Below are positions 1 through 64,000 of a stretch of DNA of 64,000 nt, in pieces. The translations under genes were made by a program, and so were the position numbers. The DNA lies in assembly GCA_017999615.1 (NCBI GenBank), contig JAGNLM010000001.1, positions 390,549-454,548 on the forward strand. The letters are read 5' to 3'. Each line of letters opens with the position of its first letter. Position 1 is the first letter of the stretch. The DNA is from Gammaproteobacteria bacterium (GTDB lineage: Bacteria; Pseudomonadota; Gammaproteobacteria; JAABTG01). Under the pieces are notes generated by a model. The model saw only the letters and a list, made by a program, of their open reading frames with translations. It did not search any database and was not told the origin of the DNA.

Positions 1-837
1 CGCTACGGCGACGTGTTGGTCGCCCAGCTCGGCACGGCGGGGATGGACCGGCTGCGGGCGGACGTGGTCGCGGTGCTCGCGGAGTTGACCCGAGCCCGCG
101 CCGTGGTCCTGCGCAACGACGCTCCCGGGCGGGCGATCGAGGGGCTGGAGCAGAGCGTCGAAGTGCCCGTGGGGCAGGCGCCCGAGTGGCACACGATCGA
201 GGAGAACGGGGCGCGCTTCCGCATCTCTCCCCTGCACGGGCAGAAGACCGGCTGGTTCTGGGACCAGCGCCAGAACCGGGCGCGGCTGGCGGCGTACGTG
301 CGGGGTGCGCGGGTGCTGGATGTCTTCAGCTACGACGGGGCGTGGGGTGTCCAGGCGGCACGCGCGGGAGCGTCCCGGGTGACCTGCGTGGACGCCTCGG
401 CGCAGGCCCTGCAGCGTCTGGCCGAGAACGCCGCGCTGAACGGCGTGGCCGAGCGCGTCGAGGCCCTTCAGGGGGACGCCTTCGACCGGCTGAAGGACCT
501 GCGCGAGGCCGGTGAGCGCTACGACGTCGTGGTGGTGGACCCACCCGCGTTCATCAAGAGGGTGAAGGACCGGGAGGCGGGTCTCGAGGCGTATCAGCGG
601 CTCAACCGCCTGGCCCTCCGGGTCCTCGCCCCGGACGCGGTCCTGGTCTCCTGCTCCTGCTCGTATCACCTGGACCGGGAGACCCTGGTGGACCTGCTCT
701 ACCGGGCTGCCCGGCACGCCGACCGCAACCTGCAGATCCTGGAACACGGGCATCAGGGGCCGGACCATCCCATCCACCCGGCGGTCCCCGAGACTGCCTA
801 CCTGAAGTGTGTGACGGTCAGGGCCTATCGGGAGTGA
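1..837 (+). CDS. rlmI: 23S rRNA (cytosine-C5) methyltransferase RlmI-like, 5' truncated by window edge
   Basis: The reading frame is open from base 1, so the N-terminal part (the PUA domain in this family) lies outside the window; 278 codons are visible. The SAM-binding start of a Rossmann methyltransferase ([13 protein letters not shown]), an acidic motif after strand beta-2 (VDAS), the VVDPPAF motif and a cysteine motif (SCSCSYHL) typical of m5C RNA methyltransferases appear in the RlmI order. The family uses SAM to methylate a single 23S rRNA cytosine in the 50S subunit. The gene lies 25 bases upstream of lgt on the same strand. The family is clear; the exact target base is inferred from RlmI homology. 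Confidence 0.88.
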
Positions 838-862
838 GCCCCGGCCGCGGAGGAGAGCGACC

Positions 863-1687
863 TTGATTGCCTTTCCCGCCATCGACCCCGTGGCCTTCCG
901 CCTGGGCCCGTTCCCCGTGCACTGGTACGGGCTCATGTACCTCGTCGGCTTCGGGGCGGCGTGGGCCCTCGGCCGGTGGCGGGCGCGGGACCCCCGCCGG
1001 GGCTGGACCCCGGCGATGGTCGACGACCTGGTGTTCTACGGCGCCCTCGGCGCCGTTCTCGGGGGGCGGCTCGGATACATCCTGTTCTACGGTCTTCCCC
1101 AGTACGCCGCCTCACCGCTCGACGCGCTCAAGGTGTGGCAGGGTGGGATGTCCTTTCACGGTGGCCTCATCGGGGCACTCCTCGCCGCCTGGCTGTTCGC
1201 CCGGCGCCAGGGCCAGGGGTTCTTCCGGGTCACCGACTTCCTGGCGCCCCTGGTGCCACCGGGGCTGCTGGCGGGGCGTATCGGCAACTTCGTCAACGCG
1301 GAGTTGTGGGGCGCGCCGACGGACCTGCCCTGGGGTGTGGTGTTCCCCGGCGACGCGGCGGGCGGCGTGGCGCGCCACCCCTCCCAGCTCTACGAGGCCT
1401 TCCTGGAGGGCCTGGTGCTGTTCGCGGTGCTCTGGGCCTTCTCCCGCCGGCCCCGGCCGACCATGGCGGTCTCCGGGCTCTTCCTCCTGCTCTACGGGTT
1501 GTTCCGCTCCCTGATCGAGCTGGTGCGGGTGCCCGACGCCCACCTGGGGTACCTGGCGGGCGGCTGGCTCACCATGGGGCAGCTCCTGAGCCTGCCCATG
1601 GCCGCCGCCGGCCTGGTCCTGCTGGGGCTCGCGTACCGCTCGCGGGGGCGGGGGCGGGGGCGGGGGCGGGGCCAGGACGGCCTGTGA
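863..1687 (+). CDS. lgt: Prolipoprotein diacylglyceryl transferase
   Basis: Lgt moves diacylglycerol from phosphatidylglycerol to the lipobox cysteine of prolipoproteins in the inner membrane. The 274-residue protein is strongly hydrophobic and carries the family landmarks in order: a GGRLGY-type loop, MSFHGGLIG, the signature [13 protein letters not shown], and HPSQLYEA. The TTG start at 863 is chosen because an AGGAGA ribosome site sits 6 bases upstream and the next residues ([11 protein letters not shown]) match the usual Lgt N-terminus. The C-terminus is odd: it ends in an Arg-Gly repeat encoded by a GGGGGC hexamer array, beyond the last membrane segment. Two lipoproteins in this window (ApbE and the VWA protein) would be substrates. 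Confidence 0.95.
1644..1672 (+). repeat. GGGGGC hexanucleotide tandem repeat inside lgt
   Basis: Four perfect GGGGGC units (1644-1667) are followed by a partial GGGGC unit, all inside the 3' end of lgt. In frame they encode alternating Arg and Gly. Unit length is a multiple of three, so changes in copy number would lengthen or shorten the tail without a frameshift. The G runs could also form a quadruplex on the coding strand. Confidence 0.9.
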
Positions 1688-1718
1688 CCGGGATGCCACC
1701 ACCCCGGCGTGCCGGTCC

Positions 1719-2582
<864 letters not shown>

Positions 2583-2741
2583 CGGCGCATCCCGACGCAA
2601 GGGGGCTTGGATGATACGCGGACGCTCCGTCGTCACAAGACTCCGGTGCCTCGGCCCGCCCCCGAAACGGCCGGAACGGCCGCGTCTCGAACCCTCGATT
2701 CCCGCGGTTCGGAGGGGGCTAAAAAAAATTTCTCCCAGCCC

Positions 2742-2769
2742 TTGCTATCTGCTCCGGAGGTCCTAATAT
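2742..2769 (+). promoter_or_regulatory. Sigma-70-like promoter for the KamA operon
   Basis: TTGCTA (2742-2747) and TAATAT (2764-2769) are separated by 16 bases in a locally AT-richer stretch, about 105 bases before the aminomutase start. Both elements are close to consensus, which is rare by chance in DNA this GC-rich. An A8/T3 tract (2721-2731) just upstream could act as an UP-like element. The rest of the 2583-2875 gap shows no gene. Confidence 0.55.
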
Positions 2770-2875
2770 CTCGCGCCAACCTGGCCCCGCGAGGGGCCGC
2801 CGCGCGAGGCCGCCACCGGCCCGCAAAGCGGCTACCCCGGGTGGCTTCGGGCTCGTGCACCGTGAGGGGATTTCC

Positions 2876-4195
2876 ATGACCGATCACATCGCTCTCGGCA
2901 GTGCGGAAGAGAGGGCAGAGGACGAAGAGCCTCCCGGTCTCTGCGCGTTCTCGCGCACCCCGCAGTTCTCCCGCCCGTCCCCCGCATCGCCGATTCCGCT
3001 CGCACTCTTTCCGGACTTCGCCGCTCCCCAGCGGCGGGCCGTGCCGCGTCTCGTGGTGAGCGAGCGCAGCCGGGCGTTCCGCAAGCGGTTCTACCCCTCG
3101 ACGACGACGAGCGAGTGGAACGATTGGCACTGGCAGAATCGCAACCGGATCCGTTCGGCGGAACAGTTGGCTCGCCTCGTCCGCCTGTCCCCGGACGAGG
3201 CGGACGCCATCGGCCGCCACTCGGGCCCCCTGCCGGTCGGGATCACCCCGTACTACGCGGCACTGCTGTCCGGGGACGACCCCGCCCAGCCTCTGCGCCG
3301 CACTGTGGTGCCGAGCGGCGCCGAGTACCTGCGCACGCCCGGAGAGGCGGACGACCCGCTCGGCGAGGACGCCCACAGCCCGGTGCCGGGGATCGTGCAT
3401 CGTTACCCCGACCGCATCCTCTTTCTGGTTACGGGGTTCTGCTCGACCTACTGCCGGTACTGCACGCGCTCGCGCATGGTGGGCGCGACCGGCGAGAGGA
3501 GCGTGCACAAGAGCGACCTGGAGCGCGCCCTCGCGTACATCGAGGCGACGCCGCAGGTGCGCGACGTCCTGGTCTCGGGCGGTGACCCGCTCACCCTGGA
3601 AGACGAGCGCCTGGAGTGGGTCCTGTCCCGGCTGCGGAGCATCCCGCACGTGGAGTTCGTGCGCATCGGGAGCAAGGCGCCCGTGGTCATGCCCCAGCGG
3701 GTCACGCCGGCCCTCGCCCGTATGCTGCGCCGCTACCACCCGCTGTGGATGAGCCTGCACTTCACCCACCCCGACGAGCTGACGCCGGAGGTGCAGGAGG
3801 CCTGCGGGCGTCTCGCCGACGCGGGCATTCCGCTGGGCAGCCAGACGGTGCTGCTGAAGGGCGTGAACGACGACGTGGAGACCATGCGCCGGCTGGTGCA
3901 GGGCCTGCTCCGGACCCGGGTCCGGCCCTACTACCTCTATCAGTGCGACCCCATCAGCGGCTCGGCCCATTTCCGCACACCGGTGGCGAAGGGACTCGAG
4001 ATCATCCGCGGCCTGCGCGGTCACACCACCGGCTACGCCGTCCCGACCTACGTCATCGACGCCCCCGCCGGTGGCGGCAAGGTGCCCCTGCTCCCCGACT
4101 ACGTCCTGGGGAGGGAGGGGGACGACCTGCTGCTCCTGAACTACGAGGGCCGCGCCTACCGCTACCCGGACCAGTCGCTGCCGGTGGCCTGCTGA
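2876..4195 (+). CDS. KamA-family radical SAM aminomutase (lysine 2,3-aminomutase-like, short form)
   Basis: The 439-residue protein has a radical-SAM CxxxCxxC motif (Cys189, Cys193, Cys196 in FCSTYCRYC) and the PLP lysine in the PAGGGK loop. By recall of the clostridial enzyme, the two aspartates that hold the lysine side-chain amine are kept (YQCD and VIDAP), favouring L-lysine over glutamate as substrate; the product would be a beta-amino acid. It lacks the C-terminal CxCxxC zinc tail and has Asp where the partner zinc cysteine sits (GVNDD), so it is not a canonical AblA. It is too long for EpmB, and no EF-P gene is nearby. ATG 2876 is chosen; an in-frame start at 2855 is possible. The stop overlaps the next gene's ATG (TGATG). 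Confidence 0.85.
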   Translation: MTDHIALGSAEERAEDEEPPGLCAFSRTPQFSRPSPASPIPLALFPDFAAPQRRAVPRLVVSERSRAFRKRFYPSTTTSEWNDWHWQNRNRIRSAEQLARLVRLSPDEADAIGRHSGPLPVGITPYYAALLSGDDPAQPLRRTVVPSGAEYLRTPGEADDPLGEDAHSPVPGIVHRYPDRILFLVTGFCSTYCRYCTRSRMVGATGERSVHKSDLERALAYIEATPQVRDVLVSGGDPLTLEDERLEWVLSRLRSIPHVEFVRIGSKAPVVMPQRVTPALARMLRRYHPLWMSLHFTHPDELTPEVQEACGRLADAGIPLGSQTVLLKGVNDDVETMRRLVQGLLRTRVRPYYLYQCDPISGSAHFRTPVAKGLEIIRGLRGHTTGYAVPTYVIDAPAGGGKVPLLPDYVLGREGDDLLLLNYEGRAYRYPDQSLPVAC

Positions 4196-5175
4196 TGCGC
4201 GTCGCGCTGACCTACGACCTCCGGGACGACTACCTGGCCGCCGGGCACAGCGAGGAGGAGGCGGCCGAGTTCGATCGCCCCGAGACCATCGACGGCATCG
4301 CGCAGGCCCTGGCGGCCCTCGGCCACACCCCGGTGCGGGTCGGGAACCTGGCGGCCCTGGCCTCGCGGCTGCTGGCCGGGGAGCGCTGGGACCTGGTGTT
4401 CAACATCGCCGAGGGCCTCTACGGCCTCGGGCGCGAATCCCAGGTTCCGGCACTGCTCGACGCCTGGCGGATCCCGTACACGTTTTCCGACCCCCTGGTG
4501 CTCGCCCTCTCGCTGCACAAGGGCATGACCAAGCGCGTCGTGCGCGACGCGGGTGTGCCCACCCCCGACTTCCGGTTGGTCGAGGACGAGAGGGACGTGG
4601 AGGGGGTCGACCTGCCGTTCCCGCTCTTCTGCAAGCCGGTCGCCGAGGGCTCGAGCAAGGGGGTGACCCCGGCCTCGCGCGTGACAGGGCCGGATGCGCT
4701 GCGCGCAGTGTGCCGGGACCTCCTGGCGCGCTTCGGGCAGCCCGTGCTCGTCGAGGAGTACCTCCCCGGGCGCGAGCTCACGGTCGGTATCCTCGGCACG
4801 GGGCGGCGCGCGGAGGTTCTCGGGGTGCTCGAGGTGCTGCTGGGCCCGGGTGCCGAGAGCGGCATCTACTCGTACCACAACAAGGAACACTACGAGGCGC
4901 TGGTCGACTACCGCGTCGCCGGAGATGCGGATGCCCGGGCGGCGGGCGAGGTGGCGCTCGCTGCCTGGCGGGCCCTCGGGGGGCGCGACGCGGGACGGGT
5001 CGACCTGCGCTTCGACGCCGGCGGGCGGCCCTGCTTCCTGGAGGTGAACCCCCTGGCGGGCCTGCACCCCGTGCGCTCCGACCTGGCCATCCTCGCCCGC
5101 CGGGTGGGGCTCGGCTATCAGGGACTCATCGGGCGCATCGTGCAGTCCGCGCAGGAGCGGGTCAGGTGCCCGTAG
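4195..5175 (+). CDS. D-Ala-D-Ala ligase-like ATP-grasp protein
   Basis: The 326-residue product has an N-terminal pre-ATP-grasp domain (FNIAEGLYG), a central ATP-grasp domain (FCKPVAEGSSKGV; lid region near GIYSYHNKEHY) and the metal-binding end VDLRFDAGGRP...LEVNPLAGLHP. The family couples ATP hydrolysis to acyl-phosphate formation and amide-bond synthesis. It starts inside the stop of the aminomutase gene and overlaps the next ATP-grasp gene by 10 bases, so the three are translationally coupled. It is not a housekeeping ddl by context, since no mur or fts genes are near. The likely job is ligation of the aminomutase product to another amino acid or acid; the substrates are unknown. Confidence 0.82.
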   Translation: MRVALTYDLRDDYLAAGHSEEEAAEFDRPETIDGIAQALAALGHTPVRVGNLAALASRLLAGERWDLVFNIAEGLYGLGRESQVPALLDAWRIPYTFSDPLVLALSLHKGMTKRVVRDAGVPTPDFRLVEDERDVEGVDLPFPLFCKPVAEGSSKGVTPASRVTGPDALRAVCRDLLARFGQPVLVEEYLPGRELTVGILGTGRRAEVLGVLEVLLGPGAESGIYSYHNKEHYEALVDYRVAGDADARAAGEVALAAWRALGGRDAGRVDLRFDAGGRPCFLEVNPLAGLHPVRSDLAILARRVGLGYQGLIGRIVQSAQERVRCP

Positions 5176-6725
5176 CCGGGGGCCTGTCGGTCGTCGTGAT
5201 GCACGGGGCAGTCGCCCCGGGGGCGCCGCTCGACGAGCAGGACACGCTGGTCCAGGCACAAGGGGTGATGAGGGCTCTCACGGCGTTGGGGCATCGTCCC
5301 CGGGCGCTGCCTCTGACACTCGACCTGGGTGCGGCCCGCTCCGAGCTCGAGGCATCCCGTCCGGACCTCGTGTTCAATCTGGTCGAGGCCATCGACGGGC
5401 GGGGGTCTCTCATCCATTTCGGCGTCGGCCTGGCGGAGGCCCTCGGTCTTCCGGTCACGGGGGCCGCCACCGGCGGGCTCCTGAACACCTCCCACAAGGC
5501 CCTGGCGAAGCGCCTGCTCGCGCTCGCCGGGCTTCCCACCCCCGCCTGGCTCACCCCGGATGGGCGGGCACCCGCGGACGGTGAGGGGCGCTGGATCGTC
5601 AAGTCGGTGTGGGAACACGGGTCGATCGGCATCGACGAAGACTCGATCGTCGACGGGGCCCACGCCGCGCTGGAGCAGCTCTCCCGCCGCGCGCAGGAGC
5701 GGGGCGGAGAGTGGTACGCCGAGCGCTTCGTCGCCGGGCGGGAGCTCAACGTCGCCCTCCTGGCGGGGCCCGGTGGCCCGCAGGTGCTGCCGATCGGGGA
5801 GATCCTCTTCGAGGACTGGCCTGCCGGGAAACCGCGCATCGTGGGCTACGCGGCCAAGTGGCACGAAGGCTCGTTCGAGTACGGCCACACGCCGCGCATC
5901 TTCGACTTCCCGGCCGGGGACGAGGCCCTTCTGGGGGACGTGCGCCGGATCGCGCTCGCGTGCTGGCGCCTGTTCGACCTGCGGGGCCACGCGCGGGTGG
6001 ATTTCCGTGTCGACGAGGCCGGACGGCCCTGGGTCCTGGAGGTGAACGCGAACCCCTGCATCTCCCCCGAGGCGGGCTTCGCGGCGATGGCGGAGGAGGC
6101 CGGCATCGGGTACGACGAGGTCGTGGGGCGGATCGTGGCGGACGCATTCTCGGGTGCGGCGGCAATCCGCGGGGACACCACCCCCACGGGGGAAGCTCGC
6201 GCCGGACTCCCCCGGAGGCCACCGGCCCAGCGGTTGCCCGACGTGCGCTTTCGCGAGACCCTGTTCCCTTCGGACCTTGAGTCCGTCCGCTCGCTGGTCG
6301 CGGCCACGGGCTTCTTCTCGGAGGAGGAGGTGGCCATCGCGGTGGAGCTCGTGGACGAGCGCCTGCGGCGGGGGCCCGTGTCGGGCTACGAGTTCGTCCT
6401 TGCCGAGGACAGCGGGGAACTGGTGGGCTACTCCTGTTACGGGCGTGTCTCCGGGACTGCCGCAAGCTGGGACCTCTACTGGATCGCCGTTGCCCCCGGT
6501 CGGCAGGGCCACGGGCTCGGCGCGCTCCTCCTGTCCCGCACCGAGGCCCTGGTGGGCTCGGCGGGGGGAGGCACGCTCTACGCGGAGACCTCCTCGCGGG
6601 GGCAGTACCGGCCCACGAGGGGCTTCTACGAGTCCATGGGCTTCGTGCAGGCGGCCTACCTGCCGGGCTTCTACGGCCCCGGGGACGGCAAGGTGGTCTA
6701 CTCCAAGGTGGTGACTCCCGACTGA
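5166..6725 (+). CDS. ATP-grasp ligase fused to a GNAT acyltransferase
   Basis: The 519-residue product has two parts. Residues about 1-335 are a second D-Ala-D-Ala-ligase-like ATP-grasp module ([62 protein letters not shown]). Residues about 355-515 are a GNAT fold with the acetyl-CoA loop ([15 protein letters not shown]) and a late FYESMGF motif. GTG 5166 is chosen for its GGAG site 8 bases upstream; an ATG at 5199 is possible. The GNAT recalls beta-lysine acetyltransferase AblB, the usual partner of lysine 2,3-aminomutase, here joined to a ligase. The 3' end is 2 bases from nadA. Domain calls are firm; the reaction is inference. Confidence 0.8.
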
Positions 6726-6727
6726 CC

Positions 6728-7789
6728 ATGGCCAAGAAAGTCATCGTTCCGGGCGGCCCCGTGCGCGACCACCCGCGCACCGCCGACGTGCTGGCGGCGA
6801 CGCCCCGTCTGACGGGGCTCGAGCGGGCGCGGCTGGCGGAGCGGATCAAGCGCCTTCTCGCGGACCGCGACGCGGTGCTGGTCGCCCATTACTACACCGA
6901 CCCCGACCTGCAGCAGTTGGCCGAGGAGACGGGTGGCCGGGTCGCGGACTCCCTGGAGATGGCCCGTTTCGGGCACACCCACCCCGCCTCGACGCTGGTC
7001 GTGGCCGGGGTCCGGTTCATGGGCGAAACGGCCAAGATCCTGAGCCCCGAGAAGCGGGTCCTGATGCCGACGCTGGAGGCGGACTGCTCGCTCGACCTGA
7101 GCTGCCCGGCCGAGGAGTTCTCGTCCTTCTGCGACGCCCACCCGGACCGCACGGCCGTGGTCTACGCCAACACGAGCGCCGCGGTGAAGGCCCGCGCCGA
7201 CTGGGTCGTGACTTCCTCCATCGCCGTCGACGTGGTGCGCCACCTTCACGAGCGGGGCGAGCGCGTCGTCTGGGCCCCCGACCGGTACCTGGGGAGCTAC
7301 ATCCAGCGCGTCACGGGGGCGGACATGCTGGTGTGGCAGGGCTCCTGCGTGGTGCACGAGGAGTTCAGCGCCGAGGCGCTGGCTCGCCTGAAGGCGCTGC
7401 ACCCGGAGGCTGCGGTGCTGGTCCACCCCGAGTCGCCGGAGGGCGTGGTGGCGCTCGCCGACGTCGTCGGCTCCACCAGTCAACTGGTCGAGGCGGCAGC
7501 TCGCCTGCCAAACCCCACGCTCATCGTGGCCACCGACAATGGCATCTTCTACCGGATGCGCCAGGCGGCCCCGGGCAAGCGGATCCTGGAGGCGCCCACC
7601 TCGGAGGGCTGCGTGAGCTGTGCCCACTGCCCCTGGATGGCCATGAACGGCCTGCAGAACCTTGCCCGCGTGCTGGAGACCGGAGAGAACGAGGTGCAGG
7701 TCGACGAAGAGGTCCGCCGCGGAGCCCTGCGTGCGACCCGGCGGATGATCGAGTTCGCGGCGGCGCGGCCGAAGGCGGCGGGGCGCTGA
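6728..7789 (+). CDS. nadA: Quinolinate synthase A
   Basis: NadA condenses iminoaspartate with dihydroxyacetone phosphate to quinolinate, the entry to de novo NAD synthesis, using one [4Fe-4S] cluster. The 353-residue protein has [28 protein letters not shown] and three well-spaced cysteine sites ([29 protein letters not shown]) that supply the cluster ligands. It follows the ATP-grasp/GNAT gene with a 2-base gap and is probably co-transcribed with it, although NAD synthesis has no evident link to that cluster. No nadB or nadC lies in the window. Confidence 0.95.
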
Positions 7790-7797
7790 CGCCCCGC
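7778..7797 (+). terminator. GC hairpin over the nadA stop codon
   Basis: GCGGGGCG and CGCCCCGC form 8 perfect base pairs around a CTGA loop that contains the nadA stop. There is no T tract, so it is a candidate stability or termination hairpin between the convergent nadA and dedA genes rather than a typical intrinsic terminator. Confidence 0.35.
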
Positions 7798-7867
7798 GGT
7801 CTCCGGAACCGGCAGAGGTCTCGTCAGGACTTCTCGCCCGGCGAGGCCCCCCGTCGCCCCCGCGCCC

Positions 7868-8539
7868 TCACTCCGGCGCGGTTCCTGCCGGCGCCGCCTG
7901 CGGCTTCGCGCGCCGCGCCCGCCAGTACTCCACGACGCCCGGCATCACCGAGAGCACGATGATCACCAGGATCACGACGCTCAGGTTCTGCTTGACGATC
8001 GGCAGGTTGCCGAAGAGGTGGCCGGCACCGACGAAGCCGCCCACCCAGAGCAGGGTCCCGACCAGGCTGAAGCCGAGGAATCGGAGGTAGGGCATGCGTC
8101 CGACCCCGGCCACGAAGGGCGCGAAGGTCCGCACGATGGGCACGAAGCGCGCGATGATCACGGTGCGCCCGCCGTAGCGCCCGTAGAAGCGCTCGGTCCT
8201 CTCCAGGTGCTCCCGGCGGAAGAATCGGCCGGAGCCCTGGCTGAAGACCCGTGGGCCGACCCAGCGTCCCACCCAGTAGTTCAGGTTGTCGCCCGTCACC
8301 GCGGCCAGGAACAGGACGGCCATCAGCACCCGCACGTCCAACTGCCCGGCCCCCGTCAGGGTGCCCGCCACGAACAGCAGCGAGTCGCCCGGCAGGAAAG
8401 GCGTGACGACCAGGCCGGTCTCGGCGAAGACGATCAGGAACAGGATCCCGTAGACCCAGGCCCCGTACTGGGTGAGGAGCGAGCTCAGGTGGTGGTCGGG
8501 GTGCAGGATGAAGTCGAGCAGCGTGGACAGCAGTTCCAT
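7868..8539 (-). CDS. DedA-family membrane protein
   Basis: The 223-residue integral membrane protein has the DedA (SNARE-associated) pattern: a re-entrant FAETGLVVTPFLPGDSLLFVAG segment, the GDNLNYWVGRWVGPRVF stretch and the FARFVPIVRTFAPFVAGVGRMPY motif with its conserved arginines. Members are polytopic inner-membrane proteins, some of which flip undecaprenyl phosphate or phospholipids; the substrate cannot be read here. ATG 8539 is preferred over an upstream extension because a GGAG site lies about 9 bases before it and the family begins with this hydrophobic helix. It is divergent from the lipase gene across a 211-base gap with no clear promoter. Confidence 0.9.
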   Translation of the reverse strand: MELLSTLLDFILHPDHHLSSLLTQYGAWVYGILFLIVFAETGLVVTPFLPGDSLLFVAGTLTGAGQLDVRVLMAVLFLAAVTGDNLNYWVGRWVGPRVFSQGSGRFFRREHLERTERFYGRYGGRTVIIARFVPIVRTFAPFVAGVGRMPYLRFLGFSLVGTLLWVGGFVGAGHLFGNLPIVKQNLSVVILVIIVLSVMPGVVEYWRARRAKPQAAPAGTAPE

Positions 8540-8750
8540 CGGCGGTGCTCCGGGTCGCGGGACGGGCCGACCGGGTCCGCCCAGGCGGCCCGGCTCACGA
8601 GGTCGCGGCATGATACACGTGGGGGTCCCCCGTCTGGGCTATCATGTCTCCCTCGCTCGCCCCGGTGCCTTCGGGGACGAGCCGGCTGCGGCCGGTGGCT
8701 GCGTGTGCCTCCGGCCGGAACGCGCGTTCACGACCGGTCGGAGTCAAGCC

Positions 8751-9656
8751 ATGCAAGAGGAATCCGTAGGGGGGCGCCCCGGCGCCCATCGCCCTGAGGG
8801 CCGCATCGTCACGGCCCCGCCCAGGAAGCCGCTGCGGGGTTGGCGGGCCGGGTGGCTCGTGCTGGCGGTGGCCGTGGTCTCCGCCTTCCTTCCCCTGGGA
8901 CGCGCGGCGGCCGAAGTGGTCGTCCTGATCCCGGGCTATCTGAGCGGGCCCCAGGACTGGAGGGTGAGCGGCGTGACCGGGGCCCTGTCGCGCTCCGGCT
9001 GGCGGGACGGTGGCGACCTGACCTGGGGTCCCCGCGGGCCCACGCCCCCTCCCGAGCCTGCCGCAGCCCCGCGCACCTTCTACACCGTGGCGTTGCCCAC
9101 GGAGGCCGCGCTCGCCGTGCAGGCCCAGGTGCTCACGGCCTACCTGGGGCACGTGCGCTCCTGGCACCCCAACGAGGGGCTGGTGCTCGTGGGCCACTCC
9201 GCCGGAGGGCTGGTGGCCCGCCTGTACCTGGTGCAGAACCCCCAGGCGGGGGTCCACGGGCTGGTGACCATCGCAACACCGCACCTCGGCACCGACACCG
9301 CCGAGATCGGCTCCCTCATCGGCCAGACACCGCTCGCCTGGTTCGCCCCGATGGTCGGGGCGGGGACCCTCAACCGGTCCCAGGCGCTCTACCGTGACCT
9401 CTCCCGGGAGAATCCCCAGGGGATCCTGTTCTGGCTCAACCGCCAGCCTCACCCGGCCGTCCACTACGTCTCGGTCGTGCGCTCCGACGACAGCTTCCTC
9501 GGAGACATGGTCGTGCCCACCGGCAGCCAGGACATGAACCAGGTGCCTGCGTTGCGCGGGCGCTCCCTGCGGGTGGACGTCCGGGACGGGCACGGCCTGG
9601 GGGCGGGGGACGGTCGGGCGCTGGTCGAGATCCTGGAGCGCATGCGCCGCTCGTGA
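8751..9656 (+). CDS. Exported or membrane-anchored alpha/beta-hydrolase (lipase-like)
   Basis: The 301-residue product has a basic N-terminus and a hydrophobic segment (about residues 33-50, ending GRAAA), read as a signal peptide or anchor. The mature part starts with a lipase-type VVLIPGYLSG loop and contains the nucleophile elbow LVGHSAGG, with a candidate acid (RSDDSFLGD) and histidine (RDGHGLG) near the C-terminus. It probably hydrolyses an ester or acyl substrate in the periplasm. The stop overlaps the GTG start of an ABC ATPase (GTGA), suggesting one operon with the transporter. Substrate unknown. Confidence 0.78.
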   Translation: MQEESVGGRPGAHRPEGRIVTAPPRKPLRGWRAGWLVLAVAVVSAFLPLGRAAAEVVVLIPGYLSGPQDWRVSGVTGALSRSGWRDGGDLTWGPRGPTPPPEPAAAPRTFYTVALPTEAALAVQAQVLTAYLGHVRSWHPNEGLVLVGHSAGGLVARLYLVQNPQAGVHGLVTIATPHLGTDTAEIGSLIGQTPLAWFAPMVGAGTLNRSQALYRDLSRENPQGILFWLNRQPHPAVHYVSVVRSDDSFLGDMVVPTGSQDMNQVPALRGRSLRVDVRDGHGLGAGDGRALVEILERMRRS

Positions 9657-10489
9657 CGTCCCCGGCAGCGGTCGAGCCCCTGCCCCCGCCCGGGCGGGCC
9701 GCCAACGCCGCCGCGGGGGAGGGCGGTGTCGTCCCAGCGAAGGGCCGCACGGAGACGGAGGATGCGATCCGGGTCGAGGGCCTGACCCGGCGTTTCGGTG
9801 CGGTCACGGCCGTGGACGGCATCTCCTTCCGGGTGACGCGGGGCTCCGTCTGCGCCCTCCTGGGGGGCAACGGCGCCGGCAAGACCACCACCATCTCGAT
9901 GCTCCTCGGGCTGCTCCTCCCGACCTCCGGGTCGGTCCGGCTGCTCGGGGTGGATATGCTCGCCGACCGCTACCGGGTGCTGCCCCGCATCGGTTTCAGC
10001 TCGCCCTACGTCGACCTGCCCCAGCGCCTGACCGTTGCCCAGAACCTGGAGGTGTACGCGCGCCTGTTCGGGGTCCCGGACCGAAGGCGGCGCCTGGGCG
10101 AGCTGGCCGCCGACCTCGACCTGGGGGAGCTGCTGACCAGGACCTACGGGTCCCTCTCGGCGGGGCAGCGCACGCGCGTGGCGATCGCCAAGGCGCTCCT
10201 CAACCGGCCCGATCTCCTGCTGCTGGACGAGCCGACGGCGTCCCTCGACCCGGATTCGGCGGACCGCCTGCGGGGCTACCTCCTCGACTACCTGAGCGCG
10301 AGCGGAGCGACCGCGCTGCTCGCCTCCCACAACATGGTCGAGGTCGAGCGTCTCTGCGACCAGGTGCTGGTGATGAAGCAGGGGCGGATCGTGGAGCGGG
10401 GGAGCCCCGCCGAGCTCCTCGGCCGCTACGGTCTCGGGACGATGGAACAGGTCTTCCTCGACATCGCCCGCCGGGAGGACCGGACGTGA
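9653..10489 (+). CDS. ABC-2 type transporter ATP-binding protein
   Basis: The 278-residue ATPase has Walker A (GGNGAGKTT), the LSAGQRTR signature and Walker B (LLLLDEPTASLDP), followed by a switch-histidine region (ASHNM). About 35 residues precede the NBD, so a later start is possible, but the GTG at 9653 overlaps the lipase stop and gives coupled translation. It would energise the permease encoded next, whose GTG start overlaps this gene's stop. ABC-2 exporters carry drugs, lipids or polysaccharides; the cargo is not evident. Confidence 0.9.
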   Translation: MTSPAAVEPLPPPGRAANAAAGEGGVVPAKGRTETEDAIRVEGLTRRFGAVTAVDGISFRVTRGSVCALLGGNGAGKTTTISMLLGLLLPTSGSVRLLGVDMLADRYRVLPRIGFSSPYVDLPQRLTVAQNLEVYARLFGVPDRRRRLGELAADLDLGELLTRTYGSLSAGQRTRVAIAKALLNRPDLLLLDEPTASLDPDSADRLRGYLLDYLSASGATALLASHNMVEVERLCDQVLVMKQGRIVERGSPAELLGRYGLGTMEQVFLDIARREDRT

Positions 10490-11292
10490 CGCCGGGGCTC
10501 GCCTCCGCAGGGCGGGTGTACGCGATGGTGCTGCGCTACAGCTACCTGCTCAGGGGCTCCTGGCCGCGGGTGCTGGAGCTGGCCTACTGGCCGACCGTGC
10601 AGATGATCCTCTGGGGCCTCATCAACCAGTTCATGGCCGCGCAGAGCGCCTGGGTGGCCCAGGCCGCAGGTCTGTTCATCGCGGCCGTCCTGCTCTGGGA
10701 CGTGCTGTTCCGGGCCCAACTCGGGGTCTCGGTGGTGTTCTTCGAGGAGATGTACTCGCGCAATCTGGGCCACCTGTTCACGAGCCCGCTGCGGCCCTCC
10801 GAACTGGTGCTGGCCCTGCTCGTCATCAGCCTGCTGCGCACGCTCATCGGCGTCGGCGTGGCGTCCGTGCTGGCGGCCGTGCTGTACCAGTACTCGGTGT
10901 TCTCCATGGGGCTCGCGCTGCTCGCCTTCTTCTCCAACCTCCTCGTCATGGGCTGGGCCGTCGGTCTGGTGGTGGTGGCTTTCGTGCTGCGCTACGGCCT
11001 GGGGGCGGAGAACCTCGCCTGGGCCATCATCTTCGCGGTGGCCCCCGTCACGGGGGTCTACTACCCCATTTCCAACCTGCCGGAATGGCTGCAGCCGCTG
11101 GCCTGGGCGCTGCCCTCGAGCAGCGTCTTCGAGGGGATGAGGGCGGTGCTGATCGACGGGGTTTTCCGCGTCGACCTGTTCTGGCAGGCGGTCGTCCTGA
11201 GCGCGGTGTACCTGGCGGCGGGCTGGGGGCTCTTCCTGCACGCCTTCCAGGTCGCCCGGGACCGGGACCTGTTGCTCCACGTGGGGGAGTAG
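10486..11292 (+). CDS. ABC-2 type transporter permease
   Basis: The 268-residue hydrophobic protein has about six predicted membrane segments and an ABC-2 permease layout, including the FVLRYGLGAENLAW loop and the conserved YYPISNLPEWLQPLAWALPSSSVFEGMR region before the last helix. It overlaps the ATPase gene by 4 bases (GTGA) and forms an exporter with it. The upstream lipase makes lipid export or processing possible, but that is inference from context only. Confidence 0.88.
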   Translation: MTPGLASAGRVYAMVLRYSYLLRGSWPRVLELAYWPTVQMILWGLINQFMAAQSAWVAQAAGLFIAAVLLWDVLFRAQLGVSVVFFEEMYSRNLGHLFTSPLRPSELVLALLVISLLRTLIGVGVASVLAAVLYQYSVFSMGLALLAFFSNLLVMGWAVGLVVVAFVLRYGLGAENLAWAIIFAVAPVTGVYYPISNLPEWLQPLAWALPSSSVFEGMRAVLIDGVFRVDLFWQAVVLSAVYLAAGWGLFLHAFQVARDRDLLLHVGE

Positions 11293-11301
11293 GGCCGGGA
11301 A

Positions 11302-11329
11302 TTGACCGCTGGCGCCCGCCTGCTAGGGT
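11302..11329 (+). promoter_or_regulatory. Possible sigma-70 promoter for the SNF symporter gene
   Basis: TTGACC (11302-11307) and TAGGGT (11324-11329) are spaced by 16 bases, 59 bases before the GTG start of the symporter and 9 bases after the permease stop. The -35 is strong and the -10 weak. Confidence 0.4.
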
Positions 11330-11388
11330 AGTTGGGGGGCGCGCCCGCCCGGGTGGCGCCAGAAGGGCTCGCATCGGGGGAAGAGAAC

Positions 11389-12735
11389 GTGGCAGCGCGT
11401 GCGCACTGGACCAGCCGGTTGGGGTTCATCCTGGCCGCGGCGGGCTCCGCCGTGGGGCTCGGGAACATCTGGAAGTTCCCCTACATGACCGGCGAGAACG
11501 GAGGCGGGGCCTTCGTGCTGGTGTACCTCCTCTGCGTGCTCGGGGTCGGCTTGCCGATCCTGATCGCGGAGGTCTACATCGGCCGGGAGAGCCAGCGCAA
11601 CGTGGTCCAGGCGTTCGAGGCCCTGGACCGCCCACGCTCCCCCTGGAAGGTCACGGGGTGGCTCGGCCTGGTCACGGCCTTCCTCATCCTCTCCTTCTAC
11701 AGCGTGGTGGGTGGGTGGGTCCTGGACTTCCTGGTCAAGGCCCTGCGGGGGCAGCTGACGGGCCGGGACGCGGGCGCCGTCGGCGGCTACCTGGAGCAGC
11801 TCTTCCACAGCCCCTGGGCGATGGTGTTCTGGCACACGGTGTTCATGGCGCTCACCGTCGTCATCGTGGCGCGCGGAGTGGCCGGAGGGATCGAGCGGGC
11901 CAACCGGATCATGATGCCGGCGCTGTTCCTGCTCCTCCTCTTCCTGGTGGTGAGAGCCTTCGGGATGCCGGGCTTCGAGCCCGCGGTGGCGTTCCTGTTC
12001 AGCCCTCGCTTCGAGGACCTGACCTGGTCCTCGGCGCTGCAGGCCGCGGGGCAGGCGTTCTTCTCCCTGTCCCTCGGGATGGGCGCCATGGTCACGTACG
12101 GCAGCTACCTCACGCGGGGGGAGAGCATCCCCCGCATCACGGCGGTCGTTGCGGTCATGGACACCGTCGTCTCCCTGCTGGCCGGGGTGGTAGTGTTCTC
12201 CGTCGTCTTCACCTTCGGCCAGGAGCCGGCGGCGGGTCCGACGCTGATGTTCGTGAACCTGCCCCTGCTGTTCCAGCAGATGACCGGCGGCTACCTGGTG
12301 GCCTTGGCCTTCTTCCTGCTCATCGCCTTCGCGGCGCTCACCTCCGCCATCTCGCTCCTCGAGGTCGTGGTGGCCTACGCCGACGAGGTGCACGGCTGGC
12401 CGCGGCCGCGGACGGCGCTCCTCATGGGCGCCGCCATCTACGCCCTGGGGCTGCTCGCCGCGCTCTCCTTCAACGTGCTGGGCGACGTGAAGGTGGCGGG
12501 CCACAACTTCTTCGACCTCTTCGACGACGTCAGCTCGAACCTGACGCTGCCTCTGGGGGGCGTGCTGATCGCGGTCTTCTACGGCTGGGTCCTCGGGCGG
12601 GACGCGGTCCTGCGCACCTTCGACGGGCGGGGGCCCCGGGTCCTGCGGGAGGGGCTCCTGTGGGCGGTGCGCGTGCTCGCGCCGGCGGCGGTTGCCTACC
12701 TGCTGGTCAGGGGGCTGGCGGGCCTCTGGGCCTGA
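11389..12735 (+). CDS. Sodium-dependent neurotransmitter:sodium symporter (SNF) family transporter
   Basis: The 448-residue inner-membrane protein has the diagnostic first helix (RLGFILAAAGSAVGLGNIWKFPY) with the unwound sodium site, and the ENGGGAFVLVYL helix 2. About eleven to twelve hydrophobic segments follow, as in LeuT/MhsT-type bacterial members. They import amino acids or related solutes with sodium. GTG 11389 is chosen because a GGGGGAAGAG purine tract precedes it and residues upstream are not family-like. The gene lies 17 bases before apbE, but no sodium-pumping Rnf or NQR genes are visible. Substrate unassigned. Confidence 0.92.
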   Translation: MAARAHWTSRLGFILAAAGSAVGLGNIWKFPYMTGENGGGAFVLVYLLCVLGVGLPILIAEVYIGRESQRNVVQAFEALDRPRSPWKVTGWLGLVTAFLILSFYSVVGGWVLDFLVKALRGQLTGRDAGAVGGYLEQLFHSPWAMVFWHTVFMALTVVIVARGVAGGIERANRIMMPALFLLLLFLVVRAFGMPGFEPAVAFLFSPRFEDLTWSSALQAAGQAFFSLSLGMGAMVTYGSYLTRGESIPRITAVVAVMDTVVSLLAGVVVFSVVFTFGQEPAAGPTLMFVNLPLLFQQMTGGYLVALAFFLLIAFAALTSAISLLEVVVAYADEVHGWPRPRTALLMGAAIYALGLLAALSFNVLGDVKVAGHNFFDLFDDVSSNLTLPLGGVLIAVFYGWVLGRDAVLRTFDGRGPRVLREGLLWAVRVLAPAAVAYLLVRGLAGLWA

Positions 12736-12752
12736 CCGCGGCCGGCGGCTCC

Positions 12753-13814
12753 GTGGCCGACGCTCTCGCCCCGGGGACTCTCCGGCCCAGGTGGTCCGCC
12801 ACCCTTCGTTCGGCGGCGGTGTGGCTCCTCGCCCCCGCACTCCTCGCGGCCTGTTCCGATCCGGGTGAGCTGCTCGAGGTCACCGGGTCCACCATGGGGA
12901 CCACCTACTCGGTGAAGGTGGTCGGGCCGCCCGACGGGCTCGGGGAGGGGGCCCTTCGCGCGGAAGTCGAAGGCGTGCTGCGGGCCGTGAACGGGGCCAT
13001 GTCCACGTATGACGCGGACTCCGAGCTCTCGCGCTTCAACCGATCCCGGGACACCGGCTGGGTGGCGGCCTCGCCCGAGCTGGTGGCGGTCCTCGCCGAG
13101 GCCGACCGGGTGAGCCGCTTGTCGGGGGGTGCCTTCGACGTCACGGTCGGCCCACTGGTGAACCTCTGGGGTTTCGGCCCCGGCGGGGGCGGGGACCGGG
13201 TGCCGCCCGAGGAGGAGGTCGCCGCGGCCAGCGCCCGGGTGGGGTACGCCCATCTGGAGGTGAGACCCTCGCCGCCGGCCGTCCGCAAGGCCGTCCCCGA
13301 CCTCTACGTGGACCTCTCCGCGATCGCAAAGGGCTACGGGGTCGACCGGGTGGCCGGCCGCCTCGGGGAGCTCGGGGTCGACCGCTACCTGGTGGAGATC
13401 GGGGGCGAGGTCCGCGGGCTCGGCCACAACGCGCGGGGGATGCCCTGGAGGTTGGCCATCGAGCGCCCCGTCCCCGGTGAGAGGGCGGCGTACGCCGCGA
13501 TCGAGGTGGACGGCGTGGGCGTGGCCACCTCCGGGGACTACCGCAACTTCTTCGAGCGGGACGGGCGGCGCTATTCCCACACCATCGACCCGTCCACCGG
13601 CCGCCCGGTCACCCACGACCTGGCCTCGGTCACCGTGGTGAGCGCCACCTGTACGACGGCCGACGCCCTGGCCACCGCGCTGAACGTCCTGGGACCCCAG
13701 GCGGGCTACGCACTCGCAGAGCGGCAGGGGATCGCGGCCTTCTTCATCGCCCGCGAAGACCTGGGTCTCGTGCACCGGGCCACGACGGCCTTCGCCCGCC
13801 ACGGCAGGCCCTAG
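12753..13814 (+). CDS. apbE: FAD:protein FMN transferase, lipoprotein
   Basis: ApbE covalently attaches FMN to Thr/Ser of target flavoproteins in the periplasm. The 353-residue product has a lipoprotein signal with lipobox LLAAC (Cys34), then TGSTMGTTYSVKV at the mature start, DLSAIAKGYGVDRV, and the metal-binding end HTIDPSTGRPV and ATALNVLG. GTG 12753 is the best start, as it gives a positively charged n-region before the hydrophobic stretch. Targets in other bacteria include NqrB/C and RnfG subunits; none is encoded in this window. Confidence 0.93.
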   Translation: MADALAPGTLRPRWSATLRSAAVWLLAPALLAACSDPGELLEVTGSTMGTTYSVKVVGPPDGLGEGALRAEVEGVLRAVNGAMSTYDADSELSRFNRSRDTGWVAASPELVAVLAEADRVSRLSGGAFDVTVGPLVNLWGFGPGGGGDRVPPEEEVAAASARVGYAHLEVRPSPPAVRKAVPDLYVDLSAIAKGYGVDRVAGRLGELGVDRYLVEIGGEVRGLGHNARGMPWRLAIERPVPGERAAYAAIEVDGVGVATSGDYRNFFERDGRRYSHTIDPSTGRPVTHDLASVTVVSATCTTADALATALNVLGPQAGYALAERQGIAAFFIAREDLGLVHRATTAFARHGRP

Positions 13815-13817
13815 GCG

Positions 13818-14006
13818 TCACCGGCTCCGGCGGCACTTGTTGCAGCGCGGCTGGTTGCGGAACTCCAGGCGCCCCTTTCCCATCCGGCGCATGCCCACCT
13901 CCGGCATCGGCACCAGCTGCCCGCAGCCGGAGCACAGGACGAAGACGTTGCTGAGGACCAGCTTCACGCCGGACACGGGTTCCTCGTAGACGTAGCGCTT
14001 GCCCAT
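13818..14006 (-). CDS. Small zinc-ribbon protein, function unknown
   Basis: The 62-residue basic protein has two CxxC knuckles (Cys25/Cys28 in CSGC and Cys55/Cys58 in CNKC) separated by 26 residues, which fits a single structural zinc ribbon. An AGGAGAGG ribosome site stands before the ATG. It ends 3 bases from the convergent apbE stop and its start is 32 bases from the GH31 stop, so it could be the last gene of that transcript. No assigned family was recognised; nucleic-acid or protein binding is possible. Confidence 0.65.
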   Translation of the reverse strand: MGKRYVYEEPVSGVKLVLSNVFVLCSGCGQLVPMPEVGMRRMGKGRLEFRNQPRCNKCRRSR

Positions 14007-14038
14007 GCGGTCCTCTCCTGCGGGGCCCGGGACGCCCT

Positions 14039-16627
14039 CTAGCGCGTCTCGAGCGTAAACGCGAAAGCCTTCTCATCGGACACCGGCCGCGGGCCCGAGC
14101 GGGCGACGACCCGCCGCGGCCCCGCGGGCGCCCACCCGTCGGGGGCCGCCTCGAGCCCGGCGAGGTCCTCGCGCGGCGCCAGATCGACCCCGTTCAGGGT
14201 GACTGCGGTGACTCGGGCCCCGTCGAAGACCAGCTCGACCCGGTGGTCCCGCTGCTGAGGGGCCCCGGCGTAGGTGCCCCTCGCGGCGGCGACGGTCACC
14301 GAGGCCCGCCTGCCATCCCCCGCGAGCGCTTGGGAGATGTCGGTCTCGCGGACCTCCCCGCGCTGGTAGGCGACGCTCTCCCCGTCGTCCTCGTAGAGCG
14401 TGAACCGCGTCGGATCCTTTGCCGCGTACACCCGGACGACGAACTCGTCGCGGGTCGACCCGTCGGCACGCTGGCCCGCGACGTTCAGGGACTGCCCGTC
14501 CACCGCCATGCGCGGCACGATGGCGCCTGCGCGGGCGAAGACCGGGGGGCGCAGCAGGCCTGTCTGCCGCAGGGGGCGCGCCGGGAAGGTCTCTCCCTGG
14601 CTCACGAGCCTCTCGTCGGTCCAGTAGTCGACCCATTCCCCTTTCGGGAGATAGACGTCCCGGTGCGCCGCGCCCGTTTCCGTGAGGGTGGCGACCAGGA
14701 GGTCTCGCCCGAGGAGCTTCTCGTCGCCGAGCTCCCGCACCCGGGGGTCCTCCGGGTAGTGGAACACGAGCGGCGGGACCAGCGGTTCGCCGGCCCGCCA
14801 GGCGCGATGGGCGAGGGAGTAGAGGTAGGGGGTGATCGCGACCCGCTCGCGCAGGTTCGCGAGGTTGCTCTCGCGCTCGCCGACCCGGTCGGGTGCCGTC
14901 TCCTTACAGTTGCAGAGGTTCTCGGTGTGGGGGCGCAGCGGCACGTCGAGCCAGGCGCTGGTGGCGAACCAGCGCGTGTAGAGGTCGTCCAGCGCGGCCC
15001 CGGTGAGTCCCCGGCGCAGAAAACCGCCCACGTCCGAGCCGAAGTAGTCGATGCCCGAGAACGACATGTGCAGCTGGGCGTTCAGGTGGGTCGCGAGGCT
15101 CTCGAGGTTGGAAGCGATGTCCCCTGAGGTCATGGCGACCCCGTGGCGCTGGATGCCGGCCGTTCCCGTGCGGGAGAGCACGAACGGGCGGCGCGCGACC
15201 CCCTTGCGCCGGTAGCCCCGTGCGATCCCCTCGGCCCACTTCAGGTTGTAAGCGTTGTGCCAGTCGGCGTGGGCGTGGCCCTCGGGCTCCACCCCGTGGG
15301 CCCAGTCGGGTGGGTCGCCGGGGGAGTCGATGGCGTCGTACATCTCGGGCTCGCCCAGGTCGACCCAGTGGCCCAGCACCCCGTCCTCGATGAGCGGCTG
15401 GCGCTTCAGGTCGTGCCAGTAGTCGGCGGCCGCGTCCAGGGTCCAGTCGATCATCCCGCCGCGGCCCCACCAGTTGTTTGTGTTGATGTCACTCACGCCG
15501 TCGAGGTAGACGGGGGGGCAGTCCGCGCAGCCCGCGCGGACGAGGAAGCCCCGGGCGGCGAGGTCCGCGTGCTCTGGTAGCCCCCGGGCGACGTAGGACT
15601 CCTCGATCGGCAGGATACCGACTCCGTCCTGCTCGCGCAGGCGCGCAAGCTTCTCCCTCGCACCGGGGAAGTGGGCCGTGTCCCAGGTCGTGCGGCCCAT
15701 GGGGCTGTCCTCGGAGTCGCGCACGACGCCGCCGAACCAGGGCAGGTCGAGCACGAAGCCGTCCACGGGAAACCGGCCGGCACGCAGCGTCCGGAGTTTC
15801 CCTTCCAGCTCGCCCCAGTCGTCGTAGCCCCACTCCGAGACCCAAAGGCCGAAGAGCTTGCGGGGCGGAACGGGTGGGCGCCCGGTCAGGTCCAGGTACG
15901 CCGCACGGGTGGCCGGGAGGTCCGGACCCGCGAAGACGTAGCCGCGGACGGTCCGGGCCGCCGTCTCGACCTTCCAGGGGTCGCCGGTCAGGTCCCAGCG
16001 CTGGCGATAGAGGTCGTCGAGGAACAGGGCGAACGCGATGCCGCCCGCCCCGAGACCGTAGAGGACGGGGACCTGCACGTTGCCGACGGTCCCGCCGCCG
16101 AACTCCACCATCCGGTTGCCGTGCTCGCTGCCTGACTCGCGCACCCGGCCGGTCCAGTCGCCGTGGGCGCTGCCGAGGTCCACGAACTGCGCGCCGAGGC
16201 CGTAGGCGTGGCTCATGGTGGTTGCGATGTCCACGCCTCGCTCGGCGCCCGAGACCGGGCAGAGCGTGGCGAGCTCGGTGCCGGACCTGCGGTCGATCAC
16301 CCCGAGACACAGGCTCGCCGCGTCCACCGTATACCGGGTCGTGGGGGTCTCCAGCACCTCCCCGGCGGCGCCCGAGCGCTCCAGCCGGGCAGGGCCGGGG
16401 TAGTCCGTCCGGTCCACCTGGGGTGTCACCCGGATCGGGCGCGCCGGGTCGGGGAGGGAGCCCCCGGAGCTCCACTCGAAATGGGCGAGCCGGTCGTCCA
16501 GCACCTCGAGCACCAGGTGCGACGCGCCCGACGAGAAGGTCAATCGCGGGACTTCGGCGTGAGCGCCTTCGGCGACCAGGCACGCGGTCAAGAACGCCAA
16601 CAGCCAGTCACCACCAGGTCGTTCCAC
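14039..16627 (-). CDS. Exported glycoside hydrolase family 31 (alpha-glucosidase/xylosidase type)
   Basis: The product is 862 residues from GTG 16627, which has a GAGG site 5 bases upstream; an extended GTG start at 16666 is possible. A signal peptide (WLLAFLTACLVAEGAHA) leads into an N-terminal beta-sandwich, a (beta/alpha)8 barrel and C-terminal beta domains, the full GH31 layout. The nucleophile aspartate is in HWVDLGEPE and the acid/base aspartate in FGSDVGGF. It would act in the periplasm on alpha-linked glucosides or related sugars. Sugar specificity cannot be read. No sugar transporter lies adjacent. Confidence 0.88.
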   Translation of the reverse strand: MERPGGDWLLAFLTACLVAEGAHAEVPRLTFSSGASHLVLEVLDDRLAHFEWSSGGSLPDPARPIRVTPQVDRTDYPGPARLERSGAAGEVLETPTTRYTVDAASLCLGVIDRRSGTELATLCPVSGAERGVDIATTMSHAYGLGAQFVDLGSAHGDWTGRVRESGSEHGNRMVEFGGGTVGNVQVPVLYGLGAGGIAFALFLDDLYRQRWDLTGDPWKVETAARTVRGYVFAGPDLPATRAAYLDLTGRPPVPPRKLFGLWVSEWGYDDWGELEGKLRTLRAGRFPVDGFVLDLPWFGGVVRDSEDSPMGRTTWDTAHFPGAREKLARLREQDGVGILPIEESYVARGLPEHADLAARGFLVRAGCADCPPVYLDGVSDINTNNWWGRGGMIDWTLDAAADYWHDLKRQPLIEDGVLGHWVDLGEPEMYDAIDSPGDPPDWAHGVEPEGHAHADWHNAYNLKWAEGIARGYRRKGVARRPFVLSRTGTAGIQRHGVAMTSGDIASNLESLATHLNAQLHMSFSGIDYFGSDVGGFLRRGLTGAALDDLYTRWFATSAWLDVPLRPHTENLCNCKETAPDRVGERESNLANLRERVAITPYLYSLAHRAWRAGEPLVPPLVFHYPEDPRVRELGDEKLLGRDLLVATLTETGAAHRDVYLPKGEWVDYWTDERLVSQGETFPARPLRQTGLLRPPVFARAGAIVPRMAVDGQSLNVAGQRADGSTRDEFVVRVYAAKDPTRFTLYEDDGESVAYQRGEVRETDISQALAGDGRRASVTVAAARGTYAGAPQQRDHRVELVFDGARVTAVTLNGVDLAPREDLAGLEAAPDGWAPAGPRRVVARSGPRPVSDEKAFAFTLETR

Positions 16628-16682
16628 CGCTCCCTCGATGCCGAAGTGGCGTTGTCTGCCGACCACGGGGCGGGTTTCCGGG

Positions 16683-16723
16683 GCGGTCCTGCGGGACCGT
16701 ATGCCGCCTGGACGGCGGCATAC
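16683..16723 (-). other. Two overlapping inverted repeats between the acetolactate synthase and GH31 genes
   Basis: CGGTCC/GGACCG (16683-16688 with 16693-16698, loop TGCG) and CGTATGCCGCC/GGCGGCATACG (16697-16707 with 16713-16723, loop TGGAC) are both perfect and share two bases, so the stems compete at their boundary. They lie about 95 bases downstream of the acetolactate synthase stop. No T tract follows, so termination is only possible, not certain. Confidence 0.5.
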
Positions 16724-16817
16724 GAGCCTACAGGGACGTATTCACGGCGTGTCCCGCGGGGCCGTCCGGGGAGCTCGCGGCACTACGCCCCTCCCATCGA
16801 GCCGCCTCCATCGAGCC

Positions 16818-18560
16818 TCAGGACTCGATGATGTCCTCCAGTCCCTTTCCGGGCTGCACCATCGGCAGCACGTTCTCCGCCTTGTCGATCCAGACGTCCA
16901 CCAGAACGGGGCCCGGGTCGGCGAGGGCCTCGCGCACCACCTCGTCGATCTTTCCCGGGTCGGCCAGGTGCAGGGTCCGCAACCGCGGATAGACGTACTG
17001 CAGGCCCATCAGGTTGGGCAGCTGGCGGCGGCAGGTCTGGTCCAGTTCGATGCAGGCGGGGTCGCAGTCGCAGTTGCGGGCCAGGCAGGTCTCGTAGTGG
17101 TGGCCACCGTCCATCATGTCTTCCCACTGCCGGACCATGCCCAGGTAGCTGTTGTTCAGCACGAACATCTTGAGCGGCACGCGGTTGGCGACCACCGTGG
17201 CGAGCTCCTGCAGGTTCATCTGGAAGCTCCCGTCGCCGTCGATCAGCACGACAGGCTGGTGGGGGTTCCCGAACCAGGCGCCGATCGCGGCGGGCAGGCC
17301 GAAGCCCATGGTGCCGAGGCCGCCGGAGCTGACCCACTGGCGGGGCCGCTGGAAGCGGTAGTACTGGGCGGCCCACATCTGGTGCTGACCGACTCCGGTC
17401 ACGACGGTCGCGTTGCCCTCGGTCCACCGCGAGACGCTCTCGACCACGGCCTGGGGCTTTACGTACGGGGAGGCCGAGTAGGGCGTCGGCATGCGCGCCT
17501 TCCACTCGCGCACCTGGTCGAGCCACTTGCGGTGCTGCGCGGATGCGCCGGACTCGAGGCTGAACCGCAGGAAGTCCCTGGTGTCGGCGATGACCGCGAG
17601 GTCGGTGCGCACGGTCTTGTCGATCTCGGACGGGTCGATGTCCACGTGGGCGATGCGCTTGCCCGAGGCGAACCCCTGCACTGCCACCCGGTCGTCGAAA
17701 CGCCCGCCGACGGTAAGGAGGAAATCGGAGTCCCGCAGGGCGTAGTTCGCCGGGATGGTGCCGTGCATGCCGGGCATCCCCAGGTTGTGCGGGAGGTCGT
17801 GGGGCAGGGCCCCGAGGGCGTTGAAGGTGGTGGTGACGGGTACGTCGAAGCGCTCTGCGAATTGACGCAGCTCGGCCGCCGCATTTGCGGTGATGATGCC
17901 CCCGCCCGCCTTCAGCACGGGCCGTCGCGCCTTCGCCAGGGCATCCAGGATGGCCAGGGTCCCCGTCGCGTCGAACGGCGTGCTTTCTCGGTGACGCTTG
18001 CGGGGGCGGTGCCTGTGCGCGCCCTGGGCGAGCTGGGCGCTCTTGCAGATGTCCACTACCACGGGGCCCGGGCGCCCGTGCGCGGCGATCGCGAACGCCT
18101 CGCGGAGAACCCAGTCCAGGTCCCGGACGTCCTTGACGAGGTAGTTGTGCTTGGAGATCGGCCGGGTGATGCCGACCGTGTCCACTTCCTGGAAGGCGTC
18201 GGTCCCGATGGCGCCGCTGGCCACCTGTCCGGTGATGAACACCGTCGGCACCGAATCCTTGTGGGCGTCGGCGATGGGCGTCACGAGATTCGTCGCGCCG
18301 GGTCCCGAGGTCGCCAGCGCGACCCCGGTGTTCCCGGTGACGCGCGCGTAGCCCTCGGCGGCGTGCCCGGCGCCGCCCTCCTGCCGGAACAGGATGAAGC
18401 GCGGCACCTTCTCGCCGCGGCGCATGCGTTTGTTGAGCTCCACGTGCAGCGGGATGACTGCACCGCCCGTGTGCCCGAAGATGTATTCGACGCCGAGGTC
18501 GACGAGCACATCGAAGAAGATGGAGGCCCCGGTGCGGGGCTGAGTCGCGCTGGATGACAT
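16818..18560 (-). CDS. ilvB: Acetolactate synthase large subunit-like, with cysteine-rich insertion
   Basis: Acetolactate synthase joins two pyruvates (or pyruvate and 2-ketobutyrate) in valine, leucine and isoleucine synthesis. The 580-residue protein has the TPP catalytic glutamate (FRQEGGAGHAAEGYAR), the central FAD/DHS-like domain (GGRFDDR), and the TPP motif from IDGDGSFQMN to VLNNSYLGMVRQWED. Near the C-terminus it carries five cysteines in about 22 residues (codons at 17034-17096), where standard enzymes have a short Tyr/Asp loop. No ilvN or ilvC is adjacent. ATG 18560 is chosen; an ATG about 33 bases upstream is possible and neither has a good ribosome site. It is divergent from the SbmA-like gene. 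Confidence 0.85.
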   Translation of the reverse strand: MSSSATQPRTGASIFFDVLVDLGVEYIFGHTGGAVIPLHVELNKRMRRGEKVPRFILFRQEGGAGHAAEGYARVTGNTGVALATSGPGATNLVTPIADAHKDSVPTVFITGQVASGAIGTDAFQEVDTVGITRPISKHNYLVKDVRDLDWVLREAFAIAAHGRPGPVVVDICKSAQLAQGAHRHRPRKRHRESTPFDATGTLAILDALAKARRPVLKAGGGIITANAAAELRQFAERFDVPVTTTFNALGALPHDLPHNLGMPGMHGTIPANYALRDSDFLLTVGGRFDDRVAVQGFASGKRIAHVDIDPSEIDKTVRTDLAVIADTRDFLRFSLESGASAQHRKWLDQVREWKARMPTPYSASPYVKPQAVVESVSRWTEGNATVVTGVGQHQMWAAQYYRFQRPRQWVSSGGLGTMGFGLPAAIGAWFGNPHQPVVLIDGDGSFQMNLQELATVVANRVPLKMFVLNNSYLGMVRQWEDMMDGGHHYETCLARNCDCDPACIELDQTCRRQLPNLMGLQYVYPRLRTLHLADPGKIDEVVREALADPGPVLVDVWIDKAENVLPMVQPGKGLEDIIES

Positions 18561-18689
18561 CGGAAGGAAATATTTGAAGCCTCGTATCATCATACCCGTC
18601 CGCGGCGCTCGTGGAAGCGGTGCGGGCAGGACCATCCTTCGAAGCGCCCGGACCACGCGAAGGGCGACCACGACTCTTGTGGGGCAACC

Positions 18690-19850
18690 ATGAGCGCCGA
18701 GCCGACGCTGCACGCGACCTCCGGACGGGCGGGGCAGGCGCCTCGCGCATTCCTCCGCGACTTCTGGCGCCTGGCGGGCCCCTACTGGCGTGCGAGAGGA
18801 GGGCGCGCGGCCCGCTGGCTGACGCTGGCCGTGGCGGTCCTGACCGTCGCCCAGGTGGGCATCCCTGTCGCCATCAACCTCTGGAGCGAGTGCCTCTTCG
18901 ACACGCTGGAGCAGCGGGCGATGTCCAAGCTGTTCTGGCTGGTGGGGGTACTCGCGGTGATCCTTCTTTCCAACATCCTGATCACGACGGGCCACCTCTG
19001 GGTCAAGCGCCGGCTGCAGGTGGAATGGCGGGCGTGGCTCACGCAGCGGCTCACCGACGAGTGGATGCGGACGGGCAGGCACTACGCGCTGACCCTCGTG
19101 CCGGGGGACCACGACAACCCCGACGGCCGGATCGCGGAGGACGTGCGCATCGCCACCGAGCACGCCGTCGATCTGACCCACTCGCTGTTCTACTGCGTGC
19201 TGTTGCTCGCGAGCTTCACCCATATCCTGTGGTCCCTCTCCGGGCCGCCGCAGGTCGATTTCGGCAGCGCGAGCGTCTACCTGCCCGGCCATCTCGTGTG
19301 GGTCGCGTTGGCGTATGCCGCCCTCGGCACCTCGGCCACGCTTCTGCTGGGGCGCCCGCTGGTGCGGGCCGCGGGCCTGCGCCAGGTGCGCGAGGCCAGC
19401 TTCCGATTCGGCCTCGCCCACGCGCGCGAGGGCAGCCTCACCATCGCCCAGTTGCACACCGAGAGGGCGGAGCGGCGCCGTCTGGGCGACCTCTTCCGGG
19501 AGGCCGCCTGCGCCTGGGAGGGTCAGACGACGGCCCTCTGCAACCTGTTCGTCTTCTCCTCCGGGTGGTCGGTCCTCTCCCAGGCGTTTCCCATCCTGGT
19601 CGCGGCCCCGCGGTACATCTCCGGGAGCATCACGTTGGGGGTCCTGATGCAGTCGGCCCAGGCGTTTCAGCAGATGGTCGCAGCACTCGCCTGGCCCATC
19701 GACAACTTGCCGAAGTTCGCTGAGTGGCGAGCGTCCGCCGGACGGGTGCTGGGCCTGCACCGGGCCCTGGCCGGTCTCGGCGAGCGGGTGCGTCAGAGCG
19801 GTGCGGTGGCGGCGGGGGGCGAGGCCGGCTCGGGGCCGGGTGACCCGTGA
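18690..19850 (+). CDS. SbmA/BacA-like transporter (ABC_membrane_2 type, no ATPase domain)
   Basis: The 386-residue protein has about six membrane segments and the family motif HDNPDGRIAEDVR in the second cytoplasmic loop. It also keeps the ITLGVLMQSAQAFQQM and ALAWPIDNLPKFAEWRASAGRV segments that in YddA/VLCFA-type proteins lead into the nucleotide-binding domain. Here the frame stops about 30 residues later with no Walker motifs, and hisHF begins 53 bases on, so the length matches SbmA (about 400 residues). SbmA proteins import peptides or peptide-like compounds using proton force. ATG 18690 follows a weak ribosome site. A truncated ABC half-transporter is the alternative. Confidence 0.75.
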   Translation: MSAEPTLHATSGRAGQAPRAFLRDFWRLAGPYWRARGGRAARWLTLAVAVLTVAQVGIPVAINLWSECLFDTLEQRAMSKLFWLVGVLAVILLSNILITTGHLWVKRRLQVEWRAWLTQRLTDEWMRTGRHYALTLVPGDHDNPDGRIAEDVRIATEHAVDLTHSLFYCVLLLASFTHILWSLSGPPQVDFGSASVYLPGHLVWVALAYAALGTSATLLLGRPLVRAAGLRQVREASFRFGLAHAREGSLTIAQLHTERAERRRLGDLFREAACAWEGQTTALCNLFVFSSGWSVLSQAFPILVAAPRYISGSITLGVLMQSAQAFQQMVAALAWPIDNLPKFAEWRASAGRVLGLHRALAGLGERVRQSGAVAAGGEAGSGPGDP

Positions 19851-19903
19851 TACCATGCCTTCCGGTTGGCGAGGCCGGCGCCCGGCTGGCCCGATGAAGG
19901 CTC

Positions 19904-21511
19904 ATGCGAGCGATCACGATCCTGGACTACGGCGCCGGCAACGTGCGGAGCGTTCGCAACGCGATCCGTCGGCTCGGTCACGAGGTGCGTGACGCCCGTG
20001 GCCCGGAGGACATCGCCCGTGCCGAGGTGTTGGTGTTCCCGGGTGTCGGCAGCTTCGGCAGCGCGATGGAGCGGCTGCACGCGGGCGGCTACGTGGAACC
20101 GTTGCGCCGGTACCTCCACGACGGACGCCCGTTCCTCGGGATCTGCCTCGGGCTGCAGACCCTGTTCGAAGGCAGCGAGGAGTTGCCGGGCGTTCCCGGC
20201 CTGGGGGTGATCCCCGGGCAGGTGCGGCGCTTCGAAGCGCCCGGCCTGTCGGTCCCGCACATGGGCTGGAACGGCCTGCGCCTGTCCCGCGACTCTCCGC
20301 TTCTTGCCGAATGTGCCGGGGAGAAGCTCTACTTCGTGCACTCCTACCGCGCCCTGCGGGAGCCGGCCAACGCCGGCTGGGTGCTGGCGCTCACGGACTA
20401 CGGCGGCGAGTTCGTGAGCGCCGTCGAGCGTGGGGCCGTGGCCGCGGTCCAGTTCCACCCGGAGAAGAGCGGAGAGGCCGGACTGCGAGTCCTGCGGCGC
20501 TTCCTGTCCCGGGCGCTCGGCGGGGGCACCGTGCCGGGGGACACCGCGCCGGCGTCATCGCCGGCCGCCCCGACGCGCCTTGCCAAGCGCCTGATCGCGT
20601 GCCTCGACGTGCGCGCCGACGACGAGGGGGAACTGGTCGTCACCAAGGGTGATCGCTACGACGTCCGCGAGGGAGGGCGGGTACGCGACGTGGGCGACCC
20701 GGTCGAGCTCGCGCGCCGCTACTACGAGGAGGGCGCCGACGAGGTCACCTTCCTCAACATCACGGCCTTCCGGGACTCTCCGCTGGAGGACCAGCCCATG
20801 CTGGAGGTCCTGCGCCGGACCTCCGAGAACGTCTTCGTGCCGCTCACCATCGGCGGTGGGATCCGCGCGTACACCGACGCCGGGGGACGCCGCTACTCGG
20901 CCCTCGACGTGGCCTCCGAGTACTTCCGTTCCGGGGCGGACAAGATCTCCATCGGCAGCGACGCCGTCTACGCGGTCGAGGCCCTGCCTCGGACGGGCCG
21001 TGGCGACGGCGAAAGCTCCCTCGAGCAGATCGCCCGCGTCTACGGCAACCAGGCGGTGGTGGTCTCCGTCGACCCGCGCCGGGTGTACGTCCGCTCGCCT
21101 GCCGACACACCCCACCGGACCGTTCCCACCGCGCACCCCGGTCCGAACGGTGAGCGCTATTGCTGGTTCCAATGCACGGTGAAGGGCGGGCGCGAAGGGC
21201 GGGACCTGGACGCGGTGGAGTTTGCCCGGGGGGCCGAGGCGCTGGGGGCCGGCGAGGTCCTGCTCAACTCCATCGACCGGGACGGGACCGGGCTCGGTTT
21301 CGACCTCGAGCTCATCCTGGCGGTGCGCGAGGCGGTGTCCATTCCCGTCATCGCCTCGAGCGGTGCGGGGCGGGTCGAGCACTTCTCGGAGGTCTTCGAG
21401 CGCACGGGCGTGGAGGCCGCTCTCGCCGCCGGGATCTTTCACCGGCGGGAGGTTCCCATCGCCGACGTCAAGGCGCACCTGAAGGCCTGCGGCGTCGAGC
21501 TGCGCGCATAG
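19904..21511 (+). CDS. hisHF: Bifunctional imidazole glycerol phosphate synthase (HisH-HisF fusion, HIS7-like)
   Basis: One 535-residue chain holds a glutamine amidotransferase (residues about 1-205; Cys81, His185, Glu187) and an IGP cyclase (about 225-535; catalytic aspartates in IACLDV and INSIDRDGTG-type context), joined by an Ala/Pro/Ser linker. Bacteria usually encode HisH and HisF separately. The cyclase half has the long eukaryote-style insertions: VVTKGDRYDVREGG, YSALDVASEYFRSGADK, an acidic-gly loop, and YGNQAVVVSVDPRRVYV. These follow fungal/plant HIS7 from memory. It makes imidazole glycerol phosphate and AICAR in histidine synthesis. No other his gene is adjacent. Confidence 0.93.
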   Translation: MRAITILDYGAGNVRSVRNAIRRLGHEVRDARGPEDIARAEVLVFPGVGSFGSAMERLHAGGYVEPLRRYLHDGRPFLGICLGLQTLFEGSEELPGVPGLGVIPGQVRRFEAPGLSVPHMGWNGLRLSRDSPLLAECAGEKLYFVHSYRALREPANAGWVLALTDYGGEFVSAVERGAVAAVQFHPEKSGEAGLRVLRRFLSRALGGGTVPGDTAPASSPAAPTRLAKRLIACLDVRADDEGELVVTKGDRYDVREGGRVRDVGDPVELARRYYEEGADEVTFLNITAFRDSPLEDQPMLEVLRRTSENVFVPLTIGGGIRAYTDAGGRRYSALDVASEYFRSGADKISIGSDAVYAVEALPRTGRGDGESSLEQIARVYGNQAVVVSVDPRRVYVRSPADTPHRTVPTAHPGPNGERYCWFQCTVKGGREGRDLDAVEFARGAEALGAGEVLLNSIDRDGTGLGFDLELILAVREAVSIPVIASSGAGRVEHFSEVFERTGVEAALAAGIFHRREVPIADVKAHLKACGVELRA

Positions 21512-21517
21512 GCGGAA

Positions 21518-21542
21518 GCCCGCCGTTTCGTTCGCGGCGGGC
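21518..21542 (+). terminator. Hairpin after hisHF
   Basis: GCCCGCCG and CGGCGGGC form 8 perfect pairs around a TTTCGTTCG loop, starting 7 bases after the hisHF stop. A second GTCGGG/CCCGAC palindrome follows at 21549-21562. There is no T tract; it may terminate hisHF before livJ. Confidence 0.4.
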
Positions 21543-21598
21543 GGCAGGGTCGGGCCCCCGACGATGGGGCCCGCGGGCAACTGGCGGGGAGAGCTCGT

Positions 21599-22741
21599 AT
21601 GCACATGCGCAAGAGGTTCTTCGGGCTGATTCTGGGTGCCGGCGTGCTGGCCGCCGGCTCGACCTTCGCGGCTGATCCCATCCGGATCGGAACGTTCCTC
21701 ACCGTGACCGGTCCCGCTTCCTTTCTCGGCGACCCGGAGCTGCGCACGCTCCAGATGTACGTCGAGGAGCTGAACGCCAGGGGCGGCGTCCTCGGCCGCA
21801 AGCTCGAGCTCGTGCACTACGACACGGTGGGCCAGGCGAAGGAGGCGGTCACCTTCGTCAAACGACTCATCCAGAACGACGGGGTGGACGTCATCGTGGG
21901 CGGCTCGAGCACCGGCGACACCATGGCGGCCGTGCCCGAGGTGGAGAAGGCGGGGGTTCCGTTCATCTCCCTGGCGGGCGGTGTCGAGATTGTCGAGCCG
22001 GTGAAGAAGTGGGTCTTCAAGACACCCCACACGGACCGCATGGCCGCGATCCGCATCTTCGAGGACATGAAGAAGCGCGGGATCCGCAAGCTCGCCCTGA
22101 TCTCCGGCGACGGCGGGTACGACAAGTCGGGGCGCAAGCAGGTCCTGGAGCTCGCGCCTTCGCACGGCCTTGAGGTGGTGGCCGACGAGTCCTACGGGAA
22201 CAAGGACACGGACATGACCACCCAGCTCACCAAGATCCGCGCGACCGACGCCCAGGCCATCCTGAACTTCGGTTTCGGTGCGGCCCCGGCCATCGTGACC
22301 CGCAACGTCCGCCAGCTCGGCATCACGCTGCCGGTGTATCAATCGCACGGGGTGGGCTCCAAGAAGTTCATCGAGATGGCGGGCGAGGCGGCCGAGGGGG
22401 TGCGCCTGCCGGCCGCGGCGCTGGTGGTGGCCGAGCAGCTTGCCGACACCGACCCGCAGAAGAAGGTGCTGCTCGACTACAAGGCGAAGTTCCAGGCGAA
22501 ACACGGCGAGGTGTCCACCTTTGGCGGGCACGCCTACGACGGGTTCTTCATCGCGATCGAGGCCATCCAGCGCGCCGGCGGCACCGAGCGGGCGCGCGTT
22601 CGGGACGAGATCGAGAAGACCCGCGGCTTCGTGGGGACGGCGGGGGTGTTCCACATGTCACCCCAGGACCACATGGGCCTCAGCGTGGACGCCTTCAAGA
22701 TGGTGGAGGTGCGCAAGGGCAACTGGGTCATCATCGACTGA
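21599..22741 (+). CDS. livJ: Branched-chain amino acid ABC transporter substrate-binding protein
   Basis: The 380-residue product has a signal peptide (cleavage after STFAA) and the type-I periplasmic binding fold of LivJ/LivK: DPIRIGTFLTVTGPASFLGD at the mature N-terminus and a ligand loop around VGGSSTGDTMAAVPEVEKAGVPFIS. A GGGGAGAG ribosome site precedes the ATG. It captures a branched-chain amino acid or a related carboxylate and delivers it to LivHM. It is first in a five-gene operon that is complete in the usual order. Specificity within the family, which includes urea and aromatic compounds, is open. Confidence 0.9.
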   Translation: MHMRKRFFGLILGAGVLAAGSTFAADPIRIGTFLTVTGPASFLGDPELRTLQMYVEELNARGGVLGRKLELVHYDTVGQAKEAVTFVKRLIQNDGVDVIVGGSSTGDTMAAVPEVEKAGVPFISLAGGVEIVEPVKKWVFKTPHTDRMAAIRIFEDMKKRGIRKLALISGDGGYDKSGRKQVLELAPSHGLEVVADESYGNKDTDMTTQLTKIRATDAQAILNFGFGAAPAIVTRNVRQLGITLPVYQSHGVGSKKFIEMAGEAAEGVRLPAAALVVAEQLADTDPQKKVLLDYKAKFQAKHGEVSTFGGHAYDGFFIAIEAIQRAGGTERARVRDEIEKTRGFVGTAGVFHMSPQDHMGLSVDAFKMVEVRKGNWVIID

Positions 22742-22800
22742 GCCTCGACGGGGGGAAGGGCGAAGGGGACGGCGCCCTGCTGCCCCCGGGACCACGGGAC

Positions 22801-23676
22801 ATGCTGGACTCGCTCCTGCAATTCCTCATCACCGGGGTCACCGTGGGCTCGACCTACGCCCTGGTCGGGCTCGGTTTCGCCATCATCTACAACGCGTCCG
22901 GCGTGGTGAACTTCGCCCAGGGCGAGTTCGTGATGATCGGGGCCATGGTCGCCATCAGCCTGCTGGGGGCCAGGACGCCCTTCCCCCTGGCGCTCCTGCT
23001 GGCGGTGATGGCGACGGTGGCGGTGGGCCTGGTGCTCGAAGCGCTCGCCGTGGAGCCGGCCCGGGGCGCCCCCGTGGTGACGCTCGTGATCATCACCATC
23101 GGTGCCTCCATCCTGCTGCGGGGAGTGGCGCTCCTCGTCTGGGGCAAGGACTTCCACGCCATGCCCCGCTTCTCCGGCGACACGCCGCTGCACCTGGGTA
23201 GCGCCACCCTGCTGCCGCAGAACCTGTGGGTGATGGGCGGCACCGCCGCGCTGGTCTTCGCGGTGCGGCAGTTCTTCCGGCGCACCAGCGTGGGCAAGGC
23301 GCTCCTCGCCTGTTCGTGCAACCGCACCGCGGCCCAGCTCATGGGGATCAACGTGCGCCGTATGATGCTGCTCGCCTACGGGCTGTCGGCGGCCCTCGGC
23401 GCGGTGGCGGGTCTCCTGGTGGCGCCGATCACCTTCACCTCCTACGACTCTGGCGTCATGCTGGGTTTGAAGGGCTTCTCCGCCGCCATCCTGGGCGGCA
23501 TGGGCAACCCCATGGGCGCGGTCGCGGGAGGTCTGCTGCTCGGGGTCCTGGAGTCGCTCGCCGCCGGCCTCATCTCCTCCGGCTACAAGGATGCCATCGC
23601 CTTCGTGGTGGTCCTGCTGGTCCTGTTCCTGAGGCCGAGCGGGCTCTTCGGGAAGGGCGTGGTCGAGCGCGCGTGA
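22801..23676 (+). CDS. livH: Branched-chain amino acid ABC transporter permease LivH
   Basis: The 291-residue permease has the LivH start (GVTVGSTYALVGLGFAIIY followed by NASGVVNFAQGEF) and a late AILGGMGNPMGAVAGGLLLG loop that contacts the ATPase. About eight membrane segments are visible. The first ATG at 22801 is used. Its stop overlaps the GTG start of livM by 4 bases. Confidence 0.92.
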   Translation: MLDSLLQFLITGVTVGSTYALVGLGFAIIYNASGVVNFAQGEFVMIGAMVAISLLGARTPFPLALLLAVMATVAVGLVLEALAVEPARGAPVVTLVIITIGASILLRGVALLVWGKDFHAMPRFSGDTPLHLGSATLLPQNLWVMGGTAALVFAVRQFFRRTSVGKALLACSCNRTAAQLMGINVRRMMLLAYGLSAALGAVAGLLVAPITFTSYDSGVMLGLKGFSAAILGGMGNPMGAVAGGLLLGVLESLAAGLISSGYKDAIAFVVVLLVLFLRPSGLFGKGVVERA

Positions 23677-24701
23677 AGGCGTCTGCGCTGCCCTCGAGGA
23701 CGCACGGGGGCTGGTCCCGCGTCGGCCGGGCGAGACTCGCCGGGCTCGGGCTGCTGGCGCTCGTGGTCTTCGCCCTGCCGCCGTTGTTCCCGGGAAACTA
23801 CTTCGTCACCGTGGTCGGCGTGTCCGTGGGGTTTCACGTGATCCTCGCGGTCAGCCTGAACCTCCTGGTCGGTTACGCCGGGCAGATCTCCCTCGGCCAC
23901 GCGGCCTTCTTCGGAATGGGGGCCTACGCCTCCGGCATCCTGACCACGCAGTACGCTTGGAGCCCCTGGCTCGCCCTCTCGGCGGGGCTTCTCGCCGTCT
24001 TCGTCGTGTCGAGCCTCCTCGCGCGGCCGGTGCTCAAGCTGAAGGGTCACTACCTGGCCATGGCGACGCTCGGCTTCGGGATCATCGTGCACATCGTGCT
24101 GGTCCAGGCAGTCGGGGTGACGGGCGGGCCCGACGGGCTGTCGGGCATTCCGACCCTTTCGCTGCTCGGCTGGCAGGTGGCGGCCGATCAGGACTGGTAC
24201 TGGGTCGTGGCGGTGGCGATGCTCGCCGTGATCGCCCTCTCGCTGAACGTCGTCGACTCCCGCGCGGGGCGGGCCCTTCGCGCGGTTCACGGCGCCGAGC
24301 TGGCGGCGCAGATGATGGGTATCGACAGCGCGCGCACGAAGAGCCAGGTCTTCGTGCTCTCCGCGGTGCTCAGCAGCTTCGCCGGAAGCCTCTTCGCCCA
24401 CCAGCAGAGCTTCATCAGCCCCGACTCCTTCAGCTTCTACGTGTCCATCGAGCTGCTGACGATGGTGGTCCTTGGCGGGATGGCCTCCACGTACGGCGCC
24501 GTCTTCGGCGCGGTGACCCTCACGGTGCTGCGGGCGACGCTGGTGGTGTTCCACGACTACGAGATGCTGGTCCTCGGCGCGGTGCTGATGACCATCATGA
24601 TCTTCCTGCCCCAGGGCCTGTTCGTGGGGCTCGCCCAGCTGCTCCGCCACGCCCTCGCGCGGCACCGTTCCCCGGAGGCCTTCAGCGATGGCGCTGCTTG
24701 A
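23673..24701 (+). CDS. livM: Branched-chain amino acid ABC transporter permease LivM
   Basis: The 342-residue permease has the LivM hallmarks LNLLVGYAGQISLGHAAFFG and TGGPDGLSGIP plus a VVLGGMASTYGAVFGA coupling loop. GTG 23673 is chosen because it overlaps the livH stop (GTGA) and begins just before the first membrane segment. Its 3' end overlaps livG by 14 bases, so the whole permease/ATPase set is coupled. Confidence 0.92.
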   Translation: MKASALPSRTHGGWSRVGRARLAGLGLLALVVFALPPLFPGNYFVTVVGVSVGFHVILAVSLNLLVGYAGQISLGHAAFFGMGAYASGILTTQYAWSPWLALSAGLLAVFVVSSLLARPVLKLKGHYLAMATLGFGIIVHIVLVQAVGVTGGPDGLSGIPTLSLLGWQVAADQDWYWVVAVAMLAVIALSLNVVDSRAGRALRAVHGAELAAQMMGIDSARTKSQVFVLSAVLSSFAGSLFAHQQSFISPDSFSFYVSIELLTMVVLGGMASTYGAVFGAVTLTVLRATLVVFHDYEMLVLGAVLMTIMIFLPQGLFVGLAQLLRHALARHRSPEAFSDGAA

Positions 24702-25464
24702 GGTCGCCGGCCTGGAGAAGTCCTTCGGGGGCGTGACGGCGCTGGCGGACGTGCGCTTCCGGGTGCCCGAGGGCGTGGTGTACGCGGTCATCGGACCGAA
24801 CGGCGCGGGCAAGACCACGCTCTTCAACACGCTCTGCGGCTACGAGCGCCCGGACGGGGGCACCATCCAGTTCGGGGGCGAGCCGCTGGCGGGGCTGCCT
24901 CCCCACGCCGTCGCGGGTCGGGGCGTCTCGCGAACGTTTCAGAACCTCCAGGTGTTCTTCAACATGACCGCGTTGGAGAACGTCATGGTCGGGTGTCACC
25001 TGCGGTCCCGCTCGGGGCTGGTGGGGGCCGCCCTGCGCCTGCCCCACGTGCGGGAGGAGGAGCGGCGCGTGCGGCAGTGGGCTCGGGAGGCCCTGGAGCT
25101 CTGCGCCCTCGGCGAGCTCGAGGGGCGCGAGGCGAGCTCGCTGGCCTACGGGGTGCTCAAGCGGCTCGAAGTGGCGAGGGCCCTGGCGGCCCGGCCGCGG
25201 CTCCTGCTGATGGACGAGCCGGCGGCCGGCCTGAACGACACGGAAACGGCGGAGATGGGCGGGCTCATCCGGCGCATCCGCGACTCCGGGGTCACCGTGC
25301 TGCTGGTGGAGCACAACATGGAGCTGGTGATGGAGGTCGCCGACCGGGTCCTGGTGCTCGAATACGGCAGCGTCCTCGCGGAGGGAACTCCGGCGGAGGT
25401 GCAGTCGAACCGGCGGGTCATCGACGCCTACCTGGGCGGACAGGTTCAATATGCCGTCGACTGA
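24688..25464 (+). CDS. livG: Branched-chain amino acid ABC transporter ATPase LivG
   Basis: The 258-residue ATPase has Walker A (GPNGAGKTT), the LivG-type SRTFQNLQVF Q-loop region, a signature in degenerate form (SSLAYGVLKRLE, where LSxG would be LAYG, as in the LivG family), Walker B (LLMDEPAAGLN) and the LVEHNMELVM H-loop. It pairs with LivF on the LivHM permeases. It overlaps both neighbours by 14 bases. Confidence 0.93.
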   Translation: MALLEVAGLEKSFGGVTALADVRFRVPEGVVYAVIGPNGAGKTTLFNTLCGYERPDGGTIQFGGEPLAGLPPHAVAGRGVSRTFQNLQVFFNMTALENVMVGCHLRSRSGLVGAALRLPHVREEERRVRQWAREALELCALGELEGREASSLAYGVLKRLEVARALAARPRLLLMDEPAAGLNDTETAEMGGLIRRIRDSGVTVLLVEHNMELVMEVADRVLVLEYGSVLAEGTPAEVQSNRRVIDAYLGGQVQYAVD

Positions 25465-26179
25465 GCCGGCCCTGCTGAAGGTGGAGGGGCTCTGCAGCCA
25501 CTACGGCCCCGTCCGCGTCCTCTCGCACGTCTCCCTCTCGGTCCGGGCGGGCGAGCTGGTGGCGATCGTCGGCGCCAACGGCGCGGGCAAGAGCACGCTG
25601 CTGCGCAGCCTCTCCGCCGTGCAGCCGAAGAGCGGGGGGACGGTGCGCTTCGACGGGCGGGACATCACGCGGCTGCCCGCCCACCGCGTGGTGGCGGCCG
25701 GTGTCTGTCACGTGCCGGAGGGGCGCCAGGTCTTCGCGCCGCTCAGCGTCGAGGACAACCTGCGCCTCGGCGCGTATCTCCACCGCCACGAACGGGCCTG
25801 GGTCGAGCGGGAGTTGGAGCGCGTCTACACCCTGTTCCCGATCCTGGGCGAGCGGCGGGCACAGCTGGCCGGGACCCTTTCCGGCGGCCAGCAGCAGATG
25901 CTCTCCATCGGCCGCGCCCTGCTCGGCCGGCCGAGGCTGCTGCTCCTGGACGAGCCCTCGATGGGCCTGGCGCCGCTGCTCGTCGAGGAGATCTTCCGGG
26001 TGGTCCGGGAGCTGAACCGCAGCGGTGTGACCGTGCTCCTGGTGGAGCAGAACGCGCGCGCCGCGCTCGCCATCGCCGACCGGGGCTACGTGCTCGAGAC
26101 GGGCCGGGTCGTGATGTCGGCAGCGGCCTCGGAGCTCCTCGCCGACGAGGGGGTGCGCAAGGCGTACCTGGGGCGCTGA
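25451..26179 (+). CDS. livF: Branched-chain amino acid ABC transporter ATPase LivF
   Basis: The 242-residue ATPase has Walker A (GANGAGKST), the LSGGQQQML signature, Walker B (LLLLDEPSMGLAP) and LVEQNARAAL after the H-loop, the standard LivF pattern. It closes the livJHMGF operon. The following CBS-ACT gene starts 88 bases later and may share the transcript. Confidence 0.94.
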   Translation: MPSTEPALLKVEGLCSHYGPVRVLSHVSLSVRAGELVAIVGANGAGKSTLLRSLSAVQPKSGGTVRFDGRDITRLPAHRVVAAGVCHVPEGRQVFAPLSVEDNLRLGAYLHRHERAWVERELERVYTLFPILGERRAQLAGTLSGGQQQMLSIGRALLGRPRLLLLDEPSMGLAPLLVEEIFRVVRELNRSGVTVLLVEQNARAALAIADRGYVLETGRVVMSAAASELLADEGVRKAYLGR

Positions 26180-26266
26180 CCGGGGCGGACCCGGGCAGGG
26201 CTCGTGGCGGCCGGTGGCGGGGCCGTGGGGAGTGAACAGGGGGTCGAAGAGAGGGGAGGGCAGGAT

Positions 26267-26929
26267 ATGTACGTCGAGCAGATCATGACCCGCAACGTGG
26301 CGAAGTGCAGCGAGGACACCCGGGTCACCCACCTGTCCGGCATGATGCACGAGCACTGCATCCACCACCTCCCGGTGGTCCGGGACGAGGACCAGTTCGT
26401 GGGGCTCGTCTCCTTCCGCGACCTGCAGCGCCTCTCGCCCTCGCCGGCCACGACGCTCTCGGTCGGCGAGGCGAACTACCTCCTCGGCAAGCTCACCGCC
26501 TCCAAGGTGATGCACACCGAGGTGGTGACGTGCTCGCCCGACACCCTCGTGGAGGACGCGGCCTACCTGATGCGGCGCGAGGGGGTGGGTTGCCTGCCGG
26601 TGACGCGCGACGGACGCCTGGTGGGCATCGTCACGGTCGAGGACATGCTGGACTTCTTCCTGGAGATCACCGGCTGCACCAGCGAGAGGACCACCCGGAT
26701 CGCGGTGCGCCTGCAGGACCGGATCGGCGAACTGGCGAAGCTGCTGAGCTCGATCAACTCCGCCGGCGGCTACATCGTCACCGTCGTGTCGCCCCAGCAC
26801 CCGGACCGGAGCGGGATGCGCCTCGCCATCGTACGCTACCGCGCCGACGAACCGCAGGCCGTGGACCGCAGGCTGCGGGAGCTCGGCTACGAACCGATCA
26901 CCGAGAATCTGCCGCGGTCGCCCGGATGA
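26267..26929 (+). CDS. CBS-pair protein with C-terminal ACT domain (AcuB-like)
   Basis: The 220-residue soluble protein has two CBS motifs (IMTRNVAKCSEDTRV...LPVVRDEDQFVGLVS and VMHTEVVTCSPDTLVEDA...LPVTRDGRLVGIVT) and then an ACT-like domain starting near TTRIAVRLQDRIGELAKLL. CBS pairs sense adenylates and ACT domains often bind amino acids. ATG 26267 has a GGGGAGGG ribosome site; an in-frame upstream ATG at 26204 lacks one. It sits directly after the liv operon, which suggests sensing linked to amino acid uptake. Its 3' end overlaps the convergent GH1 gene by 32 bases. The biochemical role is unknown. Confidence 0.82.
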   Translation: MYVEQIMTRNVAKCSEDTRVTHLSGMMHEHCIHHLPVVRDEDQFVGLVSFRDLQRLSPSPATTLSVGEANYLLGKLTASKVMHTEVVTCSPDTLVEDAAYLMRREGVGCLPVTRDGRLVGIVTVEDMLDFFLEITGCTSERTTRIAVRLQDRIGELAKLLSSINSAGGYIVTVVSPQHPDRSGMRLAIVRYRADEPQAVDRRLRELGYEPITENLPRSPG

Positions 26930-28244
26930 GGTCCCGGTACCAGCGGTAGGAGCTCTTCGGGGTCCGCGCCTGGTTCGCGAAGTCCACGTGCACCAGGCCG
27001 AAGCGCTGGCCGTAGCCCGAGCCCCACTCGAAGTTGTCGAGCAGGCTCCACACGAAGTACCCGCGCACGTCGGCGCCGGCGGCGATGGCGTCGTGCATGG
27101 CGCCGATGTAGGCCGCGAGGTAGCTCACCCGCTTCGGGTCCCGGACCCTCCCCGAGGCGTCCGGCCGGTCATCACCACCGGCGCCGTTCTCGGTGACGTA
27201 GACCGGCAGCCGGTAGGTGCGGGTGAGGTCCAGCAGGAGGTCCCGGAAGGCCTCCGGGTAGATGGGCCACCCGATCTCGGAGCGCGGCGCGTCGGCCGGC
27301 GGGCTGCCCCACCCGAACCCCCAGGGCATCGACGGGTCGGCCTTCGCGAAGATCGGCCCGTAGTGGTTCAGCCCGAACCAGTCGAGGGGGCGGCAGATGC
27401 GCGCGAGGTCTCCCGCGCGCACGTAGGGCTCGATCGCCTCGGCGATCCGTGGGGGGTAGTGCCCCCGGATCTGCGGGTCGGGGAACGCGTGGTTCCAGTG
27501 CTCGTCGAGCCATTCCGCCGCAGCCCGGTTCGCCTCGGCCTCGCCTTCGGCCCAGACGGGCTGCTGGTTGTGGATCGCCCCGATCGAGGCCCCCGGCACC
27601 AGGTCGCGCAGCACGTCCACCCCGGCCCCGTGGGCGAGGTTGACGTGGTGGATGGCGCGCAGGTGGGCGTCACGGTCGCGCAGCCCCGGGGCGCCCCAGT
27701 CCATCGCGTAGCCGAAGAGCGTGAAGACCGCGAATTCGTTGAACGTCGCCCAGTGCTTGACCCGGTCCCCGCAGCGGCGGGCGACGACGGCGGCGTAGTC
27801 CGCGAACCAGCCGGCGCTGTCCCGGTGGGTCCAACCCCCGAGACCCTCGAGGGCCTGGGGCAGGTCCCAGTGGTAGAGGCAGGCCCACGGCTCGATCCCG
27901 GCGGCGAGCACCGTGTCGACGAGCCGGTCGTAGAAGTCGAGTCCCTTGGCGTTGGCGGCCCCCCGGCCCCGCGGCAGCACCCGGGGCCAGGCGACGGAGA
28001 ACCGGTAGGCACCGACACCGAGATCCCGCAGGAGCGCGACGTCCCCGGGGTAGCGGTGGTAGTGGTCGCAGGCGACGTCGCCTGTGTCACCGTTCGCGAC
28101 CTTGCCGGCGGTGCGGCAGCGGGTATCCCAGATGCTGGGCAGGCGCCCGTCCTCGGCAGCGGCGCCCTCGATCTGGTAGCTGGACGTGGAGACTCCCCAG
28201 AGGAACCCCTCGGGCCAGGGGGTGGGAAACGGCGGGGTAGGCAT
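26898..28244 (-). CDS. bgl: Glycoside hydrolase family 1 beta-glucosidase
   Basis: The 448-residue cytoplasmic enzyme (no signal peptide) has the GH1 N-terminus FLWGVSTSSYQIEGA, the acid/base glutamate in the TFNEF loop and the nucleophile glutamate in YVTENGAG. The WSLLDNFEWGSGYGQRFGLV aglycone-end motif is present too. It hydrolyses beta-glucosides or beta-galactosides. ATG 28244 follows a GAGG site; an upstream frame to 28334 covers a direct repeat and looks non-coding. In GH1 the acid/base motif is usually NEP, and here the residue after Glu is Phe, a mild deviation. Confidence 0.92.
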   Translation of the reverse strand: MPTPPFPTPWPEGFLWGVSTSSYQIEGAAAEDGRLPSIWDTRCRTAGKVANGDTGDVACDHYHRYPGDVALLRDLGVGAYRFSVAWPRVLPRGRGAANAKGLDFYDRLVDTVLAAGIEPWACLYHWDLPQALEGLGGWTHRDSAGWFADYAAVVARRCGDRVKHWATFNEFAVFTLFGYAMDWGAPGLRDRDAHLRAIHHVNLAHGAGVDVLRDLVPGASIGAIHNQQPVWAEGEAEANRAAAEWLDEHWNHAFPDPQIRGHYPPRIAEAIEPYVRAGDLARICRPLDWFGLNHYGPIFAKADPSMPWGFGWGSPPADAPRSEIGWPIYPEAFRDLLLDLTRTYRLPVYVTENGAGGDDRPDASGRVRDPKRVSYLAAYIGAMHDAIAAGADVRGYFVWSLLDNFEWGSGYGQRFGLVHVDFANQARTPKSSYRWYRDLIRATAADSR

Positions 28245-28263
28245 GATGACCTCGGGTCCGTTG

Positions 28264-28306
28264 CCGGCGTTTGGGCTACGGGGCTTGCTTCCGGCGTTCG
28301 GGCTAC
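28264..28306. repeat. Two-copy 16-bp direct repeat upstream of the GH1 gene
   Basis: CCGGCGTTTGGGCTAC (28264-28279) and CCGGCGTTCGGGCTAC (28291-28306) differ at one base and start 27 bases apart. The second copy runs into the end of the anti-sigma gene, so either a regulator site or a small duplication is possible. Confidence 0.6.
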
Positions 28307-28911
28307 TCTTCCCCTCCAGGGGGCAGGCCGTCAAGCTGGAGCAGGAGGCACTCGGCCTCCTGCCGAAGGCCCGCTCCCAGGAGCTCCGCCACCTGCCGCT
28401 CCAGCAACGCGCGGTCCGATGCGAGCTCCGGTGGCAAGGGGGGGCACTCCCTGTCCTTCATCCGATACCGGATGGGCTCCCGCGCAAGGGGCTCCGGGGA
28501 ACCCCCGGGGGAGAGGTCCAGAGCCCGGGGGGCCGGCGGTGGGGGCATGGCCGCCCGCTCACGCTTGGTCTCGGAGCGCAGAGGCGCGGCCTTCACGGCG
28601 GAAGGCAGGGCCTGTGCCTCCGGTGACTCCAGTGCCTTTGGTGTCTCTGGTGCAGCCATTTCGTCGCGCGGCCGCGCGCGCCCGGCATCCGTATCCTGGA
28701 GGGCCGGACGCTCGAGCACCAGATTGACCGCGAGGACCAGCACCGCCGCCGTCGCCAGGGCAGACAGCAGCCACTGGCGGTGCGGGCGCCGGACGGCGGC
28801 GCGGGCTGCGGCACGGATGGCCGTGTCCAACCGTTCCGGAGGCTCCGGCCGCGGGGCTCGCCGGTAGAGCTCGAGGATGCGCTCGTCCCCGGGGTCGGGT
28901 CGCTCACTCAT
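28303..28911 (-). CDS. Probable membrane anti-sigma factor (no zinc motif)
   Basis: The 202-residue product begins with a charged cytoplasmic segment (residues 1-45), then one membrane helix (about 47-65, WLLSALATAAVLVLAVNLVL), then a Pro/Ala-rich probable periplasmic region of about 135 residues. No HxxxCxxC zinc anti-sigma motif is present. It overlaps the ECF sigma gene by 8 bases and follows it, the usual position for a cognate anti-sigma. The role is inferred from topology and position; sequence alone does not identify a family. Confidence 0.65.
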   Translation of the reverse strand: MSERPDPGDERILELYRRAPRPEPPERLDTAIRAAARAAVRRPHRQWLLSALATAAVLVLAVNLVLERPALQDTDAGRARPRDEMAAPETPKALESPEAQALPSAVKAAPLRSETKRERAAMPPPPAPRALDLSPGGSPEPLAREPIRYRMKDRECPPLPPELASDRALLERQVAELLGAGLRQEAECLLLQLDGLPPGGEE

Positions 28912-29518
28912 CGCAGTCCTCCAGGCCGGCCCGCAGCCGCCGCAGCGCGTAGCGCAACCGGCTCTTCACCGTCTCCCGGCCGGTGCCGGTGACCTCGGCG
29001 ATCTGCTCGAGCGTGAGGCCGCCCTCGGTCTGCAGGAGGAAGGCGTCGCGCTGTTCCCGGGCCAGGCCGGAGAGGAGCTTGAGCAGGCGCTCCACGCAGT
29101 CCCGCACCAGGGCCCAGGCCTCGGGCCACGGGAAGGAGAGGTCGACCACGCTCTCGTCGATGGGCTCGCTCGCCGGTGGGCGCTGCCGCCAGTGGTCGGT
29201 GAGCAGGTTGCGAGCGATGCGAAACAGCCAGGGGGCGAAGGCCGCCTGGGGACGCCAGCCCTGGCGGGCGCGCACCACCCGTAGCCAGGTCTCCTGGAAG
29301 AGCTCCTCCGCGGCACCCTCGCTCTCGCAGTGGCGCAGGAGGTAGCGGAAGAGGGGACCCCGGAAGCGCCCGTAGAGCGTGTCGAAGGCGTCCGCGTCGC
29401 CCGCCGCGTAGAGGGCCATCAGCTCCTCGTCGGCGGGCTCGCGGGGGGTGCCTTCGCCAGCGCTCACGGGGGCAGGGCTCTGCACGGCGGCGGCTCCGGG
29501 GTCCTCGGGGGGCCTCAA
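28904..29518 (-). CDS. ECF-subfamily RNA polymerase sigma factor
   Basis: The 204-residue protein has a sigma-2 region (DAFDTLYGRFRGPLFRYLLRH, then ELFQETWLRVVRARQGW) and a sigma-4 helix-turn-helix (LTLEQIAEVTGTGRETVKSRLRYALRRLR), with no sigma-3 domain. It directs RNA polymerase to a small regulon, probably including this operon. The TTG at 29518 overlaps the stop of the VWA gene; because about 25 residues precede the sigma-2 domain, a later start such as the GTG in AAAV is possible. The VWA lipoprotein upstream and anti-sigma downstream form one minus-strand unit. Confidence 0.9.
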   Translation of the reverse strand: MRPPEDPGAAAVQSPAPVSAGEGTPREPADEELMALYAAGDADAFDTLYGRFRGPLFRYLLRHCESEGAAEELFQETWLRVVRARQGWRPQAAFAPWLFRIARNLLTDHWRQRPPASEPIDESVVDLSFPWPEAWALVRDCVERLLKLLSGLAREQRDAFLLQTEGGLTLEQIAEVTGTGRETVKSRLRYALRRLRAGLEDCDE

Positions 29519-31236
29519 TCCGCGGCCCGGTCCTTGGACCCCGCGGGGGAGGCGGGCTCCAGCGAGTCGGCCAGCCTCACGAGCTTCAGGAACTCGGACC
29601 GGTGACCCTCGGGGTCATCTCCCCGGGCACCCTGCGCGAGTTTGACGATTGCCTCGTACCCGAAGCCCTCCAGGTAGGTCCCGCCCCGCAGCCGCTGCCC
29701 GAAGGCGGCCACCGCCGCGGCGAACCGGAGGTCGTCCGAGGCCCCGCCCAGGTCGGCGCGCACGGTGGCGCGGGCGACCGGGCGCTCGATCAGGCTGCTC
29801 GCGGCCTCGTCGGCCTTCTTGTAGCGCACCCGCACGAACGCGAGCTCCCGGGAGTGGCCTCCGGCGGCTGCCTGGGGCTGGTAGCGCAGGGGCTCGACCC
29901 GCTCGCCGCCGCTCCCGGCGAGGGCGATCTCGTAGAGGGCCGTGACCGACTGCCCCGCCCCCACGTCACCGGCGTCCACGCGGTCGTTGGCGAAGTCCTC
30001 GCGGCGGAGCTGCCGGTTCTCGTAGCCGATGAGACGGTACTCCGAGACCGCGGAGGGGTTGAACTCGACCTGCACCTTGGCGTCCCGGGCCACGGTGAGC
30101 AGGGTGCCGCCCAGGTTCTCCACCAGGACCTTGCGCGCCTCCTGGAGGTCGTCGATGTAGGCATAGGCCCCGTCGCCGTGGTCGGCGAGCTGTTCCATCA
30201 GGCGCTCGTTGTAGTTGCCGGTGCCGAACCCGAGGGTGGTCAGCGCCACGCCGTGCGCCCGCTCCCGCTTGACGAGGTCTACGAGGGCGTCGTGGCCGAC
30301 CACGCCCACGTTGAAGTCCCCGTCGGTGGCCAGCAGGACGCGATTGATACCCCCGGGGATGAAGCCCTCGCGGGCCTTGGCGTAGGCGAGCTGGATGCCG
30401 GCCGCGCCGTGGGTGGGGCCGCCGGCCTCGAGCCGGTCGATGGCCGCCTCGATGGTGGCCTTGCGGTCGCCCGGGGTCGGCTCCAGGACCACGCCGCTCG
30501 CCCCCGCGTAAGCCACCAGGGCAACCCGATCCTGGGCGCCGAGTCGCCGGACCAGGAGGCGCAGGGACTGTTTGACCAGGGGCAGCTTGTCCGGGGACTT
30601 CATGGACCCGGAGACGTCCACCAGGAACACGAGGTTCGCGGGGGGCAGCCGCTCGGGCGGCGGCGCCCAGGTCTTCACCCCGATGCGCAGCAGGTGGGTC
30701 TTCGGGTTCCACGGCGAGGGCGCGACCTCGGTCGTCACCGCGAAGGGGGCGTCACGGTTCGTGGGTGCGGCGTCGGAGTAGGCGAAGTAGTTGATCAGCT
30801 CCTCGGTGCGCACCGCGTCCGCAGGTGGCAGCCGGCCCTGGTTGAGGAACCGGCGCACGTTGGAATAGCTGCCCGTGTCCACGTCGAGGGAGAAGGTGGA
30901 CACCGGCAGTTCGGCGACCCGCTTGACCGGATTGTCGTCGAAGTGGGCGTACTGCTCCCGGTCCAGCGGTGCCGACGGGGTCCGCAGGTCGAGCGCGGGG
31001 CTGTCCGCCATGGAGTAGGCGGCCGCGGGGGCGGACCCCTGCGGGGCGCCGGGGGCCATCCGGACCCGCGTCTTGCCTCTGTCCTCAGGTTCCGGGCTCG
31101 ATGCGGTTCGAGCCTCGTTCTGGGTGGATACGGGGCCGTTTCCTTGCGTGCTCGGGGCCGAGGGCGACGTGTGCAGGTTGCACGCGCCGAGGGTGAGCAG
31201 GACGACGGGTACGGCGAGCAGATGGCGCAGGGACAT
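29515..31236 (-). CDS. VWA-domain lipoprotein (YfbK-like, DUF3520-type C-terminus)
   Basis: The 573-residue product is a lipoprotein (LTLGAC, Cys19) with a low-complexity Ser/Pro/Glu linker and an N-terminal YfbK-type region (PVSTFSLDVDTGSYSNVRRFLNQG, the family hallmark before the VWA). The von Willebrand A domain has an intact metal site (VDVSGSMKSP). A C-terminal beta-rich region (LAFVRVRYKKADE) follows. The ATG at 31236 has GGAGG 10 bases upstream; a GTG at 31245 is too close to it. The protein heads the operon with an ECF sigma and its anti-sigma, so it may belong to the envelope signal that controls them. Ligand unknown. Confidence 0.87.
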   Translation of the reverse strand: MSLRHLLAVPVVLLTLGACNLHTSPSAPSTQGNGPVSTQNEARTASSPEPEDRGKTRVRMAPGAPQGSAPAAAYSMADSPALDLRTPSAPLDREQYAHFDDNPVKRVAELPVSTFSLDVDTGSYSNVRRFLNQGRLPPADAVRTEELINYFAYSDAAPTNRDAPFAVTTEVAPSPWNPKTHLLRIGVKTWAPPPERLPPANLVFLVDVSGSMKSPDKLPLVKQSLRLLVRRLGAQDRVALVAYAGASGVVLEPTPGDRKATIEAAIDRLEAGGPTHGAAGIQLAYAKAREGFIPGGINRVLLATDGDFNVGVVGHDALVDLVKRERAHGVALTTLGFGTGNYNERLMEQLADHGDGAYAYIDDLQEARKVLVENLGGTLLTVARDAKVQVEFNPSAVSEYRLIGYENRQLRREDFANDRVDAGDVGAGQSVTALYEIALAGSGGERVEPLRYQPQAAAGGHSRELAFVRVRYKKADEAASSLIERPVARATVRADLGGASDDLRFAAAVAAFGQRLRGGTYLEGFGYEAIVKLAQGARGDDPEGHRSEFLKLVRLADSLEPASPAGSKDRAAD

Positions 31237-31355
31237 GGGGTTCACTCCTCCGTAGGGTGGTACGGACTCCAGAACGGGGAATCGGGCCGGATGGGGTTAA
31301 ACCGGCCCGGGGTGCCCGCTCGCCGGAGGGTCCCTGTTCGCCTCCGTCGCCCGGC

Positions 31356-32756
31356 TCAGAAGAGTCGGTTCAGGCCGTTCAGGGCTGCCACGCGGTATGC
31401 CTCCGCCATGGTGGGGTAGTTGAAGGTCGTGTCGGCGAAGTAGGCGATGGAGTTCCCCGGCGGCTGTTGCGCCATGATGGCCTGGCCGATGTGCACGATC
31501 TCCGAGGCGCCCTCGCCGAAGCAGTGGATGCCGAGGAGCGCGAGGGTCTCCCGGTGGAAGAGGAGCTTCAGCATCCCCACCGTGCGCCCCGTGATCTGGG
31601 CGCGCGCGAGCCCCTGGAAGCGGGCCCGTCCGACCTCGTAGGGCACCTGCTCCGCGGTGAGCTCGCGCTCGGTCCTGCCGAGCGAGCTGATCTCCGGGCT
31701 GGTGTAGATCCCGGTCGGCGCCGACTCGACCATCCTCCGCTCGCAGGCCCCCCCGACGATGTGGGTCGCCGCGTAGCGGCCCTGATCGAGGCTCGCGCTG
31801 GCCAGCGCCGGCGGGCCAATCACGTCGCCCACCGCGTAGATGTGGGGATGCGCCGTCTGCAGCGAGCCGTTGACCTCCACCTGGCCGCGGCTGTTGACCC
31901 GCACGCCGAGGTCCTCGAGCGCGAGGCCCGCCGTGTTTCCGGTGCGCCCGTTGGCCCAGAGGAGCACGTCGGCCCGGAACTTCTTGCCCGAGCGGCAGTG
32001 CAGCACCACCCCGTCGTCCCGGGGCTCCACGCCCGCGGCCGTTTCGTCGTTGCGGATCACGACGCCGAGGTTGCGCAGGTGATAGCTGAGTGCGTCGGTG
32101 ATCTCGTCGTCCAGGAAGTTCAGGAGACGGTCCCGCGTGTTGACCAGGTTCACCTGCACGTCGAGGTGCGCGAAGACCGAGGCGTACTCGCAGCCGATGA
32201 TGCCCGCGCCGTAGATGGTGATCGACCGGGGTGTGTAATCGAGGCTGAGGATGCTGTCGCTGTCCCGCACCCGGGGGTGTGAGAAGTCCACGTCCTCGGG
32301 GTGATAGGGATGCGACCCCGCCGCGACGACGAAGGTGTCCGCGTGGTACTGCTCCCGCCCGCCCTTGGGCAGGGTGACCTCGACCGTGTGGGGGTCCACG
32401 AAACGGGCGTTGCCCTCGACCAGGCTCACGCCGTTACGCACGTAGTTGCGGTGGTGGGTGCGGACCTGCTCGGCGATGACGGAGTGCGCCCCGCGCAGCA
32501 GTTCCGGGTAGGACACGCTGACGTGCCCCACCGCCCCCTGGAACAGCGGGCTGCGGCGGAAGTCGGCCAGTTGCTGAACGGCCTGACGCAGGGCCTTGCT
32601 CGGGATGGTCCCCCAGTGGGTGCAGCCGCCGCCGACCCGAGGGTTGCGGTCGATCACGGCCACCCGGCGGCCGGACTTGCTGAGCTTCATGGCGGCCCCT
32701 TCGCCGCCCGGGCCACTGCCGATGACGATGACGTCGAAAACCTGGTCGCTCCCCAT
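31356..32756 (-). CDS. sthA: Soluble pyridine nucleotide transhydrogenase
   Basis: SthA transfers hydride between NADPH and NAD+. The 466-residue flavoprotein has the FAD site ([12 protein letters not shown]) and the SthA version of the disulfide-reductase loop, [13 protein letters not shown], in which the second redox cysteine of lipoamide dehydrogenases is Thr. NAD(P)-binding ([14 protein letters not shown]) and C-terminal dimer domains follow. ATG 32756 has a GAGGAG site inside the end of nrdJ, 11 bases downstream of whose stop it lies, so the two genes are probably co-transcribed. Confidence 0.93.
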
Positions 32757-32767
32757 GCTGGGCTCCT

Positions 32768-35614
32768 CTACCCGCAGGCGCCGATGGCGCCGCAGGCCGT
32801 GCAGAAATCGCATCCGTCCCGGCGGACGACCGTATACCCCCCGCACTCCTCGCAGCGCCGGCCGGGCTGGGTTCCGGGATTGCCTCCGGAGCGGGGTCCG
32901 GCACCCTCGACGACCCCCATCGGCTCGACCGGGAAGCCGTCGCCGTCGAGGATGCCGAGCATGGCATAGCGGTGGAGGATGAGCGCGGCCAGGTAGGCCA
33001 CCGTCGAGGGATAGCTCCGCTGGCGGTGCCTGCCGGGCTCCCAGGCGAGGAAGTCCCCGCGCGGCTCCGGGAAGTCGGCGATCTGGCGCAGCTTCGCCCC
33101 GACCCAGGCGGGGTCGATCACGCGCATGTCGTAGGAGAGGCTCTTGCAGAGCCCGTCCAGGACCCGCGGATAGGCGCCCGAGAGCCAGACGGAGTAGGGC
33201 CGGCGCTTGCCGTCGGGGAGGACGAGCTCCTTCAGCCCCATCACGAAGTCGTCCCCGGTGGCCGGGTTCAGGATGTCCACGGTCCAGGAAAGCGTGCCGT
33301 CGGTGCCCGTCTTGGGCTCCTTGGGGCTCATCAGGGCGTCCAGCACGGGGGTGGGCCCCAGGTCCTCGAAGGCCCCGAGCTCCGTGCAGCGCAGGTGTAC
33401 GAGGCGCGCGAAGCCCGCCACGAGGCTCGGAACGCGCACGGGCTCCCCGGAAGGCGGCATGGGCAGGTCGAAGGCATCGTCGCCCGAGGCCCGCATCAGG
33501 CTCTCGAGCTTGGTTCGCAGCCAGCCCCGGTCGTTCGAGCGCATGTCCATCGACAGGCTCTTGGCGAGCGCCCCGAGTCCCCGGGGTTGCTCCGCCCCGT
33601 TGACCCAGACCTCGAAGGGGTAGCTCCGCCCGCCGTCCTCGACGTGCCCGATGAAGACCGCGAAGCTGCCGAGCGGGTGATCGATCAGGTAGGTCCAGGC
33701 GGGATTGCCGTTGACCGGCCGCGGCCTGCGCTGCCAGCGCAGGCTCGCAAGCGCGGGCCGGGGCACCCGGTCCAGGCGTAACCGGCGGTCTGCATCGGAG
33801 AGGTCCAGGTCCTGGCGGTCCACCACGGGCCCCGGCCGAGGCTCCGGCGCGGGCGTCTGCGCGGGCGCGGGCTCGACCGAGAGCACCGATCCCGTCACGG
33901 GATTCGGGCGGAAGGTCGCGAGTCCCTTCAGCCCCGCGCGCCAGGCGTGCAGGTAGAGGTCCCGGAAATCGGTGAAGGGGTAGTCGGCCGGCACGTTGAC
34001 GGTCTTCGAGATGGCGGCGTCCACATAGGGCTGCACCGCCTCCAGCATCCGCATGTGCTCAATGGCCGTGATCTCGAGCGCCGTGACCCAGTGCCCCGGG
34101 AGACGCGCGGCGTCGCCCCCGGTCTCGCGGTACAGGCGGAAGGCGTGGTCCTCGACCCGGTACTCGTCGTGCCCACCGTCGGCGCGGCGCTTGCGCCGGG
34201 TGTAGGTCCAGGAGAAGGGGGGCTCGATCCCGTTGGAGGCGTTGTCGGCGAACGCGAGACTGATGGTGCCCGTGGGTGCGACCGACAGCAGGTGACTGTT
34301 GCGCAGCCCGTGCTCGCGGATGCGCTCGCGCAGGGCGTCCGGGAGTCGCGCGGCGAAATCCGAGGCGAGATAACGCTCGGCGTCGAAGAGCGGGAAGCGG
34401 CCCTTCTCCCGGGCGAGGTCCGCCGAGGCCCCGTAGGCCGCGTCGCGCATCGTCCGGGCGACGCCGGCGGCCCGGGCCCGTGCGTCGACCGTGTCGTAGC
34501 GCAAGCCCAGCATGATCAGCGCGTCCCCGAGGCCCGTGAAGCCGAGCCCCACCCGCCGCTTGGCGGTCGCCTCGGCGCGCTGCTGCGCGAGCGGCCAGAA
34601 GGTCGACTCCAGGACGTTGTCGAGCATGCGGACGGCGACCGCGCAGACCTCCGCCAGACGTGCCTCGTCGAAGCGGGCCGCGTCGGTGAAGGGCTCCTCC
34701 ACGAAGCGCGTGAGGTCGACGCTGCCGAGGCAGCAGCAGCCATAGTCGGGCAGGGGCTGCTCGCCGCAGGGATTGGTCGCTTCCAGCCGCTCGCAGTAGC
34801 CGAGGTTGTTCTCGGCGTTGGCGCGGTCGACGAAGAAGACGCCCGGCTCCGCGTGGTCGTAGGTGCTCCGTGTGATGGTGTCGAAGAGCTCGCGGGCGCG
34901 CACCGTGCGGTAGACCCAGCGCCCGTCCGCCCGCCGGTGGGCGCCGGCGGCGAGGAGATCCCCGGATGGCTCCGCCCGGTGCACCAGCTCCCACGGCCCG
35001 TCGGTCTCCACCGCGCGCAGGAAGGCGTCGGTGAGGGCGACCGAGAGGTTGAAGTTGGTGAGCTCGCCCTTCGCATCCTTGGCGTGGACGAACGCCTCCA
35101 CGTCGGGGTGGTCGCAGCGCAGGATGCCCATCTGCGCGCCGCGCCGGGCACCCGCGCTCTCCACCGTCTCGCACATCCGGTCGAATACCCGCATGTAGGA
35201 GACCGGCCCGGAGGCCTTGCTGGCGGTGCCGCGCACCAGCGCCCCCTGGGGACGGATGCGGGAGAAGTCATAGCCCACGCCGCCCCCCCGGCGCATGGTC
35301 TCGGCGGCCTCGGAGAGCGCCACCATGATCCCGGGCTTGCCGTCCTCCTCTCCGAGTGTCGCGTCGCCGACCGGCTGCACGAAGCAGTTGATGAGGGTTG
35401 CCCGGATGTCGGTGCCCGCGGCGCTCATCACCCGCCCGGCGGGGATGAATCCCGCGCGCATCGCATCGAGGAAACGGGCCTCCCAGGCGGTGGGCTCGCG
35501 CTCGACGGCCGCCAGCGCGCGGGCTACGCGCCGCTGGACGTCCTCCAGGGTCCGCTCCTCTCCCTTGGCGTACTTCTCCAGCAGGACATCGATCGAGATG
35601 GGTTGCGTGGCCAT
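32768..35614 (-). CDS. nrdJ: Adenosylcobalamin-dependent ribonucleotide reductase, class II
   Basis: NrdJ makes deoxyribonucleotides with a coenzyme-B12 radical, so it works with or without oxygen. The 948-residue protein starts with an ATP-cone-like segment, then the RNR barrel with the reactive cysteine pair ([10 protein letters not shown] and [18 protein letters not shown]), a GGVGYDFS substrate loop and a C-terminal part with two similar TSCPD-type modules ([16 protein letters not shown] and [15 protein letters not shown] regions). The tail ends in [22 protein letters not shown], a redox/zinc cysteine cluster. No B12 riboswitch was recognised in the 82-base gap upstream. Confidence 0.94.
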
Positions 35615-35696
35615 TTCCTAGTATGGGCTCCGCGGGCAGCGTTTGAGTATCCGTCCCGGGTGTCCGGGCATGTGCGCCGGTGTCCGCGCCGATGAC

Positions 35697-38600
35697 TCAA
35701 GGCGCGCTCACCGTCCAGTTCCCTTTGAGGGGCATCACCCATGGTTCGGAGGGCGGGGCCTCCTCGACGTTGCTCGTGGCGGTGTGCGTGTAGGTGCCCT
35801 CGAGCGTGCCCTGGGCCGTGCTGTCGGAGGTGGCGATCCCGGACAGCGTGCCCTCGACCTTGCCGACCCAGCGAAAGACCAGGGTCTCCTTGACCTCGGT
35901 GACCGTCAGCCCGCTCTTGGTCAGGGTTGCCTTGGGGACCTTGATGACGTCCTTCTGCTCGCGGCTCGATGACCCCACGAAGCTCAGACTCAGCGAGCCG
36001 GAGGCGGGAGCATAGCTGCCCGACACCTTGACCTCGGCATGTCCCTTCACGCTTCTGTCCTCCTCGTAGAAGACGGGAAAGCGGAAGCTGCCTTCGACCA
36101 CGTCGCCCGGTCCGACCGTGAGCGTCAGCGATGTGCTGACGGGGGCTGCCGACTCGGCCTTCAGCGTCCCGCTGAGGGTCTTGCCCGCAAGCTTGGCGAA
36201 CGCGGACCCCCCGGCCATCGGTGGTGCGTTGGGTGGGGCGCGGGGACCGTCCTCGGTCTCGTCGCGCCCACCCTCGTCGTCCCCGTCCGTCTCCTGCTCG
36301 CCTTCGCCGTTGCTCCCCGTCTCCTGCTCGTCGCCCGCGTCCTGCCGGTCTCCGGTGCCCCCTGGGGTTCCCTTGGCTCCCGGCCGCCTGCCCTTGCGTC
36401 CCTCGAGCTGTCCCTCGGGGGGTGGGTTGCGGTCCAGGCCCACAGTGCCCTGGGCGAGCGAGGGGTCCGGCGGGTCGAAGGGTAGCCCCGACCGGGCGAA
36501 CTGGCTCAGGTTCTGGGCGATGGCCCTCTGCTGGCCTGCGAGAGTCTTCGGGCCGAGTTGCTGCTGGGCGTCGAGGCCGGCCTTGTCGTACCCCAGGAGA
36601 CTGCTGATCAGTGCGGTGCTGAAGCTCTGCACGGGCCCGATCTGGTTCAGTCCGGTTCCGATGAGATATCCGCCGCCGGCGGAGATTGCCACCGCGCCGG
36701 CCACGATGACTCCGCCCCCGGGCAGTGCGGCGATGAAGCTCACCGGCTGCTGCAGGGCCCCCCAAAAGCCTCCCACCAGGGTGAGCGTGCCCGACACCTC
36801 CTTGCCGTAGAGCTGCGCCCCTTGCCTGACGTCCTGCAGTGCGTTGCGGGCCTGCTGGAAGAATCCAGCCTGATTGGGGAGGCCCGCCTCCTGCAGCCGC
36901 CTGACCGCAGCCTGCGACTCGCTCAGGCCGGTCGGAACCCGTGGTGGCAGGGCGTAGCCCGGTGGGGCGCGGTGTGGGAACCCCTTGGAGAGCAGGCTCT
37001 GATAGGTGGCCCGCTGTCCCGGGTCGAGGCCGGCACCGGGCTGCCAGAGGGTCGGGCCGCCGGTGGGGGCCAGGTTCTTGCTCGCGAACTGGGCCAGGTC
37101 GCGGCCGGCCGAGCTGAGCGGGTCGACGCCCGGGACCGGAGCCGGCGGGAGCGAGGTGCGAACGAAGTTGCGGACTGCGGGAAGCGACCGCACGAACTCG
37201 TCGAACGTGCTGGCGCTCTGCGTCCCGAGCGGGTCCACGCGGTTCACGGGGTCGTTGTCGAGGAAGGCGTAGGGTTCCAGGCTCGCGGGGTTGGCGGCAT
37301 CGCCCGGCAGGGGATCCGGGGCGAGGAAGCGTGCGAGCTGCGGGGCATACCAGCGCGCCCGGTAGTGGTAGAGCCGGGTCGCCGGGTCGTAGAGCCGCCC
37401 CTGGAACCGGAAGGAGTTGGGAGTCTCCTCGCGGGCCTCCAGTGGCTCCCCGAAGGGTCCGTAGAGGTAACGGTTGAGGACCCGACCCTGTCCGTCGAGG
37501 ACCGCGAGCACGCTCTGGTCGAGGTCGGTGACGTAGTACTGGGGCTGGCCGTCCTGCAGCCGCGCGAGGTGCTCGTCCAGGCGGTCGCCATCGAGGTAGG
37601 CGCTGCGCACCCGACCCTGGCCGTCGGTCTCCGCTGCCACGGACCGGCCGTCCACCAGGTAGCGCACGCTGTCCCGCCCCTCGACTCGCTCGGCCAGGTT
37701 GCCTTCCCCGTCGTAGCGGTATTCGACCGCCGCCCGCCCCGAGGGCTCGACGCGCACCAGGTCCTCCCCGGCGTAGGCGAACCGGACCGCGCCCGCGCCG
37801 GAACGGCTCTCGGCGAGGCGGCCCCGGGCGTCCCAGCCGAGTACTGTCTCGGCCGTGCCGTCGCGCAGGCGCCCGGGCCGCCCGGTCGGGTCGATCTCGA
37901 ATCGGGTGGAGCCGGCCTGCACCAGGCTTCCGCCGCGGTCGTAGGCGTACTCGCGCCGGGACCCGTCGGGCAGGCGCGCGGCGGCGAGCCGCCCCACCGC
38001 GTCGTAGGCGTACTCGAACCGCTTCCCGTCGTGGTCGGCGGAAACGAGGCGTCCGCTGGTGTCCCAACCGTAGCGCACGCCAAGGAGCGGTTGACCCGAG
38101 GCGTCGCGCACGGTGAGGGACTGCACCCTGCCTTCCGGGTCGTAGGCATACTCGGCGCTGGCGGTCTGGCCGTAGTGCACCCGCTTGCGGCGGCGCAGCG
38201 GGTCGTGCTCGACTCGCACCTCGGCCTCGCCGAGCCGCGCCCGCACCAAGTTGCCCTCGCGGTCACGCTCGTATTCGCTGTGCAGGCCGCCCGGCAGGGT
38301 CCTCGTCAACGCGAGTCCGTCGGCGTCGTACGTGTAGTCGACCGCTTGCCCGCTCCGTTGTTCCTGGACCCGGCTCAGATTGCCCGCGGGGTCGTACGCA
38401 TAGCTGAGCGCCCCACCTGGCCAGGTGTTCCGAGCCAGCCGACCGAAGCCGTCGTAAGCGAAGGACTGCTCCCCGGCGCCCGGGCGGTGCAGGCCGGCGA
38501 GCCGTCCCGCGCTGTCCCACGCATAGCGCTCGCCCGACCCATCGCTGCCGGCGCGCTCGATGAGCCGCCCGGCCTCGTCGTAGGTCAGGCGCTCGGTGCG

Positions 38601-40619
38601 GCCGTCGGGTGTGCCGCGGCTCGTGAGCCGGCCTGCGCGGTCCCAGCCGAAGGTCCAGCTCCGTCCTGCGCCGTCGCTCAGCCGCGTCAGCCGTCCGACA
38701 GCGTCGTACTCGAGGGTCGCCGCGGCCTGTCCCGCCTCCTCGACACGGGTGAGGTGCCCGCTGGCGTCGTAGGCGAAACGGCGCCGCGCAGCCCCGGCCC
38801 ACTCGACCTCCGACAGTTGGCCGGTGCTGCCGTAGGCATAGCGGACCGTGCCGGACCGCAGGCCGCTCGCCTCCCGCAACCGCCCGGGCAGGTCGTAGGC
38901 GTAACGCAGCCAGGCCCCGTCGGGGAAGGTGACCTCGGTCAGCCGTCCCAGCGCGTCCCGGCTGTATCGGGTGCGCCGGCCGTTCACCTCCACCCACGTG
39001 GGCTCGCCGCGCGGGTCGAGGCTCGCCACCGTCTGATTGCCCCGGGCGTCCACCTGACGCAGTTGGCGTCCGTCGGGCGACACCTGCACCAGGTGCGTGC
39101 GCCCGTCCGGGTCCCGGTGTCCTCGCGGCCGGCCGGCGCGATCGTAGTAGTACTCGGTGAGTCGGCCGAGGGCGTCGACCGCGGTGAGCGGGTTGCCCAG
39201 GGCGTCGTAGGTGTAGCGTTCCCGCCTGCCGTCGGGGGCGGTGGCGGCGGTGATGCGCCCCAGGGCGTCCCGGGTCAGGGTGACGGCGGCGCCGTCGCTG
39301 CCGCGGACCGCCGTCAGGCGCCCTTCATCGTCGTAGCCGTATGCAGTGAGGGAGCCTCCCTCGTCCTGGACACCAGTCACTCGTCCGTTGGGGTCGCGCG
39401 TCAGGAGGGTTCGCCCCGCGGGAGACTGGACCTCGCTCAGCGTACCGCCCGGGCCTGCGTAGACAAAGGTCTCTCGAGTGCCGTCCGGGGCGGCACGGGC
39501 CGTCACGCGGTGGCGCGAGTCGTAGGCGAATGCCACCGCGCGGCCCGCCGGGTCCTCGATGCGCACCAGCCGGCCGTGCGGGTCGAAGGTCTTGGTGGTG
39601 GTGGCGCCTTGTGCGTCCGTGACGCGGACCTCGCGACCGTCCTTGCGGAAGCGCCACCCGGCCGTGCGCCCCGCGGGGTCCGTGAGCGTGGTGGAATCCG
39701 ACTCGCCGTCTCCCCCGTAGCGAAAGGTGGTGACGGCACCGCCGGCACCCCGGAGGCTCGCGACCCGCCCCTCGCCGTCGTACTCGACCACGGACTCGGC
39801 GCCCTCGGGCCAGCTCATCCGGCTGAGCCTTCCTCGGTCGTCCCAGCCAAAGCCGCTCGCGAGCCCGGTGAAGTCGACGACACGGATCAGGCGCCCCGCG
39901 GGGTCGTACTCGAGCCGCGCAGCCCGTCCGATCCCGTCGCGCGCCTCGGTGAGGCGGCCGGCCTCGGAGAACGTCAGCTCGAGCAGGGTGGCATCCGCTG
40001 TGCGCAGGGCAGCCGGGCGGTCCGGGGGGCCTTCCAGGGCCACCTCGTTGCCGCCGGCGGTGACGCTCCGCAGCCGTCCCTCCCGGTCGAATCGGCGGTG
40101 GCCCGCCGCATCCTCGACGGTGTAGCCGTCGGGGGTGCTCCGCAGCACCGAGAGGCCACGGTCGGCGAAGAGGCCGCCTTGCCCCGGCCGGAAGCGCCGG
40201 GTCTCTCCGGCAGGCTCCAGCAGGACGACGTCAGGTCCCGTGGGGACCAGGCGGGCCTCCAGGCTCGAGCCCCAGCCGGGGCCGAGCCAGGACCCTCCGG
40301 GCACACCGCCGACCCCGGTCAGGTGGAACCGGAAGCCGCCGTCGCCGAGGGGCAGGTGGAGGAGGGGCAGCGTGACCACGAGTGTGCCGGTGCGGGGCAG
40401 CACCGCGACCCGCGGGTCGTGGACGTAGGCGTCGACGGCAAGCGATTCGGCCTCGGCCTGCGGGGCATTGCCCACCAGGGCGGTCGGGCCGAGTGCCGAT
40501 GCAGGTGCGGAAACGCCCGCCCACACCATCATCGCCAGCGCTCTCCAGGTCCGCCGGAATGTCGCTCGCGCCGTGGGGCGGGACACTTTCGTGATGCTGC
40601 GAGGGGACTCTGCGTGCAC
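35697..40619 (-). CDS. Large secreted RHS/YD-repeat protein with novel C-terminal region
   Basis: The 1640-residue product has a probable signal peptide (RRTWRALAMMVWAGVSAPASA), a short N-terminal domain, then about 1000 residues of YD repeats (GRLTxxxx...YDAxGR pattern, more than 30 copies). The RHS core is near 37230-37420 (YLYGPFGEPLE...FRFQGRLYDPATRLYHYRARWY...FLAPDPL...YAFLDNDPVNRVDPLG). The roughly 510 residues after the core hold a hydrophobic Gly/Ala segment, an acidic Glu/Gly/Asp linker and a terminal beta-rich, Ser/Thr-rich domain with no nuclease or deaminase motif. GTG 40619 is assumed; GTG 40586 is possible. No immunity gene follows: nrdJ is next after 82 bases. Confidence 0.88.
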   Translation of the reverse strand: MHAESPRSITKVSRPTARATFRRTWRALAMMVWAGVSAPASALGPTALVGNAPQAEAESLAVDAYVHDPRVAVLPRTGTLVVTLPLLHLPLGDGGFRFHLTGVGGVPGGSWLGPGWGSSLEARLVPTGPDVVLLEPAGETRRFRPGQGGLFADRGLSVLRSTPDGYTVEDAAGHRRFDREGRLRSVTAGGNEVALEGPPDRPAALRTADATLLELTFSEAGRLTEARDGIGRAARLEYDPAGRLIRVVDFTGLASGFGWDDRGRLSRMSWPEGAESVVEYDGEGRVASLRGAGGAVTTFRYGGDGESDSTTLTDPAGRTAGWRFRKDGREVRVTDAQGATTTKTFDPHGRLVRIEDPAGRAVAFAYDSRHRVTARAAPDGTRETFVYAGPGGTLSEVQSPAGRTLLTRDPNGRVTGVQDEGGSLTAYGYDDEGRLTAVRGSDGAAVTLTRDALGRITAATAPDGRRERYTYDALGNPLTAVDALGRLTEYYYDRAGRPRGHRDPDGRTHLVQVSPDGRQLRQVDARGNQTVASLDPRGEPTWVEVNGRRTRYSRDALGRLTEVTFPDGAWLRYAYDLPGRLREASGLRSGTVRYAYGSTGQLSEVEWAGAARRRFAYDASGHLTRVEEAGQAAATLEYDAVGRLTRLSDGAGRSWTFGWDRAGRLTSRGTPDGRTERLTYDEAGRLIERAGSDGSGERYAWDSAGRLAGLHRPGAGEQSFAYDGFGRLARNTWPGGALSYAYDPAGNLSRVQEQRSGQAVDYTYDADGLALTRTLPGGLHSEYERDREGNLVRARLGEAEVRVEHDPLRRRKRVHYGQTASAEYAYDPEGRVQSLTVRDASGQPLLGVRYGWDTSGRLVSADHDGKRFEYAYDAVGRLAAARLPDGSRREYAYDRGGSLVQAGSTRFEIDPTGRPGRLRDGTAETVLGWDARGRLAESRSGAGAVRFAYAGEDLVRVEPSGRAAVEYRYDGEGNLAERVEGRDSVRYLVDGRSVAAETDGQGRVRSAYLDGDRLDEHLARLQDGQPQYYVTDLDQSVLAVLDGQGRVLNRYLYGPFGEPLEAREETPNSFRFQGRLYDPATRLYHYRARWYAPQLARFLAPDPLPGDAANPASLEPYAFLDNDPVNRVDPLGTQSASTFDEFVRSLPAVRNFVRTSLPPAPVPGVDPLSSAGRDLAQFASKNLAPTGGPTLWQPGAGLDPGQRATYQSLLSKGFPHRAPPGYALPPRVPTGLSESQAAVRRLQEAGLPNQAGFFQQARNALQDVRQGAQLYGKEVSGTLTLVGGFWGALQQPVSFIAALPGGGVIVAGAVAISAGGGYLIGTGLNQIGPVQSFSTALISSLLGYDKAGLDAQQQLGPKTLAGQQRAIAQNLSQFARSGLPFDPPDPSLAQGTVGLDRNPPPEGQLEGRKGRRPGAKGTPGGTGDRQDAGDEQETGSNGEGEQETDGDDEGGRDETEDGPRAPPNAPPMAGGSAFAKLAGKTLSGTLKAESAAPVSTSLTLTVGPGDVVEGSFRFPVFYEEDRSVKGHAEVKVSGSYAPASGSLSLSFVGSSSREQKDVIKVPKATLTKSGLTVTEVKETLVFRWVGKVEGTLSGIATSDSTAQGTLEGTYTHTATSNVEEAPPSEPWVMPLKGNWTVSAP

Positions 40620-40757
40620 GGGGCGGGGCCCTCCGGCCGGGATCGGACTGGGGTGACTGTCGGGTGCAGCGGTCGCCCGTCGGCTCGGCTTGAGGGGACT
40701 CGGGCCGGCGCGGCGGGCGGAGTGGTGCGCATTCTACCTGGGCCCGAGGCGTGAGCC

Positions 40758-40787
40758 TTGAACCCGCTTGGCGGGCAATCCCATAAT
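40758..40787 (+). promoter_or_regulatory. Sigma-70-like promoter for the QueD-like/queE pair
   Basis: TTGAAC (40758-40763) and CATAAT (40782-40787) are 18 bases apart, 61 bases before the ATG at 40848, in a locally AT-rich patch between two divergent genes. No other strong signal was seen in the 228-base gap. Confidence 0.45.
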
Positions 40788-40847
40788 GGAAAATGTCCAA
40801 GTGGTCCCCCCCCGCGGTCGTGCTGCTCCCGGCCGGCAGTGACCCCC

Positions 40848-41942
40848 ATGCCTGAGTTGCTCTACCACCTCGCTGCCGCCCCCTTCGAGTCGGCCCGCTG
40901 GGTCGACCTGCTGGACCCCGGGCACCGGGCGGCGCGCCTGCACGGGCACAGCTTCCTCGCCCGCGTGCGGGCGGAGCTGCCCGCGGGCTGGGCGGGGTTT
41001 CCCGGCGGGGAGACCGATGCCCTCGCCGCGGCGCTCGGCGCCTGCGTCGGCCGGCTCGACTATCGGCACCTGAACGAGGTCCTGGCGGTGCCCACCGACG
41101 AGAACCTGGCGCGCTGGGTGCGGGGCTGCCTGGAGGTGCCGGGACTGGCCAGCGTCGGCATCCAGAGTACCCGGGACCAGGGGGCGGACCTCGACGGGCA
41201 GGACCACGTGCACGTCTGGCGGCGCTTTCGCTTCGAGGCCGCCCACCGGCTGCCGCGGGTTCCGCAAGGGCACCCCTGCGGGCGGATGCACGGGCACGGC
41301 TTCGAGGTCATCCTGCACGCCGACCAGGACCTGGGGACGCGCGACCTGGGGGTGGACTTCGACCGCCTGGAGGCGCTCTGGGCGCCGTTTCGGGGTGAGC
41401 TCCACCACGCCTGCCTGAACGATCTCCCGGGGCTCGAGAACCCGACCAGCGAGATGCTGGCGGCGTGGCTGTGGCGGCGGTTGCAGCCGGAGCTGCCCGA
41501 GCTCTCGTGGGTGACGGTGTACGAGACCACGACCGCGGGCTGCCACTACGACGGGGCGCACTTCCGTATCTGGAAGGAGCTGAAGTTCGAGAGCGCGCTG
41601 CGGCTCGCGCGGGCTCCGCGGGGCGACCCCCGCCGGCGCCTGCACGGGCACAGCTATCTCGTGCGCCTGCACCTCAGCGCGCCGATCGATACCGTCATGG
41701 GCTGGACGGTGGACTACGGGGACGTGAAGGAGGTCTTCCAGCCGACCTACAAGGCGCTCGACCACCACCTGCTGAACGAGCTGCCGGGTCTCGCCGACGC
41801 CGACCCGGCGACCCTGACCCGCTGGGTCCGGGAGCGGGTGGCCCCGAGCCTCCCGGTGCTCGACCGGGTCGATCTCTACGCCACTCCCGGCTGCGGGGCG
41901 ATGCTCAGCTGGGGCGAGCAGGGGCCGGCGCTGCCCACGTGA
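40848..41942 (+). CDS. Triple-domain QueD/6-pyruvoyl-tetrahydropterin synthase-like protein
   Basis: QueD converts dihydroneopterin triphosphate to 6-carboxy-tetrahydropterin for queuosine synthesis. Normal QueD is about 120 residues; this chain is 364 with three tandem T-fold repeats (about 1-118, 122-236, 240-364), each with HGH. Domain 2 keeps the zinc histidines (His133, His148, His150), Cys144 and Glu226, but has His186-His187 where the Asp-His pair is expected. Domain 3 keeps Asp305-His306 but has Leu251, Arg262 and Ala345 at zinc-His, Cys and Glu positions. Domain 1 has Arg17, Ala28, Ser107. queE overlaps its stop (GTGA). Function in deazaguanine synthesis is inferred. Confidence 0.88.
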   Translation: MPELLYHLAAAPFESARWVDLLDPGHRAARLHGHSFLARVRAELPAGWAGFPGGETDALAAALGACVGRLDYRHLNEVLAVPTDENLARWVRGCLEVPGLASVGIQSTRDQGADLDGQDHVHVWRRFRFEAAHRLPRVPQGHPCGRMHGHGFEVILHADQDLGTRDLGVDFDRLEALWAPFRGELHHACLNDLPGLENPTSEMLAAWLWRRLQPELPELSWVTVYETTTAGCHYDGAHFRIWKELKFESALRLARAPRGDPRRRLHGHSYLVRLHLSAPIDTVMGWTVDYGDVKEVFQPTYKALDHHLLNELPGLADADPATLTRWVRERVAPSLPVLDRVDLYATPGCGAMLSWGEQGPALPT

Positions 41943-42586
41943 CCTACTGGGTCAAGGAGATCTACTACACCCTCCAGGGTGAGGGTGCCTGGACGGGGAG
42001 GGCGGCGGTGTTCTGCCGCTTCGCCGGCTGCAACCTGTGGTCGGGGAGGGAGGAGGACCGGTCTGCGGCGGCCTGCCGTTTCTGCGACACCGACTTCGTG
42101 GGAACCGATGGGCCCGGCGGGGGCAGGTTCCCGGATGCCCGCGCCCTGGCCGAGGCGGTCGGCCAGGCCTGGCGGGCGGGCGCAGGCGGGGGCTCCGGAG
42201 GGTGCCCGCTCGTCGTCTGTACGGGAGGCGAGCCGCTGCTGCAGCTCGACGAGGCCCTGGTCGATGCCTTCCACGGCGAGGGCTTCGAGGTGGCGGTGGA
42301 AACCAACGGTACCCGGCCGGCCCCGGCCGGGCTCGACTGGGTCTGCGTCAGTCCCAAGGCCGGCGTGCCGCTCGCCCTCGACTCGGGCGACGAGCTGAAG
42401 CTCGTCTATCCCCAGGAAGGCGCGCCGCCCGAGGCCTACGAGCACCTGGCGTTCCGGCACCTCTTCGTGCAGCCGATGGACGGGCCCGAGCGTGAGAGGA
42501 ACACGGCACTCGCGGTGCGCTACTGCCTCGCGCACCCGCGCTGGCGGCTCTCGCTGCAGACCCACAAGCTCATCGGGGTGCCGTGA
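41939..42586 (+). CDS. queE: 7-carboxy-7-deazaguanine synthase QueE
   Basis: QueE is a radical SAM enzyme that contracts 6-carboxy-tetrahydropterin to 7-carboxy-7-deazaguanine, the step after QueD. The 215-residue product has IYYTLQGEG at the N-terminus and a CX14CX2C cluster motif (GCNLWSG through CRFCDTDF) rather than the standard CxxxCxxC, as in a known QueE subgroup. The CTGGEPLLQLD motif binds SAM. GTG 41939 overlaps the QueD-like stop, so the pair is coupled. queC and queF are not in the window. The 3' end overlaps a small antisense ORF. Confidence 0.93.
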   Translation: MTYWVKEIYYTLQGEGAWTGRAAVFCRFAGCNLWSGREEDRSAAACRFCDTDFVGTDGPGGGRFPDARALAEAVGQAWRAGAGGGSGGCPLVVCTGGEPLLQLDEALVDAFHGEGFEVAVETNGTRPAPAGLDWVCVSPKAGVPLALDSGDELKLVYPQEGAPPEAYEHLAFRHLFVQPMDGPERERNTALAVRYCLAHPRWRLSLQTHKLIGVP

Positions 42587-42701
42587 GGGGAGGGGTGGAC
42601 TCGCGCCGTTGCTCGCGCGCGTGGCGCTCGATGTGCTGCAGGGCGAGGCCCAGCAGTCCGAAGGAAGTCAACGCACCGAAGAGGAACAGGGTTGCGGTCA
42701 T
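42570..42701 (-). CDS. Possible 43-residue membrane protein
   Basis: A 43-codon frame starts at ATG 42701 with GAGGTG 5 bases upstream. Residues 2-22 (TATLFLFGALTSFGLLGLAL) form one hydrophobic helix, followed by a basic His/Arg tail. Its last 17 bases overlap the end of queE on the opposite strand. It lies 114 bases downstream of ampG and may end that transcript. No family was recognised; the ribosome site and clean helix-tail layout are the support. Confidence 0.45.
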   Translation of the reverse strand: MTATLFLFGALTSFGLLGLALQHIERHAREQRRESTPPLTAPR

Positions 42702-42815
42702 GGGCACCTCTGTCGTGGTGGATATCAAAGAGATAGGCGCGCCATGCCGGTTGCGCCAGGCGCAGGTTCACAGCTTGTGACGCAGTGCCGGATCCGGGGT
42801 CGCCCGGCTCGGCGA

Positions 42816-44111
42816 TCAAGGGCTCGCCGATTCCGGAGCCGGCTCCGGCGTGGCCTTCCCCGGAGCGCCCGGCACTCGGGGCGTCAGCCACACCAGGAGC
42901 AGGAGGCCGGGTACGGCGGCGAGCGTGCTCACCGCGAAGAAGGGGATCCAACCGAGCCCCTGAGCCAGTGCGCCGCCCGCGGCGGACAGCGTGGTGCGTG
43001 CGACCGCCGCCAGGGAGGAGAGCAGGGCGTACTGGGTTGCGGTGTAGGCCAGGCTGCAGAGGCTCGAGAGGTATGCGACAAATGCCGCGGACCCCATGCC
43101 GCCAGTGAGGTTCTCCACGCCGATGGTCACCATGAGCACCGGGACCGAGTGACCCACCACCGCCTGGGCGGCGAACATCAGGTTGGACAGCATCTGCAGG
43201 ACGCCGGTCACGAGGAGCGCGCGCAGTACCCCCAGCCGGTAGACGATGGCCCCTCCGGCCAGGACCCCCGCGATGGTAGCTGCGACGCCGAACACCTTGC
43301 TGACGTTGGCGATCTCGATCCGGGTGAAGCCCATGTCCACGTAGAAGGCGCTGGTCATGACCCCGGCCAGTGCGTCACCGAGCTTGAACAGCAGGATGAA
43401 CACCAGGATCGGTACCCAGTGGGCGCGCCGGGTCAGGTCGACCAGCGGCTCGAGGAAGGCGGCCCGCAGCCACTGGGCGGGGGCCTGGGGGCCTGCTCCC
43501 CTCGTCGAGGCTGCCGGCTCGGGGGTCGCCCAGACCGCCGCCATGGCGGGGAGCAACAGCAGGGCCATCCCCGAATAGGCCACTGCCCAGCCGAAGAACT
43601 CCGCCAGATACAGGGCCCCGGCGCCGGATGCGACCATGCCCAGGCGGTAGCCGACCTGCGTGGCGGCCGCGCCCGCGCCCTGTTCACGCTCGTCGAGGAG
43701 CTCCACGCGGAAGGCGTCGATCACGACGTCCTGACTCGCGGAGAGGAATGCCACGGTGACGGCGGCGACGGCGGTTGCGAGCGGTGCGCCGGCGGGGTCG
43801 CTGCCCGCGAGCAGCAGGATCGCGGCGAAGAGGGCGGCCTGGACGAAGAGCGTCCAGCTCCGCCGGCGCCCCATGCGGCGTCCGAGCCACGGCAGCCGCA
43901 CCTGGTCCAGGAGGGGTGCCCAGAGAAACTTCACGTTGTAGGCGAGCCCCACCAGGGCGAAGAGGCCGATGGCGGTGAGCGACAGGCCGTCCTGGCGCAT
44001 CCAGACGGCGAGCGTCGCGCCCGTCAGGGCGAGCGGCAGGCCACTCGCGAACCCCATGACGAGGATCGCGAGCATTCGGGGGTCACGGTACAGGCTCAGT
44101 GCGGAGGACAC
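42816..44111 (-). CDS. ampG: AmpG-like muropeptide MFS permease
   Basis: AmpG imports anhydro-muropeptides for peptidoglycan recycling. The 431-residue MFS protein has the AmpG-type first helix (LAILVMGFASGLPLALTGATLAVWM), a LGLAYNVKFLWAPLLDQ-like segment after helix 2, the SASQDVVIDAFRVELL loop and about twelve membrane segments. It follows mrcA and a small membrane protein on the minus strand, fitting a peptidoglycan context. The family call is firm; a fatty-acid or other MFS substrate is less likely. Confidence 0.88.
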   Translation of the reverse strand: MSSALSLYRDPRMLAILVMGFASGLPLALTGATLAVWMRQDGLSLTAIGLFALVGLAYNVKFLWAPLLDQVRLPWLGRRMGRRRSWTLFVQAALFAAILLLAGSDPAGAPLATAVAAVTVAFLSASQDVVIDAFRVELLDEREQGAGAAATQVGYRLGMVASGAGALYLAEFFGWAVAYSGMALLLLPAMAAVWATPEPAASTRGAGPQAPAQWLRAAFLEPLVDLTRRAHWVPILVFILLFKLGDALAGVMTSAFYVDMGFTRIEIANVSKVFGVAATIAGVLAGGAIVYRLGVLRALLVTGVLQMLSNLMFAAQAVVGHSVPVLMVTIGVENLTGGMGSAAFVAYLSSLCSLAYTATQYALLSSLAAVARTTLSAAGGALAQGLGWIPFFAVSTLAAVPGLLLLVWLTPRVPGAPGKATPEPAPESASP

Positions 44112-44150
44112 GCGGGCCGGCGGCCGCTGTCGGCCGCCGTGGGGAGAGGG

Positions 44151-44624
44151 TCAGGCGTCTCGTCGCGAGGGGCCGCGGGAGATCGCCAGCTCCCCTCCGG
44201 CCCGCACCGTCCAGGTGGCGAGCTTCCCGATCAGGAGCAGGAGCAGGATGGCGAGGGTCCAGGCGAGGAAATACGAGAGCCGGAACGGTTCTTCCGGGGC
44301 CTGCTGGGTGGCGGAGGCGCCTGCCTTGCCCCCGCCCTCGCTGGCAGCGGGTGGGCGGGAGACGAGGAGCGAGTCCACGTGAGAGGCATGGTCGATGACG
44401 TGAGCCAGGCGGTCGATGGCCGCCGGCTGCTGGTACAGCCCCCAGGCCTCGAAGACGACCTTCACTCCCGCCCAGAGACCCACCAGGACGAGGGCGACGC
44501 CCACCAGGCGGACGAAGGCGTTGGTGGTCCTGGAGGCGAGGAGGGCCAGGTTGGATCCCGTGGGCGCCGCCTCCCGCTCGCGGGTGTCTTGGGGGGTTCT
44601 TTCGTCCCGGTCCTGGTAAGCCAT
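44151..44624 (-). CDS. Hypothetical two-helix membrane protein
   Basis: The 157-residue product has two membrane segments (about 38-58, VRLVGVALVLVGLWAGVKVV, and about 122-140, FLAWTLAILLLLLIGKLA) with a loop of about 65 residues. ATG 44624 has a perfect GGAGGTGA site 6 bases upstream. It lies between mrcA and ampG on the same strand, so a cell-wall link is plausible but unproven. No domain family was recognised. The Gln/Ala/Gly-rich part of the loop is low complexity. Confidence 0.8.
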   Translation of the reverse strand: MAYQDRDERTPQDTREREAAPTGSNLALLASRTTNAFVRLVGVALVLVGLWAGVKVVFEAWGLYQQPAAIDRLAHVIDHASHVDSLLVSRPPAASEGGGKAGASATQQAPEEPFRLSYFLAWTLAILLLLLIGKLATWTVRAGGELAISRGPSRRDA

Positions 44625-44712
44625 GGCGGTCACCTCCCTCTCTCGTTCGGGTACGCAAGTGTACCAGCAGTCGCGGCCCCGCCACGCGTGAAGTCCGGTC
44701 GCCCGGTGGAAA

Positions 44713-47124
44713 TCAGAAGAGCTCCTCGGTCACTCTCGCCGGCGGGGCCCGGCGGAACATCGAGTCTTCCTCCGGCATCTCCCCGAAGTCATGGCTCTCG
44801 GCCGGCTCCACGGGGGCGAGCTCGACCGGGAAGGTCTCGACGATCGCGTTCGCCTGGCCGGAGTATGCGAGCTCCCCGGTGCGGGGGTCGATGCGGGCGG
44901 TCACCATGTCGGGAGGCGTGGGGGGCAGTTCGTCCGGGACCCCGGCGAGCGCGGTGCGCATGAAGTCGATCCACATGGGCAGCGCGGCCTTGCCCCCGGT
45001 CTCCCCCCGCCCCAGGGGCTGCAACTGGTCGAATCCGACCCAGGAGACCGCCACCAGGGCGTGGTTGAAGCCCGCGAACCAGGCGTCCTGGAAGTCGTTG
45101 GTGGTTCCGGTCTTTCCCGCGAGGTCCTTGCGCTTGAGGGAGAGCGCGGCGCGGGCGGTTCCCCGCCGGATCACGTCCCCCAGCATCGAGTACATCGTCC
45201 AGGCGTTGCGCGGGTCCAGCACGCGCTGGGCATTCGTCGGGGCGTCCGGGGGGCGCGCGCCCGAGGGGGACGCGCTGCCCGGGCTCGGGCACTCGGGGCA
45301 GGCCTGGGCCGGCGACGTGGCGAAGACGATGGTGCCTGCGCTGTCCTCGACCCGGTCGATGAAGTGGGGCTCCACTCGGAACCCCCCGTTGGCAAAGACC
45401 GCGTAGGCGCCCGCGAGCTCGAGGGGGGTCACGTCCCCGGTGCCGAGCGCGAGGGAGAGGTTGCGCGGGAGTCGGCCAGGGTCCAGTCCGAACAGCCGGC
45501 TGTGGCCGACCGTGAAGTCCACGCCGACCTGTTCCAGCAGCCTGATGGCCACGATGTTGCGCGAATGGGCGAGGGCCTCGCGCAGGCGGGTCGGCCCGTG
45601 GAACTCGTTGTCGTAATTGGCCGGGCGCCAGGTCTTGCCGGTGCCGGCGTCGAAATAGGAGACCGGTTCGTCCACGATGACGGTGGCGGCGGTCAGACCG
45701 CGCTCCAGCGCCGCGGAGTAGATGAACGGCTTGAAGCTCGACCCCGGCTGGCGCTGGGCCTGGACTGCGCGGTTGAACTGGCTCTGGGCGAAGTCGAAGC
45801 CCCCGACGAGCGCGCGAACCGCGCCATTCTTGGGGTCCAGGGCAACCAGCGCCCCCTCCACCGCGGGCAACTGGGCAAGGCGCCATGCGTTTCCGGTCCG
45901 CTGGACCCGAACGATGTCCCCGGGCTGTACGACGTCGGATGCCCGGCGCGGGGCCGCGCCCCGCCGGTCGGCATCCACGTGGCGACGAGCCCACGACAGG
46001 CCCGCCCATTCCAGCCGGACCTCTCCCACGTCCCGGACGTAGGTGGTGGCGCCGCGCTCCGCGACCGAGAGGACGAGCGCGGGCTGCAGGTCTCCCACGG
46101 GAGCGGAATGGGCGAGCCTCTCGTCCCAATCCCGCCAGTCCCCTGCCGTCTCGGTCCGGCCCTCGGGACCGCGGTACCCGTGACGCTCGTCGTAGGCCTC
46201 GAGGGCTCCGCGCAGCGCCGCCACGGCAGCCGCCTGCCAACCGCTGTCCACCGTGGTGTACACCCGCAGGCCTGCGGCGTAGGCGTCCTCGCCGAGCCGG
46301 CCCTCGAGGAAGGCGCGGGTCATCTCCGCCACGTAGGGCGCGTCCACCTCGGCGACCACCCCCCGCAGACGCGCGCCGTCCGCGCTCGTGACCGCCGCCC
46401 GAAAGGTCTCCTGGTCGATCCAGTTCAGCTCGAACAGCCGGCGCAGGACGTAGTTGCGACGCTGTGCCGCCTGCGCGGGCGCCGTGATCGGGTTCAGGCG
46501 GGACGGGGCCTGGGGCAGCCCCGCGATCATGGCCGCCTCGGCCAGCGTGAGGTCCCGGAGGTCCTTGCCGTAGTAGGCCTGGGCCGCCGCCGCGACGCCG
46601 TACGCCCGCTGACCGAAGAAGGTCTTGTTCAGGTAGAGCTCGAGGATCTCTTCCTTGCTGAGGGTCTGCTCGATCCGCAGCGACAGGAGGACCTCGTTCA
46701 GCTTGCGCCCGAAGGTCTTCTCCCGGCCGAGGAAGAACTGGCGGGCGACCTGCATGGTGATGGTGCTGCCGCCCTGGCTCCGGTCGCCCGTCTTGACGAG
46801 GTGCAGGGCGGCGCGGGCGATCCCGTGCCAGTCCACCCCGGGGTGGTCGAAGAAGTGCGCGTCCTCGGCGGCGAGCACGGCCCGCACCAGCATGGGCGGT
46901 ACGTGGTCGAGGGTCACCGGGTCCCGGCGCTCGCTCCCGAACTCGGCCACCAGACGGCCGTCGCGCGAATAGACCCGCAACGGGACCGGCAGACGCACTT
47001 CCCGCAGGCTCTCGGGGGAGGGCAACCCCGCCGCAAGGTACCCGAGCATCGCGGGCACGAGGACGAGCCCGCCGAGCCCGACCAGCAAGAGCACGTTGTA
47101 GGGGAAACGCAGAAACCTGATCAC
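44713..47124 (-). CDS. mrcA: Penicillin-binding protein 1A
   Basis: PBP1a polymerises lipid II and cross-links peptidoglycan. The 803-residue class A PBP has an N-terminal anchor helix, a GT51 domain (AAEDAHFFDHPGVD catalytic Glu; GGSTITMQVARQFFL), an inserted oligosaccharide-binding-like region, and a transpeptidase domain with SSFKPF (nucleophile Ser), HSRN and KTGTT motifs. The ATG at 47124 opens with a short basic n-region. It is followed on the same strand by the two-helix membrane protein and ampG. The PonA/MrcA subtype is by overall length and layout. Confidence 0.94.
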   Translation of the reverse strand: MIRFLRFPYNVLLLVGLGGLVLVPAMLGYLAAGLPSPESLREVRLPVPLRVYSRDGRLVAEFGSERRDPVTLDHVPPMLVRAVLAAEDAHFFDHPGVDWHGIARAALHLVKTGDRSQGGSTITMQVARQFFLGREKTFGRKLNEVLLSLRIEQTLSKEEILELYLNKTFFGQRAYGVAAAAQAYYGKDLRDLTLAEAAMIAGLPQAPSRLNPITAPAQAAQRRNYVLRRLFELNWIDQETFRAAVTSADGARLRGVVAEVDAPYVAEMTRAFLEGRLGEDAYAAGLRVYTTVDSGWQAAAVAALRGALEAYDERHGYRGPEGRTETAGDWRDWDERLAHSAPVGDLQPALVLSVAERGATTYVRDVGEVRLEWAGLSWARRHVDADRRGAAPRRASDVVQPGDIVRVQRTGNAWRLAQLPAVEGALVALDPKNGAVRALVGGFDFAQSQFNRAVQAQRQPGSSFKPFIYSAALERGLTAATVIVDEPVSYFDAGTGKTWRPANYDNEFHGPTRLREALAHSRNIVAIRLLEQVGVDFTVGHSRLFGLDPGRLPRNLSLALGTGDVTPLELAGAYAVFANGGFRVEPHFIDRVEDSAGTIVFATSPAQACPECPSPGSASPSGARPPDAPTNAQRVLDPRNAWTMYSMLGDVIRRGTARAALSLKRKDLAGKTGTTNDFQDAWFAGFNHALVAVSWVGFDQLQPLGRGETGGKAALPMWIDFMRTALAGVPDELPPTPPDMVTARIDPRTGELAYSGQANAIVETFPVELAPVEPAESHDFGEMPEEDSMFRRAPPARVTEELF

Positions 47125-47292
47125 GGCACGGTCCGGGTCGTGGGGCGCTGCGGACCTGCCCTGCAGGCCGCTCGCGGAGCGGCATAGTCTAGCAGCGGCG
47201 GTGGCCCCGGCAGCAGCAGGAGGCCCCGTACCCCGCTGTCGTTCGCGGACCCGGCGGTTTCGGGCCGGGCCGGAGGGCCCCGGTCGGCTGCC

Positions 47293-49344
47293 TCAGTACC
47301 GGCCCGGTGCGGGCCAGTCGGTCGGCCGGTACCCGGCGCAGCGCCAGGCGTAGAGGGTCCGCACCGGGGTGCCGTCGGGGGTTCTCGCCGGGAGGGGGGC
47401 GAGCGCCGTGCAGGCGCCGAAGGCCCGTTCCAGAGTCTCGGGCGGGTTCGGGCGAAGGGAGACGAAGAGGCCCGTGCGGCCTGCCTCCCGCTCCGCCCCC
47501 GGCCAGAGGTCGTACTGGCTCATGCGCCGACCGGAGTCCCCCGCGAGGTACACGGGTGGGCGCCCCGGCCAGTAGAACGCGAGCTCGCTCGCCAGCGTGT
47601 AGCGCGGGGCGAGGAGGAAGTCGACCGCTCCGGCCCGCTCGGCGAGCTCGGCCAGGGGCGCGCGCCAGGCCTTCATCTCCGCGAACGGGTCGCGCGCGCC
47701 CCGCAGGCCGGCGATGCCGGGAAAGTGAGCCAGGCCGGCGATGGCGAGCCCGAGCACCATCGTGGCGCGCAGGGCGTTCCGGCGCAGCCGGGAAAGCCCG
47801 GGCGCCCGGGCGCCGAGCAGGAGCAACAGCCCGAGGTAACCCGGGGTCGGCCAGTTCATCTGGACCTTGCTCCAGGCCGCCTTGAGGGCGTTGAGCCCCA
47901 GGGTCGTCACGGACACGCCCCACAGCAGACGTGGCCCATGCCCGTCCGGGGCCCTCCACAGGGCGGCGATGGCCACACCGGCGACGAGTGGCAGGGCGGC
48001 AGCGGCCTGTCCGAGCAGGAGCTCCAGCAGATTGCCCCGCTCGCCCGGGCCCAGGAGGTGGCCCTGGTCGTGGCGCAGCAGGACCCAATCGTGGCTGGCG
48101 TTCCAGCCGAGGACGGGGGCCGCGAGGGCCAGGGCGAGCGCCCCTGCGGCCCAGGGGTGCACCGTTCCCAGGGTCGCCCGGGCCCCCGGGCTGAGGAAGA
48201 GCAGCGGGGCCGCGAAGAGGGGCAGGAGCAGGATCGAGAGCTTGGTCAGCACACCCAGCCCCAGGGCCGCGCCGAGCAGGTACCACCCGGCGGGCTCGCC
48301 CCGCTCTGCGACCCGCCACGCCCCCCAGAGCCCCAGCGTCCACAGGGGCAGCAGCAGGGCGTCCGTGGTCATGACGCCGCCGAGCAGGAAGAGCAGTGGT
48401 GTCGAAACCGCGAGGGAGGTGGCCCACCAGGCCGCCCGCAGGGACCCGGAGACCTCTCGGGTCGCCAGGAAGGTCACGATCAGGAAGCCGTCGAAGGCGA
48501 GCCAGGCCGGCAACCGGACCTGCCACTCGCCGTCACCGAGCCATGCCGTGCTCGCTGCGATGAGCCAGGCGGCCAGCGGGCCTTTGGAGTAGTAGCTCCA
48601 GTCGAGATGCCGGGACCAGTCCCAGTACTGGGCTTCGTCGAAGTGGAGCTCGAGGCCGGCGGCCTGCTGGAGTGCTGCGCGAACGAGCGGCTGGGCGGCG
48701 AGCAGCAGCAGGAAGGCGAGGCGGTGGGAGCGGGGGACGGCCTCGGCGACGGGGGGAGGGTCGACCACCGCGCGGGACGGGGTGCGTTCCCCCAAGCACA
48801 GCCGAAGCCGGCACGCGACGGCCGCGCCGAGGATTCCGAGGACCGCGCCCACCGCGAGGCCGGCGAGGACCTGGCCGGGGTAGTGCCGGCCGAGGTACAC
48901 ACGGGAGGCGGCGACCAGGCCGGTCGCCAGGGCGAGGCCCCGGTGCCAGCCGGTCCACGGCGTCGATCGGGCGACCAGGACTGTGGCCAGGGCGAAGTTC
49001 AGGGTGTGATTGGAGACCGCCCCGTTTCCCTCCACGGCACAGGCGCGCCGTGCCCCGGCCTCCGGGCCCTGGGCGTACACCTCGAGGATCGAGCAGGGCC
49101 GCGGCTCGTGCACGACCCGCTTCAGGGCGTTCCCGGCCTGGTCCCCGAGCGCCACCGCGAGGACCAGGAACGCCCCCAGGGCGAGCCCCCTCCTGCCTGC
49201 CCGGCGCACTGAATCCAGCAGCAGCCACCCGGCCAGGGGAAACGAGAAGGTCCAACGGTCCGAGAGCCAGACGAAGACGGGATCGAGGAGGGGAGAGCCC
49301 CACCTCTCGCTCAGCCAGAGTACGAGCGACTCGTCCAGGTTCAT
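47293..49344 (-). CDS. Fusion of PAP2 phosphatase and GT39/ArnT-like glycosyltransferase
   Basis: The 683-residue membrane protein has two modules. Residues about 1-190 are PAP2-like: KRVVHEPRP (the KX6RP motif), SNH where PSGH is expected, and SRVYLGRHYPGQV where the final Asp is Gln. Residues about 205-683 are a GT39/PMT_2 polyprenyl-phosphate-sugar transferase (FDEAQYWDWSRHLDWSYYSKGP, as in ArnT). PAP2 enzymes dephosphorylate lipid phosphates; ArnT-like enzymes move a sugar from undecaprenyl phosphate to lipid A or another acceptor. Joining the two couples carrier-lipid phosphate handling with glycosylation. Both activities are inferred; changed PAP2 residues may lower or alter phosphatase activity. 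Confidence 0.85.
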   Translation of the reverse strand: MNLDESLVLWLSERWGSPLLDPVFVWLSDRWTFSFPLAGWLLLDSVRRAGRRGLALGAFLVLAVALGDQAGNALKRVVHEPRPCSILEVYAQGPEAGARRACAVEGNGAVSNHTLNFALATVLVARSTPWTGWHRGLALATGLVAASRVYLGRHYPGQVLAGLAVGAVLGILGAAVACRLRLCLGERTPSRAVVDPPPVAEAVPRSHRLAFLLLLAAQPLVRAALQQAAGLELHFDEAQYWDWSRHLDWSYYSKGPLAAWLIAASTAWLGDGEWQVRLPAWLAFDGFLIVTFLATREVSGSLRAAWWATSLAVSTPLLFLLGGVMTTDALLLPLWTLGLWGAWRVAERGEPAGWYLLGAALGLGVLTKLSILLLPLFAAPLLFLSPGARATLGTVHPWAAGALALALAAPVLGWNASHDWVLLRHDQGHLLGPGERGNLLELLLGQAAAALPLVAGVAIAALWRAPDGHGPRLLWGVSVTTLGLNALKAAWSKVQMNWPTPGYLGLLLLLGARAPGLSRLRRNALRATMVLGLAIAGLAHFPGIAGLRGARDPFAEMKAWRAPLAELAERAGAVDFLLAPRYTLASELAFYWPGRPPVYLAGDSGRRMSQYDLWPGAEREAGRTGLFVSLRPNPPETLERAFGACTALAPLPARTPDGTPVRTLYAWRCAGYRPTDWPAPGRY

Positions 49345-49512
49345 CGGGTGGGTGTGCTCTCGGGTGACTGGGGGCGGCTGCGTGGCACGGTGGCCCGGTA
49401 GGCGAGGGTCCGTCCGCGACGAGTCGAGAGTGGACCCGGCGGGGAGTATAGGCCACGGCCCGCCGGCTTGGCCTCGGGGGAAAGAGACAGCGCCGGCGGG
49501 CGGAATGCCGGT

Positions 49513-49543
49513 GCGGGTCCCGGCCTCCTCGCCCGGGACCCGC
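49513..49543 (-). terminator. Hairpin after the lamin-tail gene
   Basis: GCGGGTCCCGG and CCGGGACCCGC form 11 perfect pairs around a 9-base loop, 9 bases after the stop of the lamin-tail protein gene as transcribed on the minus strand. No clear T tract follows. The rest of the 49345-49551 gap shows no gene. Confidence 0.45.
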
Positions 49544-49551
49544 AGGGCAGG

Positions 49552-50247
49552 TCAGGGGAGGGACCGAGGGGCGTCGGGACGTGGCCCCTGGCGGCGGCGC
49601 AGCAACCCGAGGCTGCCCAGGGCGAAGGCGAGGAGTGCCATGCTCTGGGGGAGCGGGACCGAGGGGGGGGTGCTGGCGTGCCGGCCGAGGTCACTGAAGG
49701 TGTCGACGGCGTAGGAGACCCAGCCGAGTCCCACGTCGAAGGTCCCCGTCGGGAAAAGGTCACCGGTGAGGATGTCGGCCAGCCGGCGCAGGGTCTGGTC
49801 CTTGGTGCTGATGGCGCCCGATACCCATGCGTCTCCCGGGTCCACTCCGACCTGCCCGATGCGGTCGACGGCGACCCCGTCCTGCCACAGCACGACCGCG
49901 TCGTCCCCGTTGAAGTTCAGGACTCCGCTGGTCATCTGCGCGTGGGCGAGCAGGGTCGGAGCGGCGGAGGGGTGGGTGATGACCAGGGTTCCGCTGCCTT
50001 CGACCGAGTGGCCCGCGAGGCTCAGGGTGCCCGACGGGGTCGCGCTGCCGTTGGTGAAGACCTTGACCTCGAACCCCGTGAGGTCGACGGGGAACGCGCC
50101 CCCATTGAAGACCTCGAGTGCCTTGTTGCTGCCGCTGCCCTCGACGTATTCGGAAAAGAAGACGGCGCCGGTTGCCGCAGAAGTGCTGGCGGCGAAGGCG
50201 GCGGCGAGCGCGGCGCCGCCGAGCCGGTGAACGAGCTTGCTGTGCAT
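49552..50247 (-). CDS. Secreted lamin-tail-domain protein with VPLP-type C-terminal sorting signal
   Basis: The 231-residue product has a signal peptide (residues about 1-28), a lamin-tail-domain-like body that starts at VFFSEYVEGSGSNKALEVFN and continues through LNFNGDDAVVLW, and a C-terminus of VPLPQS, a hydrophobic helix and an RRR cluster. That tripartite end resembles PEP-CTERM/VPLP-CTERM exosortase signals, though about 13 residues follow the arginines, longer than usual. ATG 50247 has GGGAGG 8 bases upstream. No exosortase gene is in the window. The function is probably extracellular matrix or adhesion. Confidence 0.75.
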   Translation of the reverse strand: MHSKLVHRLGGAALAAAFAASTSAATGAVFFSEYVEGSGSNKALEVFNGGAFPVDLTGFEVKVFTNGSATPSGTLSLAGHSVEGSGTLVITHPSAAPTLLAHAQMTSGVLNFNGDDAVVLWQDGVAVDRIGQVGVDPGDAWVSGAISTKDQTLRRLADILTGDLFPTGTFDVGLGWVSYAVDTFSDLGRHASTPPSVPLPQSMALLAFALGSLGLLRRRQGPRPDAPRSLP

Positions 50248-50305
50248 GAAAACGGCCTCCCAGGGTGCGGTGTGGGAGGTGCCCGGGCCGTGGAGGAGGG
50301 GAAGC

Positions 50306-50338
50306 GCGGGCCGCCGACCTCTTCGGCCGGCGGCCCGC
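50306..50338. other. Perfect 11-bp inverted repeat
   Basis: GCGGGCCGCCG (50306-50316) and CGGCGGCCCGC (50328-50338) flank an 11-base loop. It lies between the lamin-tail start and hypE. Confidence 0.6.
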
Positions 50339-50373
50339 AGTGGTGCTGCCGCCGCCATCCCTGGCCCGTCGCA

Positions 50374-50401
50374 CCCCGGACCCGTTCCGTCGGGTCCGGG
50401 G
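50374..50401. other. Perfect 11-bp inverted repeat with 6-base loop
   Basis: CCCCGGACCCG (50374-50384) and CGGGTCCGGGG (50391-50401) flank TTCCGT. On the plus strand AAAA follows at 50403-50406. It may stop hypE transcription on the minus strand. Confidence 0.6.
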
Positions 50402-50442
50402 AAAAGTCTACGACGGTCCGGCGGGTGCGAGGGATGGAGATT

Positions 50443-50479
50443 CCGCGACCGTAACGTACGAATAATTTGACGGTCGCGG
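50443..50479. other. Perfect 10-bp inverted repeat around an AT-rich core
   Basis: CCGCGACCGT (50443-50452) and ACGGTCGCGG (50470-50479) flank a 17-base core containing the CGTACG palindrome and AATAATTT. It is 34 bases past the hypE stop and could be an operator or a hairpin. Confidence 0.55.
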
Positions 50480-50512
50480 GGCCCCCTGGCCCAGGCGGCC
50501 TGCGCCGGGCTC

Positions 50513-51523
50513 TCAGCAGATGCGGGGCAGAGGGTCGTCCTCGAGCTCGTCGAGCAGCCGTTCGCCGCCGAGCTCGGTCTCGAGGACCAGATGGGGCCTG
50601 GCCCCCGTGACGGTGCCGATCCTGCGGGCATCCTGGCCCTGGGGCAGCGCCTTCCAGGCAGCGAGGGCATCGGCGGCGGCCTCCGGGGCGACGACGGCGA
50701 CGACCCGCCCCTCGCAGGCGAGGTAATAGGGGTCGTAGCCCAGCATCTCGCAGACCGAGCGCACGGGGTCGCGCACCGGGATCTCGGGCTCCCGGACGCG
50801 TACCCCGCGGCCGGTCGCCTGGCAGATCTCGTGCAGCACGGTGGCGAGCCCACCCCGGGTCGGGTCACGCATGAAACGCAGGCCGTCCAGGGGGAGGAGG
50901 GCCTGCGTAAGCGGCAGCACGCTCGCCGCGTCCGACTGCAGGTCCCCCCGCAGGCCGAACTGCTCCCGGGCGAGCATCACGGCGATGCCGTGGTCTCCGA
51001 CCGGACCGCTCACCAGGATCGCGTCGCCCTCGCGGATGCGGTGCAGCCCGAGCTCCACGTGGCGCGGGCGCAGGCCGACGCCGGTCGTCGCCAGGTAGAT
51101 CCCGCCGCCCTCGCCGCGGCGCACCACCTTGGTGTCGCCGGCGGCCACCCGCACGCCCACCTCGCGCGCGGCGCGGGCGAGGCTCGCCACGACGCGTTCC
51201 AGCAGGGCGATCTCCGTCCCTTCCTCGATGAACGCGTTCAGGCTGAGATACAGGGGGGTCGCGCCGGAAACGGCCAGGTCGTTGGTGGTGCCGTGCACCG
51301 CGAGCATGCCGATGTCGCCCCCCGGGAATTCGATCGGCTGCACCGTGAACCCGTCGGTGGTGAACATCAGCTGCCCGTCCCCGGGCGGCACGTCGATCGG
51401 CACCGCGTCGGCGTGCACGTCCAGGTCGGGGTTGGCCAGGTGGCGGGCGAAGACCTCTTCGATCAACTCCCGCATGAAGCGCCCACCGTTTCCGTGGGCC
51501 AGCGCGATGTGGGTGTCCTGCAT
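50513..51523 (-). CDS. hypE: Hydrogenase maturation protein HypE
   Basis: HypE dehydrates its carbamoylated C-terminal cysteine to a thiocyanate, the source of the CN ligands of the NiFe iron. The 336-residue protein is a PurM-fold ATP-binding enzyme (AHGNGGRFM, then TTDGFTVQP, GTTNDLAVSGA) and ends in PRIC, the required C-terminal cysteine. It is last in hypCABDFE, 24 bases after hypF. Confidence 0.96.
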   Translation of the reverse strand: MQDTHIALAHGNGGRFMRELIEEVFARHLANPDLDVHADAVPIDVPPGDGQLMFTTDGFTVQPIEFPGGDIGMLAVHGTTNDLAVSGATPLYLSLNAFIEEGTEIALLERVVASLARAAREVGVRVAAGDTKVVRRGEGGGIYLATTGVGLRPRHVELGLHRIREGDAILVSGPVGDHGIAVMLAREQFGLRGDLQSDAASVLPLTQALLPLDGLRFMRDPTRGGLATVLHEICQATGRGVRVREPEIPVRDPVRSVCEMLGYDPYYLACEGRVVAVVAPEAAADALAAWKALPQGQDARRIGTVTGARPHLVLETELGGERLLDELEDDPLPRIC

Positions 51524-51547
51524 GGGGGGAACCTTATCACAAGGGGC

Positions 51548-53839
51548 TCAGGGCCGTGCCCTGGCGCCGTATTCGATGACCTGGCCGAAGCTGATGCCGC
51601 CGTCGTTCACGGGAACCTCGCGGTTCAGGTGCACGCGGAACCCCGCCTCGGTGAGGAAGAAGGCTGCCCGCTCCGTCAGCAGCCGGTTCTGGAACACACC
51701 GCCGCAGAGTCCCACGTCCACCACGCCGGACTCCTCCCGCACCACGCGGGCGACGGCCGCCGCGACCCGTGCCAGGCTGTCGTGGAGCCCGCCGGCCCGT
51801 TCTTCCACCGCCCGCGTGTCGTCCGTCAGCCACTCGACCAGCGGCGCCCAGTCGGCGACCCACGTGTCCCCGTCCCGCACGAGGGGCAGCTCCGGGCCCC
51901 GGGCATCGGGGTCTGCGACCGCCTCGAGCCCCATGGGCCCCTGTCCCTCGTAGCTGGCCGTGAGGACGCGCCCCGTCAGGGCAGCGGCGGCGTCGAAGAG
52001 CCGGCCGACCGCCGAGGTTTCGGGGGCGTTGAGGCCCCGGGCCCAGGCGTCCCGGGCGAGGTCGGCACCGGCCGGGGCGCGCGGCCACTCCCGGCCTGAG
52101 GTCCAGCAGAGGCTTGCGGCGCTGCGCCAGGGCTCCCGCCCGGCTCGCTCACCCCCCGGAAGCCGGAACCGGCGGAAGGTGGCGACCCGGCGCCAGGCGC
52201 CGGGGCGGCCCAGGAAAGACTCGCCGCCCCAGAGGGTGCGGTCCTCGCCGAGACCGACGCCGTCCCAGGTGAGGACCAGACAGGGGCGATCGATCCCCGT
52301 CTCGCCCGCCAGGGCGGAGGCGTGGGCGTGGTGGTGGAGGATCGCGGCCGAGGGCAGTCCCTGGCGCGAGGCCCAGCGCGTGGTCGCGTACCCCGGGTGG
52401 GCATCGTGGACGAGGACCTCGGCGCGAACCCCATAGAGCTCCTGCAGGTCGGCCGTCAGTTGCTCGAGGACGAAGAGGCTGCGGGGTGTTCCCATGTCGC
52501 CGATGTGGGGCGACACCACGACGCGGTCCTCCCACGCCAGTGCCACCGTGTTCTTCATGTGGGCGCCGAGCGCGAGCACGGGGCGCGCCAAACGAAGGGG
52601 CAGGTGGAGCTCGAGCGGGGCGGACCCGCGTCCGAGGCGCAGCGGGCGCGGCGCCCCGGCGGCCGAGCGGAAGACCGGGTCGTCGGCGGGGCGCAGGATG
52701 GGCCGGTCGTGGTGCAGGAAGGCGTCTGCGACCCTGGCGAGCCGCTCCTCCACCTCCTCACCCCGGGTGAGCACGGGCTCCCCGCTCAGGTTGGCCGAGG
52801 TGGCCACGAGCGGTCCGCCAAAGTCCCGCAGGAGCAGGTGGTGCAGGGGGCTGTAGGGGAGCATGACCCCGACCTCGGCGAGTCCGGGCGTGATCCCGGG
52901 GGACAGGGTGTCCCGGGCCCTGCGCCGGGCGAGGACGATGGGCCGCAGCGGGCCGCGCAGGAGCTCCGCCTCTTCGGCCGTCAGCTCGACCGCCTCGCGC
53001 ACCCGCGCGAGCCCGTCCGGACCCTCGACCGGAAACATCACCGCGAGGGGCTTGTGGGGGCGGGGCTTGCGTGCCCGGAGCCGGGCCACGGGCGCGTCGC
53101 GGCGGGCATCGCACATCAGGTGATAGCCCCCGATCCCCTTCACGGCCACGACCTGACCGGCGCGCAGGGCCTCGACGCAGGCGGAGAGGGCGGCGGCGTC
53201 CGTCACGGGGGCCCGGGCGCCCGCGTGATAGCTCAGCCGCGGCCCACAGACGGGACAGGCGACCGGCTCGGCGTGGAAACGCCGGTCCATGGGGTCTGCG
53301 TATTCCCGCGCACAATCGGGGCAGAGCGCGAAGCCGGCCATCGAGGTGTGCGGGCGGTCGTACGGCAGGCGGGCGATCAGCGTGTAGCGCGGCCCGCACT
53401 GGGTGCAGTTGATGAAGGGGTAGCGGAAGCGGCGGTCTCCCGGGTCCTCCAGCTCCGCGAGGCAGGCGTCGCAGGTGAAGTAGTCCGGCGGCACGTGGAT
53501 TCGCGTGTCCGCGGACTCCTCGCTCGGGAGGATGACGAAGGACTCCAGGGGGGCGCGGGCCACGGGGACGCTCTCCCGCACCTCGGGCCGGGCGAGCGGC
53601 GGCGCCTGCCGGACCAGGTCGAGTCCGAAGGCGTCCAGTTCGGGGCCGTACCCCTGGGCCAGGACCTCTACCTGGCCGCGCTGGTTCTGGACCCAGCCGG
53701 TGAGGTGGTACCGGTGGGCCAGACGGTAGACGAACGGCCGGAAACCGACCCCCTGAACGCGCCCTGCCAGGACCCAGCGCCGCGCCTCCGGGGTGCCCCC
53801 CGCGGCGGGTATCGGCGCTCCGGGGGCTCGCTTCTTCAA
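51548..53839 (-). CDS. hypF: Carbamoyltransferase HypF
   Basis: HypF uses carbamoyl phosphate and ATP to carbamoylate the HypE C-terminal cysteine. The 763-residue protein has an acylphosphatase domain (GRVQGVGFRPFVYRLA), paired zinc fingers (CDACLAELED...CTQCGPRY; CPDCAREY...CPVCGPRL), a YrdC-like domain, and a Kae1-like domain with HHHAHA and CGGVFQNRLL. The TTG at 53839 overlaps the hypD stop (TTGA) and gives a normal length; a later start nearer the acylphosphatase is possible. Confidence 0.95.
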   Translation of the reverse strand: MKKRAPGAPIPAAGGTPEARRWVLAGRVQGVGFRPFVYRLAHRYHLTGWVQNQRGQVEVLAQGYGPELDAFGLDLVRQAPPLARPEVRESVPVARAPLESFVILPSEESADTRIHVPPDYFTCDACLAELEDPGDRRFRYPFINCTQCGPRYTLIARLPYDRPHTSMAGFALCPDCAREYADPMDRRFHAEPVACPVCGPRLSYHAGARAPVTDAAALSACVEALRAGQVVAVKGIGGYHLMCDARRDAPVARLRARKPRPHKPLAVMFPVEGPDGLARVREAVELTAEEAELLRGPLRPIVLARRRARDTLSPGITPGLAEVGVMLPYSPLHHLLLRDFGGPLVATSANLSGEPVLTRGEEVEERLARVADAFLHHDRPILRPADDPVFRSAAGAPRPLRLGRGSAPLELHLPLRLARPVLALGAHMKNTVALAWEDRVVVSPHIGDMGTPRSLFVLEQLTADLQELYGVRAEVLVHDAHPGYATTRWASRQGLPSAAILHHHAHASALAGETGIDRPCLVLTWDGVGLGEDRTLWGGESFLGRPGAWRRVATFRRFRLPGGERAGREPWRSAASLCWTSGREWPRAPAGADLARDAWARGLNAPETSAVGRLFDAAAALTGRVLTASYEGQGPMGLEAVADPDARGPELPLVRDGDTWVADWAPLVEWLTDDTRAVEERAGGLHDSLARVAAAVARVVREESGVVDVGLCGGVFQNRLLTERAAFFLTEAGFRVHLNREVPVNDGGISFGQVIEYGARARP

Positions 53840-54936
53840 GCCGCGGGGTTGTCCCGGATCCCGCCGGACCACCAGATCCGGCAGGCGCCCTCGTCCGACA
53901 CCATGCAGGGTCCGACGGGGGTCCGTGGCGTGCAGGCCTTGCCGTAGAGGCGGCACTCGTTGGGGTAGATGCGGCCCAGGACGACCTTCGCACAGTCGCA
54001 GCCGGGGGGCATCTCGCCAGCGCGCTTTCGGCTCGCGTCGGCGTAGGCAGGGAAGAGCCGGCGGGCGTCGCGCGCGGCGAACGCCGGGCGCAGCGCGTAG
54101 CCCGACGCGGGGATCGTCCCGATCCCGCGCCAGTTCGCGTCGACCACCTCCATCGCCTCGGCCAGGTGGCGGCGGGCGGTGGGGTTGCCGCCCGGGCGAA
54201 CGACCTCGGGGTAGCAGTTGTCCAGGAACCGCCGTCCGTCCAGGAGCTGGCGCAGGGTCGAGTACATCGCCGCCAGCAGGCTGGCCGGAGTGAACCCCGC
54301 GATGGCCGCTGGCAGGCCGTGCCGGTCGACGACGAACTGCCACTCCTCCGGCCCCATGACCGTCGCGACGTGGCCCGGGGCGATGAGGGCGTCGAAGCCC
54401 GGTGTCCCGGAGTCGAGGAGCATCGCCACCGCCGGCCAGGTCAGCCGCCCGGAAAGGAGCATCAGCAGGTTCTCGGGTGCCCCCTGCACGAGCAGGGAGG
54501 CCACCGGGGCCGTGGTGGTCTCGAACCCGGCGGCGAAGAACACGACCCTCCGGCCGGGGTTGGCCGACGCGATGGCCGCTGCCTCCTGGGGCGAGGCGAT
54601 GGGCCGGATGTCGGCGCCCGCCGCCTTGGCCTGCTCCAGCGAGCGCGCCTCGCCCTGGGGGACGTTGACCGGGACGCGCAGCATGTCGCCGAACGCCACC
54701 AGGGTGACGTCCTCGTGCAGCGCGATCTGGATCGCCTCGTAGACGTCCTCTTCCGGGCAGATGCAGACCGGACAGCCGGGCCCGGGGATCAACTCGACCT
54801 GCCGCGGGAGTGCGGCGCGCAGCCCGGCCATGGTGATCGACCGCTCGTGGCCGCCGCAGACGTTCATGAGCCGCACCCGCCGGGGCAACGGCAGGGCACG
54901 GGTCCGCTCGAGCCAGAGCCGGGCCTCCTCGGCCAC
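53836..54936 (-). CDS. hypD: Hydrogenase maturation protein HypD
   Basis: HypD, with HypC, scaffolds Fe(CN)2CO assembly. The 366-residue protein has NVCGGHE, GPGCPVCICP and the C-terminal cluster segment (GCDCAKVVLG, ECRLYGKAC, GPCMVSDEGAC) that binds a [4Fe-4S] cluster and redox cysteines. GTG 54936 is chosen for its GGGAGG 9 bases upstream and family length. It starts 5 bases after the hypB stop. Confidence 0.95.
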   Translation of the reverse strand: MAEEARLWLERTRALPLPRRVRLMNVCGGHERSITMAGLRAALPRQVELIPGPGCPVCICPEEDVYEAIQIALHEDVTLVAFGDMLRVPVNVPQGEARSLEQAKAAGADIRPIASPQEAAAIASANPGRRVVFFAAGFETTTAPVASLLVQGAPENLLMLLSGRLTWPAVAMLLDSGTPGFDALIAPGHVATVMGPEEWQFVVDRHGLPAAIAGFTPASLLAAMYSTLRQLLDGRRFLDNCYPEVVRPGGNPTARRHLAEAMEVVDANWRGIGTIPASGYALRPAFAARDARRLFPAYADASRKRAGEMPPGCDCAKVVLGRIYPNECRLYGKACTPRTPVGPCMVSDEGACRIWWSGGIRDNPAA

Positions 54937-54941
54937 GGGGC

Positions 54942-55814
54942 CTAGCCTCCCGACCGGGGGGGCGGCGCCAGGCGCCCCGTGTGCCCGTGCCCCTGTTCCT
55001 GGGCCTGGTGCAGGCGGTCCCCATCGGGCTGGATGGCGGGCCTCCGGGTCTCGCCCCGGGCGACCCGCTCCCGGTGGGCGGTGACCTCGGAGCGCAGCCA
55101 GCCGATCCAGCGGTCCATCCCCGGTCCCTTGCGGGCGGAGAGGGAGATGACGGGGGCCTCGCTCGCCAGCGCGCGAACGTGCCGCTCCGCGCGCTCCGGG
55201 GAGAAGTCCTCCAGCACCGCGAGGAGGTCGGTCTTGGTGAGCAGCACCAGGTCGGCCGCCCGGAACATCACGGGGTACTTCGCGGGCTTGTCGTCGCCCT
55301 CGGTCACCGAGAGCAGGGTGACGTTGCGGTGCTGGCCGAGGTCGAAGCTCGCCGGGCACACGAGGTTGCCGACGTTCTCGATGAACAGGATGTCGAGGCC
55401 GGGGAGAGCGACCTGGTGCACCGCGTCGTGGACCATGTGGGCGTCCAGGTGGCAGGCGCTGCCCGTGCAGATCTGGACCGCCGGTACGCCGCGGGCCCGG
55501 ATCCGCTCGGCGTCGTTCTCGGTCTCCAGGTCCCCCTCGACCACCGCGATGCGCATCTCGCCGCTCAGGGCGGAGATGGTGGCCTCCAGGAGCGCGGTCT
55601 TGCCGGAACCCGGCGAGGACATGAGGTTCACGGCCAGCACGCCGTGGCTGTCGAAGTGGGCGCGGTTGTGGGCCGCCAGGCGGTCGTTCTCGGACAGCAG
55701 CCCCTGCAGGACGTGCACCGCGATGCGCCCGTCCGGCGCCCGGTAGAGCTTGCCATCGGGCTCGAGCAGGTGGCGGTTGCCGGGCGTCACGTTGCAGCCA
55801 CAGGTGTCACACAT
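54942..55814 (-). CDS. hypB: Hydrogenase nickel-insertion GTPase HypB
   Basis: HypB is a GTPase that delivers nickel with HypA. The 290-residue protein has the N-terminal CxxCGC nickel site (MCDTCGC), a P-loop (SSPGSGKT), NVGNLVCP and a TKTDLL base-recognition motif. The C-terminus has a short His/Gln-rich tail (HQAQEQGHGH) that may store nickel weakly. It lies 39 bases after hypA. Confidence 0.95.
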   Translation of the reverse strand: MCDTCGCNVTPGNRHLLEPDGKLYRAPDGRIAVHVLQGLLSENDRLAAHNRAHFDSHGVLAVNLMSSPGSGKTALLEATISALSGEMRIAVVEGDLETENDAERIRARGVPAVQICTGSACHLDAHMVHDAVHQVALPGLDILFIENVGNLVCPASFDLGQHRNVTLLSVTEGDDKPAKYPVMFRAADLVLLTKTDLLAVLEDFSPERAERHVRALASEAPVISLSARKGPGMDRWIGWLRSEVTAHRERVARGETRRPAIQPDGDRLHQAQEQGHGHTGRLAPPPRSGG

Positions 55815-55853
55815 CTCGTGCGGTCCTCGCAGGGGTGGAGGTCTGAGCCCGGT

Positions 55854-56216
55854 CTACACGGGTGCGTCGGGGGCGGTGATCAACTCCACCCGCGCGAGCA
55901 GCATCTCGTCGCCGCTCAGCACCTGCGTTCGGTAGTCGCCGCAGGCCGGGCAGACCAGGCGGTTGGGAGGGACTTCGGCCTCGTGGCCACACGTGCGGCA
56001 GCGTACGGTGACCGGGGACTGCTCCACGTCGAGCCGGGCGCCCTCGGCGGCGGTGCCGGCTGCGGCCATGGGGAAGGCCGTCGTCAGGAGGGCGGGCTCG
56101 ACCCCCGACAGCGGACCCACCCGCAGCAGGATCCGCTCGACACCCGTGGCGCGGTGCTCCCGCGCGATATCGACCACCTGCTCGATCAGGGCCTGGCAGA
56201 CCGAGAGCTCATGCAT
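55854..56216 (-). CDS. hypA: Hydrogenase nickel-insertion protein HypA
   Basis: HypA chaperones nickel to the large subunit. The 120-residue protein starts with the nickel-binding MHELS (His2) and has a zinc site with two CxxC pairs (CRTCGH and CPACGD). It overlaps hypC by 8 bases. Confidence 0.95.
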   Translation of the reverse strand: MHELSVCQALIEQVVDIAREHRATGVERILLRVGPLSGVEPALLTTAFPMAAAGTAAEGARLDVEQSPVTVRCRTCGHEAEVPPNRLVCPACGDYRTQVLSGDEMLLARVELITAPDAPV

Positions 56217-56439
56217 CCGCTGCGGCCAGCATCAGGTCGTACATCTCCCAGGCGGACCGCGCCTCCTCCTCGGTCATCTTCTGCAGGGCGTAACCTACGT
56301 GGACCATGACGTGGTCGCCTGGCTCGACAGGCTCGTCCTGGAGCATGAACAGGCTGACCTCCCGCTCGATGCCCTTGGCCTCGCAGCGAGCGTTGAAGCC
56401 GTCCACCTCAACGACCTTCATGGGAATGCCCAGGCACAT
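56209..56439 (-). CDS. hypC: Hydrogenase maturation chaperone HypC
   Basis: HypC carries Fe(CN)2CO to the large subunit and needs its N-terminal cysteine. The 76-residue product starts MCLGIPMK (Cys2), continues with the family GDHVMVHVGYALQKM motif and is family length. A GGAGG site lies about 5 bases upstream. It is first in the hyp operon, divergent from hupD. Confidence 0.95.
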   Translation of the reverse strand: MCLGIPMKVVEVDGFNARCEAKGIEREVSLFMLQDEPVEPGDHVMVHVGYALQKMTEEEARSAWEMYDLMLAAADA

Positions 56440-56481
56440 CGCGACCTCCGGGGGCCGTTACGGCGGTGAGATTGTCTATCC

Positions 56482-56515
56482 AATCCTTCTTAACAAGGAT
56501 TAATTCACTTGTGAA
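56482..56515. promoter_or_regulatory. Two palindromes in the divergent hypC/hupD promoter region
   Basis: AATCCTTCTTAACAAGGATT (56482-56501) is a 20-bp palindrome with one mismatched pair in the middle region, and TTCACTTGTGAA (56504-56515) is a 5-bp inverted repeat with a TT core. They lie 43-76 bases upstream of the hypC start and 49-82 upstream of the hupD start in the only AT-rich patch nearby, as operators for a shared regulator would. No clear sigma-54 -24/-12 box was found: the nearest GG..GC pair is spaced 11, not 10. Confidence 0.5.
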
Positions 56516-56563
56516 GCGGCTGGCCGCAATATTAGCACCTGCTGTTACGCATGGGGAGGTGAG

Positions 56564-57109
56564 GTGACGGAGTACGGGAGTCAAGCAGGCCATTCAGTAG
56601 AGGGTGCCGGAACGCCACCGCCGGGAATGCGCACCCTGGTGCTCGGGGTGGGCAACCGGCTCCTCACCGACGAGGGGACCGGGGTGCACGTGGTAGAGTT
56701 CCTGGCGCGGGAGCACCCGGGTCACGAAGACATCACCTACCTGGACGGCGGTACCCTCAGCTTCACCCTGGCAGGCCCTATCGAGGACCACGACGCGCTG
56801 GTGGTGGTGGACTCGGCGCAGCTCATGGCGGCGCCTGGCACCATCGAGGTATTCGTCGGCGAGGACATGGACCGGTTCCTCGGGCGCAAGAAGCTCAGCG
56901 TGCACGAGGTGAGCCTGGTGGACCTGATGGACATCGCGCGGCTGACCGACCACCTGCCGGCCCATCGGGCGCTGGTCGGAATCCAGCCTGCGGCGATGGG
57001 GTGGGGGAACGACCCGACACCGGTCGTGGCGAAGGCCGTGCCCGAGGCGGCGGCCCGGGTTCTCGAAATCATCCGGGGCTGGCAGGCCGAGGCAAGGGCC
57101 TCTCTTTGA
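56564..57109 (+). CDS. hupD: Hydrogenase maturation protease
   Basis: This protease removes the C-terminal extension of HynL after nickel insertion. The 181-residue product has the family nickel ligands: Glu in TDEGTGVH, Asp in YLDGG, His in SVHEVSL, with the N-terminal LVLGVGN core. GTG 56564 is chosen for its GGGGAGG site; about 21 residues precede the usual start, so ATG 56627 is an alternative. It is first in the plus-strand hydrogenase operon. Confidence 0.92.
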   Translation: MTEYGSQAGHSVEGAGTPPPGMRTLVLGVGNRLLTDEGTGVHVVEFLAREHPGHEDITYLDGGTLSFTLAGPIEDHDALVVVDSAQLMAAPGTIEVFVGEDMDRFLGRKKLSVHEVSLVDLMDIARLTDHLPAHRALVGIQPAAMGWGNDPTPVVAKAVPEAAARVLEIIRGWQAEARASL

Positions 57110-57112
57110 TCT

Positions 57113-57129
57113 GGGTCATGCTATGACCC
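57113..57129 (+). other. Perfect 7-bp palindrome after hupD
   Basis: GGGTCAT and ATGACCC flank GCT, 3 bases after the hupD stop. It is too short for a terminator and may be an operator or small hairpin before hupH. Confidence 0.5.
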
Positions 57130-57175
57130 GTGGGGGACGTCTATAAATGCGTATCTGTCTTAAGGCTAATATACT

Positions 57176-57628
57176 GTGAGTGGTCTCGACGCCATCGGCG
57201 TCCGGGTGGAAGGGCCGGACTTGAAGGCCCTTGCCCGGCGGAACGCCGAGCCGATCCTGCACGAAATCCGCCATGCGCTGGCGAGGCTCCTCGAATCCGG
57301 AGAGGAGACCGTCATCGACCTCCGTGGCCTGCCGCTGAGCGACTTCGACCAGGACTTCCTGGTCGGCGAGCTCGGCGTGGGTGAGTTGGAGTGCCGGCTG
57401 GATGCGCTCGGGAAGAGCGTGATTCAGGAGACGGCTTACCACGGGGCGTGGCTGGTGACCCACTTCAACGCCGGTGAGCAGGTCATCGGGCGGTTCGTAG
57501 AGGTCACCTTCGTCCCCGCCATCTTGAAGTCCGACCCGATCGACATCCGGTCCGACCTGGACCGGCTGACGGAACGCCTTGCGGCAGGCCTGGAAGAGAG
57601 GGCTGCCGGAGAGGTAGACAGCCAGTGA
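57176..57628 (+). CDS. hupH: HupH/HyaF-like hydrogenase expression protein, single domain
   Basis: The 150-residue product matches one HupH_C-type domain of HupH/HyaF/HoxQ, which protects or assembles the small subunit iron-sulfur clusters. The protein is about half the usual length and carries LLESGEETVIDLRGLPLSD and TAYHGAWLVTHFN segments. GTG 57176 has a weak AAGG site and a TAATAT 3 bases upstream, so the start is uncertain. It is followed by hynS with a 35-base gap. Confidence 0.7.
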   Translation: MSGLDAIGVRVEGPDLKALARRNAEPILHEIRHALARLLESGEETVIDLRGLPLSDFDQDFLVGELGVGELECRLDALGKSVIQETAYHGAWLVTHFNAGEQVIGRFVEVTFVPAILKSDPIDIRSDLDRLTERLAAGLEERAAGEVDSQ

Positions 57629-57663
57629 CACGACTGGCGCGCGACAGCTAGGAGAACGCGTAG

Positions 57664-58728
57664 ATGCCATCGAACATGACGTTAGGCGAACGCCTGAGAA
57701 AACAAGGGGTGAGCCGGCGCGGCTTCCTGAAGTTCTGTGCCGCGACGGCGTCCATGATGGCGCTGCCGCCGACTGCCGTGTCCGCATTGGCGGCCGGCCT
57801 CGAAAAGGCCCGCCGGCCGTCGGTGATCTGGCTCTCGTTCCAGGAGTGCACGGGGTGCGCAGAGGCGATCACGCGCTCCGAGGCTCCGACGCTCGAGAAC
57901 CTGATCTTCGACTACATCTCCCTCGACTATCAGCACACGATCATGGCGGCCTCGGGCGATGCGGCCGAGGCGGCTCGTGAGAAGGCGATGCACGAGAACG
58001 AGGGCAAGTACATCGTCATCGTCGACGGGTCCATCCCGCTGAAGGACGATGGGATCTACTCGACCATCGCCGGGGTGACCAACCTGCAGATCCTGAAGGA
58101 CACGGTGAAGCACGCGGCGGCGGTGATCTCGCTCGGTACCTGCGCGGCCTACGGCGGCATTCCGAAGGCGAGCCCCAACCCGACCGGCGCCGCGGCGGTG
58201 TCCGACATCATCAAGGACAAGCCGATCATCAACGTTCCGGGCTGCCCGCCCATCCCCGTGGTCATCACGGGCGTGATTGCCCAGTACCTCGCCTTCGGCA
58301 AGCTGCCGGAGCTCGACGCGCTGGGTCGCCCCAAGGCCTTCTACGGCCAGAACATCCACGACCGTTGCTACCGCCGCCCGTTCTACGAGCGCGGCCTGTT
58401 CGCGGAGACCTTCGACGACGAGGGCGCGAAGGCGGGCTGGTGCCTGTGGAAGCTCGGCTGCAAGGGCCCCATCACGTACAACGCCTGTGCCGTCACGAAG
58501 TGGAACTACGGCACGAGCTTCCCGATCCAGGCCGGGCATGGCTGCATCGGCTGCTCCGAGCCGGACTTCTGGGACAAGGGCGGCTTCTACGAGCCGTTGT
58601 CGGCAGGGACGTTCTCGGCTGGCGGGCGGTTGGCGGCGGCTGCGGCAATCGGCGTGGCGGTGGGCGTGGGCTCGGCCGTGCTGGCCCGCAACAGTCAGAA
58701 AGCCCTGCATCATAAGGAGGGAGCATGA
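57664..58728 (+). CDS. hynS: [NiFe] hydrogenase small subunit (Isp-type, group 1e)
   Basis: HynS carries the electron-relay clusters from the NiFe site to Isp2. The 354-residue product has a Tat signal (SRRGFLKFC) and the standard proximal [4Fe-4S] motif ECTGCAE, not the six-cysteine oxygen-tolerant form. The distal/medial ligands include HDRCYRR, GWCLWKLGC, NACAVTKWN and CIGCSEPDFWD. A C-terminal membrane helix (about 318-340) anchors it. Its stop overlaps isp1 (ATGA). Confidence 0.95.
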   Translation: MPSNMTLGERLRKQGVSRRGFLKFCAATASMMALPPTAVSALAAGLEKARRPSVIWLSFQECTGCAEAITRSEAPTLENLIFDYISLDYQHTIMAASGDAAEAAREKAMHENEGKYIVIVDGSIPLKDDGIYSTIAGVTNLQILKDTVKHAAAVISLGTCAAYGGIPKASPNPTGAAAVSDIIKDKPIINVPGCPPIPVVITGVIAQYLAFGKLPELDALGRPKAFYGQNIHDRCYRRPFYERGLFAETFDDEGAKAGWCLWKLGCKGPITYNACAVTKWNYGTSFPIQAGHGCIGCSEPDFWDKGGFYEPLSAGTFSAGGRLAAAAAIGVAVGVGSAVLARNSQKALHHKEGA

Positions 58729-59384
58729 GCCTCTTGGACTTCGCCCGCGGCCCGGCGCTCGAGTGGTCGCTCATCATCATGGTCATCGGTGTGGTCTGGC
58801 GGCTCGCCGGAACCTTCCTGTTCAAGGGCCAGAAGTACCTGTCGAAGCCCAAGGGCACGAAGTTCGTCTCCGCCGGCCTCATGGCCATCGCGAACAAGTC
58901 GTTCCCCCCGCACGAGCTGGAGAAGCGCATCACCTTCCAGCACTACACGGGCTACCTGTTCCACATCATGCTGTTCATCGTGGTCTTCCTGTTCGAGCCG
59001 CACATCGCCTTCTTCGACTGGGCGCTGGGCATCTCTTGGCCGGGCCTGCCGACGAACGTGATCACGTTCGCCTCGGCCGTGACCGTCATCATCCTGATCG
59101 CGCTCGGCATCCGGCGCGCGACCGACCCGGTGATGAAGAAGCTCACGACCCTCGACGACTGGATCAGCTATTTCCTCACCATCACGCCGTTCATCACCGG
59201 AATGATGGCCTTCGCGCACCAGAACATCGGCGTGCGCTACGAGGACCTGCTGGCATTGCACATCCTGAACGTCTGCCTGCTGATGATCTGGATACCCTTC
59301 GGGAAGTTGATGCACATGTTCCTGCTCTTCCCGGGCCGCTATCAGATGGGTGAGAAGTTCGAGTACAGGGGGGTCAAGGCATGA
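58725..59384 (+). CDS. isp1: Isp1, cytochrome b-like membrane subunit of the hydrogenase
   Basis: The 219-residue protein has about five membrane segments and conserved His residues (FQHYTGYLFHIMLF, LALHILNV) that fit heme b. It is related to NarI and DsrM. It passes electrons from Isp2 to the quinone pool. It overlaps both hynS and isp2 by 4 bases (ATGA). Confidence 0.9.
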   Translation: MSLLDFARGPALEWSLIIMVIGVVWRLAGTFLFKGQKYLSKPKGTKFVSAGLMAIANKSFPPHELEKRITFQHYTGYLFHIMLFIVVFLFEPHIAFFDWALGISWPGLPTNVITFASAVTVIILIALGIRRATDPVMKKLTTLDDWISYFLTITPFITGMMAFAHQNIGVRYEDLLALHILNVCLLMIWIPFGKLMHMFLLFPGRYQMGEKFEYRGVKA

Positions 59385-60730
59385 GCATGAACCAGGAAAT
59401 GGAACAGACGTTCCAGATGTTCATGGGTATGGTGAACGAGCTTGGCACACTCGCCAAGCCGGTCGACCTGCCCGACTCCGAGCGCATCGCGCGTGCCAAG
59501 AAGATCTTCATGGAGAAGACCACCTGGGACATCGCGGCCGAGCTCGAGGGGTGCATCCACTGCGGGATGTGCGCCGAGGCCTGCCACTTCCGGGTTTCCA
59601 CCGGCGACCCCAAGTACACGCCCGCGCGCAAGTTCGAGTTGATGCGCACGGTGTACCGTCGGGAAATGAGCCCGATGCGCTGGGTCAACCGGCTGGTCAT
59701 GCCGGACATCACCATGAAGGACCTGGAAGAGTCCGCCGAGCTGGTGTACGACGCCTGCACGCTCTGCGCACGCTGCAGCATGATCTGCCCGATGGGGATC
59801 CACATCGCCGAGCTGGTGGAGTTCCACCGCGAGGCGCTCGCCGCCGCGGGCATGGTGCCCGACGCGATGCTGGCGCTCGACCAGGAGCAGGCGGAGACGG
59901 GCCACATCTTCAATGCGGACCGGGAGGTCCTCAAGTTCAAGGTGGAGGAGCTGTCGGAGCAATACAACGTGCCGATCCCCATGGACAAGGAAGGCCAGGT
60001 GGACGTCATGATCCTGACGAGCGGCCTCGACCTGCACCTGTTCAACGACGCCATCGTCGGCACGGCCAAGATCTGCAACCACGCGAAGCTGAACTGGTCG
60101 TACTTCACCGACTCCTACGAGGGAGCCAATTTCGGCTTCATGAGCGGTGACGCAGGGAACCACAAGCTGGAGGTCTCCCGCGTGTACGAAGCGGCGGTCA
60201 AGCACGGCGCTAAGTATGTGGTCGCCCCGGAGTGCGGACACGCCTACCCGGCGCTGCGTTTCTATGCCGCCGAGGCCCTGGGCAAGCCGCTGCCCTTCGA
60301 CGTGCTGGCTCCCTCCGAGTTCATCGCGATGCTGTACAAGGAGGGCAAGCTCAAGCTGAAGAAGCCCGCGGACCGCACGGTCGTGACCTTCCACGACCCC
60401 TGCAAGGTCGGGCGCCACGGCGGTGTCTTCGAGGGGCCGCGCGAGGTCCTGAAGGCCATGGGCCTGGAGGTTCGCGAGACCGACAGCAACCGCATGGTCA
60501 ACATCTGCTGCGGTGGTGGCGCGGCGGTGTTCCTGCTCCCAAATGCCAACGAGCTGCGGCAGAAGACCTTCGAGTTGAAGTACGAGGAGGTCAAGAAGAC
60601 CAAGGCCGAGGCGCTGGTCGTGTCCTGTGGAAGCTGCCGCCTGAATTTCGAGCGGGGCAAGATGAACGCCGGCGAGGGTATGCCGGTCGACAGCTTCGCC
60701 CAGATCGTCGGCGACAACCTGGTCAGCTAG
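59381..60730 (+). CDS. isp2: Isp2, HdrD/DsrK-like iron-sulfur subunit
   Basis: The 449-residue soluble subunit has two [4Fe-4S] motifs (CIHCGMCAEAC and CTLCARCSMIC) and two CCG-type domains (HDPCKVGRHG, NICCGGG and VVSCGSCRLNF), the heterodisulfide-reductase HdrD pattern. It links HynS and Isp1. No substrate disulfide is known here. Its start overlaps isp1 and its stop is followed by the hynL leader hairpin. Confidence 0.92.
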   Translation: MSMNQEMEQTFQMFMGMVNELGTLAKPVDLPDSERIARAKKIFMEKTTWDIAAELEGCIHCGMCAEACHFRVSTGDPKYTPARKFELMRTVYRREMSPMRWVNRLVMPDITMKDLEESAELVYDACTLCARCSMICPMGIHIAELVEFHREALAAAGMVPDAMLALDQEQAETGHIFNADREVLKFKVEELSEQYNVPIPMDKEGQVDVMILTSGLDLHLFNDAIVGTAKICNHAKLNWSYFTDSYEGANFGFMSGDAGNHKLEVSRVYEAAVKHGAKYVVAPECGHAYPALRFYAAEALGKPLPFDVLAPSEFIAMLYKEGKLKLKKPADRTVVTFHDPCKVGRHGGVFEGPREVLKAMGLEVRETDSNRMVNICCGGGAAVFLLPNANELRQKTFELKYEEVKKTKAEALVVSCGSCRLNFERGKMNAGEGMPVDSFAQIVGDNLVS

Positions 60731-60747
60731 GACGTGCGCGGGTGGTG

Positions 60748-60770
60748 CACGGGGGGCTTGGCCCCCCGTG
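60748..60770 (+). other. Strong stem-loop between isp2 and hynL
   Basis: CACGGGGGGC (60748-60757) and GCCCCCCGTG (60761-60770) form 10 perfect pairs around TTG. The outer GTGG/CCAC bases extend it by four more pairs after a two-base bulge. No T tract follows, so it is likely an RNA stability or processing element in the 86-base leader of hynL. Confidence 0.75.
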
Positions 60771-60816
60771 AGCCACCGGGCACGGACACCGAACGGAACG
60801 AGATCGAGAACAAGCC

Positions 60817-62550
60817 ATGACAGAACGAGTCGTTGTCGACCCGATCACGCGCATCGAAGGCCATCTGCGGATCGAGGCCAAGATGGACGGCGGCAAGATC
60901 GCCGAGGCCTATTCCTCCGGCACCATGGTGCGCGGGATCGAGACCATCCTCCTCGGCAGGGACCCGCGTGACGCCTGGGCGTTCGTCCAGCGCATCTGCG
61001 GCGTGTGCACCCTGGTCCACGGGATGGCGTCCATCCGCGCCGTGGAGGACGCCCTGAAGTACCCGATCCCCGCGAACGCGAACCTGATTCGCAACCTGAT
61101 GGTCGGGGCCCAGTACATTCACGACCACGTGATGCACTTCTACCACCTGCACGCGCTGGACTGGGTGGACGTGGTCTCCGCGCTCAAGGCCGACCCCAAG
61201 AAGACCTCCGAGATCGCCCAGACGGTCACGCCGAACTGGCCGAAGTCCTCGCCGGGGTATTTCTCCGACGTCAAGAAGCGCCTGACGAACTTCGTGGAAT
61301 CTGGGCAGCTCGGCATCTTCGCGAACGGCTACTGGGGCAGCGCGGTCTACAAGCTGCCGCCCGAGGTCAACCTGATGGCGGTTGCCCACTACCTCGAGGC
61401 CCTGCAGTGGCAGCGCGAGGTGGTGAGGCTGCACGCGATCTTCGGCGGCAAGAACCCCCACCCGATGTTCGTGGTGGGCGGCGTGCCGACGCCGATCGAC
61501 CCGAACTCGGACTCGGCGATCAACAGCGAGCGCCTTTCCCAGGTCCAGAACATCATCAAGTCCATGAAGGACTTCGTGGACCAGGTGTACGTTCCGGACA
61601 CCCTGGCGATCGCCGGCTTCTACAAGGACTGGTTCGGCCGCGGCGAGGGTCTGGGCAACTTCCTGTCGTTCGGCGACTTCCCGGAGAAGGGGATCAACGA
61701 CGCCAAGAGCCTCCTGATCCCGGCAGGCGTGATCCTGAACCGCGACCTGACGAAGATCCACCCGGTCGACCCGAGGGATCCGAAGCAGATCCAGGAGTTC
61801 GTCTCTCACTCCTGGTACGACTATTCGGTCGGCAAGGAGAAGGGGCTGCACCCGTACGAAGGCGAGACGACCTTCAACTACAAGGGGCGTGGCGGTCCGA
61901 AGGCGCCGTTCAAGCAGTTGAGCGTCGAGGACGGCTACTCCTGGCTGAAGTCGCCACGCTGGAACGGAAAGGCGGTGGAGGTCGGACCGCTGGCCCGCGT
62001 GCTGGTGATGTACGCTTCCGGCAACCCGCAGGCCAAGGAGTTGGTCGACATGGCGCTGAAGAAGCTCGGCGCCGAGCCGCGTGCGCTGTTCTCGACCCTG
62101 GGCCGCACCGCAGCCCGGACGCTCGAGTCCGCGATCATCGCGAGCCACATGCAGACCTGGTACGACAACCTGGTGGCCAACATCAAGGCCGGCGACACCA
62201 AGACGTTCAACGCCGACCTGTGGGACCCTGCCACCTGGCCCAGCGAGGCGAAGGGTGTGGGCCTCATGGAGGCGCCGCGCGGTGGCCTCGCCCACTACAT
62301 CGTCATCAAGGGCGGCAAGATCGACAACTATCAGGCGGTCGTGCCCAGCACCTGGAACGCCGGTCCGCGCGACGGGCAGGGCCAGGCCGGTGCCTACGAG
62401 GCGGCGCTCCAGGACAACCACGAGCTGCTCGATCCGAAGCAGCCGGTGGAAATCCTGCGCACCATCCACAGCTTCGACCCCTGCCTTGCCTGTGCGGTGC
62501 ACCTGGCGGGTGAGGACGGCGAGGAGCTGGTGAAGGTGAAGGTGCGGTAA
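60817..62550 (+). CDS. hynL: [NiFe] hydrogenase large subunit
   Basis: HynL holds the NiFe active site that oxidises H2. The 577-residue precursor has the L1 motif RICGVC (Cys61, Cys64) and the L2 motif DPCLACAVH (Cys556, Cys559). The last 15 residues after His562 are the extension removed by HupD once nickel is in. It is the last gene of the operon and the only structural gene not overlapped, being separated by the stem-loop leader. A terminator lies 28 bases downstream. Confidence 0.96.
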   Translation: MTERVVVDPITRIEGHLRIEAKMDGGKIAEAYSSGTMVRGIETILLGRDPRDAWAFVQRICGVCTLVHGMASIRAVEDALKYPIPANANLIRNLMVGAQYIHDHVMHFYHLHALDWVDVVSALKADPKKTSEIAQTVTPNWPKSSPGYFSDVKKRLTNFVESGQLGIFANGYWGSAVYKLPPEVNLMAVAHYLEALQWQREVVRLHAIFGGKNPHPMFVVGGVPTPIDPNSDSAINSERLSQVQNIIKSMKDFVDQVYVPDTLAIAGFYKDWFGRGEGLGNFLSFGDFPEKGINDAKSLLIPAGVILNRDLTKIHPVDPRDPKQIQEFVSHSWYDYSVGKEKGLHPYEGETTFNYKGRGGPKAPFKQLSVEDGYSWLKSPRWNGKAVEVGPLARVLVMYASGNPQAKELVDMALKKLGAEPRALFSTLGRTAARTLESAIIASHMQTWYDNLVANIKAGDTKTFNADLWDPATWPSEAKGVGLMEAPRGGLAHYIVIKGGKIDNYQAVVPSTWNAGPRDGQGQAGAYEAALQDNHELLDPKQPVEILRTIHSFDPCLACAVHLAGEDGEELVKVKVR

Positions 62551-62578
62551 GGGAGAAGCCGCAGACGGGAAGTGGGGC

Positions 62579-62622
62579 GCCCTGCCCCACCCGCGAGGGT
62601 GGGGCAGGGCGTTTCGTTTTTT
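62579..62622 (+). terminator. Intrinsic terminator of the hydrogenase operon
   Basis: A perfect 14-bp stem (GCCCTGCCCCACCC with GGGTGGGGCAGGGC) around GCGA is followed by GTTTCGTTTTTT. The stem starts 28 bases after the hynL stop. It is the only textbook terminator seen in the window and may also serve the convergent EEP gene. Confidence 0.93.
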
Positions 62623-62629
62623 GGGGGGC

Positions 62630-63391
62630 TCAGTGCGCAGCCGAGCAGGGGAGGCGCACGTCCATGGCCACGGGAAGGTGGTCCGAGAACGGCCAGTTGG
62701 GCACGTAGGTCCTCTGGGGAATCAGGGTGTCCGTCACCAGGATGTGGTCGATGTGGCGGCGGGGTTCCCAGCTCGGGAAGGTGTGCAGCCGCTCCGCGGG
62801 GGGGCGCAGGGGAGTGTTGGCGAGCAGGAGGCGCAACTCCTCGCTCTCCGGTCCGCAGTTCAGGTCACCCATCACCACGGCGCAGGGCTCCCGGGCGATC
62901 TCCTCCGCCAGGAAGGAGAGCTGACGCAGTCGTGCCCGCTTGCCCAGGGCCAGGTGCAGGATGAATACGGTCAGGGGGGTAGCCGGGCCGGCAAGCCGCA
63001 GCACCAGGGCCCCCCGTCCCGGCAGACCCGGCAGCTTCAGGTCCGTGAGGGATTCCACAGGCAGTCGCGAGAGGACCCCGTTGCTCTGCTGGGCCAGGTG
63101 GCCGATGCGCCGGTTGACCTGGTGGTGCCAGAAGGGAAAGCGTGCGCGGTCGGCCAGGTACTCAGTCTGGTTCACGAAACTGGTGCGCAGGCTGCCCGAG
63201 TCGACCTCCTGCAGGCCCACCAGGTCGTAGCCGGCAATGGCGCCCGCGATCCCGTCGAGATTGACCCAGCGGCTGGGGTACGGGAGCACGTGCCGCCAGC
63301 TCCGGGTGACGTAGTGCCGGTAGCGCTCCGAGGTGATCCCCGTCTGGACGTTGTAGCTGAGGAGGCGGAGCGTGACTGTGTTCTGGCTCAT
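62630..63391 (-). CDS. Endonuclease/exonuclease/phosphatase family protein
   Basis: The 253-residue protein has the EEP fold markers: LRLLSYNVQTG (metal Asn), GLQEVDSG (metal Glu), MGDLNCGPES (Asp/Asn) and SDHLPVAMDVRL (catalytic Asp-His). It may be a DNA/RNA nuclease or a lipid or sugar phosphatase. ATG 63391 begins just before the core; an upstream extension is unlike the family. No signal peptide is visible. It is divergent from the DHH gene. Confidence 0.88.
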   Translation of the reverse strand: MSQNTVTLRLLSYNVQTGITSERYRHYVTRSWRHVLPYPSRWVNLDGIAGAIAGYDLVGLQEVDSGSLRTSFVNQTEYLADRARFPFWHHQVNRRIGHLAQQSNGVLSRLPVESLTDLKLPGLPGRGALVLRLAGPATPLTVFILHLALGKRARLRQLSFLAEEIAREPCAVVMGDLNCGPESEELRLLLANTPLRPPAERLHTFPSWEPRRHIDHILVTDTLIPQRTYVPNWPFSDHLPVAMDVRLPCSAAH

Positions 63392-63493
63392 CTCGCGGGA
63401 CTGGTTGAATGCCGAATCACTCCCAGAATATCCTGCCCCACGATTCACCGCACGAGCCTCCTGCACCGGACCGCCTGGCGAGGTTGCCCCGAC

Positions 63494-64000
63494 GTGACTC
63501 GAATCGACGTGTTCAATGGCGATGCGGACGGCATCTGCGCACTGCAGCAGATCCGGCTGGCCGAGCCGGGGGAGAGCGTCCTGGTGACGGGTGTCAAACG
63601 GGACATCGCGTTGCTCGAGCGTGTCACCGCCCGCCCCGGAGACGAGGTGACGGTCCTCGACGTATCCCTCGACCGCAACCGGGATGCGCTGACTCGCCTG
63701 CTCGCGGCGGGAGCGAGGGTTCGCTATTTCGACCATCACTTCGCCGGGGAGACGGTCGAGCACCCCGCGCTCCTGCTGCGGATCGACCCGTCGCCCGCCC
63801 GGGGGACCAGCCTGCTGGTGGACGAGTACCTCGGCGGGGGACACCGGGCCTGGGCCGTGGTGGGGACGTTCGGTGACAATCTGGACGAGAGCGCCGTCCG
63901 GGCGGCTGCGCCGCTCGGTCTGGGTGCGGAGGCGATGCGCCGGTTACGCGAGCTGGGCGTCTTGCTCAACTACAACGCCTACGGTGAGCGCGTGGAGGAC
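63494..64000 (+). CDS. DHH-family phosphoesterase, 3' end cut by window
   Basis: The visible 169 codons run off the right edge. The GTG start at 63494 begins MTRIDVFNGDADGICAL, the first metal motif (DADG). DVSLDRN and FDHHFAGE give the other conserved aspartates and the DHH motif. DHH proteins hydrolyse phosphodiesters such as nanoRNA, pAp or cyclic dinucleotides; specificity would be set by the missing C-terminal domain. It is divergent from the EEP gene, and two phosphoesterase-like genes side by side may work on related substrates. Confidence 0.85.
   Translation, partial: MTRIDVFNGDADGICALQQIRLAEPGESVLVTGVKRDIALLERVTARPGDEVTVLDVSLDRNRDALTRLLAAGARVRYFDHHFAGETVEHPALLLRIDPSPARGTSLLVDEYLGGGHRAWAVVGTFGDNLDESAVRAAAPLGLGAEAMRRLRELGVLLNYNAYGERVED

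What the first reader, a model, noticed from the sequence alone, without database searches (positions are those of the whole stretch)
35697..37230. RHS protein with an unrecognised beta-rich C-terminus and no immunity gene
Seen: after the RHS core the roughly 510-residue tail has a Gly/Ala hydrophobic segment, an acidic linker and a Ser/Thr-rich beta domain, with no nuclease-type motif. Polymorphic RHS toxins usually have an adjacent immunity gene; here nrdJ follows after 82 bases. The role may be structural or adhesive, or the tail may be a new effector type.
Basis: partly seen in the sequence, partly recalled or inferred. Interest (0 to 1): 0.55.

Follow-up and report, generated by a model that had tools for sequence, protein, structure and literature searches.

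The report
RHS cage protein with beta-barrel tail
This is a secreted RHS cage protein whose long tail ends in a predicted small beta-barrel; a related species carries the same tail with no neighbouring protective gene, so it looks like a fixed part of the protein rather than a swappable toxin.

Summary
The gene (40619..35697, minus, 1640 aa) is the only RHS gene detected in its genome. Its 508-residue tail has a region with a Gly/Ala-rich hydrophobic stretch, an acidic linker and a 170-residue Ser/Thr-rich beta domain; no known toxin family matched, and nrdJ starts 82 bases downstream. A same-genus genome carries an ortholog (71%) with the same tail, at another locus, again without a recognisable immunity gene. 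Core and tail share the same synonymous divergence (0.7-0.8), so they travelled together; the folded tail parts are under purifying selection (dN/dS 0.16, 0.30). In that genome the flanking genes lie about 190 bases apart without RHS, so the gene is a roughly 5.08-kb presence/absence unit with no room for an immunity gene. The beta domain is modelled as an eight-stranded meander barrel (pLDDT 80; only 2 of 5 models good) whose hydrophobic face is the conserved one, favouring a soluble barrel. I read it as an exported RHS shell displaying a binding or docking barrel, not a polymorphic toxin. A membrane-acting payload in the hydrophobic stretch is the main rival. Function is inferred, not shown.

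The parts
35697..40619 (-). RHS/YD-repeat gene, 1640 aa, GTG start
   Evidence: only RHS gene found in the genome (all 20 PF05593 matches lie inside it)
40491..40619 (-). N-terminal signal-peptide-like segment (residues 1-43; hydrophobic run ending ASA|LG), judged by eye
   Evidence: translation; ortholog has an equivalent segment. No signal-peptide predictor was available
37224..40490 (-). RHS/YD shell (residues 44-1132), ending in DPLG
   Evidence: PF05593, TIGR03696, PF25023 matches; 71.6% identical to the ortholog, dN/dS 0.26
36465..37223 (-). Pre-linker tail region (residues 1133-1385)
   Evidence: 80.6% identical to the ortholog, dN/dS 0.16; AlphaFold2 model unusable, pLDDT 35.4
36636..36791 (-). 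Gly/Ala-rich hydrophobic stretch (residues 1277-1328)
   Evidence: hydropathy maximum of the protein at residues 1293-1323; residues 1244-1343 are 84% identical, dN/dS 0.11
36210..36464 (-). Acidic low-complexity linker (residues 1386-1470)
   Evidence: 19 D/E, 19 G, 11 P of 85 residues; shortened and diverged in the ortholog, dN/dS 0.70 over 47 aligned residues
35697..36209 (-). C-terminal beta domain (residues 1471-1640), predicted eight-stranded meander barrel
   Evidence: (pLDDT 80.1, pTM 0.70, 8 strands), fold comparison, 67.6% identical to the ortholog
35654..40736 (.). Presence/absence unit: window sequence between the colinear flanks that the same-genus genome lacks at this site; contains only the RHS gene
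   Evidence: left-hand shared sequence ends at 35653 in the window and 22127 in G001:C25; right-hand similarity resumes near 40737
32768..35614 (-). nrdJ-type ribonucleotide reductase; flank, not part of the unit
   Evidence: PF02867/PF00317; 97% identical copy in G001 beside PTPS without RHS
40848..41942 (+). 6-pyruvoyl-tetrahydropterin-synthase (PTPS) family gene; flank, not part of the unit
   Evidence: PF01242, 3 stretches; start shared with G001; promoter-like site 40758-40787

Best explanation
The gene encodes an exported RHS/YD-repeat shell protein with a fixed, lineage-specific C-terminal module, not an exchangeable toxin tip. Shown: the architecture, the conserved tail in a second species, purifying selection on the folded tail parts, shared divergence of core and tail, absence of any recognisable adjacent immunity gene at both loci, and presence/absence of the whole gene as a unit. 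Predicted: the last 170 residues form a small eight-stranded antiparallel meander barrel with a hydrophobic interior. Inferred mechanism: Sec exports the protein, the YD repeats close into a shell, the conserved 253-residue region packs in or against the shell, and the flexible acidic linker lets the barrel protrude as a ligand-binding, docking or surface-attachment domain. Because the barrel is not a cytoplasmic toxin, no cognate immunity protein is needed. What it binds is unknown.
For: Ortholog L005:824-5626 keeps every part: 71% overall, beta domain 67%, pre-linker 80%. NG86 dS is 0.77 core, 0.72 pre-linker, 0.80 beta with overlapping bootstrap intervals, so no tail swap since the common ancestor. 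dN/dS is 0.16 and 0.30 for the folded parts versus 0.70 for the linker. The insert unit 35654-40736 has 43 bases after the stop and about 117 before the start, no room for an immunity gene. The two ORFs over 100 aa in the 526 bases after the ortholog's stop match no Pfam family and have a lower third-position GC than the RHS gene (0.75 and 0.61 against 0.93). The beta domain model has eight strands, pLDDT 80.1; VIA-align finds 8-stranded barrels: OmpX Z 11.5 (3.0 A, 120 aligned), NHBA C-terminal domain Z 10.0 (2.7 A, 107), TbpB Z 9.9 (3.1 A, 109), avidins Z 8.5-9.3. In the strands the hydrophobic face keeps 52 of 61 residues between the orthologs and the polar face 34 of 61 (Fisher p 0.0006; 0.005 with strands cut in pieces), with 12 of 13 strand glycines on the hydrophobic face, as expected if that face is the interior. 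The sheath marker VipB of type VI secretion was not found in the genome, and hmmscan lists no PAAR domain.
Against: Only two sequences carry the tail, so co-inheritance is one comparison. Three of five AlphaFold2 models of the barrel were poor (pLDDT 41-47), Foldseek gave nothing at E <= 0.001, and the top VIA rows are outer-membrane barrels, close to the soluble ones in Z. The most conserved part of the tail is the hydrophobic stretch, which this reading leaves without a clear job. Binding partner and export are not shown; the signal peptide was judged by eye. Both aspartates of the RHS autoprotease appear to be present (D1102, D1129), which would suit a released payload.
Confidence: 0.5

Rival explanations
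1. Membrane-acting effector. The Gly/Ala-rich hydrophobic stretch of the pre-linker is a pore-forming or membrane-inserting payload held in the RHS shell, as in Tse5, and the barrel is a targeting or plug domain. Immunity is encoded elsewhere or not needed because the target side of the membrane is not exposed in the producer.
For: Hydropathy maximum of the protein at residues 1293-1323, in the most conserved hundred residues of the tail (84% identity, dN/dS 0.11). Tse5 is an Rhs protein with a pore-forming C-terminus (PMC10684867, passages). Both conserved aspartates of the autoprotease seem present.
Against: The C-terminal domains of bacterial teneurin-like proteins average about 15 kDa and nearly all have an immunity gene immediately downstream (PMC13018210, passages and one section); here the tail is 508 residues with none. 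No Pfam toxin match. VipB not found in the genome. The pre-linker could not be modelled.
Confidence: 0.25
2. Outer-membrane anchor. The barrel inserts in the outer membrane as an OmpX-like eight-stranded barrel and tethers the RHS shell to the cell.
For: Best VIA-align rows are OmpX, Ail and OprF (Z 11.5, 11.2, 10.8); long strands 5 and 6 in the model.
Against: The hydrophobic face is the conserved one and carries 12 of 13 strand glycines, more like a packed interior than a lipid-facing surface; the C-terminus reads TVSAP, not the aromatic end typical of outer-membrane barrels (recalled).
Confidence: 0.08
3. Secretion handle. The barrel works like the C-terminal barrel of type 11 (Slam) secretion cargo and takes the RHS shell across the outer membrane.
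For: Fold resemblance to TbpB and NHBA barrels (Z about 10). T11SS cargo has a C-terminal eight-stranded barrel behind variable effector domains, lipidated or soluble (PMC12282271, passages). The same genome holds a Slam-type locus with a TbpB_B_D cargo end.
Against: No Pfam match to TbpB_B_D (E up to 10) and no profile similarity to the genome's own TbpB-type barrel end (hhalign probability 0.14%; Neff only 1.25). The Slam gene found is interrupted by a prlF-yhaV cassette, and it lies on another contig (C21) than the RHS gene (C1).
Confidence: 0.07
4. Decayed or orphan tip. A former toxin tip that lost its immunity gene and function.
For: No immunity gene; genus-restricted tail in what could be searched.
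Against: Intact reading frames in both species; dN/dS 0.16 and 0.30.
Confidence: 0.04

Closest known systems
Polymorphic Rhs toxins of type VI secretion (RhsA, Rhs1, Tse5)
   Same: YD-repeat shell ending in a DPxG-type core end followed by a C-terminal extension
   Different: No PAAR domain listed; signal-peptide-like N-terminus; VipB not found in the genome; tail 508 residues; no recognisable immunity gene; tail not exchanged between the two known copies; first DPxG motif reads DPLP with 23 residues between motifs instead of 18-19, and Thr follows the second instead of Leu
Bacterial teneurin-like proteins (TLPs; PMC13018210)
   Same: RHS/YD shell, partial match to PF25023 (47.1 bits against a cut-off of 50)
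   Different: TLP C-termini are about 15 kDa, highly variable, and nearly all followed by an immunity gene; here none of this holds
T11SS (Slam) cargo with C-terminal TbpB-type barrel (PMC12282271)
   Same: Eight-stranded C-terminal barrel after a larger N-terminal part; Sec-type N-terminus
   Different: No sequence match to TbpB_B_D; not beside a Slam gene; no lipobox seen by eye; 'rhs' does not occur in PMC12282271
Avidin-type and designed soluble meander barrels
   Same: Predicted topology and size (Z 8.5-9.8)
   Different: 5-17% identity; no sequence evidence for homology or for biotin binding

Membership tests
RHS/YD-repeat protein | Array of RHS/YD repeats and an RHS-associated core end | tested here: met
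   PF05593 8e-88 with 19 stretches; TIGR03696 1.4e-21 at residues 1053-1132
Polymorphic Rhs toxin | Recognisable toxin domain in the C-terminus | tested here: not met
   No Pfam, NCBIfam or PADLOC toxin family over its cut-off; best below cut-off Pyocin_S E 0.086
Polymorphic Rhs toxin | Adjacent immunity gene | tested here: not met
   82 bases to nrdJ, which also exists without RHS in G001; no recognisable gene in 526 bases after the ortholog
Polymorphic Rhs toxin | C-terminal tip evolutionarily decoupled from the core | tested here: not met
   Core and tail show the same dS (0.77, 0.72, 0.80), but only one pair of sequences exists
Polymorphic Rhs toxin | Autoprotease motif DPxG-x18-DPxG with two catalytic aspartates | tested here: inconclusive
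   D1102 and D1129 conserved in both orthologs, but first motif DPLP and 23-residue spacing; motif definition from PMC10684867 passages
Type VI-delivered Rhs effector | PAAR or related N-terminus and a type VI apparatus in the genome | tested here: not met
   No PAAR match in hmmscan; VipB not found in a 98.98% complete genome, control E. coli rings
T11SS (Slam) cargo | C-terminal barrel of the TbpB_B_D or lipoprotein C sequence family | tested here: not met
   (no such family listed up to E 10)
T11SS (Slam) cargo | Barrel fold like TbpB/NHBA | tested here: inconclusive
   Z 9.9-10.1, close to outer-membrane and designed barrels
T11SS (Slam) cargo | Gene next to a Slam/DUF560 gene | tested here: not met
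   Slam pieces are on contig C21, RHS on C1
Outer-membrane beta-barrel | Lipid-facing hydrophobic exterior | tested here: inconclusive
Avidin family | Biotin-binding residues | not tested
   Only fold similarity seen

The most novel reading that the evidence does not exclude
A single-gene mobile unit that carries an RHS cage with a C-terminal eight-stranded barrel as its export, anchoring or display handle: an RHS protein that uses its tail to dock on cells instead of injecting a toxin, the bacterial counterpart of the switch from toxin to adhesion receptor proposed for teneurins.
Probability: 0.15. Interest if true: 0.65.

Novelty: new variant of a known kind. Interest (0 to 1): 0.38.

Why it matters
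The RHS proteins in the papers read here are toxin cages with variable tips and immunity partners. A secreted RHS protein whose whole tail, including a predicted ligand-binding-type barrel, is conserved between species and has no recognisable immunity partner would be a candidate non-toxin RHS protein in bacteria. That would make testable whether RHS cages were already used for binding before animal teneurins took that role. It is also a warning that not every unknown RHS tail is a toxin.

Tried and rejected
Wrong-frame queries: the finding's range 35697-37230 is one base out of frame. I used it as a protein (protein 2; protein 2); those tail results say nothing about the real tail. The in-frame tail was then searched in PDB sequences (one weak row, 3rwx, E 0.011), plasmids and phages (none), 369 class genomes and genome contigs. 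One search's hit in G001 came through DNA conservation and was re-established in frame.

Wider search for the tail: genome contigs gave 1 relative out of 60 pattern matches, the same G001 contig. Beta domain alone: self only, 1 of 299 phylum genomes.

Tail as a Slam cargo: profile comparison with the genome's own TbpB-type barrel end gave nothing. Viral fold library: nothing at E <= 0.001. Pre-linker structure: unusable model, so not searched. Short repeats at the ends of the insert: none beyond 8 bases. PDB profile matches for the beta domain, a hemagglutinin at E 0.025 and a protein named angel homolog 2 at 1.4, are short or weak and were not followed. Pfam MtrC (E 0.019) on the hydrophobic stretch is below its cut-off and probably rests on composition. 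A fourth comparator gene (dld-like) was sliced out of frame (28% identity) and dropped; three comparators remain.

Literature searches for RHS proteins without immunity, RHS surface adhesins and RHS with T11SS found no paper describing this arrangement in the library held; that library lacks most subscription journals.

Full report
What is there. The gene runs from 40619 to 35697 on the minus strand and encodes 1640 residues. The whole protein matches RHS_repeat (PF05593, 8e-88, 19 stretches), Rhs_assc_core (TIGR03696, 1.4e-21, residues 1053-1132) and, just under its cut-off, the teneurin YD-shell (PF25023). The N-terminus has an arginine-rich stretch, a hydrophobic run and ASA|LG, which I read by eye as a Sec signal peptide; no predictor was available. 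No PAAR domain was listed. A search of the whole genome with PF05593 gave 20 matches, all inside this gene, so it is the only RHS gene detected in a 98.98% complete genome.

The tail. After DPLG (residues 1129-1132) come 508 residues. Residues 1133-1385 include the most hydrophobic stretch of the whole protein (best 19-residue windows start at 1293-1296). Residues 1386-1470 are acidic and low in complexity (19 D/E, 19 G, 11 P of 85). Residues 1471-1640 are the Ser/Thr-rich beta domain. Pfam up to E 10 and the PDB sequences gave no credible match to either folded part; NCBIfam and PADLOC, run on the whole protein up to E 1, listed nothing for the tail that comes near a cut-off.

A second copy. 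A genome of the same genus (G001; its contig is titled 'uncultured Ectothiorhodospiraceae bacterium' in genome contigs, CALMKJ010000205.1) carries a 1600-residue ortholog, L005:824-5626. It is 71% identical overall, with the beta domain at 67%, the pre-linker at 80% and the linker shortened. The contig also carries an SRAP gene 91% identical in protein to one in the window's genome, so it very probably belongs with this genus. Three other genomes of the family (G002-G004) were searched in frame with the tail profile and have no match. G004 has an RHS protein with a different tail, and G001 has a second RHS gene, 28% identical in the core, to whose tail the alignment does not extend.

Co-inheritance and selection. 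By NG86, dS between the two copies is 0.77 for the core, 0.72 for the pre-linker and 0.80 for the beta domain, with overlapping bootstrap intervals; dN/dS is 0.26, 0.16 and 0.30, and 0.70 for the linker. Core and tail have therefore stayed together since these copies parted, and the folded tail parts are under purifying selection. Enterobacterial Rhs cores and tips are described as evolutionarily decoupled (PMC2935791, abstract). This is one pair only.

Position in the genome. In G001, nrdJ (97% identical) and the PTPS gene (87%) lie about 190 bases apart on contig C25 with no RHS between them. The flanks are colinear: window 30001-35653 with C25 16475-22127 (94.4% DNA identity) and window 40841-42998 with 22304-24462 (89.2%). 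The window's extra piece is about 35654-40736, 5.08 kb, holding only the RHS gene, with 43 bases after its stop and about 117 before its start. Whether it was gained here or lost in G001 cannot be told. G001's own copy sits right after the SRAP gene; in the window's genome the similarity ends at the SRAP stop, and the contig ends about 300 bases later without an RHS gene. The flanking genes have dS 0.17 (nrdJ) and 0.33 (PTPS), and SRAP 0.11, against about 0.77 for RHS. The two RHS genes are thus older than the split of the two genomes at these loci: paralogs or separately acquired copies. Frequent gain and loss of RHS genes is known (PMC2935791, abstract).

No immunity gene. The 82 bases between the RHS stop and nrdJ hold no ORF of 20 codons or more. 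On the other side, three such short ORFs of 23-33 codons lie in 40620-40850, all on the plus strand and none convincing. After the ortholog's stop, 526 bases precede a ferritin-family gene; the two overlapping ORFs of over 100 residues there match no Pfam family and have lower third-position GC than the RHS gene (0.75 and 0.61 against 0.93). In bacterial teneurin-like proteins an immunity gene follows almost every gene and the C-terminal domain is about 15 kDa (PMC13018210, passages and one section). An unlinked immunity gene cannot be excluded.

Fold of the beta domain. AlphaFold2 on two sequences gave an eight-stranded all-beta model, pLDDT 80.1, pTM 0.70; the five models scored 80.1, 75.5, 46.8, 42.6 and 40.6. 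Foldseek found no match at E <= 0.001. VIA-align on Foldseek's candidates gave OmpX Z 11.5 (rmsd 3.0, 120 aligned), Ail 11.2 (3.9, 131), OprF 10.8 (3.3, 118), NHBA 10.0 (2.7, 107), TbpB 9.9 (3.1, 109) and avidins 8.5-9.3. So the closed meander barrel is a fair prediction, but its family is open. To separate a membrane barrel from a soluble one I split each strand into its two faces. The hydrophobic face keeps 52 of 61 residues between the orthologs, the polar face 34 of 61 (Fisher p 0.0006; 0.005 with long strands cut in pieces), and 12 of the 13 strand glycines are on the hydrophobic face. A conserved, glycine-rich hydrophobic face is what a packed interior should look like; I infer a soluble barrel.

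How it most likely works. Shown: an RHS protein with a fixed, selected tail and no recognisable immunity partner. Inferred: Sec export, closure of the YD shell, packing of the pre-linker region in or on the shell, and display of a binding barrel on a flexible acidic linker. A type VI route is unlikely (no PAAR listed; VipB not found). Autocleavage is open: both aspartates (D1102, D1129) are conserved, but the first motif reads DPLP, the spacing is 23 and the residue after the second motif is Thr; Tse5 cuts after Leu in a DPXG-X19-DPXG motif (PMC10684867, passages).

Rivals. The strongest is a membrane-acting payload in the hydrophobic stretch, since residues 1244-1343 are the best conserved hundred of the tail (84%, dN/dS 0.11) and Tse5 is a pore-forming Rhs protein. 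The alpha-helical CDI ionophores and the beta-barrel Ntox25 type (PMC11630599, abstract and passages) are known kinds of membrane toxin; neither showed up by sequence here. A Slam/T11SS handle is attractive because the genome has a TbpB-type cargo end and Slam pieces, but the sequence and neighbourhood tests fail and the transporter gene looks interrupted. An outer-membrane anchor is disfavoured by the face analysis.

Verdict. The thing is a new variant of a known kind: an RHS protein with a non-exchanged, probably barrel-ended tail. Interest is moderate, because function and partner are unknown and only two copies exist in what could be searched.

Noticed in passing
L055 (G000:C21) 263-574, 787-1239, 2915-3253: The window's genome has a Slam-type (T11SS) locus on another contig: a TbpB_B_D cargo end (PF01298, 1.4e-8) followed by a Slam-like TPR piece and a SlipAM C-terminal piece, separated by an HTH gene and a prlF-yhaV toxin-antitoxin cassette (PF15937 9e-44, PF11663 4e-61). 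The Slam gene looks interrupted.
   Followed up: partly
window 40848-41942: The PTPS-family gene beside the RHS gene has three PTPS stretches in one ORF; it is followed by a gene resembling QueE by eye.
   Followed up: no
window 32768-35614: nrdJ is 97% identical between the two species while the best copies in the other family members are 53-54% identical and align only over about the first 580 residues; its 948-residue product extends about 380 residues past the matched barrel domain.
   Followed up: no
L031 (G001:C21) 1639-5934: G001's second RHS gene also ends in a tail of about 240 residues that looks beta-rich by eye; Pfam lists nothing there.
   Followed up: partly
L005 8838-12529: The contig of the ortholog carries several PIN-like toxin ORFs downstream (by eye), suggesting an accessory region.
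   Followed up: no
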